Below the pieces are notes generated by a model, which searched no databases, had not been told where the DNA came from, and saw only the letters and a program-made list of their open reading frames with translations. A DNA stretch of 64,000 nucleotides from Mucilaginibacter sp. Bleaf8 (GTDB taxonomy: Bacteria > Bacteroidota > Bacteroidia > Sphingobacteriales > Sphingobacteriaceae). Where the stretch lies: the NCBI RefSeq assembly GCF_018390515.1, contig NZ_JAHBBK010000003.1:186001-250000 (forward strand), read 5' to 3'. Below, in pieces: positions 1 to 64,000 of this stretch. The position numbers were made by a program, and so were the translations under genes. The number at the start of each line of letters is the position of its first letter. Position 1 is the stretch's first letter.

Positions 1-1
1 C

Positions 2-229
2 TTCCGGGATTTCACGAAAGACCTGGGTGGAAATGCCGTGCAGGGCGTAACGCTGGACGGCGGATCTGGAAACAGCCAGTTTATCATGAGCTCGCTGGAT
101 AAAGTTTTCCAAAGCACCTCATCAGCCATCGCGGATCTGATCCGCAAGAACAAAGCCAAGCTAAAATACAATTCTTACCTCTATCTCATCGACACTGATG
201 CGTTACAAAGCGCTCAAAAATCTTATTAA
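2..229 (+). CDS. traM: Conjugative transposon protein TraM, C-terminal end (partial)
   Basis: This open frame runs in from the left edge of the window and stops at 229, so only about 75 C-terminal residues are visible. The tail (…IRKNKAKLKYNSYLYLID…) resembles the end of TraM, an inner-membrane-anchored channel subunit of the Bacteroidetes conjugative transposon type IV secretion system. The strongest support is position: it directly precedes traN with essentially no gap, the order known for CTnDOT-type transfer operons. The family call from such a short fragment is tentative. Confidence 0.6.
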   Translation, partial: FRDFTKDLGGNAVQGVTLDGGSGNSQFIMSSLDKVFQSTSSAIADLIRKNKAKLKYNSYLYLIDTDALQSAQKSY

Positions 230-230
230 T

Positions 231-1025
231 ATGAAAAAATTATTCTGCTATCTGATGGTGCTGATCGCGCCTTCCCTTTATGCGCAGGACAAGTTGCCGG
301 TGGCCTACCTGCCTGAAAACCTGACCCTTCATTTTATTTCCCCGGAACCGATTCAGTACGTAGACATTTCCAGCAATGACCTGATCGGCGACCTGCCCTT
401 AAAAAATGTACTGCGCTTAAAACGGCGGGACTCCCTCAGGGTCTTTCCGGGCGCCGTGGTTACGGTTGCAGGTGAGAAGTTTATCGCACAATACCGCTTG
501 CTGCCGGGATCCCCAGATGTACCGACCGAGGTCAATATTGTGCCGGCAGATATGAAGCCCCTGGATATAGCCGGCATCCGTTTATCCCGGAATCAATTGA
601 AAGAGCTCTCGCTGGGTTTGATGGCCCGGGCGCCGGACAAAAGGATGGAACACGTCAGGGTATTTGGTATTACCGGTCAGCTCAACCATGTCTATACCCT
701 CGACGATTATCTGTTTCTGGACATTTCCTATCATAACAAAACGAACCTGAAATATGACATTCAGGACTTCCGGTTCAAGATTGACGACCGGAAGGTGACC
801 AAGGCTGCCAATAACCAATCGGTTGAGATCAAACCGGAGTATACCCTGCTGGAGCAGCCGGGATTCAGTAAAAATTACCGCAACATTTTCGTCTTCCGGA
901 AGATGTCTTTTCCCGGCAATAAGGTTTTACATGCCGAGCTGAGTGAAAAACAATTATCGGGCAGGGTGATCACCCTGTCGGTGTCCTACCAGGATATCCT
1001 GGATGCGGACACGCTGACTTACTAA
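231..1025 (+). CDS. traN: Conjugative transposon protein TraN (DUF4138)
   Basis: The protein is 264 residues when started at the ATG at 231, which begins one base after the traM stop and opens with a signal peptide (MKKLFCYLMVLIAPSLYAQ). A start at 198 would put 11 extra residues before the signal sequence and is less likely. The beta-rich body fits TraN, the VirB9-like outer component of the Bacteroidetes conjugation channel that works with TraM and TraO. It is a little shorter than typical TraN (about 300 residues). Tight coupling to traM indicates one transfer operon. Confidence 0.75.
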   Translation: MKKLFCYLMVLIAPSLYAQDKLPVAYLPENLTLHFISPEPIQYVDISSNDLIGDLPLKNVLRLKRRDSLRVFPGAVVTVAGEKFIAQYRLLPGSPDVPTEVNIVPADMKPLDIAGIRLSRNQLKELSLGLMARAPDKRMEHVRVFGITGQLNHVYTLDDYLFLDISYHNKTNLKYDIQDFRFKIDDRKVTKAANNQSVEIKPEYTLLEQPGFSKNYRNIFVFRKMSFPGNKVLHAELSEKQLSGRVITLSVSYQDILDADTLTY

Positions 1026-1035
1026 TTAAGGTAAT

Positions 1036-1251
1036 ATGACTGATCCCATCGCCTACGATTACGTCAAACTCGTGCTGGAAGAGGAGTTCTGGGGCACCTA
1101 CCTGCGATTTTCCAATCATGGCATCTTACACTACGAGCTTACTAATATCCTCGAACTGTGCGCGCCCCTGGTCAAGGGGCTGGATGAGGACGACCGCTTC
1201 TTAAAATATGAAGTGATCGGCACTATCGCTGCTTATTTACAGGAGGTTTAG
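1036..1251 (+). CDS. Small hypothetical protein of the ICE transfer operon
   Basis: This 71-residue acidic, probably helical protein starts 10 bases after traN and ends immediately before the ATG of the next gene, so it is almost certainly co-transcribed with both. It has no signal peptide, membrane segment or cysteine motif that I recognise. I cannot assign a family. Its position between a channel component and the giant methylase/helicase suggests an accessory role in transfer or element maintenance, but that is inference. Confidence 0.6.
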   Translation: MTDPIAYDYVKLVLEEEFWGTYLRFSNHGILHYELTNILELCAPLVKGLDEDDRFLKYEVIGTIAAYLQEV

Positions 1252-4200
1252 ATGGCTTTCAACCCGATCAAAAAGATGGGCGATAACATCGAAGCGATAC
1301 GTATCGCGCTGAACTTTCATGGCCAGCCGCTTACTGAACCAGAATTAGCGGCTTTGAAGCGGTATGCCGGATTCGGTGGCTTAAAAGCTGTCCTGTTCCC
1401 ACCGGGAGACAGGGCCGCCTGGTTAAACTTTGGCGCCTCCGACGCGGATCTGAGACTCTATCCGCAAGTCATGGAACTACATGAAATGCTTGCAGCTAAA
1501 CTGACGGAGAAAGATTACAAAGCAGCGATCGACTCGGTCAAAAGCAGTTCACAAACCGCCTATTTTACGCCCGGCTATATCCCCGGAGTGATTTACGCGG
1601 CCATGTCCGAAAGCCGTATTTTTCCCAGGCGGCTCTACGAACCCAGTGCAGGTGCCGGGATCTTTATAGAAGAAGCTTTACAGGCTTTTGAAGGACTGGA
1701 GCACGTTAACGCTGTAGAGAAGGATATTCTAACCGGTAAGATCTTAACGGCACTAAGCAGCGTCCATGCCATCCCCGTGGATGTCCAGGTCAAAAAGCTT
1801 GAAGAAACGGCATCGGTTGAAAAAGGACAAGCAGATATTGTGATCAGTAATATTCCCTTTGGAAAGATCGCTGTCCATGATCCGGCCTATAACAAAAGCG
1901 GTATTTCCGCGAAGGTGCATACCTATTTCTTTGCCAAAGGCCTCGACAAGATTGCTGACGGCGGCCTGCTGGCCTACATCGTTACGGACGCATTCCTGAA
2001 CAACCCGTCCAATGTCAATGCGCGGAAATACCTGTTCACCTCGGCTGATCTCCTGTCCGTTGCGGTGCTGCCCGCCAACCTGATGAAGGAGCATGCGAAC
2101 GTGGAAGTCGGCATGCACCTGATTCTCGTTCAAAAGAATGACCGGAAGGAAACCCTTACGGAGGCGGAGAGCCAGCTGATCGAGACCGTAGAACGGCAGA
2201 ACAATTTTGGAAAATACTTCATCAATGCCTGGCTGGCCGAGCGGAACGAACTGATTTTTGCGGATGAGATCATCGAGGGAACCAACGCACGCGGCAAAGC
2301 CTCCCGTGTCGCCTGGCAGAACGGTCCTATGGAGGATATTGTTCCATTGCTCCGGGAGCATCTCGTCACAGGTTTTGCCCGTCTTGACTATGCCAAATGG
2401 CAGGCGATTTCCTTTACAGCCAAGAATAGCCCGCTCCGGCAATTTACCTTTCTGCCAGTTCCCGAAACGGAACAAGCGGCTGCCGGGCTGCCGTTGGTGG
2501 CCGGCCAGTTAGGCCTGTTCGACGCGCCGGTTGATCCGGCAAAAACCGATCGTGCCACAGCTTACCTGGATGCTGTCGACCGGCAGACGGTGGACGCCGG
2601 AACGGCCAAACTGATCAGTGCCATTCGCACGACCACGAAACCACAGCATGACAGCATCGTCATGCTAACAGCCAGAAGTTTGTCGAACCACCGTTACGTC
2701 TATAAGTTGTACAGCAACGTGGCGGAAATATCCTTCTCCTCGAAATGGATGCCCGGTGTTCAGTTAGGTCGCGAACTGGATGCACTGGCCATCCAGCTCA
2801 AGCGATACCGCCATGACTACCGGTATGAGGGGGACAGGTCGTTTGAACCTGCCTTTCAGCTGCTGCCGGACAGGGACAAAGCATTCACGAACCTGAAGCC
2901 TTTCCATGAAAAGGACACACTGGTGCTCTTGAACGATAAATTGGGACTGATCGGAGAGCCGAAGGATGGCGAAGCAACGTTTAAACCGCTCGATGTGCAG
3001 GCGCACATCGCCTTTTACAAAGACTACCTGACGATCAGAAATCTTTACCTGGAACTGACAGCCCTTGAAACGCAGCATCGGATCCAGTATCCGGAATTAA
3101 GGACGTCCCTCAACCACCAGTACGATGCCTTTCTGACGCAGTACGGAGAACTGAATAAACCAGTCAACCGGAACCGCATACTCGTTGATCTGGCATTAGG
3201 ATTCCGGATGCTGTCTTCTCTGGAAGTGCGGGAAGGCGACAAATTCATTCGGTCAGACATCTTCTACGGGCCGCTTTTTCTGCAAAAGGAAATGCTCAAA
3301 ACCGATGATCCGTCCGCAGCCCTCGCACGTTGCCTTAATGATCTTGGCCGGGTGGACCTGCCGTTAATGGGCAGCATGACCGGCCTCACAGAGGAAGAAC
3401 TGATCGTCCGGCTGGATAAGCAGATTCTGCTGAATCCGGCTGCGATGAATTGGGAAACGATCGATCAGTATCTTTCAGGAAATGTCGTGGAAAAAATGCT
3501 TGTTGCGGAAAAAGAGGCAGCAGCATCGCCTGAACACCTCCATATCGCCCGCAGCCTCGCTGCGATCAAACGTGTACAGCCCGAAAGAATACCGTTTGAA
3601 CGGTTGGATTTTAACCTGGGGGAACGCTGGGTACCGGTAGAATATTACCAGCGTTTCGCTACTGACCTGTTCAAACTAAAGACCCAGGTGTCGTTTTTTG
3701 GCTCGATTGACACTTATAAGGTCAGTTACGCCAAGGGGGGCAATACGGTGACCAACGAGGAATTTTCTGTTACGCCCAGGGAAAGCCACAAAGTAACGGG
3801 CCGGACCTTGCTGGAATATGCCTTGCTGAACGTTAATCCAAGCTTTACCTATCCCGTTGAACGTGATGGCAAAACGGTTCGTATTCCGGATACCGAAGCG
3901 ATTCAGAATGCACACCGCAAGATCGACCAGATGAGGTCGCGCTATCTCCTTTGGTTGCTGGAACTGCCGAACGAGGATAAACAATTCCTGGAAAAGCGGT
4001 ACAATGACACCTATAACTGCTATACGCTGCGAAAATTTGATGGCGGGCATCTTACATTTCCTGGGCTTGATTTCAAGGCACTCAAGATCCCGGACCTGTA
4101 TTCCTCGCAACGCAACGCTGCCTGGCGGGTTATCCAGAACAACGGCGGGCTGATCGACCACGAAGTCGGGCTGGGTAAAACGCTGACCATGATCGTTGCC

Positions 4201-6714
4201 GCCATGGAAATGAAACGGCTGGGCATCGTGCATAAGCCGATGATCATCGCGCTGAAAGCGAACGTGCAGCAGATCGCCGATACCTTCCGGCTGGCTTATC
4301 CGAAGGCTAAATTGCTGGCACCGGGTGAGAAAGATTTTGAACCGGCTAAACGCAGACGCATTTTCCACGAGATCAAAAATAATAACTGGGACTGCATCAT
4401 CCTGACCCACGACCAGTTTGGCAAGATTCCGCAGGCGCCCGAAATCCAGCGCCAGATCCTCGAAACAGAACTGGATAACACGGAACTTGATCTGCTGACC
4501 ATACAAAAATCCGGTGATGAGATCTCCCGTGAAATGCTGAAAGGGCTCGAAATACGCAAGGAAAACCTGGAGGCCAAATTGCAGGGCGTGATCTCCGCCA
4601 TAGAGGAGCGGAAAGACACCGGGATCAATTTCCGTGAAATGAATATCGACCACCTGTTCATCGACGAGTCCCATAAGTTCAAGAACCTGACGTTTACCAC
4701 CAGGCATACGAAAGTGGCCGGTCTGGGTAATATGGCCGGCAGTCAGAAGGCGCTGAACATGCTGTTCGCTATCCGTACGTTGCAGGAAAGGAATGATTCG
4801 GATCTCTGCGCGACCTTTTTATCCGGCACCCCAATATCGAACAGCCTGACCGAAATGTACCTTATCTTTAAGTATTTACGGCCCAGAGAACTTGAATGGC
4901 AGCAGATTTCCAACTTCGATGCCTGGGCGGCCGTATATGCGCGGAAAACGGTAGATTTTGAATTTAACGTCACAAACGAGATTAGGGCCAAAGAACGTTT
5001 CCGGCATTTCATTAAAGTACCGGAGCTGGCCTTATTCTATAACCAGATCACCGATTATAAAACCGCCCGGCATATCGGCCTGGACAAACCGGAGATCGAT
5101 GAGGTGCTGGTTAATATCAAACCGACGCCCGACCAGCAGGCTTTCATTAAACGGCTGATGCAGTTCGCGAAAACAGGCGACGCTACCCTCATTGGCCGAA
5201 ATCCATTGACGCGGGACGAAGATAAGGGCCGGATGCTGATTGCGACGAACTACGCCAAAAAAATGGCCGTGGATATGCGGCTGATCGACCCGGTAAGATT
5301 CGGCGACCATCCCGGGAACAAGGTCAATGTTTGCGCCAGGAACGTAGCAGCGATCTATCATGAAAGCACCCCGCACAGCGGGACACAGATCATTTTCAGC
5401 GATATCGGCACACCTAAAACCGGCGAGTTCAACATTTACGATGCCCTTCGTGATAAACTGGTTACCGATTTTGATGTCCCTGCCGCCCGGATTACGTTTA
5501 TCCACGACTGGTCAACTGACAAACAGCGGAAGGAACTCTTTAAGAAAATGAACGCCGGAGAAATCCGCATCCTGATCGGAAGTACGGAGAAGGCAGGAAC
5601 TGGTCTGAACGTTCAGCAGCGGATCGTCGCCATGCACCACCTGGATATCCCCTGGAAGCCTTCTGAGCTGGAACAACGGGATGGCAGAGGGGCCCGGCAG
5701 GGTAACTGGCTGGCGAAGATGCACTACGGGAATCAGGTCAAAAATTATATCTATGCCGTCGAGCAATCTTTAGACAACTATAAGTTTAACCTGCTTAAAA
5801 ATAAGCAGACCTTCATCAGTCAGATGAAAAACAATGAGTTAGCCAAGCGTACGCTGGACGAAGGCGCGATGGATGAACAAAACGGGATGAATTTCTCTGA
5901 ATACATCGCTATTTTATCGGGTGACACCTCCCTGCTGGAAAAGACCAGGATTGAAAAGAAGCTGGCCGAACTGGAGGGTTATAAAGCTGCTCATTTCAAA
6001 GAAGTCTCGCGCAGCCGCTACTTGCTGGACGATTTAAACAAAAGAAGCCGCGATACGAAAGCCACTTTGGAACTGGTCAAAGCGGACGAAACGGCTTACA
6101 AGTCCTTGCTGAAATATGATAACGATGGTGTCAAACTCAATCCGATCAGGCTGGCCGGCCTCCAGAGCGCGGATGCCGTCGCTATTGGTCAGCAATTGAT
6201 TCACCTCTATACGCACTGGACACCGGAGCAGCCCAGTCAAACCGACCATCACCTGGGTGAACTATATGGTTTTGATCTTTTTATCAGGCGAAAATTGCAA
6301 ACCCTGGATACGGTGTTTTCCGATAAGATCGAATTTGTGACCTCCCTATATGCCCAGAGCCGCGAGTCAGGCATCAAGTATATGCAAAACGGAGGCGCCC
6401 CGAATATTGATAACCCTAAACTGGCGGCGCGCTACTTCCTGAACGCCATCGACCGGGTGGTTGGCATGGCAGAGCGCTACGAAAAGGAACTTGCAGGTAT
6501 GGAGAAACAAATACCGGAAATCACCGCTTTGACCAAACGCCCTTTTGAACAGGAAGGGGAACTCGCTGCGCTGAAAAAAGATCTGGAAAAGCTGGAATTG
6601 GAAATCAGTCAAAAAATTGCAGAGGCGGAAACCAAACCCACCCCTGAGGAACAGCTGGTTCATGACGACGGTCCGGAAGAATCAGTCGCCATAAAGTCCG
6701 CAGTCAAACGGTGA
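1252..6714 (+). CDS. Giant N6-adenine DNA methylase / SNF2-type helicase fusion
   Basis: This 1820-residue protein carries an N-terminal methyltransferase core: AdoMet motif I (EPSAGAGIF, about residue 130) and a catalytic motif IV of the NPPF class read as NIPF (about residue 200). The C-terminal half is a superfamily 2 helicase: Walker A (GLGKT, about 972-976), Walker B as DESH (about 1137), motif III (SGTPISNS, about 1190) and motif VI ([11 protein letters not shown], about 1473), then a long coiled-coil-like tail. Such fusions are common cargo of Bacteroidetes conjugative elements and are thought to protect or process incoming element DNA. The start follows an AGGAGG-like ribosome site overlapping the upstream stop. 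Function is inferred from domains. Confidence 0.85.
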
Positions 6715-6840
6715 ACAACCCTTTGAAGGGCCTAGCCATCCTTGCATCACCACCTGCAACAACTGGTGGTTTTAGATTGCAGTTCCTATCACTTGAAAGA
6801 TTAGTGTAGCTAATCCCTTTTCACTTTAAACAAATTACAT
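6715..6840. promoter_or_regulatory. Intergenic region with hairpin terminator and palindrome
   Basis: The 126-base gap separates the methylase/helicase gene from the coupling-protein gene. ACCACC (6749-6754) pairs with GGTGGT (6765-6770) and is followed by a short T run, a weak intrinsic terminator. A second inverted repeat, GATTAG/CTAATC at 6799-6815, lies about 25 bases before the next ATG and could be an operator or a leader hairpin. The boundary suggests a new transcription unit begins at 6841. Confidence 0.45.
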
Positions 6841-8841
6841 ATGGAAGAAACGCGGGATCAGCAAAAACTCCACGGTTTCCTGCAATGCGGCATTTATCTG
6901 TCGCTCCTGCTGGAAGCTGCTATTTTTATTTATCATGATGCCCCTTTCTGGGGCATTTTTTTTACCCCGCTGGATAGATTATCTCATCTCTTTATTTATT
7001 CCAGCCTGGTCTATAGTAAACTGGCAACGTTTAGCCTCATCTGCCTGGTCAGCATCGGTACGCTGGCAAAAAAGAAAACAGACCTTGACCCCAAAAAGCA
7101 TATCGCTTATCCGATGTTGATCGGCATGTTGCTGTTCTTCGGCAGTATCATTTATTATGGTCGTCCCTCGCCGCTCGCATTGGCTTATACGTCCTGGTTT
7201 AACCTGCTGTATATGGTATGCTCCTTTACCGGGGCACTCATGGTCAGCGTTTCGATGGATAATGTCTCCAAGTTCATCCGGTCGGGATTAGGCAAGGACA
7301 AATGGAATACGGAAGCGGAAAGCTTTATGCAGCCCGTCAAGAAGGTAGAAACGCCTTATTCCGTGAACATCCCCATGCTGTTTTACTATAAAGGGAAGGT
7401 CAGGAACGGCTGGATCAACATCTGTAATGTCTTCCGGGGTACTATGGTAATCGGCACGCCCGGAAGCGGCAAAAGCTTTTCGGTGGTCAATCCTTTTATC
7501 CGTCAGCTGGTCGCCAAGGAATTCGCCGTTTGTCTTTATGATTTCAAGTTTCCCGATCTCGGGCAGATCGCTTATTACCATTACCTGCTGGCCAAGCAGA
7601 ACGGTAAGCTGAAGGGTTACGCCTTTCATGTCATCAATCTGAATGACATGGAAAAAAGCCGGCGGATCAATCCCTGGCGGGCCGATTATATCCGCTCCCT
7701 GGCTGACGCCGCAGAAACGGCAGAGGCACTGGTCGAAGCGCTGAAGAAAGGGGATCGCTCCGGTGGCAGCGATCAGTTTTTTACACAATCCGCCATTAAT
7801 TTTCTGGCATCCTGTGTCTACTTCATGAGTAAGTACAAGAATGGCATCTATTCCAGCTTCCCCCATGTGCTGGCCTTGCTCAACCGGAGTTATGAAGAAA
7901 TCTTCGGTGCCCTGACTTCTGAACCCGAACTCAAGCCGCTGTTGTCGCCTTTTATGACGGCCTACAACGCGAAGGCCTTTGACCAGCTGGAGGGGCAGAT
8001 CGGCACCTTGAAAATCTTTATCAGCCGGCTGGCCACCAAGGAAACGTACTGGGTCTTTTCCGGCGATGATTTTAACCTGAAGATTTCCGCCAGAGATAAT
8101 CCGGGCATGCTGGTGCTGGCCAATGACCCCAACACCCAAAACATCAACTCCGCCTGTTACTCCATTATTATCAACCGGCTGACCAAGCTGATCAATACCA
8201 AAGGCAATCTGCCTTCCGCCCTGATCGTCGATGAGGTGCCGACCCTGTTCGTGCATCGCGTGGAGAACCTGATCGCGACGGCCCGCTCCAATAAAGTAGC
8301 CGTGCTGATGGGCCTGCAGGAATTGCCGCAGTTTAATCAGCAGTACGGAAAGGATACGGCGGCAACCATTACAGCGGTGGTCGGCAGTGTTTTGTCGGGC
8401 TCGGTCAGAAATAAAGAGACGCTGGAATGGCTGGAACGCCTGTTCGGCAAATCGAAACAACTGGGCGAAGGCTTGTCCATTGACCGGAACAAGACGTCCA
8501 CTTCCCTGAATGAAAAACTGGAGGTCCTGATCCCGGCAGGCAAGATCGCCTCGCTGAACGCCGGGGAAATGGTCGGCATGATCGCTGCCGATGCCCAGGA
8601 AAAATTCACCGGGCAGTTTGAAACTTCAGCCGTCAATTGCCGCATTAACCTGGACATGACGGAGATCAGGCGCGAGGAGAAAGGTTACCGACCGCTGCCG
8701 TCCTATTATGATTTTGATGGTAAGGCCGACGAGAAACTGCGCCAGAACTTCAACGTCATCACGCAGCAAATTCAGGAAATGGTCCTCGCCTTTACGATTC
8801 CGGCTCCGCCCGGACCGGTTAAAACGACTTTAAGAAAATGA
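6841..8841 (+). CDS. Type IV coupling protein (VirD4/TraG family, MobC-like)
   Basis: This 666-residue protein has about four N-terminal membrane segments (between residues 15 and 140) followed by a P-loop ATPase domain with Walker A GTPGSGKSF (about 205-213) and Walker B LIVDEVPTLF (about 461-470). This is the layout of VirD4/TraG coupling proteins, which dock the relaxase-DNA complex at the inner membrane and pump it into the conjugation channel. In Bacteroidetes elements the equivalent is often called MobC. No relaxase gene is visible in the window, so it must lie further left. The next gene overlaps its stop by 4 bases. Confidence 0.88.
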   Translation: MEETRDQQKLHGFLQCGIYLSLLLEAAIFIYHDAPFWGIFFTPLDRLSHLFIYSSLVYSKLATFSLICLVSIGTLAKKKTDLDPKKHIAYPMLIGMLLFFGSIIYYGRPSPLALAYTSWFNLLYMVCSFTGALMVSVSMDNVSKFIRSGLGKDKWNTEAESFMQPVKKVETPYSVNIPMLFYYKGKVRNGWINICNVFRGTMVIGTPGSGKSFSVVNPFIRQLVAKEFAVCLYDFKFPDLGQIAYYHYLLAKQNGKLKGYAFHVINLNDMEKSRRINPWRADYIRSLADAAETAEALVEALKKGDRSGGSDQFFTQSAINFLASCVYFMSKYKNGIYSSFPHVLALLNRSYEEIFGALTSEPELKPLLSPFMTAYNAKAFDQLEGQIGTLKIFISRLATKETYWVFSGDDFNLKISARDNPGMLVLANDPNTQNINSACYSIIINRLTKLINTKGNLPSALIVDEVPTLFVHRVENLIATARSNKVAVLMGLQELPQFNQQYGKDTAATITAVVGSVLSGSVRNKETLEWLERLFGKSKQLGEGLSIDRNKTSTSLNEKLEVLIPAGKIASLNAGEMVGMIAADAQEKFTGQFETSAVNCRINLDMTEIRREEKGYRPLPSYYDFDGKADEKLRQNFNVITQQIQEMVLAFTIPAPPGPVKTTLRK

Positions 8842-9251
8842 TCAACGAAGAAAATTTACGGGGTACGATCGTCATGATGCACCCGGAAATGTGGGAAGCC
8901 CATGCCGACAAACAGGGCGTGATCGGTGAGATCCTGAAAGCCGACCCCGCCAGGGACGATTTCTATGTAACCTACGGCGGCCCCCAGCCACACCTGCACG
9001 GCAGTGATGCGCTGATGGTCCTGAAGCCGGCCGATGAGATCATGGAATACCTGCAAAACCACTCGATTGACCTGACGCCCTACGACCTTCAGGATCTCAG
9101 GTCCATAGCACGCCTGGTCCACCACGGTACACCCAAACATCTGCGCAGCGCCCTGGAGCTGGTACGGGATAACGAAAACATCCGCGAACAAAGCGTGAGC
9201 AGCCTCGAAGAGGTATTGGGCCTTAAACAGGCCAAAAGCATCAAACGCTGA
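8838..9251 (+). CDS. ICE hypothetical protein, paralogue A
   Basis: This 137-residue soluble protein overlaps the coupling-protein stop by 4 bases (ATGA) and so is translationally coupled to it. It is clearly related to the gene at 9321: both begin with a (G/S)-(T/S)-(I/L)-V-x-x-HP segment, carry a Q-G-x-(I/V)-G segment about 15 residues later, and end with a helical half containing ALE(L/M)xRDN. The N-terminal half has the feel of a small beta-barrel such as an SH3-like or KOW fold. I recognise no named family. Coupling to the T4CP gene suggests an accessory to DNA transfer. Confidence 0.7.
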   Translation: MINEENLRGTIVMMHPEMWEAHADKQGVIGEILKADPARDDFYVTYGGPQPHLHGSDALMVLKPADEIMEYLQNHSIDLTPYDLQDLRSIARLVHHGTPKHLRSALELVRDNENIREQSVSSLEEVLGLKQAKSIKR

Positions 9252-9320
9252 TGCAGGCCCTCCGGAGCGCATAACCGCATCCGGCGGGGCCGGAAACAAT
9301 CCATTTTAAAAATCAATGCA

Positions 9321-9728
9321 ATGAAAAACGAAAGTTTAACCGGATCGCTGGTTTTGGTCCATCCAGATTTTAAAGACGACCCGGTCCAAAGACAGGGCCA
9401 GGTTGGCGTCATGACCTATCCGCGGGAACTCAATGAAATGTATGTTTCGTTTCCCGGCGGCGGCGAAGGCGTTTATTCCTGGGATACCCTGCTGAAGCTG
9501 AAGGACAAGCAGGATATCGTCAGGAATCTGACATCCAACGGCTCGGCCATGCCGGAAAATGATTTTAAGGCCCTTTACAAAATCATGCTGCTGATGGACC
9601 GGGGTACCAGTCTGGGAACCCTGTCCGCGCTGGAAATGGCCCGCGACAATCCCAGTGTATGGGAAAGGGCGCTGGATCCCGTCCGGCAGATCGAACGGCT
9701 GGATGCCCATAAAAGTTACGGCCGTTGA
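9321..9728 (+). CDS. ICE hypothetical protein, paralogue B
   Basis: This 135-residue protein is the tandem paralogue of the gene at 8838, sharing the LVHP opening, the QGQVGV segment and the C-terminal ALEMARDN motif. The two are separated by 69 bases and are diverged well beyond a recent duplication. There is no signal peptide or membrane segment. The stop overlaps the TTG start of the following peptidase gene. Function unknown. Confidence 0.7.
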   Translation: MKNESLTGSLVLVHPDFKDDPVQRQGQVGVMTYPRELNEMYVSFPGGGEGVYSWDTLLKLKDKQDIVRNLTSNGSAMPENDFKALYKIMLLMDRGTSLGTLSALEMARDNPSVWERALDPVRQIERLDAHKSYGR

Positions 9729-10207
9729 AATTCCTTTTCAGTCTCTGTATAGTCTGCCTGCCGCTTAAACACCTGCACATCAACTCCGGGTTTGGATACC
9801 GGGTACATCCCCTCAGCGGCAGATACATCCTGCATGAGGGTATCGACCTTCGGGCCCGGCATGATACCGTTTATGCAATCCTGAATGGCGTGGTCACTAC
9901 CACCGGGTACCAGGAGGGGTTAGGGGTCTATATCCGGCTGACGCACGGTGAGGTGCAATCCGTCTACGGGCATCTTAGCCAGGTAATGGTTGGCGCAGGA
10001 GAAAGCGTTTCTGCCGGTGAACCGATCGGTATCACCGGCGCCACGGGCCGGGTAACCGGCGAACACCTGCACTTCAGTATCCGTTACCGGCAGCGGCCTG
10101 TCAATCCCATTCAATTTTTATATGTAATGCTAACAAAAATCGAAAATGAGCAAAAATTTCAAAGCACTTCCCGTGCTGCTTTCGGAAAAGCTGATCGGGG
10201 AAATTAA
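9725..10207 (+). CDS. M23-family (LytM-like) peptidoglycan endopeptidase
   Basis: This 160-residue protein contains the M23 zinc peptidase core: SGFGYRVHP, HEGID (first His and Asp ligands), then HLHF (the HxH motif) near residue 120. M23 enzymes cut peptide cross-links in peptidoglycan; in conjugative elements such enzymes are thought to open the wall for the channel. A short hydrophobic N-terminus could direct export. The start is a TTG at 9725 overlapping the previous stop, the only start that keeps the N-terminal hydrophobic segment. The 3' end overlaps the next gene by 62 bases. Confidence 0.8.
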   Translation: MKFLFSLCIVCLPLKHLHINSGFGYRVHPLSGRYILHEGIDLRARHDTVYAILNGVVTTTGYQEGLGVYIRLTHGEVQSVYGHLSQVMVGAGESVSAGEPIGITGATGRVTGEHLHFSIRYRQRPVNPIQFLYVMLTKIENEQKFQSTSRAAFGKADRGN

Positions 10208-11315
10208 GAGCGGGAACTCGCTGTTCCAGAAACCCTTCAAAGAAAACGGCATGCCCGCTTTTGTCGCACCGGTCAACCCGACGACCGGCAAAGGGTACAG
10301 CGCGCTCAACGCGCTCGCCTTAGGGATGCAGCGCCATGATGATCCGCGCTGGATGTCTGCCGATGCCGCCCGTTATGCCAATTCATGGGTAAAGAAGGAC
10401 GAAAAAGGCACGCTGATCGAGTTCCCAAAGACCAGCGACATCCAGGCCATCCGTACCGCGGACGGCAAACGCATCCAGGACGAGGCCGGGGTGACGCAAA
10501 CCAAAACCGTCACCTTCGACAAACCGCAGGCCGCTAAAGCCTTCCTTTTCAATGGCAGCCAGCTCAATGACCTGCTGCCCCTGGAGGAATACCTGCAGCA
10601 ACAAAACGCAGCACAGCCCTTGTCACCTCTGGAAAGGGCGGAGAAGCTAGTTGCTGACAGCAAAGCGGTCATTATCCATGGTGGACAGGAGGCTTATTAC
10701 GATAAGCAGCGTGATGCGATCTTCCTGCCGGAAATGGAGCAGTTTGAAAACGAGACCAAATACTACCAGGCGGCCGTTCATCAGCTGGCACACTGGTCCG
10801 GGCACGAGAGCCGCCTCAACCGCCCGATGGAAGGCAAGCTGGGATCGCTGGAGTATGCCCGCGAGGAAATGCGCGCCGCCATTGCCGGCATCCTGATTGG
10901 CGCGGAATTAAAGATCGGGCACCACTTCGGCCAGCAGGCCGCCTACATGAACAACTTCGTAAAAATCTTACAGGACGATCCCTTTGAAATTGCGCGTGCT
11001 GCCCGGGACGCCCAAAAAGCGGCCAACCTGTTGCTGGGGGTCGGCCCGAAGCGCGAACAGAAACAGGGGCCCGCCACTAACCAGGGATTTAAGAAAGGCG
11101 ATGAGATCGCTTACCTGGATACTTCCTACAAAGTGCTGGAAACCTACAAAAATAAAAGCGTCAAGGTAGAGGACGCCAGCGGTACCCGCAAAAATATCAA
11201 ACCTTCGGACGGGCTTTACAACTCCTTGCTGGAAGCCAGGAATCATCCGAGGGAACCGGAAATGGCATTGGAAGAAAGCCGGGAAACAGCGCAAACTTAT
11301 AAAATAGGCAGATAA
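10146..11315 (+). CDS. ArdC-like antirestriction protein with degenerate zincin domain
   Basis: This 389-residue protein has the ArdC N-terminal ssDNA-binding region (GKGYSALNALALGMQ…, then DPRWMS) and a C-terminal zincin-like domain. The canonical zincin motif HExxH is HQLAH here (His212, Gln213, His216; WSGH follows), and the downstream third-ligand segment reads EEMRAAIAG instead of the usual EELxAE form. Both the catalytic glutamate and the usual third ligand therefore seem lost, so protease activity is doubtful while DNA binding may persist. ArdC proteins protect incoming single-stranded plasmid or ICE DNA from restriction. A KOW-like tail follows. It is co-transcribed with its neighbours. 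Confidence 0.8.
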   Translation: MSKNFKALPVLLSEKLIGEIKSGNSLFQKPFKENGMPAFVAPVNPTTGKGYSALNALALGMQRHDDPRWMSADAARYANSWVKKDEKGTLIEFPKTSDIQAIRTADGKRIQDEAGVTQTKTVTFDKPQAAKAFLFNGSQLNDLLPLEEYLQQQNAAQPLSPLERAEKLVADSKAVIIHGGQEAYYDKQRDAIFLPEMEQFENETKYYQAAVHQLAHWSGHESRLNRPMEGKLGSLEYAREEMRAAIAGILIGAELKIGHHFGQQAAYMNNFVKILQDDPFEIARAARDAQKAANLLLGVGPKREQKQGPATNQGFKKGDEIAYLDTSYKVLETYKNKSVKVEDASGTRKNIKPSDGLYNSLLEARNHPREPEMALEESRETAQTYKIGR

Positions 11316-11316
11316 C

Positions 11317-12093
11317 ATGAACCTGATCCATTATACTGAAAATGAGCTTCCGATCCAGGATCTGGAAACCATCGGGCTGGCCGCGAATGGCCAGCTCCTG
11401 CTGAATGTCGACGACCTGAGAGCCCTGCTCTCCGGGAGGAGAACAGGTATCCTGGAGTTAAACGACCTGGAGGCCGAAAACATCAAAATCAAATCGATCC
11501 ACGCCAAAATTTCCCTGCAGCCGAATCAGGCAGGCCAAGTCGATTTGCTGATCCACCCGATTTATCGCAAAGCGGTTACCCCGGATTTTCTGGACGACAA
11601 TGAGGCACAGCAGCTACAGAAAGGCGAAGTTGCCAGCCTTCTGAAGATTACCATTGATGACAGGGGCAATAAAAAGGAGTTGCTCGTGGAGTATGATGCC
11701 GAGACCCGAGAGTATATCGTCTCCGATACGGAAAAGATCCTGGCACCGGATATGGTCAACAATGAATTTCTGACACCTGCGCAGAAGGAAAATTACCGCA
11801 AGGGCAAAGAAGTCCAGATTGCTGATGGTACCAAACTGGCGTATTCAGGCGTTGATCATCACGGCATCCGTTCCAATAAATTGGCGCTGGTTGCTTCGAT
11901 CCTGATCGATGGCGGACTTTCCTATATGGTGTATAAAGGACTGAATGCCCTGTTCAATCAAAAGCGGGACGGCAAAGCCGCTGAAAAACTAAGTCCTGGC
12001 TACTACAACGCACTGAAAGACGTCGAAAATCAGCGTCAGTTCCTGCCTAACCCATTTACCCGGTCCGCCGGACGCGGCAGTAGTTCACGCTGA
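11317..12093 (+). CDS. DUF4099/DUF3945 domain protein of conjugative elements
   Basis: This 258-residue protein starts one base after the ArdC-like stop. Residues 1-110 match the DUF4099 pattern (LETIGL…LLSGRRT…KISL…DLLIHP). The middle resembles DUF3945 (…FLTPAQKENYRKGKEVQI…). A short hydrophobic stretch (LALVASILIDGGLSYMVYKG, about 190-210) may be a membrane anchor. These domains are found almost only in Bacteroidetes mobile elements and their biochemical role is unknown. The stop overlaps the next start. Confidence 0.75.
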   Translation: MNLIHYTENELPIQDLETIGLAANGQLLLNVDDLRALLSGRRTGILELNDLEAENIKIKSIHAKISLQPNQAGQVDLLIHPIYRKAVTPDFLDDNEAQQLQKGEVASLLKITIDDRGNKKELLVEYDAETREYIVSDTEKILAPDMVNNEFLTPAQKENYRKGKEVQIADGTKLAYSGVDHHGIRSNKLALVASILIDGGLSYMVYKGLNALFNQKRDGKAAEKLSPGYYNALKDVENQRQFLPNPFTRSAGRGSSSR

Positions 12094-12686
12094 TGATCGC
12101 TGCGCTTGATCATTTAGGTGTGCCGCCGGAGATGCAGGCTTACTTCAACTTGAATGAATTGGTCTTCCACTATGGCACGGACACAGAAGAGTTTGGCAAC
12201 GGGTTCCACAAGGTGCCGACCACCGGCAACCTCTGGTTAGCCGGGCCGGATGTTGCTTCGGAAGTTGTCATCACCAATTCCGCTATGGAAGCCATCGCTT
12301 TTCTGACGCTGCAACGGCCACGTTATCCCAAGCTGGATCACGTGGCCTTCATCGCTATTGGTAACCAGCTGCAACCCGGCCAGGTGGACTGGATCAGCCG
12401 CCACTTCCCCAAACGCAAATTTACGCTGGTATTTGGCAACGATCTCGTCGGCAACATGACGGATATTAAACTTGCCACCGGCTTGAAGGGCATGCGCTTT
12501 CGGTTGCTTCATGTCCGTCATCAAACCATGATCATGAACATTGAGAAACTGGAAATATTTGAAGACAGCAAGATTACCCTGAGCGTTTTTGAAAGAGCTT
12601 TTGGCCTCCGAACGGGTATCCGGACGCGCAAGCCGATCTTACACAGTTCCTATTTAAATCAATTACAACATGACAACAACCGATGA
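12093..12686 (+). CDS. ICE protein with possible degenerate Toprim-like domain
   Basis: This 197-residue protein begins on the last base of the previous gene. The order ITNSAMEAIAFLTL … FTLVFGNDLVGNMTDIKLA resembles the two halves of Toprim-like domains in element-borne primases (ESPIDALSYL … FDNDxxG). The first-motif glutamate is replaced by Asn and only one acidic residue of the second motif remains, so catalytic activity is unlikely if the fold is right. The assignment is a motif-based inference. It overlaps the next gene by 17 bases. Confidence 0.5.
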   Translation: MIAALDHLGVPPEMQAYFNLNELVFHYGTDTEEFGNGFHKVPTTGNLWLAGPDVASEVVITNSAMEAIAFLTLQRPRYPKLDHVAFIAIGNQLQPGQVDWISRHFPKRKFTLVFGNDLVGNMTDIKLATGLKGMRFRLLHVRHQTMIMNIEKLEIFEDSKITLSVFERAFGLRTGIRTRKPILHSSYLNQLQHDNNR

Positions 12687-13128
12687 TATTGTGCTCCGGC
12701 CTGCCGTAAGTTTTGCTTTCCTGCAGGTATTGCCGCTGATCCTGTTTAGCCTGACGTTTCTTCTACTGGCCTGGTACCTGTCACCTTATTTTATTTTTTT
12801 CAGCATTCCGGTATGTGCGGCCGCAGGATACCGAATGTGGTATATCAGGAGTATGCAATACCTGATCAGCAGGGAGTATATCCGCCTGACCAGGGGACTT
12901 TTATTCAAGCGGGTAGATCAGCTGGAAATGTACCGTATCAAAGACTTCATCATTACGCAACCTTTCAGTTTACAATTGCTTCGATTGATGAACCTTACCC
13001 TGAAGAGTACAGACACCGAAAATGCAGTGATCACTTTCCATGGCATTCCTTTTTCCGAAATTACAGATACGATCCGGGAGCGGGTACAGGAGGCCCGTCA
13101 TGGCAATAATATTTACGAAATAAATTGA
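12670..13128 (+). CDS. Membrane protein with bacterial PH domain (YdbS-like)
   Basis: This 152-residue protein has two adjacent membrane segments (about residues 15-60) followed by a bacterial PH-like domain of the YdbS type (YLISREYIRLTRGLLFKRVDQLEMYRIKDF…). It should sit in the inner membrane with the PH domain in the cytoplasm. YdbS-like proteins are poorly characterised. It ends the long run of overlapping element genes from 8838. Confidence 0.65.
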   Translation: MTTTDDIVLRPAVSFAFLQVLPLILFSLTFLLLAWYLSPYFIFFSIPVCAAAGYRMWYIRSMQYLISREYIRLTRGLLFKRVDQLEMYRIKDFIITQPFSLQLLRLMNLTLKSTDTENAVITFHGIPFSEITDTIRERVQEARHGNNIYEIN

Positions 13129-13182
13129 AAATGCACTTTAGGTTACTAATTAATTTAGTATCTTAAAATAACCGAAAGTATC

Positions 13183-13482
13183 ATGAAAGCAATTGTTCGC
13201 AACGTCTTGTTAGCTTGTTTTATATCCACTTTTGCCTTGTTTGGCTTGTTAGGGAGGAAGAAGGAGCCTGTGCTGGCACCGGCGCATTACCAGGCAGCGC
13301 AGCCTTTGATCACCGAAGTACAAAAAGAAAACCTGACCTGCCTTGGTGTGGCCCTGCTAACCTGGGTGCTGTGTATCTGGCGGTGTGCCGTGCTCAATAA
13401 ACGCATGAGTGATGAGCGCGAATACCAGCGGCGTTTTAATGACTACATGCGTGAGTCCGCTTTTAACCGTCATTTATATTGA
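13183..13482 (+). CDS. Small two-helix membrane protein, hypothetical
   Basis: This 99-residue protein has one hydrophobic segment at residues 8-24 and another at about 52-68, with a charged Arg/Glu/Tyr-rich C-terminal tail. No family is recognised. The stop codon lies in the hairpin CCGTCA/TGACGG (13467-13485), which also overlaps the promoter of the small RNA candidate downstream. Confidence 0.55.
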   Translation: MKAIVRNVLLACFISTFALFGLLGRKKEPVLAPAHYQAAQPLITEVQKENLTCLGVALLTWVLCIWRCAVLNKRMSDEREYQRRFNDYMRESAFNRHLY

Positions 13483-13508
13483 CGGCAATAAAATAATTGA
13501 TAAGTTTA
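13479..13508 (+). promoter_or_regulatory. Promoter of the ICE-borne small RNA candidate
   Basis: TTG at 13479-13481 is followed after exactly 19 bases by TAAGTTTA at 13501-13508. This matches the Bacteroidetes consensus TTG-N17-23-TAnnTTTG except for the last base. Transcription would start at about 13515, just before the first hairpin of the candidate RNA. Confidence 0.55.
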
Positions 13509-13514
13509 CAGCCT

Positions 13515-13594
13515 TAAGCGGGTCTTCGCCCGCAATTGTGATAAGGTTTAGGTTGAAAGGTCCCGGCGGCGAGCGTACGGGACCTTTCTTTTTT
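13515..13594 (+). ncRNA. Candidate small RNA, ICE copy
   Basis: This roughly 80-nt segment consists of a hairpin (GCGGG/CCCGC, 13518-13533), a core at 13534-13559 that includes GATAAGGTTTAGGTTG, and a strong terminator whose 10-bp stem AAAGGTCCCG/CGGGACCTTT (13556-13565 with 13578-13587) is followed by a T tract. The same 26-nt core, between different hairpins, recurs at 51506-51531 in the chromosome. Identity confined to the core, with compensated but unrelated stem sequences, points to a selected RNA. No open frame with a ribosome site covers it. I cannot name an RNA family. Confidence 0.65.
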
Positions 13595-13705
13595 GCTCAA
13601 TTTTTTTGTCGCTTGCTTTATGAAGCACGAGATTTCTTGAGAAATGACGAGACCCGTACTGCGATTGCAATATGGGCATTGAAGATTTTTATTCAATGGC
13701 TACCC

Positions 13706-13918
13706 ATGAAAGATAAGTTAGGATCCTCAACGGAGGAAAAAGATCAGAACAACCCCTCCACAAACAAAAAATCTCCCAAAATCGGCAAAGTGATAGTCCC
13801 TAAGGAGCCGGTGAAAAGATACCGCGTGACAGTACATTACTTGCCAGTCACGGAAGAGGAAGCCCGGATTAAAAAGGCTATTATCGAGAGCATTATGAAA
13901 AAGACGCCTCCTAAGTAA
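13706..13918 (+). CDS. Small charged hypothetical protein
   Basis: This predicted 70-residue protein is rich in Lys, Glu, Ser and Pro, with a disordered-looking first half and a helical C-terminus (EEEARIKKAIIESIM). The frame is open back to 13409, but that upstream part crosses the small RNA and its terminator, so the ATG at 13706 is preferred. It lies after the RNA terminator and 136 bases before the recombinase gene. No family is recognised and coding status is moderately supported. Confidence 0.4.
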   Translation: MKDKLGSSTEEKDQNNPSTNKKSPKIGKVIVPKEPVKRYRVTVHYLPVTEEEARIKKAIIESIMKKTPPK

Positions 13919-14054
13919 TAGTCAATTGCGTCTATAAATTACAAGATTAACGGAAGGAGATAATTGTTAAATACTTGATAATTAGGATATTATGAAGATT
14001 TCAGCTTGATTTTCTGAAATTTAATTCTTAATTTAGGCAACAGAACATCAGATC

Positions 14055-15545
14055 ATGGAAGAGAAAAAGCACGTTGGTATTTGGATCAGGGTTTCCACGG
14101 ACATGCAGGTTAAGGATGATAGTCCGGAACATCACGAGCGCAGGGCACGGTATTACGTAGAATCTAGGGATTGGCAGGTCGTCGAAGTGTATAGATTGGA
14201 GGCTGTGTCAGGGAAAACGGTCATGAATCACCCGGAAGCGCAGCGAATGCTCAAAGACTTAAGAAGCGGGCGCATTTCCGGCCTGGTATTTTCCAAACTT
14301 GCCCGCCTTGCCCGTAGTACCAAAGAACTTCTGGAATTTGCAGAGATATTTCGAAAAGAGGGCGCAGACCTGGTTTCGTTGGCAGAACAGATCGATACTA
14401 GCACACCAGCCGGCAGGCTGTTTTTTACGATAGTCGCTGCAATGGCGGAATGGGAACGGGAGGAAATATCCAGTCGTGTTTCAGCGTCAGTTCCCATCCG
14501 CGCGAAGATGGGGAAACCGCTGGGTGGACAGGCTAGCTTTGGTTATAAATGGCAGGACAAATCAATGGTAATCGATGAGAAAGAGGCTCCGATTCGCAAA
14601 CTGATGTACGAGATCTTCCTGGAATGTCAGCGCAAAAAAACAACTGCCGAAAGGTTAAATGAGCTGGGGCATCGAACCCGGAATGGTTCTCGTTTCTCCG
14701 ATACCACAATTGACCGGCTATTAAGGGATACCACCGCAAAAGGTCAGCGACTCGCTAATCACACCAAGAGCATCGGAGAGGGTAGGCAATGGATTACCAA
14801 GCCACAGGAGGAATGGATTATCATTCCCTGTCCCTCTATTGTTTCAGAAGAATTATGGGAAAAGTGTAATGCTGTCCTCGATGAACAATCCACCAAACGC
14901 GCCAAGAGGGGTAGGATATCAGAATACCTGCTCGCCGGTTTGGTTAAGTGTGAATGTGGTACACCTATGTATGTGTTCAGTACAGCTAAGAAATTTACCT
15001 GCAGAAAATGCAAGAACAATGTCAGGGTGTCAGATATGGATAATTATTACCAGCAAGTCCTTAAAGGATATCTGAATGATATTCAACCTCAGATGTATGT
15101 TGAAGAACTGGAGGCGGACATACGGGTAAAAGAAGGCTTATTAAGCGCTTCCTTGAAAAAGCGTACCCAACTGCGAAAAAAAATGGACGAATTGGTCCCC
15201 TTAAGGGTAAGCGGGGATCTTGACAAAGAGCATTTTGCTGAGATCTACCAACCACTTGTCACGCAAGTGCATCAACTTGACAGATCTATACCGGAACTGC
15301 AGGCAGAGATCGATCTAAAGCGTGTGCAGGTTACCTCAGCTGACCATGTCCTTAAAGAAGCAAAAGGCTTATACAAAGCTTGGTCGAGCATGCTTTTTTC
15401 TCAAAAACGCCCTATAGTTGAGACAATCACAGAATATATTACTATTGGAAAAGAGACGATCGACGTAGGAATTCACCATGTTTCTTCATCCTCGAAACTA
15501 ACAAGTCAACACGAATTCAAGGGTTCATGGAGGCCACCAGCATAA
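14055..15545 (+). CDS. Large serine recombinase (ICE integrase)
   Basis: This 496-residue protein has an N-terminal resolvase domain with catalytic Ser14 in WIRVST and the conserved arginines of [10 protein letters not shown] recombinase domain follows (about 170-280), then a zinc ribbon (CxCG…CRKC, about 299-322) and a C-terminal coiled coil (about 360-440). This is the architecture of large serine integrases such as those of phiC31 and Tn5397, which recombine short att sites without long homology. It lies at the element edge, convergent with the yifB remnant it has interrupted. The last few codons and the stop lie in yifB-derived DNA, so excision would alter the C-terminus. Confidence 0.9.
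15514..15530. other. ICE-chromosome junction (att site) inside yifB
   Basis: Reading the minus strand, yifB is normal up to VASMNP and then meets a TGA at 15517-15519, where the family continues with CPCG. The boundary between host and element DNA therefore lies near 15520-15523, within GGGTTCATGG on the plus strand. The exact crossover dinucleotide cannot be fixed without the other end of the element. Confidence 0.65.
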
Positions 15546-16572
15546 AACTGGCCGGATAATCAACCGTAAAGCGGGCGCGTGACACGGTAATGCGGCGCTC
15601 TTCCAACGGCTGGCGCATTACCTCGAGCACCGTGCGCTTAAACTCCGGCAACTCATCGAGAAACAGTACACCGTTGTGGGCCAGTGATATTTCGCCGGGT
15701 TGCGGGTTACTACCGCCGCCAACCAAAGCCACATCGCTGATGGTGTGGTGCGGCGAGCGGAACGGCCGTACGGTTACCAGCGCATCGGCTGCCTGCATTT
15801 TACCGGCTACGGAGTGTATCTTGGTTGTCTCGAGCGATTCATGAATGGTAAGCGGCGGCATAATGGATGGCATACGCCGCGCCAGCATGGTTTTACCGGC
15901 TCCCGGCGGACCAATCAGGATAACGTTGTGACCACCGGCTGCGGCAATTTCCAGCGCACGCTTAATATTTTCCTGGCCTTTTACATCGCTAAAGTCGCTA
16001 TCATAATTGCACAGGCTATCATAAAACTCTTCGCGGGTGTTTACAACTTCTCTCTTTAGCTGCGTATCGCCATTAAAAAAGCCGGCAATATCTTTAATGC
16101 TTTCAACGCCGTATACTTCCAAATCATTTACAATAGCGGCCTCACGGGCGTTTTGCTTGGGCAGGATGAAACCTTTAAAACCTTCTTTACGGGCTTGTAT
16201 GGCAATAGGCAGTGCACCTTTAATAGGCTGCAAACCGCCATCCAGCGACAACTCGCCCATGATAATGTATTTATCCAGATCATTAACTTCCATCTGGCCA
16301 GAGGCGGCCAGTATGGCGGTGGCAATGGTCAGATCATAAGCCGAGCCCTCTTTACGGATATCGGCCGGGGCCATGTTAACTACCAGTTGCTGGCGGGGCA
16401 TTTTGTAATTGCAATTCTTGAGGGCCGATTCGATACGGAAATAGCTTTCTTTGATGGCCACATCGGGCAAACCCACAATAAAGTACTTGGTACCGGGAGC
16501 AATGTTCACTTCTACTGTAATGGTAGTAGCCTGTATACCGTAAACCGCGCTGCCAAAGGTTTTAACTAACAA
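15517..16572 (-). pseudogene. yifB: yifB/comM, 5' part, truncated by ICE insertion
   Basis: The first 351 residues of a YifB/ComM-type Mg-chelatase-like AAA+ ATPase are present: the N-terminal ChlI-like domain, Walker A GPPGAGKT (221-228) and Walker [12 protein letters not shown] (about 301-311). The frame stops immediately after VASMNP, so about 160 C-terminal residues, including the rest of the ATPase and the Mg_chelatase_C domain, are missing. ComM is a hexameric branch-migration helicase that promotes integration of transformed DNA. The start is TTG (16570-16572), since no in-frame ATG lies upstream before a stop, and the N-terminus matches the family start [12 protein letters not shown]. 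The truncated product is probably inactive. Confidence 0.9.
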
Positions 16573-16667
16573 GGTGATAAAGTTTTTATATTATGAAGCA
16601 ATAAAGATATTAATTTATGCCTTTTGCCCCAAACCTTTGCTCAAGTGGCAAATCCGAATAATGCAGG

Positions 16668-16818
16668 TGTACCACTTTTAAAGTGGTACAAAGCGGAACA
16701 AACCGGTACACGCCGGAACAGGTGGTACACTTTGGTACACCTAAAACGCCGTTTGCAGCACGCAGAGGCCGTATAAAAATAGTGGTACAGTGTGGAACAC
16801 CCGGAACAGTTTGGTACA
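16668..16818. repeat. Helically phased GGWACA hexamer array
   Basis: Ten GGTACA or GGAACA hexamers begin at 16685, 16695, 16705, 16715, 16724, 16734, 16784, 16794, 16803 and 16813, that is 9-10 bases apart with one 50-base gap. An inverted copy (TGTACC) is at 16668 and another at 16910. The first copy is part of the palindrome ACCACTTT-T-AAAGTGGT (16671-16687). The spacing puts every copy on one face of the helix, as in arrays bound by oligomerising regulators. The region (16573-17032) is otherwise gene-free and lies upstream of yifB. Confidence 0.7.
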
Positions 16819-16981
16819 GGTATTTATACTCATGACACGATCTTGTCAGTACTTTAGGTGAGTTTTTTAACTTGTATTTATGGAGGAGCTATAATGATAA
16901 CGCCATCTCTGTACCAAATGATATGCGAGGGGATGGCCACATTATCACTCGACATGACAGGTGGGTGTTTGTGATATAAAC

Positions 16982-17013
16982 AAAAAAAGCCGCCCCTGCA
17001 TCAGGAACGGCTT
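16982..17013 (-). terminator. Intrinsic terminator of ohr
   Basis: On the minus strand AAGCCG…CCTG pairs with CAGG…CGGCTT and is followed by a run of seven T. It lies about 20 bases after the ohr stop. Confidence 0.8.
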
Positions 17014-17032
17014 AGCTCATAAATGTTTCTTG

Positions 17033-17449
17033 TTATTTTACGCTCAACGCTACTTCGATGTTGCCGCGGGTGGCGTTAGAGTAGGGGCAAACGGCATGTG
17101 CTTTTTTTACCAGTTCCAGCGCGGCTTCACGGTCAACGCCCGGAATTTCCACGTCCAGCTTTACAGCCAGGTTAAAGCCGCCATTATCCTGTTTCATGAT
17201 GCTTACTTCGGCTGTTACGGCGGTGGTGCCGGTCTGCACTTTTTCCATCCGGATAATCAAGTTCAGGGCGCTGTCAAAACAGGCAGCATAGCCACCGGCA
17301 AACAAAATTTCGGGGTTAAGGTAAGTACCGCCCGGACCGCCCATTTCTTTCGGGATGCGGGTTTCGATATCCAGTGCACCATCTGCAGATTTTACCTGGC
17401 CATTGCGGCCGCCGGTAGCCGTAGCTTTGGCTGTATACAAGCTTTCCAT
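17033..17449 (-). CDS. ohr: Organic hydroperoxide resistance protein Ohr
   Basis: This 138-residue protein of the OsmC/Ohr family has both redox cysteines in their usual contexts: AACFDSAL (about residue 58) and AHAVCPYSNATRGN (about residue 122). Ohr reduces organic and fatty-acid hydroperoxides with a dihydrolipoyl-type reductant in the cytoplasm. The length is typical. It lies 41 bases downstream of an ohrR-type regulator on the same strand, the standard pairing, and is expected to be induced by organic peroxide. Confidence 0.92.
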   Translation of the reverse strand: MESLYTAKATATGGRNGQVKSADGALDIETRIPKEMGGPGGTYLNPEILFAGGYAACFDSALNLIIRMEKVQTGTTAVTAEVSIMKQDNGGFNLAVKLDVEIPGVDREAALELVKKAHAVCPYSNATRGNIEVALSVK

Positions 17450-17490
17450 TTCTTTTTAATTTATTATTAGGTGATATATGTATGAGCTAT

Positions 17491-17913
17491 TTATTTGATG
17501 TGGTTTAAAATGGACCGCAGTTGCTTAACCAGTTGCTGGCCTTCTTCGGCCGGTACAGGAAACTGCTCCAGCAGGGCAAGGGGAACATCTTTTGCTTTTT
17601 CTTTCAATTCTTCGCCGTGCTTTGTAATCCGGATCTGCACTATCCTTTCATCCTGCTTATCGCGCGTGCGGGTTACCAGCTCCCTTTTTTCCATTCGTTT
17701 CAGCAAGGGGGTTAGCGTACCGCTATCCAGCATCAGCTGTTCGCCAATGGCTTTAACCGATAGCTGTCCGTGCTCCCATAACAACATCATGACCAAATAC
17801 TGCGGATAAGTTAGATCCAGCTTATCCAGCAACGGCCGGTACAAATTAGTTATCTGCCTTGATAAAGCATAGATGGGAAAACATAACTGATTTTCAAGTT
17901 TCAACAAATCCAT
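17491..17913 (-). CDS. ohrR: MarR-family peroxide sensor OhrR
   Basis: This 140-residue winged-helix MarR protein has a reactive cysteine in LENQLCFPIYALSRQ (Cys11), the context of the sensing cysteine of Bacillus OhrR, and the helix-turn-helix region LSVKAIGEQLMLDSGTLTPL. There is no obvious C-terminal resolving cysteine, suggesting the one-Cys type that needs a small thiol. OhrR represses ohr until its cysteine is oxidised. A palindrome just upstream (17917-17927) is a likely autoregulatory operator. Confidence 0.9.
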   Translation of the reverse strand: MDLLKLENQLCFPIYALSRQITNLYRPLLDKLDLTYPQYLVMMLLWEHGQLSVKAIGEQLMLDSGTLTPLLKRMEKRELVTRTRDKQDERIVQIRITKHGEELKEKAKDVPLALLEQFPVPAEEGQQLVKQLRSILNHIK

Positions 17914-17916
17914 CGT

Positions 17917-17940
17917 TACAAATTGTATTGTGCAAAATTA
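17917..17940 (-). promoter_or_regulatory. OhrR-like operator and -7 box before ohrR
   Basis: TACAAATTGTA at 17917-17927 is an 11-bp palindrome similar to the TACAATT/AATTGTA half-sites of known OhrR operators. It lies between the start codon and a perfect -7 box on the minus strand (TAATTTTG, 17933-17940), so a bound repressor would cover the transcription start. Confidence 0.5.
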
Positions 17941-18109
17941 AATTTTATAAAATACATTAAAACATACTTATGTCAAAATGAAGCCAAGGCTTCATTAAAG
18001 TTGGCTATACTTAATTATGAGCATTATAGCATTCGTTTTTATTTGTCATTACAGGTTCAAATAAGCGCTGATCAACATCTGCTTTTACAGGCTTAACGTT
18101 AATAGGTAT

Positions 18110-18700
18110 ATGATAAAATTACTTTTATTGATATCGCTGTTTACGCATCCTGCGGTTAAGCCTGCCCAAACAGATACAGCTACTTTTGCTACCGGTTGCT
18201 TTTGGTGTACCGAAGCCAAGTTTCAGCAATTACGGGGCGTTAAGAAAGTAGTATCGGGCTTTACGGGTGGCCGCACAGTAAAGCCTACCTATCAGCAGGT
18301 ATGCACCGGCACAACAGGCCATGCCGAGGCTTGTAACATCGTTTACGACCCATCGGTGATTAGTTATGATGAACTGCTGCAGGCCTTTTTTGTAGCGCAT
18401 GATCCTACCCAGCTAAACCGCCAGGGTAATGATGTGGGTACCCAGTACCGGTCAGCCATATTTTACCATGGCGCCCAGCAAAAGCAAAAAGCCGAGTATT
18501 ACATAGCCAAGCTGAACGCTGCTAAAGCTTACAAAAGTAAAATTGTAACCCAGGTGGTACCATCTACCGTGTTTTACAAGGCCGAAGATTACCACCAGAA
18601 CTATTATAACCAGAACGGCAGCCAGCCTTATTGCAGGTATGTAATACAACCGGAGCTGGATAAATTTAAAGCCGTATTTAAAAACAAACTGAAACCATGA
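18110..18700 (+). CDS. msrA: Exported peptide methionine sulfoxide reductase MsrA
   Basis: This 196-residue protein carries the MsrA active site GCFWC (29-33, catalytic Cys30), the GHAEACNIVYDP segment and late DYHQNYY motif. A hydrophobic N-terminus (MIKLLLLISLFTHPAVKPA) looks like a signal peptide, so it should repair the S-epimer of oxidised methionine in the periplasm. Its stop overlaps the ATG of msrB by 4 bases. The neighbouring ohrR-ohr pair makes this an oxidative damage cluster. Confidence 0.92.
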   Translation: MIKLLLLISLFTHPAVKPAQTDTATFATGCFWCTEAKFQQLRGVKKVVSGFTGGRTVKPTYQQVCTGTTGHAEACNIVYDPSVISYDELLQAFFVAHDPTQLNRQGNDVGTQYRSAIFYHGAQQKQKAEYYIAKLNAAKAYKSKIVTQVVPSTVFYKAEDYHQNYYNQNGSQPYCRYVIQPELDKFKAVFKNKLKP

Positions 18701-19212
18701 GATCAGGCATTTTTCTATTATTCTTCCTGGCGCTAAGCACCGGCCTGTTTGCCCAGAACATTAAAAGCAATAAGGGGCACGAGCATAACCCGTACTATTC
18801 TAACACCGATACCCGCCCGTTAAAGGTGAGCAATGCAGAGTGGAAAAAGATATTGCCGGCCACGCTATATAAAGTGGCACGTGAAGCTGATACGGAACGC
18901 GCCTTTACCGGCAAGTACTGGAACAGTACGGCCAAAGGCACTTATTACTGCGCCGTTTGCGGCAATAAACTATTCCGCTCGGACGCGAAGTTTGCGAGCG
19001 ATTGCGGCTGGCCCAGCTTTTTTGAGCCGGTACGCAAAAACAGCGTGGTGTACCTGACCGATAATTCGTACGGTATGGAGCGTACCGAGGTGCGTTGCGC
19101 CCGTTGCCAATCGCACCTGGGCCATATTTTTGACGATGGCCCGCCGCCTACCCACAAGCGTTTTTGCATGAACTCCGTTTCGCTGGATTTTCAGCCCGAT
19201 CAGGGGTTTTAA
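18697..19212 (+). CDS. msrB: Exported peptide methionine-R-sulfoxide reductase MsrB
   Basis: This 171-residue protein has a signal peptide (cleavage probably after LFAQ) and the MsrB (SelR) domain. Two zinc-binding CxxC pairs are visible (CAVCGNKLF and CARCQSHLGH), with CGWPSF and the catalytic cysteine in RFCMNSVSLDF. It reduces the R-epimer and complements MsrA, to which it is translationally coupled. The pair would act in the periplasm. Confidence 0.93.
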   Translation: MRSGIFLLFFLALSTGLFAQNIKSNKGHEHNPYYSNTDTRPLKVSNAEWKKILPATLYKVAREADTERAFTGKYWNSTAKGTYYCAVCGNKLFRSDAKFASDCGWPSFFEPVRKNSVVYLTDNSYGMERTEVRCARCQSHLGHIFDDGPPPTHKRFCMNSVSLDFQPDQGF

Positions 19213-19230
19213 ATTTTAGGTAGATAGATT

Positions 19231-19283
19231 GAAAGCCCCTTGCCGTAGCTAACTTTGTGTTAGTTACTGCACGGGGCTTTTTG
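19231..19283 (+). terminator. Terminator after msrAB
   Basis: AAAGCCCC pairs with GGGGCTTT, with an inner stem GCTAAC/GTTAGT in the loop, followed by TTG and T-rich sequence. It lies between the convergent msrB and lipoprotein genes. Confidence 0.7.
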
Positions 19284-19338
19284 TTGTTTGTTCTTAGAAG
19301 AGTATGTGCGCGTGCACCTTGCACCTGATTGAAAAGGT

Positions 19339-20238
19339 TTATGGTGCGGCGGTTGTAGCAGCATTAAGAATAGGCCAGGCACCTGGGCCTACGCTTACCC
19401 CTTTGTTGCTTCCTCTTACACCGTTATCGGCGCCAAAGGTGTACAGCGGCCAGCCTTTATAGGTTAACTGTGTTTTGCCAAATATGGTGATGGTACCAAA
19501 ATCATCCTGATTGAGCGTTGAGGGTACACGGCCTACGCCGGTTACTTCAAAAACAGGCCAAATGGCATTGTTGCTTAAATCGGCCTTGGTATAGTTGTTT
19601 GTTTTAGCCTTATCATTTTTAAAACGGTACAGCGTGTGGCCATAGGCATCAACCATGTATTGCGTTACTTCGGTTCCTTGCACGTATTGGCTGGTATAAT
19701 TGGCACCATCGGCGCCTACCAGTTGCTTGTTTACCAGCATTACGGTATAATCAGGCTTGGCTACAAACCATGTTTTACCGCTGGCTTCGCCGTTTACATC
19801 GCCGGCTTTGCTGTCGCCCGCAAAGGTGTACAGCGGCCAGCCTTTGTAAGTAGTTTGCTTGCCGCCATCAGCACGGGTAATAGTACCAAAATCGGCAGCG
19901 TTGAGGCCGGTGCCTAACGTTGGTAAAGCATCATAAAAAGTAGGCCATGCGGTAGAGCAGCCGCCGCTGCAACCTGAGTTACCGTCGGCATCGATAGCAA
20001 AAAAGTAAAGTGTGCGCCCGTCTTTAGTGGTCAGGATGCTGCCCAATTGTGCATTGTTAGCCAGTTGTATGGTAGCCGTTCCGGTAGTGCCGGTGCCGCT
20101 ACCTGTACCGGGGGTACCGGTATTATAGCCATCGGTTGAAGTGGCCGTGTTGCTTGAACTATCTTTTTTGCAGGCTGTAAAAACAGCAATAAGCGCCAGC
20201 AATGCAAACCCATAGGTTTTCCATAAATTCATTTTCAT
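19339..20238 (-). CDS. Lipoprotein with repeated Lipoprotein_15 (COG4315) domains
   Basis: This 299-residue lipoprotein has lipobox LIAVFTAC followed by a Ser/Thr/Gly-rich linker. The rest contains repeats of the PF03640-type secreted repeat: LGSILTTKDGRTLYFFAIDA…CSGGCSTAWPTF, FGTITRADGGKQTTYKGWPLYTFAGD, TQYMVDAYGHTLYRF, and FGTITIFGKTQLTYKGWPLYTFGAD. The two YKGWPLYTF units mark two domain copies. Its function is unknown; similar proteins are envelope-associated and possibly redox related. It is a single-gene unit convergent with msrB. Confidence 0.8.
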   Translation of the reverse strand: MKMNLWKTYGFALLALIAVFTACKKDSSSNTATSTDGYNTGTPGTGSGTGTTGTATIQLANNAQLGSILTTKDGRTLYFFAIDADGNSGCSGGCSTAWPTFYDALPTLGTGLNAADFGTITRADGGKQTTYKGWPLYTFAGDSKAGDVNGEASGKTWFVAKPDYTVMLVNKQLVGADGANYTSQYVQGTEVTQYMVDAYGHTLYRFKNDKAKTNNYTKADLSNNAIWPVFEVTGVGRVPSTLNQDDFGTITIFGKTQLTYKGWPLYTFGADNGVRGSNKGVSVGPGAWPILNAATTAAP

Positions 20239-20599
20239 GATTGTGTGTGTTGTGTTAAGTAAAACTTGTTGTTGACATCAAATTTTTACTTGCTGGCCAG
20301 CTGTTTTAAAATTAATGTGCTTGTACACTACCTTTTTGAGCGCATGTGCCGATCCGGCAGATCAGCTTTTATCGTAAATTCTTATTTTGTTAAGATTACG
20401 CTCTATCTGATCGTATACACAATGAACACGTAGCGTTAGCTGAAATGGTTGCCTCGGCAGGAAGGAATTATTTAAATATGATTGATTGCCTCTGCTGCTG
20501 TAGAAAGTAGGTGCGATTGTATACTGCATCGTGCCGTAGCTACAATGAGCAGTACCAGCTTTGGGAACACGATAACGCTTTTGTAGATTTGTTTAGCCT
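20239..20599. other. Gene-free stretch upstream of the lipoprotein gene
   Basis: No convincing coding frame, RNA or repeat is seen in these 361 bases. The part next to 20238 must contain the promoter and leader of the leftward lipoprotein gene. The far end runs into the transposase remnant. Confidence 0.4.
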
Positions 20600-20751
20600 G
20601 GCCTCTATCCAATAAATTTGATTACATACAACACGGTATGCACTGGGCTGGTTTACCGCCCAAAGAGTACGTGTATAGGAGTGCCAGCAATCACGCCGGC
20701 CTAAATAAAATCATTGAGGTAGGTTATTTGGATTTTAGGCCGATAGTCTGA
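20600..20751 (+). pseudogene. Remnant of a REP-associated (Y1_Tnp, IS200-like) transposase
   Basis: The 38 codons at 20638-20751 read PPKEYVYRSASNHAG, then LNKIIEVGYLDF, matching the C-terminal end of REP-associated tyrosine transposases (…RPEDYLYSSARNYAG…). Just upstream, a shifted frame reads NTVCTGLV where the family has NPVRAGLV, so at least one frameshift and an N-terminal deletion have occurred. The catalytic HUH and tyrosine regions are absent. It is a fossil. Confidence 0.6.
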
Positions 20752-20789
20752 ATACTATGAGCATAGAGGTTTGAAGTCTGGAGACTTCA
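20743..20789. repeat. REP-like palindromes left of the AbiTii gene
   Basis: ATAGT/ACTAT (20743-20758) and TGAAGTCT-GG-AGACTTCA (20772-20789) are compact inverted repeats directly after the transposase remnant. A similar AGTCT-TC-AGACT palindrome lies on the other side of the next gene at 21839-21854. Confidence 0.5.
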
Positions 20790-20842
20790 GGCAGCCACGA
20801 AGTACGTAAGTAACAATTTATATTTATTTTATAACTATAACA

Positions 20843-21778
20843 ATGATGCAACTTCTTGAAACTATTATAAATGAATTAACAGATACTAATCTATCATTAA
20901 CGTCTCCTTTGCTAAAAACTAAGTTATTAGCAAGCAGAATAAAAAATGAGGAACTTCTATACTGGGTAAATAATGAGCTTAATGGATATACAAAGAAAGA
21001 GGACTTACCTGAATACAGAACCACCACGGGAAATTTGATTGGTGATTACATCAATGGTAATATGCACATATCTAACCACATTCTTCCTATACCCTCTTTC
21101 GACGATGATTTTGACAACCAATTAAGACGATTTGATTTTTTTGAAGGGGTTGAACCGTTAGAGAAATTAAGTGATTCCGCAAAAGATCTCTTAGTACAGC
21201 CTTTCAATAATGGGCAAGTCAAAATTATCCAAAAACTACTATATAAGCATTCAAATCATGCTGGGAATTTTTCTTTATTAAGTGCAGGAATTTCTGTAAC
21301 ATCAAGTGTTTTGAAAACTACTTTGAATGCTATTAGAAATAAACTATTAGATTTCATGATTTCTCTTGAATCTGAGTTTGGAGTTGAATTAAACATAGAA
21401 ACATTACAATCTAACACAAAAAAAGTTACACATATCATGCATACAACGATAAACAATACAGGTGACGGTAACGTAATAAATACAGGCTCTAATGTTAGCA
21501 TAGACAATAACATCCATATTAAAAAAGACAATAAGGATACTTTAAAAGAAACTCTTAAAGAAAATAAAGTCAGCGACGACGACTTAAGTGATTTAATGCA
21601 AATAATTGACACAGAAAGACCTACTTCAGATACTAATTTTGGAGAAAATGTTAATAGATGGATACACAACATGATGGGAAAGGCATTAGACGGTACATGG
21701 AAAGTAGGACTTAGTGCAGCAGGAGGAATATTAGCAAAAGCAATTAGCCATTATTATGGAATAGGTGAAATACGTTAA
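20843..21778 (+). CDS. AbiTii-domain protein, putative abortive-infection factor
   Basis: The N-terminal half of this 311-residue protein (about 1-190) fits the AbiTii domain: ELTDTNLSLTSPLLKTKLLASRI, then NEELLYWVNNELNGY and LPEYR. A linker with TGDGNVINTGSNVSI looks like the Asn/Gly beta-repeat linkers that join sensor and effector parts in defence proteins. The C-terminus is an acidic helical segment plus a short Gly/Ala-rich helix (VGLSAAGGILAKAI) that might insert into membrane. The gene is markedly AT-rich against its neighbours and lies between REP-like hairpins, suggesting acquisition. AbiTii proteins are linked to phage abortive infection, but the mechanism here is unknown. Confidence 0.7.
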   Translation: MMQLLETIINELTDTNLSLTSPLLKTKLLASRIKNEELLYWVNNELNGYTKKEDLPEYRTTTGNLIGDYINGNMHISNHILPIPSFDDDFDNQLRRFDFFEGVEPLEKLSDSAKDLLVQPFNNGQVKIIQKLLYKHSNHAGNFSLLSAGISVTSSVLKTTLNAIRNKLLDFMISLESEFGVELNIETLQSNTKKVTHIMHTTINNTGDGNVINTGSNVSIDNNIHIKKDNKDTLKETLKENKVSDDDLSDLMQIIDTERPTSDTNFGENVNRWIHNMMGKALDGTWKVGLSAAGGILAKAISHYYGIGEIR

Positions 21779-21838
21779 TCAAAAAATATCGTTATTCAGC
21801 TCCGCTATTTAAAATCTATAACTTCGGCCCCTATAGCC

Positions 21839-21854
21839 GTAGTCTTCAGACTAC
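21839..21854. repeat. REP-like palindrome right of the AbiTii gene
   Basis: GTAGTCT-TC-AGACTAC is a perfect 7-bp inverted repeat that shares the AGTCT…AGACT core with the palindrome at 20772-20789, on the other side of the gene. Confidence 0.45.
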
Positions 21855-21864
21855 CATAAAAACA

Positions 21865-21905
21865 AAACCGCCATGCCGATCAAAATCAGCATGGCGGTTT
21901 TTTAT
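21865..21905. terminator. Bidirectional terminator between the AbiTii gene and ffh
   Basis: AAACCGCCATGC (21865-21876) pairs perfectly with GCATGGCGGTTT (21889-21900) and is flanked by A and T runs, so it can serve both convergent genes. Confidence 0.85.
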
Positions 21906-21950
21906 ATAAGCGAGTCTTGATTCCTGACTCGATATTCCCGATTCTAAAAA

Positions 21951-23279
21951 TTACATCTTCGGCATGCGGCGCATCAGGTTGGCCATGGCGGCCGGGTTGC
22001 TTACCTGTTTCATGATTTTGCGCATGTCTTCAAACTGCTTAATCAGGCGGTTTACTTCCTGAATATCGGTGCCCGAGCCTTTGGCAATACGGTTGCGGCG
22101 GCTTGGGTTGATGCTGTCCGGATTCGATTTTTCGTGCGGGGTCATGGAATTAATGATGGCCTCGATAGATTTAAAGGCATCGTCGCCAATTTCTACGTCT
22201 TTCACCATTTTGCCTACGCCCGGTATCATGCCCATCAGATCTTTCATGTTACCCATTTTCTTGATCTGTTGTATCTGGCTGTAGAAGTCGTTAAAATCGA
22301 ACTTGTTTTTACGGATCTTCTTTTGCAGCTCGGCGGCCTGCTTTTCGTCAAACTGCTGCTGGGCACGCTCCACCAGGGATACCACGTCGCCCATGCCCAG
22401 GATACGCGAAGCCATACGGTCGGGGTGGAACACGTCCAACGCTTCCATCTTTTCGCCAGTACCAATGAATTTGATCGGCTTATTTACTACCGATTTGATA
22501 GATAACGCCGCACCACCACGGGTATCACCATCCAGTTTGGTTAACACGGCGCCGGTAAAGTCCAAACGGTCGTTAAACACCTTGGCGGTGTTCACGGCGT
22601 CCTGCCCGGTCATGGAATCCACAACAAATAAGATCTCGTGCGGGTTGGTAGCCGCTTTTACGCGCTCTATTTCCTGCATCATCGGCTCGTCAACAGCCAA
22701 ACGGCCGGCGGTATCGATGATAACCACATTGTTGCCGTTCTGCTTAGCCTGTGCAATACCTTCCAGCGCAATAGCCACCGGATCTTTCGACTCGCGGTTG
22801 GCATACACCGGGATGCCTATTTGCTGGCCCAGTACTTCCAGCTGATCGATCGCCGCAGGGCGGTAAACGTCATCAGCTACCAGTAAAGGCTTTTTGTTTT
22901 TCTGTGTTTTCAGGAAGCTGGCCAGCTTACCACTGAAAGTGGTTTTACCCGCACCGTTCAAACCTGCAATCAGGATGATGGTAGGCGTAGCCGGAAAGTT
23001 CAGTTCGGATGTGGTGCCACCCATCAGGTTGGTCAGCTCATCGTTCATGATCTTGGTCAGTAACTGACCCGGCGAAATGGTGGTCAACACGTTTTCGCCC
23101 AATGCCTTCTGCTTCACATCATCGGTGAAGGTTTTGGCAGTTTTATAGTTAACGTCGGCATCCAGAAGGGCTTTTCTAATTTCCTTCATGGTTTCGGCCA
23201 CGTTGATCTCGGTAATGGTTCCTTGTCCTTTCAGGACCTTAAACGCCCTGTCGAGCTTATCTGAAAGATTTTCAAACAT
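21951..23279 (-). CDS. ffh: Signal recognition particle protein Ffh (SRP54)
   Basis: This 442-residue SRP GTPase is full length. The N domain is followed by G1 GLNGAGKTTFSGKLA (about 107), DTAGRL (G3), TKLDGDTRGG (G4) and the closing GTGEK motif. The methionine-rich M domain ends in NLMRRMPKM. It binds signal sequences and SRP RNA and delivers ribosomes to FtsY at the membrane. A perfect -7 box (TACCTTTG, minus strand, 23306-23313) lies 26 bases before the ATG. Confidence 0.96.
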   Translation of the reverse strand: MFENLSDKLDRAFKVLKGQGTITEINVAETMKEIRKALLDADVNYKTAKTFTDDVKQKALGENVLTTISPGQLLTKIMNDELTNLMGGTTSELNFPATPTIILIAGLNGAGKTTFSGKLASFLKTQKNKKPLLVADDVYRPAAIDQLEVLGQQIGIPVYANRESKDPVAIALEGIAQAKQNGNNVVIIDTAGRLAVDEPMMQEIERVKAATNPHEILFVVDSMTGQDAVNTAKVFNDRLDFTGAVLTKLDGDTRGGAALSIKSVVNKPIKFIGTGEKMEALDVFHPDRMASRILGMGDVVSLVERAQQQFDEKQAAELQKKIRKNKFDFNDFYSQIQQIKKMGNMKDLMGMIPGVGKMVKDVEIGDDAFKSIEAIINSMTPHEKSNPDSINPSRRNRIAKGSGTDIQEVNRLIKQFEDMRKIMKQVSNPAAMANLMRRMPKM

Positions 23280-23393
23280 GCTTATTCCAATCTTATTTTA
23301 GGGTACAAAGGTATGATTTTAAACTAATTTTTGCGGGTGCTAAATCCATAAAAACAACTACTTACGCCGGTTTAAACGGAATGGGCACCAGCA

Positions 23394-24530
23394 TTACGGA
23401 AACCGGTATAGTATACCGATGGCCAGGTTCTCGTTGCTTTGGATGGCTATGCCTTTTCTTTTTAAACCGCTTGAGTTTTCATAAATTTTATCGGTTGCTT
23501 CTTTATCATACAAAGCTACACCGGTTATAGTTACGCTGATGAGGCGGTTTACCTTGGCGGCAATGGTTAAATCCAAACGGTGATCAATATTTTCAAGGCC
23601 GCGGGCGTAAGGTATAAACAGAGCATAGCGGCTGGTTAGGCGCAGGTTCTGCATAATTTCCTTATCAAACAAAGCCACTACCTGGAAAGCCAGCTCATTA
23701 CGGAAGGTATGGCCTCTGCCTACACCGTAGGCACTTTGCTGCCCGTTAAATACGCTTGTATCCAGCACCAAAGTTTGGCGGGCGGTACCTGTACCCAAAC
23801 GCAAATCAAATATATTGTTGGGCTTGTACTCAAAACCTACAGACTCGGTAACGTAACCCGGTGCCATAAAGCGCGAAATGACCTGCGGCGGCTTGGTATT
23901 ACTTGCATCATAAGCGTAGCCCAGATCAAACTGCGATTCAAAGCTTAACGAACCGAAAAAGAACCAGCTTTTAGATAACTGCGAAGCAGCTTTGTTATCC
24001 CAAAAAATACGGTCGTTGGTTTTACGGCTCAGCTGCTCGCGGTTTTTGGAGCGGCCGTATAGTAATATCAGCTCGGTAGTATAGCTCCACGGCTGCCTGT
24101 TGTATTCCAGCTTGTAATCTATATTACTATTGAGCGAAAAGGAGTTTACACCACCACCGGCCCAGTTATCGCTAAAGGCCGACTGGCTAAAGTTTAAGCC
24201 AAATATTACGCTTTTGCGCCAGTAGCTTACCTTGTAATCCATCATGGTTACGGGTATGTGCTCGGGCACAATCTGGAACGGGCGCAGGCGCTGCGGCAGG
24301 GCATTGCGGCGCGGCTCAACACGGTACCGGTTAAGTAAGTTGGTATCAATTTTTATATTGGCGCGGCGTATACTGTCGGCAACCCTTAAACTATCGGTCA
24401 CTCTTCTTAAATTATCCGCAGATCGCTTTAAGCTGTCAGTTGCGCGTTGCAAACTATCCGTTTGCTGGGCACGTGCCGAAAATGAAAAGACGAACGTCAA
24501 CAACAATAACAAAAGGCCGTTTCTTACCAT
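23394..24530 (-). CDS. DUF3078 outer-membrane-type protein
   Basis: This 378-residue protein has a signal peptide (…FVFSFSARAQ), then a short coiled coil built from near-repeats of ATDSLKRSADNLRRVTDSL, and a DUF3078 beta-rich body (WRKSVIFGLNFSQSAFSDNWAGGG…). The alternating strands ending in an aromatic residue suggest a beta-barrel. DUF3078 proteins are widespread in Bacteroidetes and of unknown function. Single gene. Confidence 0.8.
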   Translation of the reverse strand: MVRNGLLLLLLTFVFSFSARAQQTDSLQRATDSLKRSADNLRRVTDSLRVADSIRRANIKIDTNLLNRYRVEPRRNALPQRLRPFQIVPEHIPVTMMDYKVSYWRKSVIFGLNFSQSAFSDNWAGGGVNSFSLNSNIDYKLEYNRQPWSYTTELILLYGRSKNREQLSRKTNDRIFWDNKAASQLSKSWFFFGSLSFESQFDLGYAYDASNTKPPQVISRFMAPGYVTESVGFEYKPNNIFDLRLGTGTARQTLVLDTSVFNGQQSAYGVGRGHTFRNELAFQVVALFDKEIMQNLRLTSRYALFIPYARGLENIDHRLDLTIAAKVNRLISVTITGVALYDKEATDKIYENSSGLKRKGIAIQSNENLAIGILYRFP

Positions 24531-24601
24531 ACTGCAACAAATTAAAACAAAAAAGCGCTTTGTTTTAACGGCAAATATGATTTTTTATCGCACTGCCTGT
24601 G

Positions 24602-24922
24602 CTAATAAAAACGCCAGGCCCAAAAACGGCGCTTATTCAAATAAGCAGCATCGTTCTCGTTACGGTAAGCTTCGCGTTCAAAAATAATCTGGTAATAGGC
24701 TTGCCGGTGGTTGCCGTACCGATACAGGTTGTATAAATAATGCAGCAAGTACATTACGTAAAACGGAATAACCAGCAATTCTGCAGCCTGCTTGAGGTGT
24801 ATGGTTTCATGCCGTATCAGCACTGGATCGTTGGCATCGGCCTTGTACTTAACCAGTATAAACGGGAACAGCGCCATGCCGCTCACATTCAAAAAGGGAA
24901 CTACAATAACCGGGTAACTCAT
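24602..24922 (-). CDS. Small membrane protein with HExxH motif
   Basis: This 106-residue protein has a hydrophobic start, then RHETIHLKQ (an HExxH-type zinc motif), a membrane segment (LLVIPFYVMYLLHYLYNLY) and FEREAYRNE, where a downstream glutamate could be the third ligand. It may be a minimal membrane metallopeptidase, but the family is not one I can name. Its start overlaps the stop of the upstream gene by 4 bases, so the two are translationally coupled. Confidence 0.65.
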   Translation of the reverse strand: MSYPVIVVPFLNVSGMALFPFILVKYKADANDPVLIRHETIHLKQAAELLVIPFYVMYLLHYLYNLYRYGNHRQAYYQIIFEREAYRNENDAAYLNKRRFWAWRFY

Positions 24923-25671
24923 GGCGTTTGCTGGGTTTGGGCTTTTAACGGCGGCATGGTAACCAGATCGGGATACCGCTGAAACCGTTTCAGATTGGCT
25001 TTAATGGTATTGATAAAATCATAATCATTGGCCGTTGTAACCAGGTAGTAGCTTGGCCGGTACCGGGCCATAAAGTTGGTAAGCTGCGGATCCTGCAGGC
25101 CGGTAATTTGCTGTACAAAAGTTTTGTTGAAGCGGTAATCAATAATATCCTGCTGATGATCGCGGGCAATGATCTGTTGCAGATGCTCGGCATTGCGGCC
25201 CCTGCGGCTCAGCATGTTCCATAACGCATCGATGCTGATGCCTGCACCGCCCGGCCCTAAACTCAGGATATCACGATAACTGTCGCTACCATACGCCTTG
25301 CTGTATTCTTTGCGGGTTAGCGCCAGTTTACGCTGCGGGTTCATGAGCGTATCGCGAATGTTTACGTCTTTGAGCATAATACTCGACTGCCGCAAATACA
25401 CCGCCAGGTCATTTCCATTCTGTACTTTAATGGTATCCGAATAATAACCCAGCTTACTGAACACCAGCAAATCGCCGGGCTGGGCATTAATTTTAAAATC
25501 GGCTTTAAGTGTGTTATAAACCGACTGGCCGTTTCGCAGGTTGCGCACGTTCACTTTGGCTATACGTTCCTTAGTGGCTTTGCTGAACACAATGCCCTCA
25601 ACAGGCTTGTTTTGCGAAAAGCCCGGCAACGTAAACAAACAAAAAATGAACAGCAACAGCCCTATTCTCAT
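24919..25671 (-). CDS. Secreted protein with carboxypeptidase-regulatory-like domain
   Basis: With the ATG at 25671 the protein is 250 residues and begins with a clean signal peptide (MRIGLLLFIFCLFTLPGFSQ). An upstream ATG would put 11 polar residues before it. Residues 20-95 form a CarboxypepD_reg-like beta-sandwich (VEGIVFSKATKERIAKVNVR…). The rest is helical and charged, without a catalytic motif I recognise. It probably acts in the periplasm and is coupled to the HExxH membrane protein, so the two may work together. Confidence 0.75.
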   Translation of the reverse strand: MRIGLLLFIFCLFTLPGFSQNKPVEGIVFSKATKERIAKVNVRNLRNGQSVYNTLKADFKINAQPGDLLVFSKLGYYSDTIKVQNGNDLAVYLRQSSIMLKDVNIRDTLMNPQRKLALTRKEYSKAYGSDSYRDILSLGPGGAGISIDALWNMLSRRGRNAEHLQQIIARDHQQDIIDYRFNKTFVQQITGLQDPQLTNFMARYRPSYYLVTTANDYDFINTIKANLKRFQRYPDLVTMPPLKAQTQQTP

Positions 25672-25734
25672 GAATGAAGTAAAATTAACCCAAGCCCCGC
25701 ACAACCCCTAATCATTTAACAACATTTAACAAGC

Positions 25735-26580
25735 TTAGCGGGCCACAATAAGCATTTGTCCGATCTGGATACTGTTGTCTGACAGGTTATTTAACGTTCT
25801 CAACTCTTCAACAGTAATGCCAAAACGTTTGGAAATAGAGTATAGTGTATCGCCGGTTGCTACGGTATACAGTTTATTGGTGGGTGCGGCACGCACAATG
25901 GAATCTTTTACGGCTTTGCCAATATTGTTGTTGATCTGCGCCAGTACGCGGTCTTCGCGCTTTATCTTTTGTATCTCGCCTTCGGGGCGGTCATATTGGT
26001 CAAGGTGATATTTTTGGATGGTATTGATGAGCAGTTGCGGATAGCTCGGGTTGGTGGCATAACCGGCTTCTTTTAAACCATAGGCCCAGCCTACATAATC
26101 GTTTTTATCCAGCTCAAACAGCCTGGCATAGCGTTTTCTTTTCAGGAACTCCGAATGATCGCGGTAAGAATCCTCAGGATTGCTGTATACCCGGAAACAA
26201 TCGTTCACATTATCATCATCCTTAAAATAGCTGCGGCCGGCCCAGTCGCTGGTGCATTTGATACCAAAGTGATTATTGGCCACTTTAGCCAGTTCGCTGT
26301 TACCAAAAGCCGATTCAAAAATGCCCTGCGCCAGGGTAATACTGGCCGGAATGCCATACAAGTTCATTTCTTTTACAGCAATGCTTTTGAAGCGCTCAAT
26401 ATATGCAATAGCGGTGTAAGAAGGGTAACTACCTATAGCCTGCCTGTTTTCCTGCTGAATACGTTCATTATTGCGCCGGGCGGCATCATTAGGGTTACTA
26501 CGCACCGTTTTTTTGCGCGACGAACAAGCACTCAGCATTACAACCAAAACCAATAAACAAGCTAATATTCTTTGCATCAC
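25735..26580 (-). CDS. Glucosaminidase-LysM lipoprotein
   Basis: This 281-residue lipoprotein (lipobox MLSAC) has a mannosyl-glycoprotein endo-beta-N-acetylglucosaminidase domain at about 60-200 (ITLAQGIFESAFGNSELAKVANNHFGIKC…). A C-terminal LysM peptidoglycan-binding motif follows (YTVATGDTLYSISKRFGITVEELRTLNNL). The catalytic glutamate should be in GIFESAFG. It would hydrolyse glycan strands of peptidoglycan from the outer membrane side. A smaller paralogue without LysM is at 36337. Confidence 0.88.
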   Translation of the reverse strand: MMQRILACLLVLVVMLSACSSRKKTVRSNPNDAARRNNERIQQENRQAIGSYPSYTAIAYIERFKSIAVKEMNLYGIPASITLAQGIFESAFGNSELAKVANNHFGIKCTSDWAGRSYFKDDDNVNDCFRVYSNPEDSYRDHSEFLKRKRYARLFELDKNDYVGWAYGLKEAGYATNPSYPQLLINTIQKYHLDQYDRPEGEIQKIKREDRVLAQINNNIGKAVKDSIVRAAPTNKLYTVATGDTLYSISKRFGITVEELRTLNNLSDNSIQIGQMLIVAR

Positions 26581-26753
26581 CGTTTAAACATTAGAGCGGG
26601 AAATTTACGAAAAAAGTATCTCGGATGTTTCAATTAGTTTAGGTTAGACAAGTTGCTGGAAGGCAAAATACCAAATTATCCATTCTCCCTAATCTTACAC
26701 CATACCTAAACTGCAAACCCTAACGGTATTTATACGTTGGTTAAAATAAACAA

Positions 26754-27014
26754 GTGATGATGAAAAAGCTGGCTTACACCATACTTATTACCGCAGCCGT
26801 TGCCACAACGGCCTGCAACAACTCCGGGCAAAAAACCGGCAATGACCGTGCCGACTCTGGCGCTACCAATGTAGGTAGCTCCGGCCCTTCGGATACATCG
26901 ATGGCTGCGGGCTCGGGTGCGCCGGTGGGCGTATCAACCGGTGGCAGCGATACCAGCACCTCTATGCAAAAGGATGGCGTTGCCAACCCGACGGTAGATT
27001 CGGTAAAGCAGTAG
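26754..27014 (+). CDS. Small low-complexity lipoprotein
   Basis: This 86-residue protein has a lipobox (VATTAC) after a short hydrophobic helix, then a disordered Gly/Ser/Thr/Asp-rich tail. Such short lipoproteins are common in Sphingobacteriaceae and have no known function. The coding call rests on the signal sequence. Confidence 0.6.
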   Translation: MMMKKLAYTILITAAVATTACNNSGQKTGNDRADSGATNVGSSGPSDTSMAAGSGAPVGVSTGGSDTSTSMQKDGVANPTVDSVKQ

Positions 27015-27151
27015 TCCCTTCCAACCCTCCCCGATAGGGAGGGCTTTTAATTTGCATTTGATGAATTTTTCTTTATCTGAAAGAACTCTTTTTCAATTCC
27101 ATTAGTAAAAATCAAAAAATACTGCTTTATTTTGCTAAATATTTTATCAAA

Positions 27152-28558
27152 ATGGAAGTTGGGATTTTAGGGATTGCGGTATTGATTTTACTGATAGCTG
27201 TGTATCTGTTCATCAGCAAAGCTAAAAATACGCAGGGAAATATACCGGCCGAGGAGCTGAACCGCCTGCAGGCCGAAAACGAGAGTTTGAAATTAAAGCT
27301 GGTAGCCGCCGAAGAACGCACCAAAGGCACCTTAGCCGAAAAGGAGAGCATTACCCAACTGCTGAAAGAAGAGAACATTAAGCTGGCCGACCAGCTGCTG
27401 TTTGAACGCCAGGAACTGGCCGAAACCCGCCAAACGCTGGAAAGTACACGCTCATTCTATAAAGCCCAGCAGGAAAAGCTGCAGGAGCAAAAGCAGGAGA
27501 TGGAGCAAACCCGCCAGCATTTTCAGCGTGAGTTTGAAAACGTGGCCGAAAAGCTGCTGAAAGAAAAATCGCGCGAGTTTATAGACGTGAACAAAAACAA
27601 CCTCGATCATATCCTGAACCCTTTAAAAGAAAATATTAAGGCTTTTGAAGAAAAGGTAGACAAGGTATACAACATGGAGGCCGCCGACCGTAATACCCTG
27701 AAAGGCGTTATTACCCAGCTGATGGAGCTGAACAAGCAGATTAGCAGTGAGGCGCAAAACCTGACCAACGCCCTGAAAGGCGACAACAAAAAGCAGGGTA
27801 ACTGGGGTGAGTTTATATTGGAAAAAGTGCTGGAACGCTCGGGCTTGATTAAAGACCGTGAATACCGCATACAGGCCAACTACCAGGCGGCTGATGGCAA
27901 CCGCTACCAACCCGATGTGGTGATTGATTTACCGGATGATAAGCACCTCATCATTGACTCTAAAGTATCCTTAATTGCGTACGAGCGTTTGGTAAACTGC
28001 GATAATGAAGACGAGCGCAAGCTGCATGCCCGTGCACATGTGGAATCATTGCGCAGCCACGTGCAGGGCTTATCGGCCAAAAACTACCATGCACTGAATA
28101 AGATCAACTCGCCCGACTTTGTGCTGTTGTTTGTGCCTATCGAATCATCCTTCAGTTTTGCGGTACAGCTGGATGCCGATCTGTTTAACGATGCCTGGGA
28201 CAAACGGGTGGTAATTGTAAGCCCATCAACCCTGCTGGCTACCCTGCGCACCATTGCCAGCATGTGGAAGCAGGAACGCCAAAACCGCAACGTGCTCGAA
28301 ATAGCCCGCCTTAGCGGCGAGATGTATGATAAGTTTGTAGGCTTTTTAACGGATATGGACGGTATAGGCCGCAACCTGAAATCAAGCCAGGATGCCTTTG
28401 ATAAAGCCATCAACAAACTCAGCGACGGCCGCGGCAACCTTACCATCACCGCCGAAAAAATCAAAAAACTGGGCGCCAAAGCCAATAAGCAAATTGAGCA
28501 GAAGTACTTGTTTGATGAACTGCCGCAGTTGGGGGATGGTGCAGAATCAGCCAATTAA
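27152..28558 (+). CDS. rmuC: DNA recombination protein RmuC
   Basis: This 468-residue protein has an N-terminal membrane anchor (VGILGIAVLILLIAVYLFI), a long coiled coil (about 30-190) and the RmuC nuclease-like domain (NWGEFILEKVLERSGL, then YQPDVVIDLPDDKHLIIDSKVSL). RmuC limits inversions and rearrangements at repeats, and homologues have been linked to phage defence. The length is normal. Single gene. Confidence 0.93.
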   Translation: MEVGILGIAVLILLIAVYLFISKAKNTQGNIPAEELNRLQAENESLKLKLVAAEERTKGTLAEKESITQLLKEENIKLADQLLFERQELAETRQTLESTRSFYKAQQEKLQEQKQEMEQTRQHFQREFENVAEKLLKEKSREFIDVNKNNLDHILNPLKENIKAFEEKVDKVYNMEAADRNTLKGVITQLMELNKQISSEAQNLTNALKGDNKKQGNWGEFILEKVLERSGLIKDREYRIQANYQAADGNRYQPDVVIDLPDDKHLIIDSKVSLIAYERLVNCDNEDERKLHARAHVESLRSHVQGLSAKNYHALNKINSPDFVLLFVPIESSFSFAVQLDADLFNDAWDKRVVIVSPSTLLATLRTIASMWKQERQNRNVLEIARLSGEMYDKFVGFLTDMDGIGRNLKSSQDAFDKAINKLSDGRGNLTITAEKIKKLGAKANKQIEQKYLFDELPQLGDGAESAN

Positions 28559-28604
28559 TTTAAATAAACATCAATATCTTTATTCACTTAAGCTTTAATC
28601 ACGT

Positions 28605-29420
28605 ATGAAACTAATTTTACCCGTATTAATTGTACTCACTTTTATTTCTTGCAAATCCAAAACCAATGACTTAAAAGCAGATGGATTAAAAGGAGATATT
28701 TCAAGTATAACTGAATCTACTTATGACGCTACTGAAAAATTCGGTGAACCACAAAAAGGTCGCCTCAAGAATACGTCTATTTATAAGTTAAATACTGATG
28801 GCAATACAGTCGAGAATATTTACACAAGTATGCCTGATACTATAATTTATGATAAAATAACAGACAATGAGGATCTATCTGACGGTAATAATTCAGCAAA
28901 AGATACTATCGTAAATAAAAAAAGTGTTTTTACAACATACTATATCTTTAACGATAAGGGACAAAAAATCGAACTTAAGGATTCAAAAAATGGCCCTGTT
29001 AAAGCAAAACTTGTATACGATGACAGAGGGAAGTGTGTAGAATTTAATACTTATGATGATAATAAAAAGCTCTCTACAAAACAGAGAAATACTTATGATA
29101 ATAATAATTTAATAATAGCAAAAGTGTATGATGCTGATGGCAGTTTAAAGACACTCTACAAAAACAAGTATGATGATGCAGGTAAATTACTTCATTTTGA
29201 AGAACTTAGTAATGGCAACAAGTCAAGCAAAAAGTATGTTTATACCCGTGACGGTAATGGATTAATCATTACAGAAAAAAGATACGACGATAATGAACTA
29301 ATGGAAAATTTAGCGTTTAAATACCGTGACTTTGATAGCAAAGGCAATTGGCTTAAACGTTTAGAATATCAGGATGGTAAAATAATTAAGCTCACAGAAA
29401 GAAGCATTCAATATAGATAA
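28605..29420 (+). CDS. AT-rich lipoprotein with YD-type repeats
   Basis: This 271-residue protein has a lipobox (VLTFISC) and a series of degenerate beta repeats, each with YDDxGK or YDxxNxL cores (VYDDRGKCVEF, TYDNNNLIIAKVYDADGSL, KYDDAGKLLHFEEL, YTRDGNGLIITEKRYDD). These resemble YD/RHS-type or YwqK-like repeats, but it is far too short to be an RHS toxin shell. Base composition is much more AT-rich than the flanking rmuC and thiL genes, hinting at transfer. Function unknown. Confidence 0.65.
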   Translation: MKLILPVLIVLTFISCKSKTNDLKADGLKGDISSITESTYDATEKFGEPQKGRLKNTSIYKLNTDGNTVENIYTSMPDTIIYDKITDNEDLSDGNNSAKDTIVNKKSVFTTYYIFNDKGQKIELKDSKNGPVKAKLVYDDRGKCVEFNTYDDNKKLSTKQRNTYDNNNLIIAKVYDADGSLKTLYKNKYDDAGKLLHFEELSNGNKSSKKYVYTRDGNGLIITEKRYDDNELMENLAFKYRDFDSKGNWLKRLEYQDGKIIKLTERSIQYR

Positions 29421-29437
29421 CAGATACTATCATTTAA

Positions 29438-29475
29438 AATAAAGGCTGATTTTTAAAAAATCAGCCTTTATTTTA
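29438..29475. terminator. Bidirectional terminator
   Basis: AAGGCTGATTTTT pairs with AAAAATCAGCCTT with A and T runs on both sides, serving the convergent YD-repeat lipoprotein and thiL genes. Confidence 0.85.
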
Positions 29476-30522
29476 TCCTTTCTTAAACGCATTCCAGCCC
29501 TGTGCCTTTAGCTCGTGTACCTGGCCGCTTTTCGAGATCAGGTTGCGGCCGGCTGCGGGCTCGGTGATGTAGCCGATGATGGTAACATCCACATCATTCT
29601 TGATCTTGTCGTAGTCAGCTTGTTTTATGGTGAACAGCAGTTCATAATCCTCGCCGCCACTTAGGGCGCAAACAGTAGGGTCGAGGTTAAACTCGCGGGC
29701 TGTTTCGTAAGTCATGGGATCAATCGGAATCTTTTCTTCATACAGCTGGCAACCTTTGTTGCTCTGGGTACAAATGTGCAGCAGTTCGGAAGCCAAACCG
29801 TCTGATACGTCGATCATTGAGGTAGGCTTCACATTCATATTTTTCAGCAGATCCACAATATCCAAACGGGCCTCTGGCTTAAGCTGGCGTTCAATGATAT
29901 AATCTTTGCCTTCCAGATCGGGTTGTATTTGCGGGTTTTCCAGAAAAATCATTTTTTCACGTTCCAGCAATTGCAAACCGGTGTAAGCACCGCCCAAATC
30001 GCCCGATACACAAATCAGGTCGCCTTCCTGCGCACCGTTACGGTAGGCTATGTTTTCTTCATCAGCATAACCCAAAACCGTTACACTGATAACCAGACCC
30101 TGCTTGGACGACGTAGTATCGCCGCCAATGATATCTACCCGGTACTTATCGCACGCCAGGTAAATACCCTCATACAATTCTTCAATAGCCTCTAACGTAT
30201 ATTTGCTCGACATGCCTATAGAAATGGTAACCTGCGCAGGTATGGCATTCATGGCACATATATCACTCAGGTTTACCTGTACTGCCTTGTAACCCAAATG
30301 CTTTAACGGCGTGTAGGCTAAATCAAAGTGAATACCCTCCAGTAGCATATCGGTTGATACCAGCACCTTCTTGCCGGCATAATCCAGCACGGCGGCATCA
30401 TCACCCACACCTTTAAGGGTGCTTTTGTGGGTTAGCTTAATATTTTTAGTGAGATGGTTAATCAAGCCAAACTCGCCCAGTTCGTTAATATGTGTTTTAT
30501 CTACGTTGTCAAATAGGTCCAT
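29473..30522 (-). CDS. thiL: Thiamine-monophosphate kinase ThiL
   Basis: This 349-residue protein has GVGDDAAVLD near the N-terminus, STDMLLEGIHFD, GGDTTSS, the SGDLGGAYTGL segment and DVSDGLASELLHI, all ThiL (AIRS fold) signatures. It phosphorylates thiamine phosphate to thiamine diphosphate, the final cofactor step. The ATG at 30522 is preferred because the longer TTG start at 30543 falls inside a perfect -7 box (TACTTTTG, 30541-30548, minus strand). Confidence 0.94.
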   Translation of the reverse strand: MDLFDNVDKTHINELGEFGLINHLTKNIKLTHKSTLKGVGDDAAVLDYAGKKVLVSTDMLLEGIHFDLAYTPLKHLGYKAVQVNLSDICAMNAIPAQVTISIGMSSKYTLEAIEELYEGIYLACDKYRVDIIGGDTTSSKQGLVISVTVLGYADEENIAYRNGAQEGDLICVSGDLGGAYTGLQLLEREKMIFLENPQIQPDLEGKDYIIERQLKPEARLDIVDLLKNMNVKPTSMIDVSDGLASELLHICTQSNKGCQLYEEKIPIDPMTYETAREFNLDPTVCALSGGEDYELLFTIKQADYDKIKNDVDVTIIGYITEPAAGRNLISKSGQVHELKAQGWNAFKKG

Positions 30523-30780
30523 GTGAGCACAAATTGTTTTCAAAAGTACAAAAGCTGTACCTAATAATGTGATAGCTAAGTGTAAAGTTCAGTATTTACA
30601 TTACTAAACCTACAATTAATAAATCGGTACAATACTGAAATTATTTAAACACAACTATTTATACAATGAGTAAAAAGTAATTTTTGTAACTTAAAGTGTC
30701 AAAATCTGATTACAATAGCATTCAGTTAACATTGGTTTAATATTAAAAAGGGATTTTTGGAAGCTCAAATTTTAAAGTCT

Positions 30781-32310
30781 ATGAAAATTAAAAATTTACT
30801 CATCTATCTGTTTGTCCCGCTTATTATGGCCGGCTGCAAGAAATCCCATGACGATTCTGATCAGATACCGGATGTACCTAACATACCTGTAGAACAGGTT
30901 AAAAAACCATTCACGATAACCGAAGATTTTGAAAATGGCAGCAAGCCTACTGGTTATATTGCCGGTGATGTTGCTTTTGCAACCGGTTCATGGAGTTTGG
31001 ATGGTGCATTTGTTGGTAATGCAGCTAACGATATAAAGAACGGAAAGCAAAGTATACGTTTAAGAGGCACTAAGAACGATGCAAAACAGAATGGCATATT
31101 TGGCATGAACTTCGACATTAGAAACGTGCAGTCCATTTCCATAAAATCTTCTTTAACCAACTTTGCCGATAACCAAAAGCCGGGCAGCAGTCCGCTACTA
31201 AAGGGCTACTGGGAACTACAGGTATCAAAAGACGGGGGCAAAACCTACAGTAAAATTGGTGAAACTGTAAATCCAACCAGTACTACCGAGTTAACCACTA
31301 CGCTATATAACATAACCGACACTGTTGCCCAACGCTTCCGGATTGTCAATACTTCTGATTTTAATAAAGACGACCGGGTTAGGTTGAGCATTGACGATAT
31401 TACCTTTACCGGCTTAGGCAATTCAGGCGTTACAGTTAACATTCCGGATACCAATCCGGGTGATAACGGAGGAGACTCAGGTTCTGGCACACCAACGCCG
31501 GCACGCGGCATTACCATTGGCGCCGATGTACCGCCAAATACCGGCGATAACAGCAACCTGCTGTTTGGTAACCCTTCCTTAGCTAACGGAGCCATGATGG
31601 ATAATTATTTGATTGATCAGGGGTATTATGTGGAATCGTACAGCGCTACCCGTGGCACGCCTAACTGGGTAAGCTGGCACCTGGATGAAAGCAATACCAC
31701 CAACGCTACCGGCCGTTTGGATAATTTTGCTGCTTTTAGCGGCTTACCTACAGGCTATTATCAGGTACAAAGCACCAGCTACTCTGGTTCAGGGTTTGAC
31801 CGTGGTCACAACTGCCCATCGGCCGACAGAACCAGTTCTACCAATGCCAACTCGGCTACCTTCCTGATGACGAACATGATTCCGCAGGCACCAAATAATA
31901 ATCAGCAGACCTGGAACAACCTGGAGGGTTATTTACGCACACAGGTTACTGCCGGTAATGAGGTTTATATCATTATGGGTAACTATGGTAAAGGTGGCGT
32001 GGGCAGCAAAAGCTCGGCTACCGTAACCACTATTGATAACGGCCATGTAATCGTACCAGCCAATGTTTGGAAAGTAGCGGTGATTATCCCGAAAGGTAAT
32101 GCCGATTTATACCGTACCGGCAATATCAGCGGTGTAAGGGTATTAGCCGTAAACACGCCAAACGTGAACAGTATTGATGAAGACTGGAAAAAATATGTTA
32201 CTACGGTTAGAGCTATTGAAACAGCTATGGGTAACGGTTTCAACCTGTTATCAAACCTGCCGCAGGCCGCCCAAGATGCGCTGGAAACCAAAACAGATTC
32301 GGGTATATAA
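30781..32310 (+). CDS. DNA/RNA non-specific endonuclease, lipoprotein
   Basis: With the ATG at 30781 this is a 509-residue lipoprotein (lipobox IMAGC). The first half is a beta-sandwich adhesion-like domain, followed by a Pro/Gly/Asp linker at about 220-245. The C-terminal half is a beta-beta-alpha-Me nuclease of the NucA/EndoG type, with the catalytic motif DRGHNCPSADR (about 340) and NMIPQAPNNNQQTWNNLE, which holds the metal-binding Asn. It should degrade nucleic acids at the cell surface, for nutrition or against transforming DNA. Confidence 0.9.
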   Translation: MKIKNLLIYLFVPLIMAGCKKSHDDSDQIPDVPNIPVEQVKKPFTITEDFENGSKPTGYIAGDVAFATGSWSLDGAFVGNAANDIKNGKQSIRLRGTKNDAKQNGIFGMNFDIRNVQSISIKSSLTNFADNQKPGSSPLLKGYWELQVSKDGGKTYSKIGETVNPTSTTELTTTLYNITDTVAQRFRIVNTSDFNKDDRVRLSIDDITFTGLGNSGVTVNIPDTNPGDNGGDSGSGTPTPARGITIGADVPPNTGDNSNLLFGNPSLANGAMMDNYLIDQGYYVESYSATRGTPNWVSWHLDESNTTNATGRLDNFAAFSGLPTGYYQVQSTSYSGSGFDRGHNCPSADRTSSTNANSATFLMTNMIPQAPNNNQQTWNNLEGYLRTQVTAGNEVYIIMGNYGKGGVGSKSSATVTTIDNGHVIVPANVWKVAVIIPKGNADLYRTGNISGVRVLAVNTPNVNSIDEDWKKYVTTVRAIETAMGNGFNLLSNLPQAAQDALETKTDSGI

Positions 32311-32329
32311 TTGATATCCTTCATTAAAA

Positions 32330-32372
32330 TAAAAAGGGTGATGAGCTTGGCGCTCATCACCCTTTTTATTTT
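32330..32372. terminator. Bidirectional terminator between the nuclease and ruvX
   Basis: AAAAAGGGTGATGAGC pairs perfectly with GCTCATCACCCTTTTT around a short TTGGC loop, followed by T-rich sequence in both directions. Confidence 0.88.
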
Positions 32373-32388
32373 TGGTTACAATTTTGTG

Positions 32389-32808
32389 TTACATAAATGC
32401 TCTACGCTCCATCCAGGATTGTAAGATAATAACGGCTGATACGGTATCAACCAGGGCCTTATTTTGCCGCCCTGCTTTTTTTACCCCACCGGCCAATATA
32501 GCGGCCGATGCCATTTTAGAGGTAAAGCGCTCATCAATCCGGTCAACGGGTATCTCCGGAAAGGTTTTTTTGAGCAGGTTTACAAAGCCCGTTACATGAA
32601 AGGCCGATTGCGATGGCGTATTGTCCATTTGCTTAGGTTCGCCCACTACAAAGGTTTCCACCTGTTCGGTTTGCATATAGCGTTTTAGGTAGTCGATGAT
32701 ATCCTTAGGGTGTATGTTATCAAGCCCGGTGGCAATCATTTGCAGGGGGTCGGTTACAGCAATGCCTATGCGCTTGGTACCGTAATCAAAAGCCATTATT
32801 CGGGCCAT
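32389..32808 (-). CDS. ruvX: Putative Holliday junction resolvase / pre-16S rRNA nuclease YqgF (RuvX)
   Basis: This 139-residue RNase H-fold protein has FDYGTKRIGIAVTDP at the start, VVGEPKQMD, DERFTSKMA and a final DTVSAVIILQSWM, the full YqgF pattern. The family matures the 5' end of 16S rRNA and has also been proposed to resolve Holliday junctions. A -7 box (TAACTTTG, minus strand, 32866-32873) lies upstream. Confidence 0.92.
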   Translation of the reverse strand: MARIMAFDYGTKRIGIAVTDPLQMIATGLDNIHPKDIIDYLKRYMQTEQVETFVVGEPKQMDNTPSQSAFHVTGFVNLLKKTFPEIPVDRIDERFTSKMASAAILAGGVKKAGRQNKALVDTVSAVIILQSWMERRAFM

Positions 32809-32944
32809 ACTTTGTTATGTGTTGTTGGCCTTAGGCCGGTAATCAGAACAATAATTAATTGGCTACAAAGTTAACTATTAATCATCTAACACCACGTTAC
32901 ATGTATCTGACAGCATACAATTAAAATTTTATTAACTTGCACCA

Positions 32945-34084
32945 ATGCAGTTTAAAGAGATAGTAGGGCAGCAAGCTGTAAAGCAACACTTAATTCGTAC
33001 CGTTCAGGAGAACAGGGTAAGCCATGCACAGTTATTTCTGGGTCCCGAGGGTTCGGGTAGCCTGGCGCTGGCGGTGGCTTATGCACAATACCTTTCGTGC
33101 GAAAATAAGCAGCCCACCGACTCCTGCGGGGAATGTGCCTCGTGCCGTAAGTATCAGAAACTGATGCACCCCGACCTGCATTTTTCATACCCGTTTTTTG
33201 CCAAGCATAAAGATGATACCGCGCTGAGCTTTATTGAAGAGTGGCGCGAAGCTTTTACGGCGCATCCGTATCTTAGCCTGGATACCTGGCGCAGCTACCT
33301 GGAGGCCGATAACAAACAGGCTAACATAAATATAGCCGAGTGTCATCAAATCATTAAAAAACTAAGTTTAAAGCCGTTTGAGTCGGTTTATAAGATATTG
33401 ATTTTATGGCTGCCCGAATACCTGGATAAGGAAGGTAACACGCTGCTTAAAATTATTGAAGAGCCGCAGCCTAATACCGTGTTTTTGCTGGTAGCACAAA
33501 ATCAGGATCAGATACTGAACACTATTCTATCGCGTACGCAGCTGGTTAAAATACCGGCGCTTAGCTTTGATGAAGTGCGCAATTACCTGATTGGGGAGCG
33601 GGGCGTACCACAACAAACTGCCGAAGAGGCTGCTTACCTGAGTTGCGGTAACATGACCGAGGCTTTGGCCATGCTGCACCAGGAAACCAAAAGCTATCAT
33701 CAGGATTTTTTAAGCTGGCTGCGCAAATGCTACAGCAACAAAGGTCTTGAAATTATGCCCTTTGTGGATCAGATTGCAAAAGCTGGCCGCGAGAGTCAGA
33801 AAAACTTTGTGCGTTACGGTATCAGCTACATACGCGAATGTTGTTTGATATTAAGCGGCGCTGCCAACCTGGTACACCTGCCGGCTGCCGAGAAAGAAAC
33901 CGCACAAAAAATGGCCGCTGTAATGACACTGCCCATGGCCAGGGCCATCAGTACAGAACTGGAAAAGGCGCATTACGCAATAGAAAGAAATGCAAACCCT
34001 AAAATTTTGTTTTTAGATGTATCTTTGCAGATTATAAGAATTTTACATTTTAAAATGCTCCCGCAAGGGACTCAATATATATAA
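32945..34084 (+). CDS. holB: DNA polymerase III delta' subunit
   Basis: This 379-residue clamp-loader subunit has a degenerate P-loop (GPEGSGSLALA, lacking the GKT lysine, as usual for delta'), a zinc module with C-x8-C-x2-C-x2-C spacing (CENKQPTDSCGECASC), and LLKIIEEPQPNTVFLL and TILSRTQ of the sensor regions. It loads the beta clamp onto DNA with the other clamp-loader subunits. Six bases separate it from ricT, the conserved holB-ricT-gldH order. Confidence 0.92.
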   Translation: MQFKEIVGQQAVKQHLIRTVQENRVSHAQLFLGPEGSGSLALAVAYAQYLSCENKQPTDSCGECASCRKYQKLMHPDLHFSYPFFAKHKDDTALSFIEEWREAFTAHPYLSLDTWRSYLEADNKQANINIAECHQIIKKLSLKPFESVYKILILWLPEYLDKEGNTLLKIIEEPQPNTVFLLVAQNQDQILNTILSRTQLVKIPALSFDEVRNYLIGERGVPQQTAEEAAYLSCGNMTEALAMLHQETKSYHQDFLSWLRKCYSNKGLEIMPFVDQIAKAGRESQKNFVRYGISYIRECCLILSGAANLVHLPAAEKETAQKMAAVMTLPMARAISTELEKAHYAIERNANPKILFLDVSLQIIRILHFKMLPQGTQYI

Positions 34085-34090
34085 CCAATT

Positions 34091-35581
34091 ATGGGATGTG
34101 GAAGTTGCTCAACAGGCGGTGGATGCACACCGGCGGGCTGCAAAAGTAATGGCTCTTGCCTTACTAATGGCTGCAGCAAGCTGGATGTGTACGATTGGCT
34201 GGCACACATGGATATGCCAACCAACTATAAGCCTTTCAATATAGTTGAAATTAAATTTAAAGGGTCGCGTAAAGACTTTTATGCGAACGTAGACAATATT
34301 TACCTCGAAGCCGGCGAACTGGTGGTGGTTGAAACGCCTACCGGTGGTTATGATGTGGGCCACGTATCGCTAACCGGCGAACTGGTGCGCATGCAAATGG
34401 TAAAACGCCATGTAAAAGAGGGCGATGTTACCAAGAAGATATTTCGCCGTGCTACGCCTGCCGACGTGGATAAATGGAAAGCTGCCAAGGATATGGAATG
34501 GGAAACCATGCACCGTGCCCGCAAGCTGGCGCTTGACCTGAACCTATCGATGAAGATCAGCGACGTGGATTACCAGGGCGATAAAACCAAGGCCACCTTC
34601 TTTTACACTGCCGATGGCCGTGTGGATTTCCGGGAGCTGATCAAAAAAATGGCCGAGGCTTTCCGTATCCGTATTGAGATGCGGCAGATTGGCATGCGGC
34701 AGGAAGCCAGCCGCCTGGGCGGTATCGGTTCATGCGGGCGCGAGTTGTGTTGCTCAACCTGGTTAACTGATTTTAAAACGGTATCTACTTCGGCGGCACG
34801 CTATCAAAACCTGTCGTTAAACACCCTGAAACTGGCCGGCCAGTGCGGTAAGCTGAAATGCTGCTTGAACTACGAGCTGGACAGCTACATGGATGCCCTT
34901 AAACATATACCCGATAATGTAAACATACTGCGTACCCAGCAAGGCGACGCCCGTTTACAAAAAACGGATATTTTTAAACGCATGATGTGGTTTAGCTACC
35001 CCGGTGCCGAAAACTGGATACCGCTGCATGTTAACCGCGTTAAAGAAATTCAGAAACAGAACAAGGAAGGCATAATGCCGGAGGACTTGGGCGAAATTGT
35101 GGAAGCACCTGCAGCGGTAGCCAAAGTACTGGATTATGAGAACGTAGTAGGTCAGGATAGCCTTACCCGGTTAGATGAGCGCAGCCAGCAAAACAAGAAA
35201 AAGAAGAAAAACAAAAAGCCGGGCAACGGTAACCAGCAACAAGCTGTTACAGATAAAGCGCCTCAGCAAAACAACAAACCGGCCGAAGCCAAAAAGCCAC
35301 AGCAAAATAATAGCCAGCAAGGAGAGGGCAAAAAACAACAGCCCAACAACCAGCAACGCGATAAAAGGCAACAGCAAAATAATCAGCCCAAACAACAGGT
35401 AAAAGCTGTGGTTATACAGGAAACGATTGAAGTTACAACAACCGAAGTTGTGGTGATTAAAACAGAAGATGGCGAGCAGGCCAAACGTAATAATCATCGC
35501 CGCAACAGAAATCGTAACCGCAATCGTAACAATAACAACAGTAATAACAATCAGCAGCCAAAAGATAACCCACAGCCATGA
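34091..35581 (+). CDS. ricT: RicT/YaaT PSP1-domain protein
   Basis: This 496-residue protein has a Cys-rich N-terminus (eight cysteines in about 40 residues) and a PSP1 domain (EIKFKGSRKDFYANVDN…RVDFRELIKKMAEAFRIRIEMRQIG), then conserved SCGRELCCSTW and CGKLKCCLNYEL cysteines that can hold Fe-S clusters. In Bacillus RicT works in the Y-complex that controls mRNA decay. From about residue 365 it carries a low-complexity Lys/Gln/Asn/Arg-rich tail of some 130 residues that could bind RNA or drive condensation. The stop overlaps gldH. Confidence 0.88.
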   Translation: MGCGSCSTGGGCTPAGCKSNGSCLTNGCSKLDVYDWLAHMDMPTNYKPFNIVEIKFKGSRKDFYANVDNIYLEAGELVVVETPTGGYDVGHVSLTGELVRMQMVKRHVKEGDVTKKIFRRATPADVDKWKAAKDMEWETMHRARKLALDLNLSMKISDVDYQGDKTKATFFYTADGRVDFRELIKKMAEAFRIRIEMRQIGMRQEASRLGGIGSCGRELCCSTWLTDFKTVSTSAARYQNLSLNTLKLAGQCGKLKCCLNYELDSYMDALKHIPDNVNILRTQQGDARLQKTDIFKRMMWFSYPGAENWIPLHVNRVKEIQKQNKEGIMPEDLGEIVEAPAAVAKVLDYENVVGQDSLTRLDERSQQNKKKKKNKKPGNGNQQQAVTDKAPQQNNKPAEAKKPQQNNSQQGEGKKQQPNNQQRDKRQQQNNQPKQQVKAVVIQETIEVTTTEVVVIKTEDGEQAKRNNHRRNRNRNRNRNNNNSNNNQQPKDNPQP

Positions 35582-36054
35582 GTTTAAGGCGTAAGCTTTT
35601 ATCAACGTTATTTATAGCCGCTATGGCAGCAGCCGGTTGCGGCGACACTAAAGCGGTTATGGATAACAATACCGAAATCCCTAACCAAAACTGGTCGTAC
35701 GGTAAAAAGATAACTTATGATGTGGCTATAGACGATCCGAACATAGCCTATAACCTGTGCTTTAACGTACGGGTTACAGCAAGCTACCGTTATTCAAACA
35801 TGTTCGTCATTATTCAGGAGAGTGGCGGCCCTTTAAAAAAGAAAGGTACGCGCTACGAGTTTAAACTGGCCAGCCCAACCGGTGAATGGCTGGGTAAGGG
35901 ATCGGGCAGTATGTATAGTTACCAGATGCCGTTTAAAACGCAATACCGCTTTCCGGCCAAAGGCACCTATCATTTTGAGATTGAGCAGAACATGCGCGAT
36001 AATCCGCTGAAAGCGGTAAACGACGTTGGTTTGCGGATAGAAAAAGCCGAGTAG
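35578..36054 (+). CDS. gldH: Gliding motility lipoprotein GldH
   Basis: This 158-residue lipoprotein (lipobox AAAGC) has the GldH body (NWSYGKKITYDVAIDD, then YNLCFNVRVTASYRYSN and the late FEIEQNMRDNPL segment). GldH is required for gliding in Flavobacterium johnsoniae but is also conserved in non-gliding relatives, so motility cannot be concluded. It is translationally coupled to ricT (ATGA overlap). Confidence 0.9.
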   Translation: MSLRRKLLSTLFIAAMAAAGCGDTKAVMDNNTEIPNQNWSYGKKITYDVAIDDPNIAYNLCFNVRVTASYRYSNMFVIIQESGGPLKKKGTRYEFKLASPTGEWLGKGSGSMYSYQMPFKTQYRFPAKGTYHFEIEQNMRDNPLKAVNDVGLRIEKAE

Positions 36055-36057
36055 ATA

Positions 36058-36095
36058 TTAAAAGCGCCATTTCATCGGAAATGGCGCTTTTTTAT
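36058..36095 (+). terminator. Terminator after gldH
   Basis: AAAGCGCCATTTC pairs with GAAATGGCGCTTT around an ATCG loop and is followed by a T run, immediately after the gldH stop. Confidence 0.9.
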
Positions 36096-36261
36096 TGCCT
36101 CAATCTTGTAAGCGCTAAATTAATGCTAAGGCTTCATTTAAGCACTTTTACCTATTAAACAACACACAGGGTGGTTGCTATACATTTAATCGACCAGGCA
36201 GCCTTTAAATGGGTTAAACAGAAAAGGGTAATATATAATAGCTCACCGAAATTAGCACAAA

Positions 36262-36311
36262 ATAAAACGCCCTGTTCAATAGGGCCGGGATAGAACCACT
36301 GAACAGGGCGA
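36262..36311 (-). terminator. Terminator of the small glucosaminidase gene
   Basis: On the minus strand CGCCCTGTTCA pairs with TGAACAGGGCG and is followed by TTTTATTTTG. It lies 26 bases past the stop codon. The remaining bases from 36096 to 36261 show nothing recognisable. Confidence 0.8.
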
Positions 36312-36336
36312 AAAATTAAAAAAAGACTATTAAAAA

Positions 36337-36864
36337 TTAATGCTTTTTAGGTTGTTCGGCTTTAACCGAATCCGGAGCTTCATCATAAGCATGCAGCTCA
36401 TAGCGGTGGATAAGGCCTAAAACCTGAGCGCCCCATTTGTGGCTGCTGGCGTAACCGCTGCGCTGTATACCTTTAACCCAGCTTTTATAATCGTAATGAT
36501 TAAGCCGGTCGGCCAAATGGCTAAACTGCTTACGTTCAGTCATGATACGGGCAAAATCCTGGAAAGAATCAGATGCCGAATCGTATTGTTTGTAGGATGA
36601 ATGTGTAGCCTTGCGTCCAGTATAAGATACAGGACTTTTACCTTTCATACCAAAGTGGTTGTTTTGCGTACGTGCTAATTTGCTGGTACCGCTGCCCGAC
36701 TCATGCATAGCTATAGCTAAAATGATACTGGCAGGCACTCCGCTCTCGTGCATAATGCGAATGGCATTATCTTTGAACTTATCAATATATGATTTTGAGG
36801 GGTTTTGTGCTGATGCAGCAAATGCAGATGTAAGAAAACATGCAATCAGTAAGATTTTCTTCAT
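36337..36864 (-). CDS. Secreted glucosaminidase-domain protein
   Basis: This 175-residue protein has a signal peptide (MKKILLIACFLTSAFAASAQ) and a compact N-acetylglucosaminidase domain (SGVPASIILAIAMHESGSGTSKLARTQNNHFGMK), with the likely catalytic Glu in MHESGSG. It is a shorter paralogue of the LysM enzyme at 25735 and lacks its lipobox and LysM motif, so it should be soluble in the periplasm. It follows the O-methyltransferase gene by only 3 bases and is probably co-transcribed with it. Confidence 0.87.
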   Translation of the reverse strand: MKKILLIACFLTSAFAASAQNPSKSYIDKFKDNAIRIMHESGVPASIILAIAMHESGSGTSKLARTQNNHFGMKGKSPVSYTGRKATHSSYKQYDSASDSFQDFARIMTERKQFSHLADRLNHYDYKSWVKGIQRSGYASSHKWGAQVLGLIHRYELHAYDEAPDSVKAEQPKKH

Positions 36865-36867
36865 AAT

Positions 36868-37506
36868 TTATTTTTTTCTGATGAGCAGTACGCCGTCGCG
36901 CACAGGTAAAATCAGTTTTTCAACCTGTGTATGAACAGTTATACTGTCATTTAGTTTTCTGAAAAGTTCTGTATCGGCATCTTTTGCTTCGCCGTACACT
37001 TTTCCTTTCCACAAAACATTATCAATTATTATTAAACCTCCCGGCCGTATTTTATCAATTATCAACTCGAAATAAGCCAAATTGCTCTTTTTATCCGCGT
37101 CAATAAAACAAATATCAAAAATTAAATCCGAAAATCCAAATATAACGTCCTTAGCATCACCAATATGCAGCTCAATGCGGTCGGTAAAACCCGCTAAATC
37201 AAAGTTTTTACGCAGGGTTTCTTCCTGCTCACGATTTACTTCAATGGTGTGTACTTTACCCCCTTCAGCCAGCCCTTCGGCCAGGCAAATGGTGGCATAA
37301 CCGGTAAAAGCACCTATCTCGAGCACCAGTTTTGGGTTAACCAGTTTACTCAGCATACTTAGCAAACGACCCTGGTAATGTCCCGACAGCATATTAGGTT
37401 TCAGCTGTTTCAAATACGTTTCACGATTGATCTTTTTCAGCGCCTCGGGCTCGGCATCACAGTGGTTTTCCAGATAGGCCTGCAGTAGTGGATCCAGTAT
37501 CTCCAT
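36868..37506 (-). CDS. Class I SAM-dependent O-methyltransferase
   Basis: This 212-residue protein of the Methyltransf_3 (COMT-like) family has VLEIGAFTGYATICLAEGL (AdoMet motif I), DICFIDADKKSN (metal-binding motif) and GGLIIIDNVLWKGKV. It probably methylates a small catechol-type or similar hydroxyl with a divalent metal; the substrate is unknown. The ATG at 37506 is chosen because a perfect -7 box (TACCTTTG, minus strand, 37512-37519) ends 5 bases before it and would overlap the alternative ATG at 37524; the mRNA would be leaderless. Confidence 0.87.
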   Translation of the reverse strand: MEILDPLLQAYLENHCDAEPEALKKINRETYLKQLKPNMLSGHYQGRLLSMLSKLVNPKLVLEIGAFTGYATICLAEGLAEGGKVHTIEVNREQEETLRKNFDLAGFTDRIELHIGDAKDVIFGFSDLIFDICFIDADKKSNLAYFELIIDKIRPGGLIIIDNVLWKGKVYGEAKDADTELFRKLNDSITVHTQVEKLILPVRDGVLLIRKK

Positions 37507-37591
37507 GCAGGCAAAGGTAGGCATTTTGGTTTAAAGGAGCGGAGGACGAGGTGTGAGGTACGGGAGGAGAAGTGGGTTGTGGAGTTAACTT

Positions 37592-38395
37592 TTACACCAT
37601 AGATGGGTTGGTACCATATGCTTTTTTGAAAGCGAACGAGAAATGTGACAGATCTTCAAAACCAACTTCCAGGTATACGTCTGACGGCCGACGGCCTTTT
37701 TCTTTGATGAGATGGTAGGCTTCTTTTAGCCGTTGCTGCTGTAACCAACGACTGGGTGCAGTATGGAAAATCTTTTCAAAGTCACGCTTAAAGGTAGCCA
37801 AGCTACGACCTGTGAGATAAGCAAAGCGCTGCAAACTTACATTGAATTTAAAGTTCTTAATCATAAACGCTTCCAGATCAGCTTTGCCGGGCTCAGCAAA
37901 ATCAAACAGTATGTCTTTAAGCTCGGGCTTTGTTTTGAGTAAAATCAATAGTGCTTCTTTTACTTTTAAAATCAGTAAATCTTCATTACCCTGCTGCATA
38001 ATCTGGTCATAAGGGTACAAAGATTGTAAAAAGCTTTGATATAGGGGCATAGGTGCAATAGTAGTTATGGCCTGATTACGATGCGTTTTAACCGATTTAT
38101 AACCATACTCCTTACTGAAACTGCGCAACATTTCCTGATCAAAAAAAACGGATAACGATTTAAATTCAGAGCCATCAGCAGGTAGCTGCTTGTTGAACTT
38201 TAAAAGATGATTGCGCTGATGAAAGCGAATGTCTCCTTCCTGAAATTTAAACTCCTGTGTGCCATCCTGTACCACCAACGAACCAGCTATTTGAAAACTG
38301 AGGATATGTTCGGGCACAAACTGCTCGCCCGACCGGCTAAAAGTGTGGTAACAGGAATAAAGTATTTTAGGTAAATGAGCTGGTATTATGGCCAT
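37592..38395 (-). CDS. AraC-family transcriptional regulator
   Basis: This protein of about 267 residues has an N-terminal cupin-like sensing half (FQIAGSLVVQDGTQEFKFQEGDIRF) and two C-terminal helix-turn-helix units (FNVSLQRFAYLTGRSLATFKRDFEKIF and RRPSDVYLEVGFEDLSHFSFAFKKAYG). The ATG at 38395 is chosen because the family N-terminus starts there. It lies 75 bases downstream of an SDR gene on the same strand and may regulate it. The ligand is unknown. Confidence 0.85.
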   Translation of the reverse strand: MAIIPAHLPKILYSCYHTFSRSGEQFVPEHILSFQIAGSLVVQDGTQEFKFQEGDIRFHQRNHLLKFNKQLPADGSEFKSLSVFFDQEMLRSFSKEYGYKSVKTHRNQAITTIAPMPLYQSFLQSLYPYDQIMQQGNEDLLILKVKEALLILLKTKPELKDILFDFAEPGKADLEAFMIKNFKFNVSLQRFAYLTGRSLATFKRDFEKIFHTAPSRWLQQQRLKEAYHLIKEKGRRPSDVYLEVGFEDLSHFSFAFKKAYGTNPSMV

Positions 38396-38469
38396 AATCA
38401 AATGTAAAAAAAGCACAACGCCTTTAAAACCATATTTGAACCGGTTTAAAAGACGCTGTGCAGGTTTGT

Positions 38470-39369
38470 TTATTCAATTCCCTTAATTTTTGAATAGGCC
38501 CGGCCAGCATCTGTTTGCAAAAAGTCGGCGGCATCATCAGCGTCGGTTGATTGGGTTACCGGTAACCATTTTTCAAATTCGGCTTTACGTTTAGCATCTA
38601 TTTGCTGCAGCATAGCGCTGGCTTCGCTGCCTAGTACCAGATGTAAGGGTGGCTCCGGGTGCTCAGCCAAATTGATGAGTACTTGGGCTGCCTTATCCGG
38701 GTCGCCCATGGGTATAAATTTATCGCCTTTCAAAAATTCGGTTACAAAGCCTACGGTGCTTTCATAACCTTCTATAAGCGGCGCATAACTCATGGAAGCA
38801 CCAGCCCAATCGGTACGGAAGCCACCCGGTTCAACCGAAGTTACATGAATGCCCAGCGGCAACACCTCGGGTGCCAGCGCTTCGCTAAAGCCGCTTAAGC
38901 CAAATTTGGCAGCCTGGTAGATAGTTACGCCCGGCGTACCAATGCGACCGCCAATAGAGCTTATTTGCAATATACGGCCGGCGCGCTGCCTACGCATATG
39001 GGGCAGTACGGCACGGGTAATTTCAATAGGGCCATACAAGTTTGTTTCGAGCTGGCTGCGTACCTGCTCGTCAGTAAACGCTTCGGCAGCGCCTGTAATA
39101 CCAAAGCCGGCATTATTTACCAAAACATCAATGCGGCCAAAATGCTTAATGGTTTGTTCAACAGCTTGCCTAATCTGTTCTTTATCAGTTACATCTAATT
39201 GTACAGGCAGTATTTGTGTACCATACGTATCAATGAGTTGTTTTAATTGTTCAGGCTTACGTGCGGTAGCTGCTACCTGATAACTGGCTTTGAGTGCAGC
39301 CTTAGTAACACTTAGGCCAAGCCCACGGGAAGAACCTGTTATGAACCAAACTTTTGTCATATGCTTCAA
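38470..39369 (-). CDS. Short-chain dehydrogenase/reductase
   Basis: This 299-residue Rossmann enzyme has the cofactor motif TGSSRGLG (about 11-18), NNAG, and the catalytic Ser-Tyr-Lys as SSIGG…YQAAK. The ATARKPE segment after strand 2 suggests preference for NADP(H). Its substrate cannot be told from sequence. A -7 box (TAATTTTG, minus strand, 39384-39391) lies 15 bases before the start. It precedes the AraC regulator in a probable operon. Confidence 0.88.
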   Translation of the reverse strand: MKHMTKVWFITGSSRGLGLSVTKAALKASYQVAATARKPEQLKQLIDTYGTQILPVQLDVTDKEQIRQAVEQTIKHFGRIDVLVNNAGFGITGAAEAFTDEQVRSQLETNLYGPIEITRAVLPHMRRQRAGRILQISSIGGRIGTPGVTIYQAAKFGLSGFSEALAPEVLPLGIHVTSVEPGGFRTDWAGASMSYAPLIEGYESTVGFVTEFLKGDKFIPMGDPDKAAQVLINLAEHPEPPLHLVLGSEASAMLQQIDAKRKAEFEKWLPVTQSTDADDAADFLQTDAGRAYSKIKGIE

Positions 39370-39525
39370 TTTTTATTGTATGACAAAATTACCCTGTTAC
39401 CGAGGGTAACACTTTGTTGTAAAGCTCAAATATACTTTGTTAAAAAGCTCATCTGCATAAATTTTGGAAACAAAAAAAGCACATGCCTTACCTGACATGT
39501 GCTTATCAATATACATCAAAAAATT

Positions 39526-40518
39526 TTACAGGCCCAGCTGTGCCGAAATATCCAGCATGCGTTCAATCGGCTTCACAGCTTTCTCAATAATATCAGCCGG
39601 AAGGGTGATTTCGGGCATTTCGTTTTTAAGGCATAAATAAAGCTTCTCCAGCGTATTTCTTTTCATGTGGGGGCAATCATTGCATGCACAGGTGTTGTTA
39701 GGCGGAGCGGGGATAAAAACCTTATCTGGGTTATCCTTTTCCATCTGGTGTAATATGCCAGCTTCGGTTGCCACAATAAATTCTTTATCGGTGCTTTTGG
39801 TAGCGTAATTCAAAATACCGGTGGTAGAGCCAATATAATCGGCCAGCTGCAGTATCGTTTCTTCGCACTCGGGATGGGCAAGTATTTTAGCATCCGGGTG
39901 GCGCTCCTTCAGCTTGGTGATCTTTTCGCGTGAAAAGATTTCGTGTACCATACAGGCTCCGTTCCATAGTACCAAATCGCGACCGGTCTTTTTAGCCACG
40001 TAAGCACCCAGGTTACGGTCGGGCCCGAATATAATTTTCTGATCAGCAGGTAAGCTTTCTACTATCTGTACAGCATTGCTTGAGGTACAAACAATATCGC
40101 TCATTGCTTTAAGCTCGGCAGTGCAGTTTACATAAGTAATTACCAGGTGATCGGGATACGACTCCTTAAACTTTTTGAATAGATGCGGTGGGCAGCTATC
40201 GGCCAGTGAGCAGCCTGCTTTGATATCGGGCAGCAAAACCTTCTTGGTAGGGGAGAGGATCTTGGCTGTTTCGGCCATAAAGTGTACGCCGGCAAATACA
40301 ATAATATCGGCATCCGTTTTAGCCGCCTGTTGTGACAGGCCCAGGCTGTCGCCTATGTAATCGGCTATGTCCTGTATCTCACCTTCCTGGTAGTAATGCG
40401 CAAGGATAACGGCATTCTTCTGCTTCTTTAATTTTTCTATCTCGGCATACAGGTCAAGCGTCGGGTCTACTTCTTCCTCAACAAAACCTTTTACATTAAT
40501 TTCTTCTAAAACGTCCAT
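39526..40518 (-). CDS. nadA: Quinolinate synthase NadA
   Basis: This 330-residue enzyme condenses iminoaspartate with dihydroxyacetone phosphate to quinolinate using a [4Fe-4S] cluster. Conserved segments include [43 protein letters not shown] and [14 protein letters not shown], among which the cluster cysteines lie. The ATG at 40518 (MDVLEEINV) is preferred over an upstream start that adds a hydrophobic Asn/Ile-rich run. It is divergent from nadB across a 409-base region that looks like an origin. Confidence 0.95.
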
Positions 40519-40589
40519 TCTTAACAGTTCAATAAATACAATATTATTATTTATATAAATCTTCTTATTGTTTATTAGCATGTGAATTG

Positions 40590-40900
40590 TGTGGGTAACT
40601 CCTGCTAATTTTTTCTTGTTTTTAAGTTATCACTGTTTTATTAACAGGTTATCCACACAGGTAAAAAGGTAATAGATTGATATTGAATACATAAACGTTA
40701 TTCACATACTGTTAATAACTCAAAATGTGAAATAATACCATGTTTTTAAAATGTGAATTGTTACGTGAATTTCTCTCCAAAGTTCGTGCCTTTTGCGGAA
40801 AACTTTTGTTTATACACAGAGTTATCCACAGCGCAGAAAGTTATTAGCTTTTTACTTACGCAAAATTAACATCTTTTAACGCGGTTATCCACACAAGTAG
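40590..40900. other. oriC: Candidate chromosomal origin: DnaA-box cluster
   Basis: The nadA-nadB intergenic region contains TTATCCACA at 40649-40657, 40822-40830 and 40885-40893, TTATTCACA at 40698-40706 and TTATACACA at 40810-40818. All five match TTATNCACA and lie on one strand. A one-mismatch copy lies on the other strand at 40590-40598. The stretch 40670-40760 is very AT-rich, as expected of an unwinding element. Two parS-like sites and mnmG, classic origin neighbours, lie about 5-7 kb away. Origin function is inferred. Confidence 0.7.
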
Positions 40901-40927
40901 TACTTTTACACATCTTAGACGTTATTT

Positions 40928-42520
40928 ATGACAAAAAATGTGGATTTCTTGGTGATAGGTTCTGGTATCGCCGGATTGAGTTTTGCCCTTAAGGCTGCCA
41001 AACATGGTAAGGTTCTGATAGTTACAAAGGCAAATGAAGATGAGTCGAACACTAAGTATGCCCAGGGAGGGGTTGCTGTAGTTGTGGATAACGTTGGTGA
41101 TTCTTTCAAAAAGCATATTGAAGACACCCTGATTGCCGGCGATGGCCTGTGCGACGAGGAAGTGGTGCGGATTGTGGTAGAAGAAGGGCCGGAGCGCATT
41201 AAAGAAATTATAGATTACGGCACCAACTTCGATAAAAACAAAGAAGGGTATTATGACCTGGCAAAAGAAGGTGGTCACTCCGAATACCGGGTACTACATT
41301 ATAAGGACATTACCGGTTTTGAAATGGAGCGCGCCCTGCTGGAGCAGATCCACAAAAATCCGAATATTGAAATTTTAACCCATCACTTTGCGGTTGATTT
41401 AATTACGCAGCACCACCTGGGTCAGTTTGTTACCCGGTCAACTCCGGATACAGCCTGCTATGGAATTTATGCATTCAATACCGAAACCCGCGAAGTAGAT
41501 ACCATATTATCCAAAGTAACGGTAATGGCATCGGGCGGTGCCGGTCATATTTATGCTATTACCACCAACCCGGTTATTGCCACGGGCGATGGTGTTGCCA
41601 TGGTGTACCGTGCTAAAGGTAAGGTGCGCAATATGGAGTTTATACAGTTTCACCCTACTGCGCTGTACAACCCGGGCGAGTATCCGTCTTTTTTAATCTC
41701 GGAAGCAGTGCGTGGTTTTGGCGGTATACTTAAACGTACCAATGGCGAAGAGTTTATGCAGGAGTACGATCCGCGAAAATCGTTAGCCCCGCGAGATATT
41801 GTGGCCCGTGCTATTGATGCGGAAATAAAAAAATCGGGTGAGGACTACGTTTATTTAGATGTACGTCATAAAAGCAAGGCCGAAATTTTAGCCCATTTCC
41901 CTAACATCTATGCCCGTTGCCTGGACATAGGTATTGATATGACTAAAGATATGATCCCCGTATCGCCGGCTTGCCATTACATGTGCGGCGGTATTATGGT
42001 CGATCATGTAGGCCGCTCGTCTATCCAGCAGCTGTATGCCTGCGGCGAATGTTCATCAACTGGCCTGCATGGTGCTAACAGATTGGCATCCAACTCTTTA
42101 TTAGAGGCGTTGGTGTTTGCACACCGTATTTATGAAGATGCCATTGCTAATTTTGACAATTACTACATACCTGAAAATATTCCGGACTGGGACGAAAAGG
42201 GCGTACAGCTCTCGAACGAGGATATTTTGGTAACGCATAATATCCGCGAAATGCAGAAACTGATGAACGATTATGTGGGTATTGTACGTTCCGATTTTCG
42301 TTTAGAAAGGGCCATGCGCCGCTTGCGTTTACTGTATGAAGAGACTGAAGAGTTTTATAAGCGTACCAAGCTTTCTGTAAAATTATGTGAGCTGCGCAAT
42401 TTGATACAGGTATCGTATCTGGTAGTCAAATCGGCCATGATGCGTAAGGAGAGCCGGGGTTTGCATTATACTACGGATTACCTGAAGCATGCAGAGGTGT
42501 TGGAGGATACGGTAATTTAA
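40928..42520 (+). CDS. nadB: L-aspartate oxidase NadB
   Basis: This 530-residue FAD enzyme oxidises L-aspartate to iminoaspartate, the substrate of NadA. It has the FAD-binding VIGSGIAGLSFAL start, the KYAQGGVAVV segment, the catalytic region around HPTALYNPG and the HGANRLASNSLLEALVF motif. The length is normal. It is divergent from nadA, so the two NAD biosynthesis genes flank the putative origin. The NADAR gene follows 4 bases later. Confidence 0.95.
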   Translation: MTKNVDFLVIGSGIAGLSFALKAAKHGKVLIVTKANEDESNTKYAQGGVAVVVDNVGDSFKKHIEDTLIAGDGLCDEEVVRIVVEEGPERIKEIIDYGTNFDKNKEGYYDLAKEGGHSEYRVLHYKDITGFEMERALLEQIHKNPNIEILTHHFAVDLITQHHLGQFVTRSTPDTACYGIYAFNTETREVDTILSKVTVMASGGAGHIYAITTNPVIATGDGVAMVYRAKGKVRNMEFIQFHPTALYNPGEYPSFLISEAVRGFGGILKRTNGEEFMQEYDPRKSLAPRDIVARAIDAEIKKSGEDYVYLDVRHKSKAEILAHFPNIYARCLDIGIDMTKDMIPVSPACHYMCGGIMVDHVGRSSIQQLYACGECSSTGLHGANRLASNSLLEALVFAHRIYEDAIANFDNYYIPENIPDWDEKGVQLSNEDILVTHNIREMQKLMNDYVGIVRSDFRLERAMRRLRLLYEETEEFYKRTKLSVKLCELRNLIQVSYLVVKSAMMRKESRGLHYTTDYLKHAEVLEDTVI

Positions 42521-42524
42521 AAGT

Positions 42525-43283
42525 ATGGCTAAGTATGATATAGAGTGGCTAATTAATCAGTATGAAATCAACCCTGAAATTGACTTTCTATTCTTTTGGG
42601 GGCATAGTGCTAAATATGCAGAAACAGGTAAATCTTGTTTAAGTCAGTGGTATGAACTGCCATTTATTGTAAATGATGTTACCTATTTAACAGCCGAACA
42701 CTGGATGATGGCGGCCAAGGCCATATTATTTGGTGATAGTATAGCTTATAAAAGTATTATTGATAGTAAAACCGCGGGTAAAGCTAAACACATAGGGCAG
42801 CAAATTAAAAACTTCGACTCTGATATTTGGGATGCATACAAACATGAAATTGTTGTAAATGGGAATGTGCATAAATTCAATCAGCATCCCAGATTGGCAA
42901 AATACCTTATTTCTACTGGCAACCAAATCTTAGTTGAGGCGAGTCCAATAGACACCATATGGGGAATTGGCTTAGCGGCAGATGATGAAAACAGTACTAT
43001 TCCTTATTGCTGGAGAGGTACAAATTTATTAGGATTTGCATTAATGGAGGTAAGAGAATTTCTATCAGATTTTGGAAAATTTGATTATCTGAAAACTGAC
43101 ATACAGTTGCCGTGGGTACTACATCCATGCAAAGATTCGGCAGATATGTATTGGCGAATGGGTGAGGGCGAAAACATTATAGATACTTTTAATAAGTATT
43201 ATCTGTCTTTAACTGATAGAGAAAAGACGATTTTCAGATTAATGCATCCATTACCAAGCGAATGGCAACATTTCTTATTATAA
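42525..43283 (+). CDS. NADAR-family protein with C-terminal extension
   Basis: This 252-residue protein has the NADAR (YbiA-like) core at residues 15-170: FLFFWGHSA…LSQWYELPF, LTAEHWMMAAKAILFGD and the late ASPIDTIWGIGLAADD. About 80 extra residues follow (FDYLKTDIQLPWVLHPC…YWRMGEGE…), a module I do not recognise. NADAR enzymes hydrolyse N-glycosidic bonds in ADP-ribose-linked metabolites or ADP-ribosylated guanine. The gene is distinctly more AT-rich than nadB, from which it is separated by 4 bases, so it may be a later arrival using the nadB promoter. The function of the extension is unknown. Confidence 0.82.
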   Translation: MAKYDIEWLINQYEINPEIDFLFFWGHSAKYAETGKSCLSQWYELPFIVNDVTYLTAEHWMMAAKAILFGDSIAYKSIIDSKTAGKAKHIGQQIKNFDSDIWDAYKHEIVVNGNVHKFNQHPRLAKYLISTGNQILVEASPIDTIWGIGLAADDENSTIPYCWRGTNLLGFALMEVREFLSDFGKFDYLKTDIQLPWVLHPCKDSADMYWRMGEGENIIDTFNKYYLSLTDREKTIFRLMHPLPSEWQHFLL

Positions 43284-43290
43284 TTAAATG

Positions 43291-43364
43291 AGCGGAAAAC
43301 GGGATTCGAACCCGCGGCCTTCAGTTTGGGAAACTGATGCTCTACCAACTGAGCTATTTCCGCT
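43291..43364 (-). tRNA. tRNA-Gly (anticodon CCC)
   Basis: The minus strand folds as a 74-nt cloverleaf: 7-bp acceptor stem AGCGGAA/TTCCGCT, D-loop AGCTCAGTTGGTAGAGC, anticodon stem TCAGT/ACTGA with loop TTCCCAA, and T-arm GGGTTCGAATCCC. The anticodon CCC reads GGG glycine codons. CCA is not encoded. Confidence 0.93.
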
Positions 43365-43430
43365 TGTAAATCAAATATAAAAATTAATTGTATTTGATAT
43401 AGCATAGCTATTCATTTATAAAAACAAATT

Positions 43431-43943
43431 ATGCCGCTGATATTACCTGTAAAAGATAAAAGCCCTGTTTGGGGAACCGATTGTTTTATTGCCGATAACT
43501 GCACTATAGTAGGGGAGGTAGCCATGGGTAATAACTGCTCGGTATGGTTTAATGCGGTAATACGTGGTGACGTACATTATATACGTATAGGTAACAATAC
43601 CAACATTCAGGATGGGGTAGTTATACATGCCACTTATCAAAAATCGCCTACTAACATTGGTAATTATGTATCGGTGGGGCATAATGCCATTGTGCATGGT
43701 TGTACCTTAAAAGACCATACCCTAATAGGTATGGGGGCCATTGTAATGGATAATGCCGTGGTTGAAGAATATGTAATTATCGGTGCCGGATCGGTAGTAC
43801 TTGAGAATACGGTATGCGAATCAGGCTTTTTATATGCTGGTACTCCCGCTAAAAAAATAAAGCCCCTTACTGACGAGCAGAAGGAGCTTTTGAATCGCTT
43901 ACCTGATAATTATATCCTTTATTCAAGCTGGTTTAAGGAGTAG
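43431..43943 (+). CDS. Gamma-class carbonic anhydrase family protein
   Basis: This 170-residue left-handed beta-helix protein is built of hexapeptide repeats (VGEVAMGNNCSVWFNAVIRGDVHYIRIGNN…). Three metal-ligand histidines are recognisable in VIHAT and VGHNAIVHG. YrdA/PaaY-type members bind zinc; activity as a carbonic anhydrase varies. It overlaps the convergent Ig-like lipoprotein gene by 11 bases. Confidence 0.88.
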   Translation: MPLILPVKDKSPVWGTDCFIADNCTIVGEVAMGNNCSVWFNAVIRGDVHYIRIGNNTNIQDGVVIHATYQKSPTNIGNYVSVGHNAIVHGCTLKDHTLIGMGAIVMDNAVVEEYVIIGAGSVVLENTVCESGFLYAGTPAKKIKPLTDEQKELLNRLPDNYILYSSWFKE

Positions 43944-45576
43944 CCGGCTCCTTAGGTATTTCAACCGTTTCTTCCTGGTCCCAGTTTGGTCTTAGTGTTA
44001 ATTCCTTGTCACTAAACCACACATTTTCAGGGAATTGCTTTTGTTTAACACTGCCGGTGTCAAAGCGCCCATTGCGGTTAGCATCGTAAGTAACCTTAAC
44101 ACGGTATTTACCGGTATATAAGGCTTTATAAACCAGCGAAGTAGTTTTGGAAACCACATCTTTACGAATGATTTCTTTTTTGCTGTTCATCAGTTCAATG
44201 ATGTAGCTTTTTGCGGTATCCGGTACGCTATATTTAATAGTAAGGGAACCATAGTTTTCGGGCTTATCTATCTGGAAGCGTTTGTTCAGCTCCTTATTTT
44301 TATCCCCGTAAATGCTGGTCATAGCTTCATCGCTAAATACCAGCTCATAGCGCGTATTTTGCCGCCAGCGATGCTTAAGTATAAAGCGACGAATATCTTT
44401 CGTATCTTTTAGCAAACTGATAGGGTTAACCGCAGCCGAATCTTCCAATAATCTAATCTTAGAAAGATCAAATGCTTCTATAGGCAAGCTTGCTGTAATT
44501 TCAACATCAGTACCTGGCGCTAACTTATTATCGTTATTGATATTATAACGGAAAGTTAAGTTCCGCTTAAAGGTTTCATTACGGCCCTTTTTTACAAACA
44601 CCGTATCCAATGGCTTATTCTGATCTGAAATAACCACGCTCAATGAGTCGAAGTCCATATTGCGCAGGTAGATTGATGCGGTATCCCGGTTTTTATTGTA
44701 ATCAATAATTTTACCGGCATCTACAGCTGCCGGATAATTAATTTTGATATTTGGATCAACCAATGGCTTGTTAAAGCCTAAAAACACTTTACCATCCGGA
44801 TCTATACGCTTGGTACTTACACGGAATTTTTCGGGTGTTTGCTTAAACAAGTTCAACTGTACATTCGATGTATCTGATTTTAAGTTGATTGTTCTTTTAG
44901 AAAAGGCAATCAACTCATTATCATTGTTATAAACTTTATCTGGCGACGCTTCTTTCAAAGCGTATATGGTATATCTGCCTTCATGTAAGTTATTGAGCGA
45001 GAAGTTACCAGCTGAATCTGTAGTGGTATAAATACTGGGCTTCTTTTTACCAAATAAAGCAGAGTCGCGCTCAATTGGGAAAATCATTACCGTTGCATCT
45101 TTCTCTTTTTCAGAATTAAGAGTATTGGTTACGCTACCTGATATACTCAATGAATCAATCACATTACCGGTCGAAAAAACGTAAGTGAAATTTTTCATTA
45201 CGTTGCTTTCATTTACATCGGCAATGGCCTTACCAAAATTAAATACATAAGTAGTGTTTTTTAATAAGGTATCCTTAAGGCTAATTACTAATGATCTCCC
45301 TTTGGTATTATATTCCGGTGATTTTTCAAAAGCCGGACTTACACTAATTTCCTGGTAGGCGTTCGAAAGTTTGAAATATTCATCAAAGTCCAGCTTAATT
45401 TCTTTTGCTGCAAAATTTCGGGTCATGTTGGCTGGGGTAGCTTTAAGTAGCTTTGGTGGCGTACGATCTCGCGGCCCGCCCATGGGTCTTTGAATATTGG
45501 CACAGCCATATAAAACTAGTCCGGCTATAATTATGAGGATTTGAATGTAAAAACTACGAATGTGTTTTAAAGGCAT
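43933..45576 (-). CDS. Lipoprotein with SbsA-type Ig-like (Big_5) domain
   Basis: This 547-residue lipoprotein (lipobox LVLYGC) has an N-terminal Big_5 Ig-like domain with the RDRTPPKLLKATPANMTRNF opening. A prealbumin-like repeat follows (TTTDSAGNFSLNNLHEGRYTIYALKE), then several beta-sandwich segments and a final YTGKYRVKVTYDANRNGRFDTG strand, which resembles a calcium-loop. Homologues are conserved in Bacteroidetes but uncharacterised. Probably an outer-membrane structural protein. Confidence 0.82.
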   Translation of the reverse strand: MPLKHIRSFYIQILIIIAGLVLYGCANIQRPMGGPRDRTPPKLLKATPANMTRNFAAKEIKLDFDEYFKLSNAYQEISVSPAFEKSPEYNTKGRSLVISLKDTLLKNTTYVFNFGKAIADVNESNVMKNFTYVFSTGNVIDSLSISGSVTNTLNSEKEKDATVMIFPIERDSALFGKKKPSIYTTTDSAGNFSLNNLHEGRYTIYALKEASPDKVYNNDNELIAFSKRTINLKSDTSNVQLNLFKQTPEKFRVSTKRIDPDGKVFLGFNKPLVDPNIKINYPAAVDAGKIIDYNKNRDTASIYLRNMDFDSLSVVISDQNKPLDTVFVKKGRNETFKRNLTFRYNINNDNKLAPGTDVEITASLPIEAFDLSKIRLLEDSAAVNPISLLKDTKDIRRFILKHRWRQNTRYELVFSDEAMTSIYGDKNKELNKRFQIDKPENYGSLTIKYSVPDTAKSYIIELMNSKKEIIRKDVVSKTTSLVYKALYTGKYRVKVTYDANRNGRFDTGSVKQKQFPENVWFSDKELTLRPNWDQEETVEIPKEPATP

Positions 45577-45695
45577 TTTTAAGCGATATAAGCGATTTTG
45601 CTATTTTTTAATATAAATATATTAAAAGTAAAAAATAATGGCTCTAATAAGATATATTAAAGCTATTTTTAAGTGCCATTTTTAAAAAATTGAGC

Positions 45696-47558
45696 TTACC
45701 TGGATATATGCACCATCAGCACAGATATGTCTGAAGGTGATACACCTGATATACGTGAAGCCTGGCCTAAAGTGCGTGGCTTAATACGCATCAACTTTTC
45801 CCGAGCTTCTTTTGACAGCGATACCAATTGCTGATAGTTGAAGTCGGGATTAATTTCCTTATCCTCCATCTTCCGCATCTTCTCTACAATCTCCAGCTCC
45901 TTATCAAAATAACTCTCGTATTTAATTTTTATTTCAGCCTGCTCAATAGTTTCCTTATCATATGCTGAAAGTAATAAAGCTAATGACTCATCAGCTTTCC
46001 TTAAATCATTAAAAGAAACCTGAGGGCGGCTAAGTAACGAAAACAATCTAACATTTTGAGAAAGCGGGGATGTGCCTAATTCATCCAATAATGTATTTAC
46101 TTGTCCTGCTTCTACCGACTTGTTTTTGGTGTAAGCTACAATTTCATCAGAGTTTTTTACTTTTTGTTTTACTTTGTCTAAACGCTCATCACTTATCAAG
46201 CCCAACTCATGGCCAGTAGGGGAGAGGCGAATATCAGCATTATCCTGACGAAGCAACAACCGATGTTCGGCACGTGAGGTAAACATACGGTAAGGCTCTT
46301 CGGTACCTTTTGTAATCAGGTCATCAATCAACACACCGATGTATGATTCTGATCTTTTTAAAATCAGCTCGTGTAAATCATGTACTTTTTGGTGTGCATT
46401 TATACCTGCCATTAAACCTTGTGATGCAGCTTCCTCATAACCTGTGGTACCATTAATCTGGCCAGCTAAAAATAAGTTGCTGATCAGTTTTGTTTCCAGG
46501 GTAGCCTGTAATTGGGTAGGCGGAAAATAATCATATTCTATAGCATAGCCTGGGCGGAACATCTTTGCTTTTTCAAAGCCTGGTATTTGCTGCAATGCCC
46601 GGTATTGTACATCCTCTGGTAATGAAGTAGAAAATCCGTTTACGTAAATCTCAACGGTATTGAAACCTTCTGGCTCTACGAAAATCTGGTGACGTTCGCG
46701 TTCTGCAAACCGGTTAATTTTATCTTCAATAGAAGGGCAGTAGCGTGGACCTAAACCTTTGATGCGCCCGGTAAACATGGGCGATTTTTCGAAACCTTCT
46801 TTCAAAGTTTCATGTACGGCAGCATTAGTATACGTAATCCAGCAGCAACGTTTCTCGGTTGGGCGTTCGACATCGGTGTAGGAGAAGCGACCGGGATCTT
46901 CATCACCCCATTGTTCTTCCATTACACTATAGTTCAAACTACGGCCGTCAATACGAGGGGGAGTACCGGTTTTCATCCGTCCTGCTTCAAACCCTAATTC
47001 AACTAATTGCTCAGTTAAACCGGTAGCAGATTTTTCACCGGTACGGCCACCGCCGAAACGTTTCTCGCCGATATGAATTACACCGTTTAAGAAGGTACCA
47101 TTAGTAAGTACTACGGCACTACATTCAATCTCTATACCGAGTGAAGTGCGTACACCACATACGGTGTTATTTTTTACTACTAATGATGTAACCGTATCTT
47201 GCCAAATGTCTAAGTTGTCTGTTTGCTCTAAAGTTAGCCGCCATTCTTCGGCAAAGCGCATACGATCATTTTGTGAGCGTGGGCTCCACATTGCCGGTCC
47301 TTTTGACAGGTTAAGCATCCGGAACTGAATGGTGGTTTTATCAGCGATGATACCAGAGTATCCACCGAGTGCATCTACCTCTCTTACTATTTGTCCTTTT
47401 GCTACGCCACCCATTGCCGGGTTACAACTCATTTGTGCAATGGTGCCCATGTTCATTGTAATCAGCAAAACTGACGATCCCATGTTGGCTGCTGCTGCCG
47501 CTGCTTCACAACCAGCATGACCTGCTCCAGCCACTATTACATCATATTTTTTAAACAT
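45696..47558 (-). CDS. mnmG: tRNA uridine-5-carboxymethylaminomethyl modification enzyme MnmG (GidA)
   Basis: This 620-residue FAD protein begins with [20 protein letters not shown] and carries the conserved [24 protein letters not shown] and [15 protein letters not shown] segments. With MnmE it installs (carboxymethyl)aminomethyl groups at wobble uridines of certain tRNAs. Its leader contains two parS-like sites. In many bacteria gidA lies beside oriC, consistent with the DnaA boxes found 5 kb to the left. Confidence 0.96.
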
Positions 47559-47569
47559 CTATACCTCCA

Positions 47570-47585
47570 TGTTCCACGTGGAACT
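47570..47585. other. parS: parS-like centromere site 1
   Basis: TGTTCCACGTGGAACT is 15/16 of the palindromic parS variant TGTTCCACGTGGAACA bound by ParB/Spo0J. It begins 12 bases before the mnmG start, in its mRNA leader. Confidence 0.75.
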
Positions 47586-47590
47586 ATACG

Positions 47591-47598
47591 CAAATTTA
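47591..47598 (-). promoter_or_regulatory. -7 box of mnmG between the parS sites
   Basis: TAAATTTG on the minus strand matches TAnnTTTG. Transcription would start near 47586, at the edge of parS site 1, so ParB binding could affect mnmG expression. No clear TTG lies at the -33 position. Confidence 0.35.
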
Positions 47599-47613
47599 CC
47601 ACTCCTAATCTCA

Positions 47614-47629
47614 TGTTTCACGTGAAACT
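47614..47629. other. parS: parS-like centromere site 2
   Basis: TGTTTCACGTGAAACT differs from the consensus parS palindrome TGTTTCACGTGAAACA at only the last base. Its centre lies 44 bases from the centre of site 1. Confidence 0.8.
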
Positions 47630-47854
47630 TTAAATAATGATACTAACGCTACAAACGTCCTTATGGGGCTTATATTGCTTATACGTAAGGTGTAGAGTTA
47701 GCTGAAGTGGAGTGTTTGCAAAGATACATATTATTAGTATAGATTAGCAGTTAGTATTGAGCTAGCTTTTGATAAGTCATGGTTAAAGAGTCTAAAATTC
47801 GCCACCTTGCTAACGGAAAGACTTAAAACTATTACTTGTCTGTAACTGTTTATG

Positions 47855-47862
47855 TACCTTTG
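47855..47862 (+). promoter_or_regulatory. -7 box of the histidine kinase gene
   Basis: TACCTTTG matches TAnnTTTG, with TTG 16 bases upstream. Transcription would begin just before the ATG at 47872, giving a very short leader. Confidence 0.45.
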
Positions 47863-47871
47863 AAATTACGT

Positions 47872-49104
47872 ATGAGTAATCCTTATCAACGAAAAAAGCG
47901 ATGGAAATATTTACTGTTGATTTTTGCAGTAATCATTGCCGGCAGCTCTTTATTGTATACCCAATATCTTGTTAAAAACATAGCCCGATCTGAGCGAACA
48001 CGTGCACAGGTGTGGGCACAAACTATGAAGCAAATCCTATCATCGGATGATAACGATTTCCTAAACTATGTATTCCTGGTGCGTGATAGTTTATCTGTAC
48101 CAGCCATTGTAACTGATGAAACGGGGGAGTTTAAATTTACCAAGGGGTTAGACTCTACCAAAACGTTCATCAAGATGGATGGCATTACAGATGTTGACGG
48201 TAAGAAAGCCCCAAAGTATGACCTGGAATATTTTCAGCGTGAGCTGGCCATTATGAAATCGCAGCATGCACCTATCAAGATTCCAATTTACAGCAATACC
48301 TATTGGATGGTATATTATAAGGATTCCTTATTGCTTACACAATTGCGGGTTTTCCCTTACATACAGCTTACTATCATAGCTGTGTTTTTAATGGTAGCAT
48401 ATACGGCATTCAGCTCATCCCGAAAGTCAGAACAGAACCAGGTATGGGTAGGTCTGGCAAAAGAAACGGCTCACCAGTTAGGTACACCCATATCATCCTT
48501 ACTGGCTTGGCTTGAATTGCTGAAGGATAAATTTAATGCCGAAGACGATCCACTATTGGCCGAAATGGCTAATGATGTAAAGCGCCTGGAAATTGTAGCC
48601 GACCGTTTTTCTAAAATCGGGTCTAAGCCAGTTTTAGAACCGCATTCTGTTTACGATGCCGTAAAAGATTTTGTAGACTATTTTAGAGTACGGGTAACAG
48701 ACAAAATCAGTTTTGAATTACATGGAGATTCTAAACTAATGGCTGGCATCAATATACCCTTGTTTGATTGGGTAATTGAAAACCTTCTTAAAAATGCGGT
48801 CAATGCGATAGAAGGGAAGGGGAATATCCGAGTGGATATAACACCCAGTAAAACCAAGAATCAAATTTATATTGATGTAACAGATACCGGCAAAGGTATA
48901 CCACGCTCTAAATTTACTACCGTTTTCAGGCCGGGATATACCACGCGTAAACGCGGCTGGGGACTTGGTCTATCGCTCACTAAACGTATGGTTGAAAATT
49001 ACCACAACGGCCAGATCTTCGTAAAAGATTCAGAGGTAGGAAAAGGAACAACTTTCCGGATCATCTTAAAAAGTATTAAAAATGATAACCCCGCCACAAC
49101 CTGA
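47872..49104 (+). CDS. Membrane sensor histidine kinase
   Basis: This protein of about 410 residues, started at the ATG at 47872, has two membrane segments (about 13-34 and 160-181) around a periplasmic sensor loop. The H-box KETAHQLGTPISSLLAWLELL (His201), N-box ENLLKNAVNAIEG and G-boxes DTGKGIP and GWGLGLSLTKRMVE follow. It is an orthodox sensor kinase, but no response regulator is adjacent, so its partner is encoded elsewhere. The ligand is unknown. The next gene overlaps it by 23 bases. Confidence 0.88.
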   Translation: MSNPYQRKKRWKYLLLIFAVIIAGSSLLYTQYLVKNIARSERTRAQVWAQTMKQILSSDDNDFLNYVFLVRDSLSVPAIVTDETGEFKFTKGLDSTKTFIKMDGITDVDGKKAPKYDLEYFQRELAIMKSQHAPIKIPIYSNTYWMVYYKDSLLLTQLRVFPYIQLTIIAVFLMVAYTAFSSSRKSEQNQVWVGLAKETAHQLGTPISSLLAWLELLKDKFNAEDDPLLAEMANDVKRLEIVADRFSKIGSKPVLEPHSVYDAVKDFVDYFRVRVTDKISFELHGDSKLMAGINIPLFDWVIENLLKNAVNAIEGKGNIRVDITPSKTKNQIYIDVTDTGKGIPRSKFTTVFRPGYTTRKRGWGLGLSLTKRMVENYHNGQIFVKDSEVGKGTTFRIILKSIKNDNPATT

Positions 49105-49597
49105 TGAATATGCATCCTTTTATGCCAACTATGTTAAGCTGGCTACCGAAAGGGGAGACGTATTAAAAACCCTTTCAGGCTTAAAGGATAGTACGCATAA
49201 GCTGCTATCCCAAATACCTCAAGAAATGGAAGACTACGCTTATGCCGACAGGAAATGGACCATTAAACAATTGGTAAGCCACATGATTGATGCGGAGCGT
49301 ATTTTTGCTTACCGCTTATTGTGCATTAGTCGTCAGGATGGAACTAATTTACCAGGTTTTGATGAGGAAGAGTATGTTGTAAATGCAAATGTAAACGAAC
49401 GTACATTAAAAAGCTTGGCCGACGAATTTAAAGCAGTCCGTGAAGCCAATTTGTATTTATGCAACGCCATCCCTTCATCCAGATTATCATTTAAAGGTTT
49501 GGCCAATAATTCACCGGTGTCAGTAAGGGCGTTGCTTTATATTATGGCTGGTCATGAATTACATCACCTAAATATTTTGCGGGAGAAATATCTATAA
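49082..49597 (+). CDS. DinB-superfamily protein
   Basis: This 171-residue four-helix-bundle protein has the histidines expected for the DinB metal site: QLVSHMIDAERIFAYR and the late AGHELHHLNILREKY. DinB/DUF664 proteins bind a divalent metal and some are thiol transferases; others are damage-induced with unknown role. It overlaps the end of the histidine kinase gene, so it is co-translated with it. Confidence 0.85.
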   Translation: MITPPQPDEYASFYANYVKLATERGDVLKTLSGLKDSTHKLLSQIPQEMEDYAYADRKWTIKQLVSHMIDAERIFAYRLLCISRQDGTNLPGFDEEEYVVNANVNERTLKSLADEFKAVREANLYLCNAIPSSRLSFKGLANNSPVSVRALLYIMAGHELHHLNILREKYL

Positions 49598-49635
49598 AAG
49601 AGCTTCTTCATAATTTTGAAGAAGCTCTTTATTTC
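49598..49635. terminator. Terminator after the DinB gene
   Basis: AAAGAGCTTCTTC pairs with GAAGAAGCTCTTT around ATAATTTT and is followed by a T-rich run. It lies between convergent genes. Confidence 0.88.
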
Positions 49636-49646
49636 CTAGGCGCTAG

Positions 49647-50033
49647 TTATATTAAATCTTTCTCCGGTACATATATGCTCTGCTTTTCTGTCGTAACCGT
49701 TTCTTTCTTTTCAATGCGATAAGACAGAAACAGGCCTAAGCCGCCAAATATGGCAATTAAACTAAAGTAGATAGCTTCGTTTTCATCTGCTGAAGCTGTA
49801 AATAATGTTCTGTCGAGTACAAAGGCCAAAAATAAGCCGATTCCCGCACCTATTAATAATAACCCCCATTTCAAATTCTGGTAAGGGGCAGATTGCGATT
49901 TGTATCGGCGTGGATCCATGCCACGTTCAATCATGGCCAGTCGTTCTCTTTTACTTAAATATACGATGCCGAATATCATGGCAAAAAAGCCAAGTGGTAC
50001 TAATATTCCGATTAATTCTTTAGAGACTTCCAT
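49647..50033 (-). CDS. DUF6249-type membrane protein
   Basis: This 128-residue protein has three membrane segments (about 7-26, 56-75 and 89-105) and the ERLAMIERGMDPR motif after the first, typical of the DUF6249 group found beside ECF sigma factors in Bacteroidetes. It is divergent from the sigma/anti-sigma pair at 50214. Function unknown. Confidence 0.8.
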   Translation of the reverse strand: MEVSKELIGILVPLGFFAMIFGIVYLSKRERLAMIERGMDPRRYKSQSAPYQNLKWGLLLIGAGIGLFLAFVLDRTLFTASADENEAIYFSLIAIFGGLGLFLSYRIEKKETVTTEKQSIYVPEKDLI

Positions 50034-50213
50034 ATGTTTAATTGTTTGTGTTATATAATTTGTAAACCTTCACCGGTGTATTTGTAAGCTATGACCACAT
50101 GGTTTAAAAGCAGGTTACACTTATTCATAAAAAAAGTGTAAATATTTTCGGTAGATTATTTTCAATTTACTGTAACCTGAACTACGCCGGCATCGTCAGA
50201 GCGGTAATTACAA

Positions 50214-50795
50214 ATGCAGAGCAAACTTTCGGATATAGAATTAATAGAAGAAACCCTGGCGGGTAATCAGTCGGCCTATGCTGATTTGGTTAAACGGCAT
50301 CAGCGTTTTGTATTTACCCTGGCTATGCGATTTAGTAAGAGTAGGGAAGATGCAGAAGAGATAGCGCAGGATAGTTTTATTAAAGCATACCGGTCATTAG
50401 CTGCATTTGGTGGTCAGTCAAAATTCAGTACCTGGTTATATACTATTGTATATACCACGGCAATGACTTTCTTGCGGAAGAAACGGTTAAATACATCATC
50501 TATTGATGATGAAGCAACCTTTATACAACTTGAAAGTCAAAACAGTGCTTTTGATAATAATCTGGCCGAAAACAAATCGCGCTCATATTATTTAAATAAA
50601 GCAATAGAGCAATTGTTACCTGATGATGCAATGATCATTACCTTGTTTTACAAAGGGGAACAATCATTGGAAGAAATAGGTACCACATTAGGGATAGAAC
50701 CTAATACAGTAAAAGTAAAATTATTCAGAGCTCGCCAGCGTTTAAAAGAAAAGCTGGAGCGAAATTTAAAGCACGAAGCCAAGGAATTAATATGA
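50214..50795 (+). CDS. ECF-type RNA polymerase sigma factor
   Basis: This 193-residue sigma factor has region 2 (FTLAMRFSKSREDAEEIAQDSFIKAYRSL, then FSTWLYTIVYTTAMTFLRKKR) and region 4 (LPDDAMIITLFYKGEQSLEEIGTTLGIEPNTVKVKLFRARQRL). It directs polymerase to an extracytoplasmic stress regulon. Its stop overlaps the start of the putative anti-sigma gene by 4 bases, the standard sigma/anti-sigma arrangement. Confidence 0.93.
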   Translation: MQSKLSDIELIEETLAGNQSAYADLVKRHQRFVFTLAMRFSKSREDAEEIAQDSFIKAYRSLAAFGGQSKFSTWLYTIVYTTAMTFLRKKRLNTSSIDDEATFIQLESQNSAFDNNLAENKSRSYYLNKAIEQLLPDDAMIITLFYKGEQSLEEIGTTLGIEPNTVKVKLFRARQRLKEKLERNLKHEAKELI

Positions 50796-51280
50796 ACACG
50801 ATAGAAGAAAGACTGTGGAGTTACATTGATGGGACCTGTACGGCACAAGAGAAGGAGGAGATAAGCAAGCTTATTCAGGAAGATAAGGAATATCGTATGG
50901 TTTATGATGAATTGCTTTCTTTCAATCAGGAGCTTTCTGTAATGGAACTGGACGAGCCATCTATGCCATTTACTTATAATGTAATGGAAGCCATTCGTAC
51001 GCAGGAAGCGCAAAAGCCGCTTAAAGCAGCAATCGACGTAAGAATTATTAAAGTAATAGCGGCATTTTTTATAGTTACTATTTCGGTATTGCTTATTTAT
51101 ACAATAGCCAATGTTAACTGGTCGGCCGGTAATACAAGTGCTGTTGAGTTTAAAATACCATCTATTAAAAACTATATCAGTAAATCTGCCATGCAGGGCT
51201 TCATCTTTTTTGATGTGGTATTGGCTCTTTACCTTTTGGATGGCTATTTACGGAAGCGTAATAACCTTAAGACTATGTAA
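50792..51280 (+). CDS. Probable membrane anti-sigma factor
   Basis: This 162-residue protein has an N-terminal cytoplasmic helical domain (RLWSYIDGTCTAQEKEEISKLIQED…) resembling anti-sigma domains but without the zinc HxxxCxxC motif. Two membrane segments follow, at about 86-106 and 133-150. Coupled translation with the ECF sigma gene indicates that it holds that factor inactive at the membrane. The signal is unknown. Confidence 0.8.
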   Translation: MNTIEERLWSYIDGTCTAQEKEEISKLIQEDKEYRMVYDELLSFNQELSVMELDEPSMPFTYNVMEAIRTQEAQKPLKAAIDVRIIKVIAAFFIVTISVLLIYTIANVNWSAGNTSAVEFKIPSIKNYISKSAMQGFIFFDVVLALYLLDGYLRKRNNLKTM

Positions 51281-51461
51281 GTACTGACATTATGTATCAC
51301 ATAGTGTGCATCTTCTGACACTAGTGTATAAAATTTTGCACATTTTGACATATACTATTTATAAGGTTTAAAGCCTAAGGTTGTACGTTCCTTTTAAAAT
51401 ATGCAGTTTTCGTTTGTATCAACGTTTTTTTAATTACGTTAATCGATTGCGAAGTTTGGCA
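51281..51461. other. Gene-free region upstream of the chromosomal small RNA candidate
   Basis: No coding frame is supported. At its right end GAAGTTTG (51451-51458) differs from TAnnTTTG by one base and could be the -7 box of the RNA below; no good TTG lies at -33. Confidence 0.35.
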
Positions 51462-51562
51462 CAGTGATTGTAATATATATTACGAATTGGTAAACTTACC
51501 AATTTAATTGTGATAAGGTTTAGGTTGAAAGTCCCCCAGAGCAAGTCCGGGGGGCTTTTTTT
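51462..51562 (+). ncRNA. Candidate small RNA, chromosomal copy
   Basis: The segment holds a 14-bp palindrome (51470-51483), a hairpin AATTGGTAA/TTACCAATT (51485-51504), the core at 51506-51531 with GATAAGGTTTAGGTTG, and a terminator with the 10-bp stem AAAGTCCCCC/GGGGGGCTTT (51528-51537 with 51549-51558) plus seven T. The 26-nt core is identical to the copy at 13534-13559 while both flanking hairpins differ in sequence but not in layout. That pattern indicates a structured RNA with a conserved single-stranded contact site. No known family is recognised. Confidence 0.7.
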
Positions 51563-51625
51563 ATTTATAGCCATATCAAATTATCTTTCTAATCAAATAA
51601 ATGAAGATGCTAACTGATAACGGTT

Positions 51626-51633
51626 TATCTTTG
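51626..51633 (+). promoter_or_regulatory. -7 box of the DUF2911 gene
   Basis: TATCTTTG matches TAnnTTTG exactly and lies 18 bases before the ATG at 51651. No TTG is found at the expected -33 distance. Confidence 0.45.
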
Positions 51634-51650
51634 GATCATCTTAATTGAAT

Positions 51651-52493
51651 ATGAAAAAGATTTATTACCTAATTTGTACAATGTTATTGTGCAGTGTTAT
51701 GTACGGTGTACAAGCACAAGGCATTAAAATGCCGCAAGCCAGCTCATCCCAAACCATTACTCAGGAATTTGGCCTGGGGAAAATCACCCTAAATTATGCC
51801 CGTCCTAACGCTAAAGGGCGCAAAATATTTGGCGGCCTGGCACCCTATGGTGAGGTTTGGCGTACCGGAGCTAATACCGCTACTACAATCGCTTTTACTG
51901 ATGATGTAACGATTGAAGGCAACAAAGTGCCTGCAGGCGAATATGCGCTATTCACAATTCCCGGCGAAAAGGAGTGGACCATCATTTTAAACAAAACCAC
52001 CAAGCAGTGGGGAGCCTATGAATACAAACAGGCCGACGACTTTTTACGCTTTAAGGTAAAGCCGGTAAAATCCGGAGAGATGATAGAAACTTTTACTATC
52101 CAGTTTGCCAACGTTAAGCCAACCACTGCCGAGATACAATTATTGTGGGAACACACTGCCGTAAAACTGCATTTGGCAACTGATGTAGACAGCCGTGTTA
52201 TGGCAAGTATTGACGAAGCCATGCAGGGTGAAAAGAAACCATACTTTGCCGCAGCACAATACTATTTTGAAAATGGCAAGGATTTAAATAAAGCATTAGT
52301 TTGGATTACAGAGGCCGAAAAATCAAACCCTAATGCACCTTACTTCAAATTATGGAAAGCCCGTATACAGCTTAAAATGGGCAATAATGCCGCTGCCATT
52401 GCTACAGCAAAAGAGGGAGCCCGTGTAGCTAAGGAGCAAAAGAATGAGGAGTACGTTCGCTTGAATGAAGCACTAATTGCACAGGCTAAGTAA
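51651..52493 (+). CDS. Secreted DUF2911 protein
   Basis: This 280-residue protein has a signal peptide (…SVMYGVQAQG), a DUF2911 beta-domain (ITQEFGLGKITLNYARPNAKGRKIFGGLAPYGEVWRTGAN…) and a C-terminal TPR-like helical part (ALVWITEAEKSNPNAPYFKLWKARIQLKMGN). DUF2911 proteins are abundant in Bacteroidetes and uncharacterised. The ATG at 51651 is preferred over a TTG six bases upstream. Confidence 0.85.
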   Translation: MKKIYYLICTMLLCSVMYGVQAQGIKMPQASSSQTITQEFGLGKITLNYARPNAKGRKIFGGLAPYGEVWRTGANTATTIAFTDDVTIEGNKVPAGEYALFTIPGEKEWTIILNKTTKQWGAYEYKQADDFLRFKVKPVKSGEMIETFTIQFANVKPTTAEIQLLWEHTAVKLHLATDVDSRVMASIDEAMQGEKKPYFAAAQYYFENGKDLNKALVWITEAEKSNPNAPYFKLWKARIQLKMGNNAAAIATAKEGARVAKEQKNEEYVRLNEALIAQAK

Positions 52494-52511
52494 TTGAATA
52501 CATACTTAAAC

Positions 52512-52547
52512 AAGAAAGGCGGACAATACGATCCGCCTTTCTTGTTT
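52512..52547 (+). terminator. Terminator after the DUF2911 gene
   Basis: AAGAAAGGCGGA pairs with TCCGCCTTTCTT around an 8-base loop, followed by GTTTTA. Confidence 0.85.
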
Positions 52548-52661
52548 TATGTAAGGAATACTTTCTTAGATAAAATTTATGAAATGAAAAAGCAGCCTTC
52601 AATAAACTCTATACCGAAAGCTGGTTTAAATTCTTGATAAGCAAAGAAAAGTATCCGGATA

Positions 52662-52850
52662 TTAAGCGTCAGATTCCTGGCGGCCTTTAACCAATACCTT
52701 TAAAAATAAAGCTGCGGTGAGTAAACCTAAAACAGCACCTACTGGTATATAAATAAAACCTTGGTTAACGATAGCACCGGTAAATAAGCCGGCTACCAGG
52801 CCAATAATATAGAAGTATGAATCGTAGCTTTTATCTTCGTGATGTGACAT
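52662..52850 (-). CDS. Small two-helix membrane protein
   Basis: This 62-residue protein has a charged N-terminus (MSHHEDKSYDSY) and two membrane segments. The ATG at 52850 is chosen because a longer start at 52877 would lie in the promoter: TTG, 20 bases, then TACTTTTG (52875-52905, minus strand). Transcription would begin about 20 bases before this ATG. Function unknown. Confidence 0.6.
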   Translation of the reverse strand: MSHHEDKSYDSYFYIIGLVAGLFTGAIVNQGFIYIPVGAVLGLLTAALFLKVLVKGRQESDA

Positions 52851-52874
52851 AATCGTTGTTCGTTTTTCTGTAAG

Positions 52875-52905
52875 CAAAAGTAGTTGATTAAGTGCGGTAT
52901 GCCAA
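52875..52905 (-). promoter_or_regulatory. Promoter of the small membrane protein gene
   Basis: On the minus strand TTG is followed after 20 bases by TACTTTTG, a full match to the Bacteroidetes consensus. Confidence 0.6.
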
Positions 52906-53006
52906 ACTTTGTTTGTAGCAAAATTATTTAAATTTCTAATTTACTGCAACGTATTCTTAATTAGCACGTCTGTTAAGCTGTATCCTTCTCCTTTAAACCA
53001 CAGCTT

Positions 53007-53393
53007 ATGAAACCTATCCACATCCTCACAAAGGCAGTAGCTATCAGTAGCCTGCTGGTGATTGGCATTACCAGTTACAGCCATGCCCAAAGTAAAAGCA
53101 TTAAGCTTACTATTAAAGACAAAGCAACACAAAAGCCATTAGAGCATGCAGCCGCAACTCTTATCAATTTGAAAGACAGCATGATTGTTTGTACGCAGGT
53201 AACACCCGAAAGCGGTATTGCTCAATTTAACATCAACACAACGGGTCGCTATCAACTTATTATTGAGAAAGAAGGGTATTCAAAAGAAGCCCGCTATAGC
53301 ATTATTACTAAAAAAGAGGAAGATCGTAACGATATGGATATCGCTATGCAACCAGCAGTCAAAAAGCGATTAAATAAAAGGGGACGGTATTAA
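53007..53393 (+). CDS. Secreted single-domain carboxypeptidase-regulatory-like protein
   Basis: This 128-residue protein has a signal peptide (…TSYSHAQ) and one CarboxypepD_reg-like beta-sandwich (SIKLTIKDKATQKPLEHAAATLINLKD…GRYQLIIEKEGYSKEARYSI), ending in a basic tail. In SusC-type receptors this fold is an N-terminal extension; here it stands alone. The terminator overlaps the last codons. Confidence 0.75.
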   Translation: MKPIHILTKAVAISSLLVIGITSYSHAQSKSIKLTIKDKATQKPLEHAAATLINLKDSMIVCTQVTPESGIAQFNINTTGRYQLIIEKEGYSKEARYSIITKKEEDRNDMDIAMQPAVKKRLNKRGRY

Positions 53394-53410
53394 GCCGTCC
53401 CCTTTTATTT
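53377..53410 (+). terminator. Terminator overlapping the end of the preceding gene
   Basis: AAAAGGGGACGG pairs with CCGTCCCCTTTT; the stop codon TAA lies in the loop, so the last codons form the 5' side of the stem. Confidence 0.85.
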
Positions 53411-53427
53411 AATACGCTTCTGTAACG

Positions 53428-55050
53428 TTAGAAGATATAATTTGTGCTCAGGAAATTGGAATCATGATCGTTCACAATTTCGTTGATCAACTGCTTGTTG
53501 GTATCGTTCAGCTTGGTGGCTACCAGTGAACGGATAGAGAACGAGCGTAACGCATCATTAACTGATAAGGTACCCTCTGCACTGTCTTTACGGCCGGTAA
53601 AAGGAAATACGTCCGGGCCGCGCTGGCATTGTGCGTTGATGTTTACGCGGCTCACCAGGTTCACAAACGGATCAATCAGGTCGGCGGTTTCCTGTGCATC
53701 GGTACTGAAAATACTTACCTGCATACCATGCGGCGAATCAATTTGGTACTGGATAGGCTCTTCGATTGATTCGAATGGCAATACCGGTATTACCGGACCG
53801 AATTGCTCCTCGCGGTATAGTTTCATTTTATCGTTTACCGGGTATACAATGGCCGGGTAAAAGAACGAAGCTACGTTTTCGCCACCATGTTCATTTACCA
53901 CGCGGGCACCATTAGCTTCGGCATCGGCAATACATTCTTTCAGGTAATCGGGCTTGCCCGGTTCGGCAACAGGGGTCAGGTTCACGCCTTTTTCCCACGG
54001 CATACCGTACTTCAGTTTAGCCACGCCTTCGCTCAGCAATTTCAGGAATTCATCGGCCACATCTTTGTGTACGTGAATAATTTTAATGGCTGTACAACGC
54101 TGACCGTTGTAAGACAGCGAACCTAAAATACACTCGTTAACAGCAATGTTCAGATCAGCGCTTTTGGTAACAATAGCTGCATTTTTAGCATCTAAACTCA
54201 ACACTGCACGTAAGCGGCTGATTTTTGGATGGCGTTTTTTCAGATCGTTAGCCACCTTGCTGGAACCGATGAAGGCCAGTACATTAATTTTACCGGTAGC
54301 CATCAGTCCCGGTGTAACGTTAGCACCGCGGCCATAAACGGTATTTACTACCCCTTTAGGGAACGATTCCTGGAAAGCTCTTAGTAATGGGTAGTGAACC
54401 AGGGTACCATGTTTTGGTGGTTTGAAAAGGATGGTATTGCCCATGATGATAGCCGGAATGAGGGTAGTAAAGGTTTCGTTCAGCGGATAGTTGAACGGGC
54501 CCATACATAATACCACACCCAGCGGCGAGCGGCGTATCTGCGCTACTACTCCTTCGGCCATAGTAAAACGGGATGATTCGCGGTCGATATCCTTAAGGGC
54601 ATCAATAGTAAGCGTAATATATTCAACCGTACGGTCAAACTCTTTAGTTGAATCGGCCAGTGATTTACCAATTTCCCACATAATTAATTTAATCACCAGG
54701 TCGCGCTGCTCTACCATTTTGTACACGAATTTTTCCATGCACTTAATTCGGTCGGCAACACTCATTGTCGGCCATTCGCCGCGGCCATTATCAAATGCAG
54801 CTTCTGCAGCGGCCAGGGCTTCCATTGCTTCCTTTTCGGTACCCAGCGGGTAGCTGCCGATTACCTTACGCTTTAAACCCTCGGGGGTGGGGATACAAAT
54901 TGGCGATGTTACTTCACTTACCTCGCCGTCCCAGGGCAGCATATCCCCGTTAACGAGATATTCCCGCTGATGCAGTTCCTCGATACGGTATTGCTCCGGT
55001 ATCTGGCTCTCATCAACGAACAGCTTGTTCAGCTCGTCATTAAAACTCAT
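53428..55050 (-). CDS. gapN: NADP-dependent non-phosphorylating glyceraldehyde-3-phosphate dehydrogenase
   Basis: This 540-residue aldehyde dehydrogenase has the catalytic cysteine in GQRCTAIKIIH (Cys319), the LSLDAKNAAIV segment with the general-base region, and the GapN-type ending RGPDVFPFTGRKDSAEGT. GapN oxidises glyceraldehyde 3-phosphate straight to 3-phosphoglycerate, making NADPH. It lies downstream of the uronate operon on the same strand but with a 130-base gap, so it may be separate. Assignment to GapN over other ALDHs rests on these signatures. Confidence 0.85.
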   Translation of the reverse strand: MSFNDELNKLFVDESQIPEQYRIEELHQREYLVNGDMLPWDGEVSEVTSPICIPTPEGLKRKVIGSYPLGTEKEAMEALAAAEAAFDNGRGEWPTMSVADRIKCMEKFVYKMVEQRDLVIKLIMWEIGKSLADSTKEFDRTVEYITLTIDALKDIDRESSRFTMAEGVVAQIRRSPLGVVLCMGPFNYPLNETFTTLIPAIIMGNTILFKPPKHGTLVHYPLLRAFQESFPKGVVNTVYGRGANVTPGLMATGKINVLAFIGSSKVANDLKKRHPKISRLRAVLSLDAKNAAIVTKSADLNIAVNECILGSLSYNGQRCTAIKIIHVHKDVADEFLKLLSEGVAKLKYGMPWEKGVNLTPVAEPGKPDYLKECIADAEANGARVVNEHGGENVASFFYPAIVYPVNDKMKLYREEQFGPVIPVLPFESIEEPIQYQIDSPHGMQVSIFSTDAQETADLIDPFVNLVSRVNINAQCQRGPDVFPFTGRKDSAEGTLSVNDALRSFSIRSLVATKLNDTNKQLINEIVNDHDSNFLSTNYIF

Positions 55051-55180
55051 GATAGTTGGTTAAAAGTTAATATATGTTTTAGCTCGTGTGTTAATCTCTA
55101 AAGTAGGAGATTGATGTAATGGTTTCATTACTTAAACGCAAATATTAATGAAATTACATTTCATCAATATTTACACCTTG

Positions 55181-56509
55181 TTATAATTCGATTGGCTTCA
55201 TTTTCGGAACCAGGCTTTTCATAACTACCCATGCTATAATATAAGCCACGGCACAAAGCACAAACATGATGGAATAACCGGTTTCAATATGGCCGGCTGC
55301 CCGGTAATGGTCAAACAGTATACCACCTCCTTTACTTAACAAGAACGAACCGATGCCACCGGCCATACCACCAATACCCGTAATAGTAGCAATTGCCTTT
55401 TTAGGGAACATATCGCCTACGGTAGTAAATATATTGCATGACCATGCTTGGTGTGCAGATGCGCCAACAGCAATAAGCGCTACGGCCCACCAATAACTAT
55501 ACTCGCTTAAAGTAGGGGTAAGCAGCACTACTAGGGGGAACAAAGCAATAATAAGCATAGCCCGCATACGGCCGGCATAAGCATCCATGCCACGGTTAAT
55601 AAAATAAGTAGGAAATGCACCGCCGCCCACAGAGCCTATTACTGTAATGGTATATAATATGGCTATGGGCATTGATATGGCCGTACCCGTCATGTTATAG
55701 CGTGCCTCAAAATAAGCCGGTAACCAAAACAGGTAAAACCACCAAACGCCGTCTGTCATAAACTTGCCAAAAGCAAAGGCCCAGGTTTGTTTATATTTAA
55801 GGCACTCTGTATAAGTGAATTTTTTCCCTTCAGTTTCGGTTTCAACTTTTACCGTTTCATCAGATCTTATATCATCACTGTGGATATAGGCGTATTCAGC
55901 TTCATTAAGCAATTTGCTTTTTGAAGGTATCTCGTACATAAAGAGCCAGAAAATAAGCCATACAAAGCCTAAGGCACCAATGCCGATGAATGCCCATTGC
56001 CAACCCCAGTTTACAGCAATCCACGGTACCACGATAGGGGCCAGAATAGCACCCACGTTAGCGCCGGAGTTAAAAATGCCGGTAGCCAGCGCGCGGTCCT
56101 TTTTCGGAAAATATTCGGCAGTGGCTTTAATGGCAGCCGGAAAGTTACCGGATTCGCCCGCAGCTAAAACGGTACGGCCCAATGAAAAGCCCAAAACCTT
56201 GCTGGGCACCAAATGAGCAACTGCATGCAGTATGGCACCTACCGACCATAAAACAATTGACCAGGCGTAGCCCTTTTTAGTACCCAGATAATCAACCACC
56301 CGCCCGGCAAACAGCATGGAAAAAGCATAGGCCAAAGAAAATACGCCTACGATGGTTCCATAATCGCTATCCGTCCAGTTAAAATCCTTGGAGAGGGTAG
56401 GTTTCAGGAGGCTTAGTACCTGCCGGTCAAGGTAATTAATGGTAGTGGCAAAAAACAACAGGGCGCAAATGGTCCAGCGGTAATTGCTCATTTTAACATT
56501 ACTCATCAT
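55181..56509 (-). CDS. exuT: MFS hexuronate transporter, ExuT-like
   Basis: This 442-residue membrane protein of about 12 helices belongs to the anion:cation symporter branch of the MFS. It has NYLDRQVLSLLKPTLSKDF at helix 1, GRVVDYLGTKKGYAWSI between helices 2 and 3, and AAGESGNFPAAIKATAEYFPKKDRALATGIFNSG in helix 4. Genomic context (uxaC, kdgK, eda upstream on the same strand) argues for glucuronate or galacturonate uptake. Confidence 0.86.
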   Translation of the reverse strand: MMSNVKMSNYRWTICALLFFATTINYLDRQVLSLLKPTLSKDFNWTDSDYGTIVGVFSLAYAFSMLFAGRVVDYLGTKKGYAWSIVLWSVGAILHAVAHLVPSKVLGFSLGRTVLAAGESGNFPAAIKATAEYFPKKDRALATGIFNSGANVGAILAPIVVPWIAVNWGWQWAFIGIGALGFVWLIFWLFMYEIPSKSKLLNEAEYAYIHSDDIRSDETVKVETETEGKKFTYTECLKYKQTWAFAFGKFMTDGVWWFYLFWLPAYFEARYNMTGTAISMPIAILYTITVIGSVGGGAFPTYFINRGMDAYAGRMRAMLIIALFPLVVLLTPTLSEYSYWWAVALIAVGASAHQAWSCNIFTTVGDMFPKKAIATITGIGGMAGGIGSFLLSKGGGILFDHYRAAGHIETGYSIMFVLCAVAYIIAWVVMKSLVPKMKPIEL

Positions 56510-56540
56510 CTCTTCATCATTTAGGTTTGGTTAGCAAGTA

Positions 56541-57200
56541 TCAGCGGCCGGCTCTTACCAGCTCAATGGCTTTCAGGGTATCGTTATATAATTGGTCGTA
56601 TAACTTGCCCTCCAGCACTTGTTTGCTGATTAGTTTACTGCCCATGCCCACGGCACATACGCCTGCTTTAAACCAGGTGGCAATATTGCCGGCTTCCAGC
56701 TCCACGCCACCGGTAGGCATAAACAACTGACCTGGAAACAGCTCTTTGATTGAGCTAAGAAAAGCCGGCCCCAGAATATTAGCCGGAAACAGCTTGATCA
56801 GCGCGGCATCATTACATTGTGCCGTATAAATTTCGGTAGGCGTCATGCAGCCGGGTATCCATAGCATGTGGTTATCCTGTGCTATTTTGGCTACCTCAGG
56901 GTTCACAATTGGAGCTACTAAAAAGTCGGCACCAGCATTGATAAAGGCATCAGCCTCATGAACCGATTTAATAGTGCCTATACCCAAATGCAGGTCGGGC
57001 ATCTCAGCCTGTTGCAGCTCTTTCAGCAGCTTAAAGTTTTGAAGCGCGGCTTCGCCGCGGTTGGTATATTCAAATACACGTACACCCGCCTTATAGAGGG
57101 TGCGGGTAACTTCAATGCTTACATCGCCATCCTGATAAAAGAATAGCGGGAGCATGCCCTGGCTGATAATACTGTCCAGAACTTCTTGTTTATTTTTCAT
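56541..57200 (-). CDS. eda: 2-keto-3-deoxy-6-phosphogluconate aldolase
   Basis: This 219-residue class I aldolase has the YTNRGEAAL segment (catalytic Glu region), LGIGTIKS, IKLFPANILGPAFL with the Schiff-base Lys, and FMPTGGVELEAGNIATWFKAGVCAVGMGS phosphate-binding end. It splits KDPG to pyruvate and glyceraldehyde 3-phosphate. The ATG at 57200 overlaps the end of kdgK by 11 bases; the frame extends further upstream but adds a non-family segment. Confidence 0.92.
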   Translation of the reverse strand: MKNKQEVLDSIISQGMLPLFFYQDGDVSIEVTRTLYKAGVRVFEYTNRGEAALQNFKLLKELQQAEMPDLHLGIGTIKSVHEADAFINAGADFLVAPIVNPEVAKIAQDNHMLWIPGCMTPTEIYTAQCNDAALIKLFPANILGPAFLSSIKELFPGQLFMPTGGVELEAGNIATWFKAGVCAVGMGSKLISKQVLEGKLYDQLYNDTLKAIELVRAGR

Positions 57201-58242
57201 GATAGAAAATTGCGTTTTGAATGAACTCCGCGGTACGGTCTGTGGCATCGCTGTTCACAAATAATTTGGTAAAGGCGGCAGCTGTAGCAAACTCAACCGT
57301 TTGCTGCGCATCCATGCTATTGTAAAAGCCATAAATAAGGCCGGCCATATAGCAGTCGCCGCTACCTACTTTATCTACAATGGTATCGGCCTGATATTCT
57401 TTTGAATCGTGCAGTTTACCTTGGGTGTACAAAGCAGTGTAATAATCAATGTTGGTATTATTGGCATCAAACCTGAAGGTATTGGCCACAGCCTGGCATT
57501 TTGGAAAGCGGCTGATAATTTCTTCAGATGTATGCTGCGCTGCTTTTAAGTATAAACTTTTCTGGCCTGATTCTACCACATCGGGATACAGTGGAATACC
57601 CAGCATGTTATTAGCTGCCCATATGTTACCCATAATTACATCACAATACTGCGCCAGCTCAGGCATTATATCAACCGGCTGCTTACCATATTGCCATAGT
57701 TTTGATCTATAGTTTAAGTCGAGCGATATAGTTATGCCTTTTGCCGATGCGGCCTGTAAAGCTTCTTTGCAAACATCGGCCACATTTTGACTCAGGGCAG
57801 GGCATATGGCGCTAAAGTTAAACCAGGTAACACCATCCAATACTTTATCCCAATCAATCAAGCCGGTGGTTAGCTCGGCAAAGGCGGAGTTGGAACGGTC
57901 GTAAATCAGGGCATCGTGTTTCAAATCCTGGCCCTTAGTAAGGAAGTATAAACCCAAACGTTTCCCGTGGAACATTATGGTAGAAGTGTCTATATTCTTC
58001 TCCTGCAGCAGCTCCATAATCTGTGCCGACATACCATTTTGAGGCAGTGCCGTGAAATAACGGGAGGGAACATCCCACAAGGCTAAAGCGGTAGCCACAT
58101 TCAGTTCTGCGCCGCCTACAAATACCAGGAAATGGTTTTCGCGCAGCCACTGGCCGCCAGCATCGGGTGTAATGCGCAGCAGAAACTCACCGAATGATAA
58201 CACCGAACCCGAACGATAATCTTTTTCTAAAAGGCTGCTCAT
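57190..58242 (-). CDS. kdgK: 2-keto-3-deoxygluconate kinase (PfkB family)
   Basis: This 350-residue ribokinase-fold enzyme has the N-terminal GEFLLRITP and FVGGAELNVATALALWD segments and the catalytic DKVGSGDCYMAGLIYG motif. It phosphorylates KDG to KDPG, the substrate of Eda. It starts 3 bases after uxaC, so the operon order is uxaC-kdgK-eda-exuT. Confidence 0.92.
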   Translation of the reverse strand: MSSLLEKDYRSGSVLSFGEFLLRITPDAGGQWLRENHFLVFVGGAELNVATALALWDVPSRYFTALPQNGMSAQIMELLQEKNIDTSTIMFHGKRLGLYFLTKGQDLKHDALIYDRSNSAFAELTTGLIDWDKVLDGVTWFNFSAICPALSQNVADVCKEALQAASAKGITISLDLNYRSKLWQYGKQPVDIMPELAQYCDVIMGNIWAANNMLGIPLYPDVVESGQKSLYLKAAQHTSEEIISRFPKCQAVANTFRFDANNTNIDYYTALYTQGKLHDSKEYQADTIVDKVGSGDCYMAGLIYGFYNSMDAQQTVEFATAAAFTKLFVNSDATDRTAEFIQNAIFYHEK

Positions 58243-58245
58243 GGT

Positions 58246-59655
58246 TTATTTATCAAAAGGGAAGTAATTTTTAGCATTGTAGTAGCAAATGTCCTGCACA
58301 ATTTTGCCGGTCCATTCTATATCGTTTGGCAGTTCGCCGTTCTCTATATCATCGCCAAACAGGTTACACACCAAACGACGGAAGTACTCGTGCCGTGGGA
58401 ATGACAGGAAGCTACGCGAATCGGTAAGCATACCAACAAAGCGGCTCAGTAATCCCATGTTCGACAGGGCGTTCATCTGGCGTGTCATGCCGTCTTTCTG
58501 ATCCAAAAACCACCAGGCCGAACCAAATTGTACCTTACCGGCTACCGATCCGTCATTGAAGTTGCCAATCATGGTAGCCATTAATTCATTGTCGGCAGGG
58601 TTGAGGTTATAAACGATGGTTTTAGCCAGCCTATCTTCCGTATCCAGCTTATTCAGAAATTTAGATAGTGCCTTAGCCTGGTTAAAATCACCAATGGAGT
58701 CAAAACCGGTATCGGGGCCTAATTGTGTAAGTAAGCGGGTATTGTTGTTACGCAAGGCACCTAGGTGGTATTGCTGTACCCAGCCTTTTTCATGATCCCA
58801 GATGGCAAACTGGAATAGCATGGCCGACTTAAATTTCAATATCTCGCCCGGCATTAGCACATTATTGGCTCTGATTTTTACGAAAATAGCCCGAATCTCG
58901 TCGTCGGTATAATCCTCAGCATAAACCTGCTCCAAACCGTGATCAGATACCGAGCAGCCGTTTTCGGCAAAGTAATCATGGCGTTGCTTGAGTGCCGCCA
59001 GGTAATCTTCGTAACTATGTATGGTTACATTAACAACTTCTTCCAGCTTGCTGATGTAAGCACACAATGCCGGAACATCGTCGGCATTCATGGCTTTATC
59101 AGGGCGGTAAGCAGGTAACAATTTTACCGGTGCATCCGGCTGTTGTTTCATTTGCTGATGGAATTCCAGGTTATCCAACGGATCATCCGTGGTACAGATG
59201 GTTTCCACGTTCATCTTTTTGATGAGGCCCTGCACCGAATACTCCGGCGTTTGCAGCTTGGCAGTACAGTCGTCATAGATCTGCTGAGCGGTTTTGGGCG
59301 ATAACAGCTCCTGAACGTCAAAGTAGCGCTGCAGCTCCAGGTGCGTCCAGTGGTATAAAGGGTTACGCAGGGTATAAGGCACCGTAGCGGCCCATTGCTC
59401 AAACTTTTCGCAATCGCTTTTGCTGCCGGTAATATAGTCTTCGTTTACGCCGTTGGTACGCATGGCACGCCATTTATAATGGTCGCCGTACAGCCATACC
59501 TGCGTCAGGTTCTTGAAATTGATATTATTGGCTATCTGGTCGGGTAGTAAGTGGCAGTGGTAGTCTATGATGGGAAGATGCTTGGCATAATCATGATACA
59601 GGCGTTGTGCCGTATCCGTTTGCAGCAAGAAATTTTCATCCAAAAAATTTTTCAT
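58246..59655 (-). CDS. uxaC: Glucuronate (uronate) isomerase
   Basis: This 469-residue amidohydrolase-fold enzyme has the metal-binding YHCHLLPDQIANN at the start, LTQVWLYGDHYKWRAMRTNG, TTDDP, and late TDSRSFLSFPRHEYFRR segments. It isomerises D-glucuronate to fructuronate and D-galacturonate to tagaturonate. It heads the uronate operon. The reductase (UxaB/UxuB) and dehydratase (UxaA/UxuA) needed to reach KDG are not in the window. Confidence 0.95.
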   Translation of the reverse strand: MKNFLDENFLLQTDTAQRLYHDYAKHLPIIDYHCHLLPDQIANNINFKNLTQVWLYGDHYKWRAMRTNGVNEDYITGSKSDCEKFEQWAATVPYTLRNPLYHWTHLELQRYFDVQELLSPKTAQQIYDDCTAKLQTPEYSVQGLIKKMNVETICTTDDPLDNLEFHQQMKQQPDAPVKLLPAYRPDKAMNADDVPALCAYISKLEEVVNVTIHSYEDYLAALKQRHDYFAENGCSVSDHGLEQVYAEDYTDDEIRAIFVKIRANNVLMPGEILKFKSAMLFQFAIWDHEKGWVQQYHLGALRNNNTRLLTQLGPDTGFDSIGDFNQAKALSKFLNKLDTEDRLAKTIVYNLNPADNELMATMIGNFNDGSVAGKVQFGSAWWFLDQKDGMTRQMNALSNMGLLSRFVGMLTDSRSFLSFPRHEYFRRLVCNLFGDDIENGELPNDIEWTGKIVQDICYYNAKNYFPFDK

Positions 59656-59997
59656 AACATGTATTTCTCCGCAGTTAACGGTAAACTAAATTGGGTTTCA
59701 AGATGTATTGGTTTATAATCTGGCGCAAAGTACTACGCCATTGATAATCATCACAGTTCGGTAACTATATGCCAAACCATGCTTATCATCAGCAATTTTA
59801 ATCGAATTTAATTATGAAACAACATTTACCCGGATAAAAAACTCCGCAAACGTTTGCTTAAACCATTAAGGCAGGTTTTGGTCTGTATGTTAAAACTGTG
59901 AAACAACAAAGTGGAGCAACAGAGTGAAGCGTTTAGGTTACAACATAGCAGTATGCTATACAGTATATGCAGCAGCTAACACACCATAGATAGCGTA
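59656..59997. promoter_or_regulatory. Divergent regulatory region with LacI-type operator
   Basis: GCAAACGTTTGC at 59846-59857 is a perfect palindrome with the central CG typical of LacI/GalR operators. It lies 190 bases upstream of uxaC and 210 upstream of the OmpA gene. No LacI-family regulator gene is in the window. The rest of the stretch shows no coding frame. Confidence 0.6.
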
Positions 59998-60027
59998 TTG
60001 CTGTTGTAACAAGCTTTTATAACTTTG
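59998..60027 (+). promoter_or_regulatory. Consensus Bacteroidetes promoter of the OmpA gene
   Basis: TTG (59998-60000), 19 bases, then TAACTTTG (60020-60027) matches the consensus exactly. Transcription would start about 60033, giving a 36-base leader. Confidence 0.7.
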
Positions 60028-60068
60028 GCACTCACTTTGCAATATTCAATCACAAATTCACTTTAATA

Positions 60069-60749
60069 ATGAAAACGTTAACTTTTAAAACAGCCGTATT
60101 AAGTATAGCCGTTGCTACTGCAACTTTAATTGGATCAGGCTGTAACTCTCTTACTAAAACTCAAAAGGGCACAGCTATTGGCGCAGGCGCTGGTGGTACC
60201 ATTGGTGCTATTATAGGTAAAAGCGCAGGTAATACTGCATTGGGCGCTATTATTGGCGGTGCTGTGGGTGGTACAGCCGGTGCTTTTATTGGCCGTAAAA
60301 TGGACAGACAAGCTGCCGAAATCAAACAAACTGTACCGGGTGCTACTGTAGAGCGTCAGGGTGAAGGTATCCTGGTTAAATTTGATTCAGGTATCTTGTT
60401 TGATGTAAACAAAACAGATTTAAAATCAGCAGCCAGAACTAACCTGCAAAACTTGGCTACCTCTATGGCTAACAACCCACAAACCAATATCCTGATTGTA
60501 GGCCATACTGATAATACCGGTAGCGCTTCATTAAATCAGGACTTGTCGGAAAGAAGAGCAGCCGCTGTTAAATCATACATTTCATCAAGCGGTGTAAGCA
60601 GCTCACGCTTATCTACCCAGGGTAAAGGTTATAACGAGCCAATTGCCGATAACAGCACCGAAGCCGGCCGTGCACAAAACCGCCGTGTAGAGATTGTTAT
60701 TGTAGCTAACGATCAATTAAAACAAGAAGCTAAACAAAACGCCGGATAA
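60069..60749 (+). CDS. OmpA-family lipoprotein with glycine zipper
   Basis: This 226-residue lipoprotein (lipobox LIGSGC) has a glycine-zipper 2TM segment at 35-80 (GTAIGAGAGGTIGAIIG…GGAVGGTAGAFIG). An OmpA C-terminal domain follows (ILFDVNKTDLK, then VGHTDNTGSASLNQDLSERRA and AQNRRVEI). It would anchor the outer membrane to peptidoglycan. The Asp and Arg of the diaminopimelate-binding site (NQDLSERR and NRRVEI) are present. Confidence 0.9.
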   Translation: MKTLTFKTAVLSIAVATATLIGSGCNSLTKTQKGTAIGAGAGGTIGAIIGKSAGNTALGAIIGGAVGGTAGAFIGRKMDRQAAEIKQTVPGATVERQGEGILVKFDSGILFDVNKTDLKSAARTNLQNLATSMANNPQTNILIVGHTDNTGSASLNQDLSERRAAAVKSYISSSGVSSSRLSTQGKGYNEPIADNSTEAGRAQNRRVEIVIVANDQLKQEAKQNAG

Positions 60750-60763
60750 TTATAATTGATTCG

Positions 60764-60809
60764 AAAAGAGAAGGGCCTTGCTTTAAAATAGCAAGGCCCT
60801 TCTCTTTTA
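60764..60809. terminator. Bidirectional terminator after the OmpA gene
   Basis: AAAAGAGAAGGGCCTTGCT pairs perfectly with AGCAAGGCCCTTCTCTTTT around TTAAAAT. It is shared with the convergent acetyltransferase gene. Confidence 0.92.
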
Positions 60810-60837
60810 TGATAGTTACGCTTAATACAGCGCAATC

Positions 60838-61398
60838 TTAGCTTTCAATCTGGCGGATAACGCGGCAGGGGTTGCCGGCAGCAATCACATTGGCCGGAAT
60901 ATCTTTGGTAACTACGCTGCCCGCACCAATAGTGGTGTTATCACCAATGGTTACACCGGGGCATATAATGGCACCGCCACCAATCCATACATTGTTGCCT
61001 ATGGTAACAGGTGCAGCCAGTTCCGGGCCCTTAATACGCTCCGAAGCAATAACCGGGTGATAGGCGGCATAAATTTGCACATTAGGTGCCAGGGCTACAT
61101 TGTTTCCGAAGGTAACCTTTGCACAATCCAGTATAATGCAGTTGAAATTGATAAACAAGTTATCACCGGCATAAATATTACTGCCGTAATCACAGTAAAA
61201 AGGAGCCTGTATATCTATACGATCCGTACACTCACCCAGTAATTGTTTAAGCAAGGCTTTGCGCTGATCGTTATCGGCGTAGCTGGTAGCATTATAGCTT
61301 ACAAACAGTTCGCGGGCTTTCATGCGCATGGCAGTCAGCTGTTCATCGCTTGCGTCATACAACTCGCCCGAAAGCATTTTTTCCAGTTCAGTTTTCAT
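60838..61398 (-). CDS. maa: Sugar O-acetyltransferase (maltose/galactoside type)
   Basis: This 186-residue left-handed beta-helix acetyltransferase has the Mac N-terminal domain (MLSGELYDASDEQLTAMRMKARELFVSYN) and hexapeptide repeats with FINFNCIILDCAKVTFG, AAYHPV (catalytic His) and GNNVWIGGGAIICPGVTIG. It acetylates sugars with acetyl-CoA; the natural substrate is not known. The symbol follows maltose acetyltransferase and is approximate. Confidence 0.88.
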   Translation of the reverse strand: MKTELEKMLSGELYDASDEQLTAMRMKARELFVSYNATSYADNDQRKALLKQLLGECTDRIDIQAPFYCDYGSNIYAGDNLFINFNCIILDCAKVTFGNNVALAPNVQIYAAYHPVIASERIKGPELAAPVTIGNNVWIGGGAIICPGVTIGDNTTIGAGSVVTKDIPANVIAAGNPCRVIRQIES

Positions 61399-61448
61399 AA
61401 ATTATGCTGTTATACTATACCGAACATACGCAAAATAGTTAACGTGTA

Positions 61449-62636
61449 TTACAGTACGCGGCACAATAAGCCTTTCAGGTATTCGCCTTCCGGGAAAGAA
61501 GCCCTTACAGGGTGATCTTCTGGTTGGCAAAACTGGTAAATGAATTGTACCTGCTTACCGGCATCCAGTGCCGCCCAGGCCAGTACCTGTTTAAAGGTAT
61601 CAATATCCATAGCACCCGAGCAGGAGAAGGTGGCCAGCAATCCACCGCTGTTGAGCAGCAGCATGGCAATACGATTCAAATCTTTATATGCGCGCGAGGC
61701 CCGGTCAAGCGCTGAACGCGAAGGGGCATATTTGGGTGGATCCAGTACAATGATGTCGAATTTTTCGCCATCCTCTTTAAAACGGCGCAATTGTTTGTTT
61801 ACATCCGATTGGATGGCGGTATGCTTATTTACATCCAGCTTATTCAATTCAATATTTTTGCGCATGGTATCAATAGCCAAAGCAGAGCTATCTACACTGG
61901 TAACTGAAGCGGCGCCTTTTTGTAAACTGTTTAATGTAAAGCCGCCGGTATAGCAAAAGCAATCCAAAACCTTTTTGCCTTGCGTATGGGTTGCCAGTAT
62001 GCGGCGGTTATCGCGCTGGTCGCAATAAAAGCCGGACTTTTGGCCCTCGGCTATGTTGATTCCATAAACCAGGTTATTTTCTTTTACCTCAACCAGCTCA
62101 GGCGGAGCCTCGCCAGACAGTACTTCATTGGCGGTTTCCAGCCCTTCGTGTGCACGTGATGAGGCATCGCTTTTATCATAAATACCTTTGGGTTGCAGTA
62201 ACCGTTGCAACTCATCAATAATAACGGCTTTATTGTTTTCGATACCTGAGGTAAGGATCTGTAAAGAAAGATAGTCGGCGTATTTATCTACAATGAGCCC
62301 CGGCAGGTAATCGGCCTCACTGAAAATAAGGCGGCAGGTGTTGTTGGTGCCATCGTGTAAAATGTTGCTGCGGCTTTGTACGGCAGTGGCTACTTTTTGC
62401 CTGAACCAGGCTTCGTCAACCGGGGTTTGCTCGTTCCACTCCAGCAGGCGCAGGGCCACGCGCGATTCTTTGTTGTAGAACCCGTAAGCCATAAAACCAC
62501 CCTGTGCATCCAGTAAACGTACTACATCACCATTTGCCGGCTTACCTTTTACGCGCTCAATAGCACCAGAAAATACCCATGGATGGCGTTGCAGCACCGC
62601 TTTCTCTTTACCTTTTTTCAGGATCACATCAATCAT
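61449..62636 (-). CDS. rlmI: 23S rRNA (cytosine-C5) methyltransferase RlmI-like
   Basis: This 395-residue protein has an N-terminal PUA domain (VILKKGKEKAVLQRHPWVFSGAIERV), the YGFYNKESRVALRLLEW segment and a Rossmann methyltransferase (VLDCFCYTGGFTLNSLQKGA, then IVLDPPKYAPSR with the catalytic region). The ATG at 62636 is chosen because the family starts there, and a perfect -7 box (TATCTTTG, minus strand, 62641-62648) ends 4 bases before it, implying a leaderless mRNA. Upstream sense sequence to 62720 is GA-rich spacer. Confidence 0.9.
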   Translation of the reverse strand: MIDVILKKGKEKAVLQRHPWVFSGAIERVKGKPANGDVVRLLDAQGGFMAYGFYNKESRVALRLLEWNEQTPVDEAWFRQKVATAVQSRSNILHDGTNNTCRLIFSEADYLPGLIVDKYADYLSLQILTSGIENNKAVIIDELQRLLQPKGIYDKSDASSRAHEGLETANEVLSGEAPPELVEVKENNLVYGINIAEGQKSGFYCDQRDNRRILATHTQGKKVLDCFCYTGGFTLNSLQKGAASVTSVDSSALAIDTMRKNIELNKLDVNKHTAIQSDVNKQLRRFKEDGEKFDIIVLDPPKYAPSRSALDRASRAYKDLNRIAMLLLNSGGLLATFSCSGAMDIDTFKQVLAWAALDAGKQVQFIYQFCQPEDHPVRASFPEGEYLKGLLCRVL

Positions 62637-62648
62637 ACCGCAAAGATA

Positions 62649-62896
62649 CGAAATATTGGGTTCGGGGTGCGAGGATTGAAGAATGGGTGCGAGGAGCGGA
62701 GTGAGAGGATAGAGGAGCACGGGCTCGGGGAGCGAAGTTTAAGTAACAGTTGTATGGTATCAGCAAAAGGTAGGTTATAACTTACCGGAGAAAAACAAAT
62801 CCTCTTCGCACCTCAACCTTCTCAACTCGGTACCCGAGCTCTTCACATCAACTGCCCACTCTCCGCACTTCGAACCAAATATCCCCCACTCCTCAA
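62649..62896. other. Gene-free spacer with purine-rich run
   Basis: Bases 62660-62740 are a G/A-rich run with repeated GTGCGAGGA-like and GGAGCG-like units, followed by ordinary sequence up to the tryptophan dioxygenase gene. A similar purine run lies at 37533-37580. No coding frame is supported. Confidence 0.35.
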
Positions 62897-63853
62897 CTAT
62901 AACTCACTCAGTACTCTTTGTACCCAGGCTTTGCCCCAGTTTTCGATCTGGCTAGTAGTCCATAATTGTGGGTAAAAAATGCGTTTCTGGAAACGGGGAG
63001 GAAGATATTTTTGCCAGTTGGTACCACCGGTGGCGCTAATCTCTTCCGGTTCGCGGTGCAGGTAACGCACGGCCGATTTATAGTGCGATAGCGGCCAGTT
63101 TACGTTAACGTTTACATCTAATTGCCGCAGTTCATCTTCCAGGGCTGTGGTTGATTCTCCTCTACTTTTCAGCTGCCGCCAAAGGGCGTTAAAGTTGGTG
63201 TGTACGTTGGCCTTACCCAATTCAATAAAGGTTTTGGCGTACTTTTTTTCGAACTGTTTAAGGGTAAGGGTTTGCTTGCCTGTGGATAGCTCGGTAGCGC
63301 CAAACTTCCAATAAATATGTTCAAACTGCGCCTCAATGCCGGCATCCTGCAGTTCTTCGCGTTTGTCTTTAGCCACGAGATTGAGAAAGTCTGACGCATA
63401 GATTTCAATCATGCGGTACTGGCCCGATTGGAAACCGCTGGCCGGCAGCAATGACATGCGGAATTTCAAAAACTGTTCCTTTTCCATGCCATCCACCATA
63501 ATTTCGAACGATTGTGTAAGCGCTTCAAAATAGCGGTTAATACGTTTTAAGCGAGCCGTGAAAAAGTCGACAGTAAGCTCATCTCCCTTTTCGGCAATCT
63601 GCCTGCACTCGTGTAGCGAAAGCTTAAAGTACAGCTCCGTAATCTGGTGATACATGATAAATATCTCCTCGTCAGGGAAAGGCGTTTTAGGGCTTTGCAG
63701 GCTTAGCAGCGTATCTAAATGTATATAATCCCAATAGGTCAGGAAATCAGCATGCAAAAGCCCGTCAAGGTAGGAAGGCATATCTTGCCCCATGGCCTCG
63801 TACTTAGCTTGCAGCTGTTCCAGTCGCTGTTCAATTTCGGGTGAAATGTGCAT
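62897..63853 (-). CDS. kynA: Tryptophan 2,3-dioxygenase
   Basis: This protein of about 318 residues has the TDO signatures DFLTYWDYIHLDTLLSLQ, EIFIMYHQITELYFKL (tryptophan-binding and heme region) and FRMSLLPASGFQSGQYRMIE. It is a heme enzyme that opens the indole ring to N-formylkynurenine, the first step of the kynurenine route. The ATG at 63853 is only 3 bases from a -7 box (TAAATTTG, minus strand, 63857-63864), suggesting a leaderless mRNA. A start 18 bases upstream is possible but lies in that box. Confidence 0.9.
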   Translation of the reverse strand: MHISPEIEQRLEQLQAKYEAMGQDMPSYLDGLLHADFLTYWDYIHLDTLLSLQSPKTPFPDEEIFIMYHQITELYFKLSLHECRQIAEKGDELTVDFFTARLKRINRYFEALTQSFEIMVDGMEKEQFLKFRMSLLPASGFQSGQYRMIEIYASDFLNLVAKDKREELQDAGIEAQFEHIYWKFGATELSTGKQTLTLKQFEKKYAKTFIELGKANVHTNFNALWRQLKSRGESTTALEDELRQLDVNVNVNWPLSHYKSAVRYLHREPEEISATGGTNWQKYLPPRFQKRIFYPQLWTTSQIENWGKAWVQRVLSEL

Positions 63854-63913
63854 GTACAAATTTAGCAACAATCGACCGCATTTTGCGGTTGGCTGTAAGG
63901 GTATAGTTTGTGG

Positions 63914-64000
63914 CTAATAACGGCGGCTGAAATTAAATTTATAGACAACGCGCAGGCCCGAAACGGGAACGGTTTTATCATACACCGGCATTACATCAGC
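63914..64000 (-). CDS. C-terminal end of an outer-membrane beta-barrel protein (partial)
   Basis: The minus strand is open from the window edge to a TAG at 63914-63916, giving 28 residues that end in VSGLRVVYKFNFSRRY. The alternating hydrophobic pattern with a terminal aromatic residue is the last strand of an outer-membrane barrel, for example a TonB-dependent receptor. The family cannot be fixed from this fragment. Confidence 0.55.
   Translation of the reverse strand, partial: ADVMPVYDKTVPVSGLRVVYKFNFSRRY

Follow-up and report, generated by a model that had tools for sequence, protein, structure and literature searches.

Does the short intergenic region between the divergent NAD-synthesis genes nadA and nadB serve as the replication origin of the Mucilaginibacter sp. 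Bleaf8 chromosome, given that dnaA, whose adjacency is a common and not an obligatory feature of an oriC, lies on another contig? The window analysed here is a stretch of 64,000 nucleotides (C11:186001–250000) from a draft genome of 5.03 Mb in 17 contigs, and positions below are those of the window unless a contig is named. Judged by NadB identity, the closest relatives that carry a name are Mucilaginibacter. An origin between nadA and nadB was the original prediction for this DNA, and that placement is now supported by a cluster of DnaA boxes, a pair of parS-like sites, an unstable duplex, an approximate switch in corrected GC skew, gene order across the family and a comparable module in a second family. 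Judged from its sequence, the entire intergenic region (40519–40927) is very probably the chromosomal oriC. The kind of oriC is a known one; the parts that deserve specialist attention are its address at nadA in two families and the turnover of its boxes.

The divergent nadA and nadB, mnmG and two parS-like sites were all recovered where they had been placed (Table 1). The nadA start was set at 40518, since this start is common to relatives, which have the equivalent codon; the ORF-caller start at 40581 is simply the first start codon and is probably too long. An ORF from 40581 would cross the proposed unwinding element. The gene immediately after nadB (42525–43283) matches TIGR02464 (riboflavin-intermediate N-glycosidase) above cut-off and, more weakly and below that model's cut-off, a NADAR anti-phage model. 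Some 50–65 nt 5' of nadB, at 40862–40876, stands AAAATTAACATCTTT, for which many relatives have homologues (AACATCTTT in 14 of 37 intergenic regions); this element may be a promoter or other binding site.

Table 1. Features of the proposed origin and its surroundings, in window positions.
Feature	Positions	Strand	Basis or remark
nadA, quinolinate synthase	39526–40518	-	NCBIfam NF006878 above cut-off, scanned as 39526–40581
Proposed oriC, entire divergent nadA–nadB intergenic region	40519–40927		409 bp, 29% GC
Proposed DNA unwinding element	40537–40576		least stable 40 bp of region
CTAATAAACAATA, conserved core / possible DnaA-trio stretch	40566–40578	-	sequence comparison
Box-like site CAATTCACA	40581–40589	-	position where many relatives end CYAACA or TCCACA
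Box-like site TTACCCACA	40590–40598	-	sequence comparison
Box-like site TTATTAACA	40638–40646	+	TTAYTAACA in 9/9 aligned genus sequences, window included
DnaA box TTATCCACA	40649–40657	+	sequence match
DnaA box TTATTCACA	40698–40706	+	sequence match
Box-like site TTATTAACA	40710–40718	-	base-by-base scan
DnaA box TTATACACA	40810–40818	+	sequence match
DnaA box TTATCCACA	40822–40830	+	5/8 aligned relatives retain TTATCCAC, one with final A
DnaA box TTATCCACA	40885–40893	+	TTRTTAACA in 7/8 aligned relatives
nadB, L-aspartate oxidase	40928–42520	+	NCBIfam NF006567 above cut-off
Sixth box, TTATCCACA, within nadB	41083–41091	-	sequence match
mnmG	45696–47558	-	TIGR00136 above cut-off
parS-like site	47570–47585		one mismatch to TGTTNCACGTGNAACA
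parS-like site	47614–47629		one mismatch to TGTTNCACGTGNAACA

The five TTATNCACA boxes reported on one strand within 245 bases, three of them the perfect TTATCCACA, were all found. Shuffling predicts 2.9 TTATNCACA matches in the window, which holds eight; one shuffle in 100 had that many, so the total is mildly high, and the notable feature is the clustering of the matches. Genome-wide, TTATNCACA occurs at 253 places versus 132 for the backwards pattern. The perfect TTATCCACA is found 67 times in the genome, with four copies inside 443 bp at nadA–nadB, and the next densest group, on C10, has three in 2.1 kb. Uniform random placement of 67 copies would be expected to yield about 2e-6 groups as tight as that at nadA–nadB, none of 2000 simulations gave one, and across all 17 contigs this is the only tight TTATCCACA cluster. 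The locus therefore has the chromosome's unique DnaA-box cluster that an oriC would be expected to have, genome-wide for TTATCCACA and within the 1.2 Mb scanned for TTATNCACA.

DnaA-box clusters can also act as titration sites, and it might be supposed that nadA–nadB is such a site, or one otherwise regulated by DnaA, while oriC lies elsewhere in the origin region, either around 200 kb on C11 or close to dnaA. Against this, a base-by-base scan of 1.2 Mb of the genome (800 kb of C11, taking in all of its first 400 kb, and 400 kb of C1) held no further 400-bp stretch with more than two TTATNCACA boxes, and the 4.4-kb dnaA locus held none at all. Strand asymmetry is where an origin elsewhere finds its footing. 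The raw cumulative GC skew over C11 1–400 kb has its minimum at 324.6 kb, 98 kb from the candidate origin (226.7 kb), and the skew check proposed with the original prediction thus went against it on the raw curve; once gene strand was corrected for, the switch was within about 27 kb of the candidate. Genes at about 290–350 kb of C11 run mostly on one strand, and the raw curve was dropped as arbiter because gene orientation confounds it; a per-gene fit with gene-strand and replication-side terms was used instead, on 565 genes (C11 1–400 kb whole, the rest sampled). The best negative-to-positive switch on C11 in this fit fell at 200 kb, with 226.7 kb 3.8 log units worse and 324.6 kb 12.0 worse; the bootstrap quartiles were 200 and 220 kb, and the 97.5% point was 550 kb. 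Leaving out the GC-rich, conjugative-looking block at 158–201.6 kb moved the best switch to 205 kb (support 155–225 kb, 226.7 kb at -2.2), and leaving out 115–201.6 kb again gave 205 kb, with support widened to 110–545 kb. The switch is near, and not at, the candidate spot (200–205 kb versus 226.7 kb of C11), and the point estimate of 200 kb, or the raw 324.6 kb, could be taken to favour an origin elsewhere. However, 200 kb is the edge of the foreign-looking block, and with the box scan also standing against it, an origin elsewhere in this region appears very improbable.

Sampling of the unordered draft, which took in 20 stretches of C1 and 11 of C10 and none of C2–C9 or C16, showed no second sustained negative-to-positive switch; isolated reversals occur on C1 from 0.5 to 0.6 Mb and on C10 at 260 kb (-0.045, error 0.028). 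The raw skew of C1 is positive up to 0.4 Mb, mixed at 0.5–0.6 and negative from 0.7 Mb onward, and this region of sign change is likely the terminus region. Two relatives assembled as single contigs switch near nadB at a resolution of about 100 kb: corrected skew in G021 is -0.053 at 2.96 Mb, +0.009 at 3.105 and +0.031 at 3.33 (nadB at 3.12), and in G028 it is -0.018 at 1.52 Mb and +0.049 at 1.60 (nadB at 1.53). G028 is slightly positive on the wrong side at 1.2–1.36 Mb (points at 1.205 and 1.34 Mb), within error, and in both genomes several arm stretches are near zero or wrong-signed, within about 1.5 errors.

The GC-rich block (about 0.50–0.55) occupies 198–15545 of the window and reaches back upstream as far as about 160 kb of C11. 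It encodes a DUF4138 protein, an 1820-aa helicase-like protein, a TraG/TrwB coupling protein, an ArdC-like protein and a serine recombinase, and it looks like an integrated conjugative element whose end is about 25 kb from the origin.

A nearby parS is likewise a common, if not obligatory, companion of an oriC. The two parS-like sites, 44 bp apart beside mnmG and 6.7 kb from the proposed oriC, are the genome's only such places at no more than one mismatch (the backwards control gave one place). Boxes, parS and mnmG had been counted as independent lines of evidence, a claim that does not extend to mnmG, because the parS sites abut it. The sole match to the parB family is on C1. The separation of dnaA from nadB recurs in all eight single-contig relatives, in which the two genes are unlinked and 0.5–2.1 Mb apart by the shorter way round (G021, 0.9 Mb; G022, 1.2; G023, 0.7; G027, 0.5; G028, 2.1; G031, 0.75; G036, 0.6; G009, 1.3).

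The AT-rich stretch beside the boxes is real, but its weakest part, 40537–40576, lies outside the span of 40590–40900 first assigned to the origin; that span contains the five plus-strand boxes and leaves most of the likely unwinding module outside. This module likely occupies the minus strand at 40537–40598 and combines two box-like sites, CTAATAAACAATA and the unstable 40 bp, the order along that strand between 40518 and 40600 being TTACCCACA, CAATTCACA, CTAATAAACAATA and TTTATATAA. The segment 40537–40576 is one of four separate 40-bp places in 400 kb that are equally or more unstable, itself counted, and provides the easily melted AT-rich stretch near boxes that is a further feature of an oriC; the weakest duplex adjoins the minus-strand box-like sites. 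In the 1.6 Mb of the genome examined, CTAATAAACAATA occurs once, at the nadA edge. A trinucleotide stretch past the last plus-strand box, at the nadB end, was noticed by eye in several Mucilaginibacter and was rejected as the unwinding site because it is absent in the Pedobacter rows viewed and the duplex is less weak there.

The arrangement resembles the basal origin unwinding system (BUS) of Bacillus subtilis oriC, in which one or more DnaA boxes are followed by a short spacer and an opposite-strand trinucleotide stretch with a middle A (PMC8287927). The boxes there occur most often in tandem, with the upstream box closer to consensus, and the BUS rule, a loose one, calls for a DnaA box with up to two mismatches, a spacer of 0–16 and at least three trinucleotides with a middle A (PMC8287927). 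By eye, the present genome has TTACCCACA, an 8-nt spacer and three middle-A trinucleotide units, which would make it a possible case under this loose rule. It differs from the B. subtilis case in that dnaA is not adjacent and the trinucleotides are degenerate (by eye, CTAATAAACAATA has at most three repeats). The region would work as a DnaA-dependent oriC whose unwinding module may be BUS-like. We infer that DnaA, made from its unlinked gene, would bind both the plus-strand box array and the minus-strand pair at 40581–40598, and would spread from that pair over the CTAATAAACAATA stretch; the AT-rich duplex would open at 40537–40576, where helicase would be loaded in both directions, and ParB, bound at the parS pair 6.7 kb away, would segregate the new origins.

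Gene order around this module is conserved. Among the best 80 nadB loci, content and title assign 25 to Sphingobacteriaceae; in 24 of these nadA and nadB diverge (the contig of the 25th ends first), and parS stands beside mnmG in all 20 that reach the mnmG 5' end. Sites resembling parS were present in 114 of 114 genus genomes searched, the present one included, and most of G001–G036 have one parS cluster, a few (such as G003, G031 and G033) having an extra distant site. Comparison of 12 same-genus genomes placed the parS cluster within 7 kb of nadB in every one, on the opposite side in G023.

It could also be argued that there is no origin here and that both the boxes and the minus-strand element serve the divergent NAD-synthesis genes as operators or promoters. 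The region is indeed a divergent promoter region, and conservation of the minus-strand module may be partly that of a promoter, because in this genus the module begins some 80 nt ahead of the start of nadA. Yet in the other 55 of the best 80 nadB loci none had boxes within 700 nt, nadA or parS in the sequence covered (3 of the 55 cover less than 700 nt upstream), and the distribution of the module in other families bears further on this point.

The order and family names of these other groups are taken from record titles or are presumed. Eleven Chitinophagales genomes were reached via named loci, and in them nadB is located elsewhere than nadA. Nine of them have a parS match at up to one mismatch, and in eight of these nine such a match lies 2–9 kb from nadA; in four of the eight it is a one-mismatch site, and scattered one-mismatch sites occur as well in some genomes. 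In 10 of the 11, inspection by eye finds a similar module ahead of nadA; it begins 80–120 nt before the gene and has a pair of box-like sites, a short spacer, repeats resembling CTAATAGTARTR and an AT-rich stretch. The trinucleotide stretch (CTAATAGTARTR) is clear in these genomes, and the architecture, again by eye, is close to that described for the BUS (PMC8287927). In G115 and G118 the nadA module is present and no parS-like site occurs at up to one mismatch. Five further genomes (group f2) have the module in four cases, by eye, and parS within 10 kb in one.

A pattern written for the module had exact matches at the nadA of 11 genomes among these 16 and a one-mismatch match there in 1 more; away from nadA there were 2 exact matches in all, and one-mismatch matches were as frequent as with the backwards control. 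The same pattern had no match at nadA in the present genome or in G126, a member of its family. A profile trained on 11 Chitinophagales and f2 rows and applied to 38 held-out Sphingobacteriaceae regions exceeded a 99% shuffle threshold on the right strand in 20 of them and on the other strand in 1; the window's own module falls below this threshold, and its best-scoring place is the expected spot. The unusual address of the origin seems to be common to a second family, and nadA together with parS/mnmG offers simple markers to try for origin finding in the two families.

A nadA match was found in 116 of 148 phylum genomes, of which 20 were examined. In 14 genomes of other families (outside f1/f2), the profile passed upstream of nadA in 1 and parS was within 10 kb in none; nadA as a phylum-wide origin marker is unsupported, and these counts also argue against a module that simply serves as operator or promoter of nadA. 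Taibaiella chishuiensis (G121) points the same way: its nadA lies some 471 kb away from the parS cluster and is without the module, and a one-mismatch module match is 4.3 kb from parS, an arrangement that would fit an origin element and not a nadA promoter, and that is suggestive only, because that genome has three such matches. Taken with the nadB loci outside the family, operators or promoters with no origin would be a most unlikely account of the nadA–nadB region.

The boxes of the proposed origin drift. Strict TTATNCACA is retained in just 13 of 37 Sphingobacteriaceae intergenic regions, window included, and its conservation was rejected as a test of the origin, being absent in most relatives. 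Across eight aligned Mucilaginibacter relatives, the boxes at 40649, 40698 and 40810 are mostly not retained, and the site of the box at 40885 reads TTRTTAACA in seven and TTTCTAACA in one; G033, the closest relative by NadB, retains four strict boxes. In the same 37 regions, which are not independent because the sequences are related, TTATCCACA occurs 18 times versus 0.1 in shuffles, every one on the nadB-ward strand, TTATTAACA 33 times versus 1.9, and TTRYTAACA 63 times versus 4.0. An altered DnaA as the driver of this drift is unsupported: the domain IV stretch is nearly identical across 12 same-genus genomes, and the RKREIVQARQ and GGRDHSTV segments, which we take to be the box-reading parts, are without difference. 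From these words it would appear that either DnaA here recognises both TTATCCACA-type and TTRYTAACA words, or the TTRYTAACA sites serve another role.

We tentatively entertain the possibility that the origin core upstream of nadA is a unit that Sphingobacteriaceae and Chitinophagaceae both inherited from their common ancestor, and that the box array around it has been shifting between TTATCCACA-type and TTRYTAACA-type words with the DNA-reading part of DnaA unchanged. If this reading is true, oriC here would be an instance of binding-site turnover under a constant initiator. The relatives also form a natural series in which to ask how DnaA recognises the two types of site.

Elizabethkingia meningoseptica is a member of the Bacteroidota. 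Its predicted oriC, which the record has about 1.9 Mb away from dnaA, contains three TTATCCACA-like boxes and two AT-rich elements (PMC8994065); the nadA–nadB region is like it in its cluster of TTATCCACA-like boxes, its AT-rich DNA and its distance from dnaA, and unlike it in belonging to a different family. The present call uses criteria shared with Ori-Finder and DoriC, which are skew, a box cluster, indicator genes and DnaA-trios; for cyanobacteria, drift of the boxes and an origin distant from dnaA are reported there (PMC10225481, PMC6323995). Elsewhere oriC is put at dnaA by convention, as in PMC5771137. Among the matches listed in the open-access literature, no title or abstract placed an origin at nadA in Sphingobacteriaceae or Chitinophagaceae. 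With the present placement, origin coordinates become available for a genus whose single-contig records can start at dnaA: that of G009 does so (dnaA at base 225) and has nadB and parS at 5.81 Mb, so that its base 1 and the likely origin are about 1.3 Mb apart.
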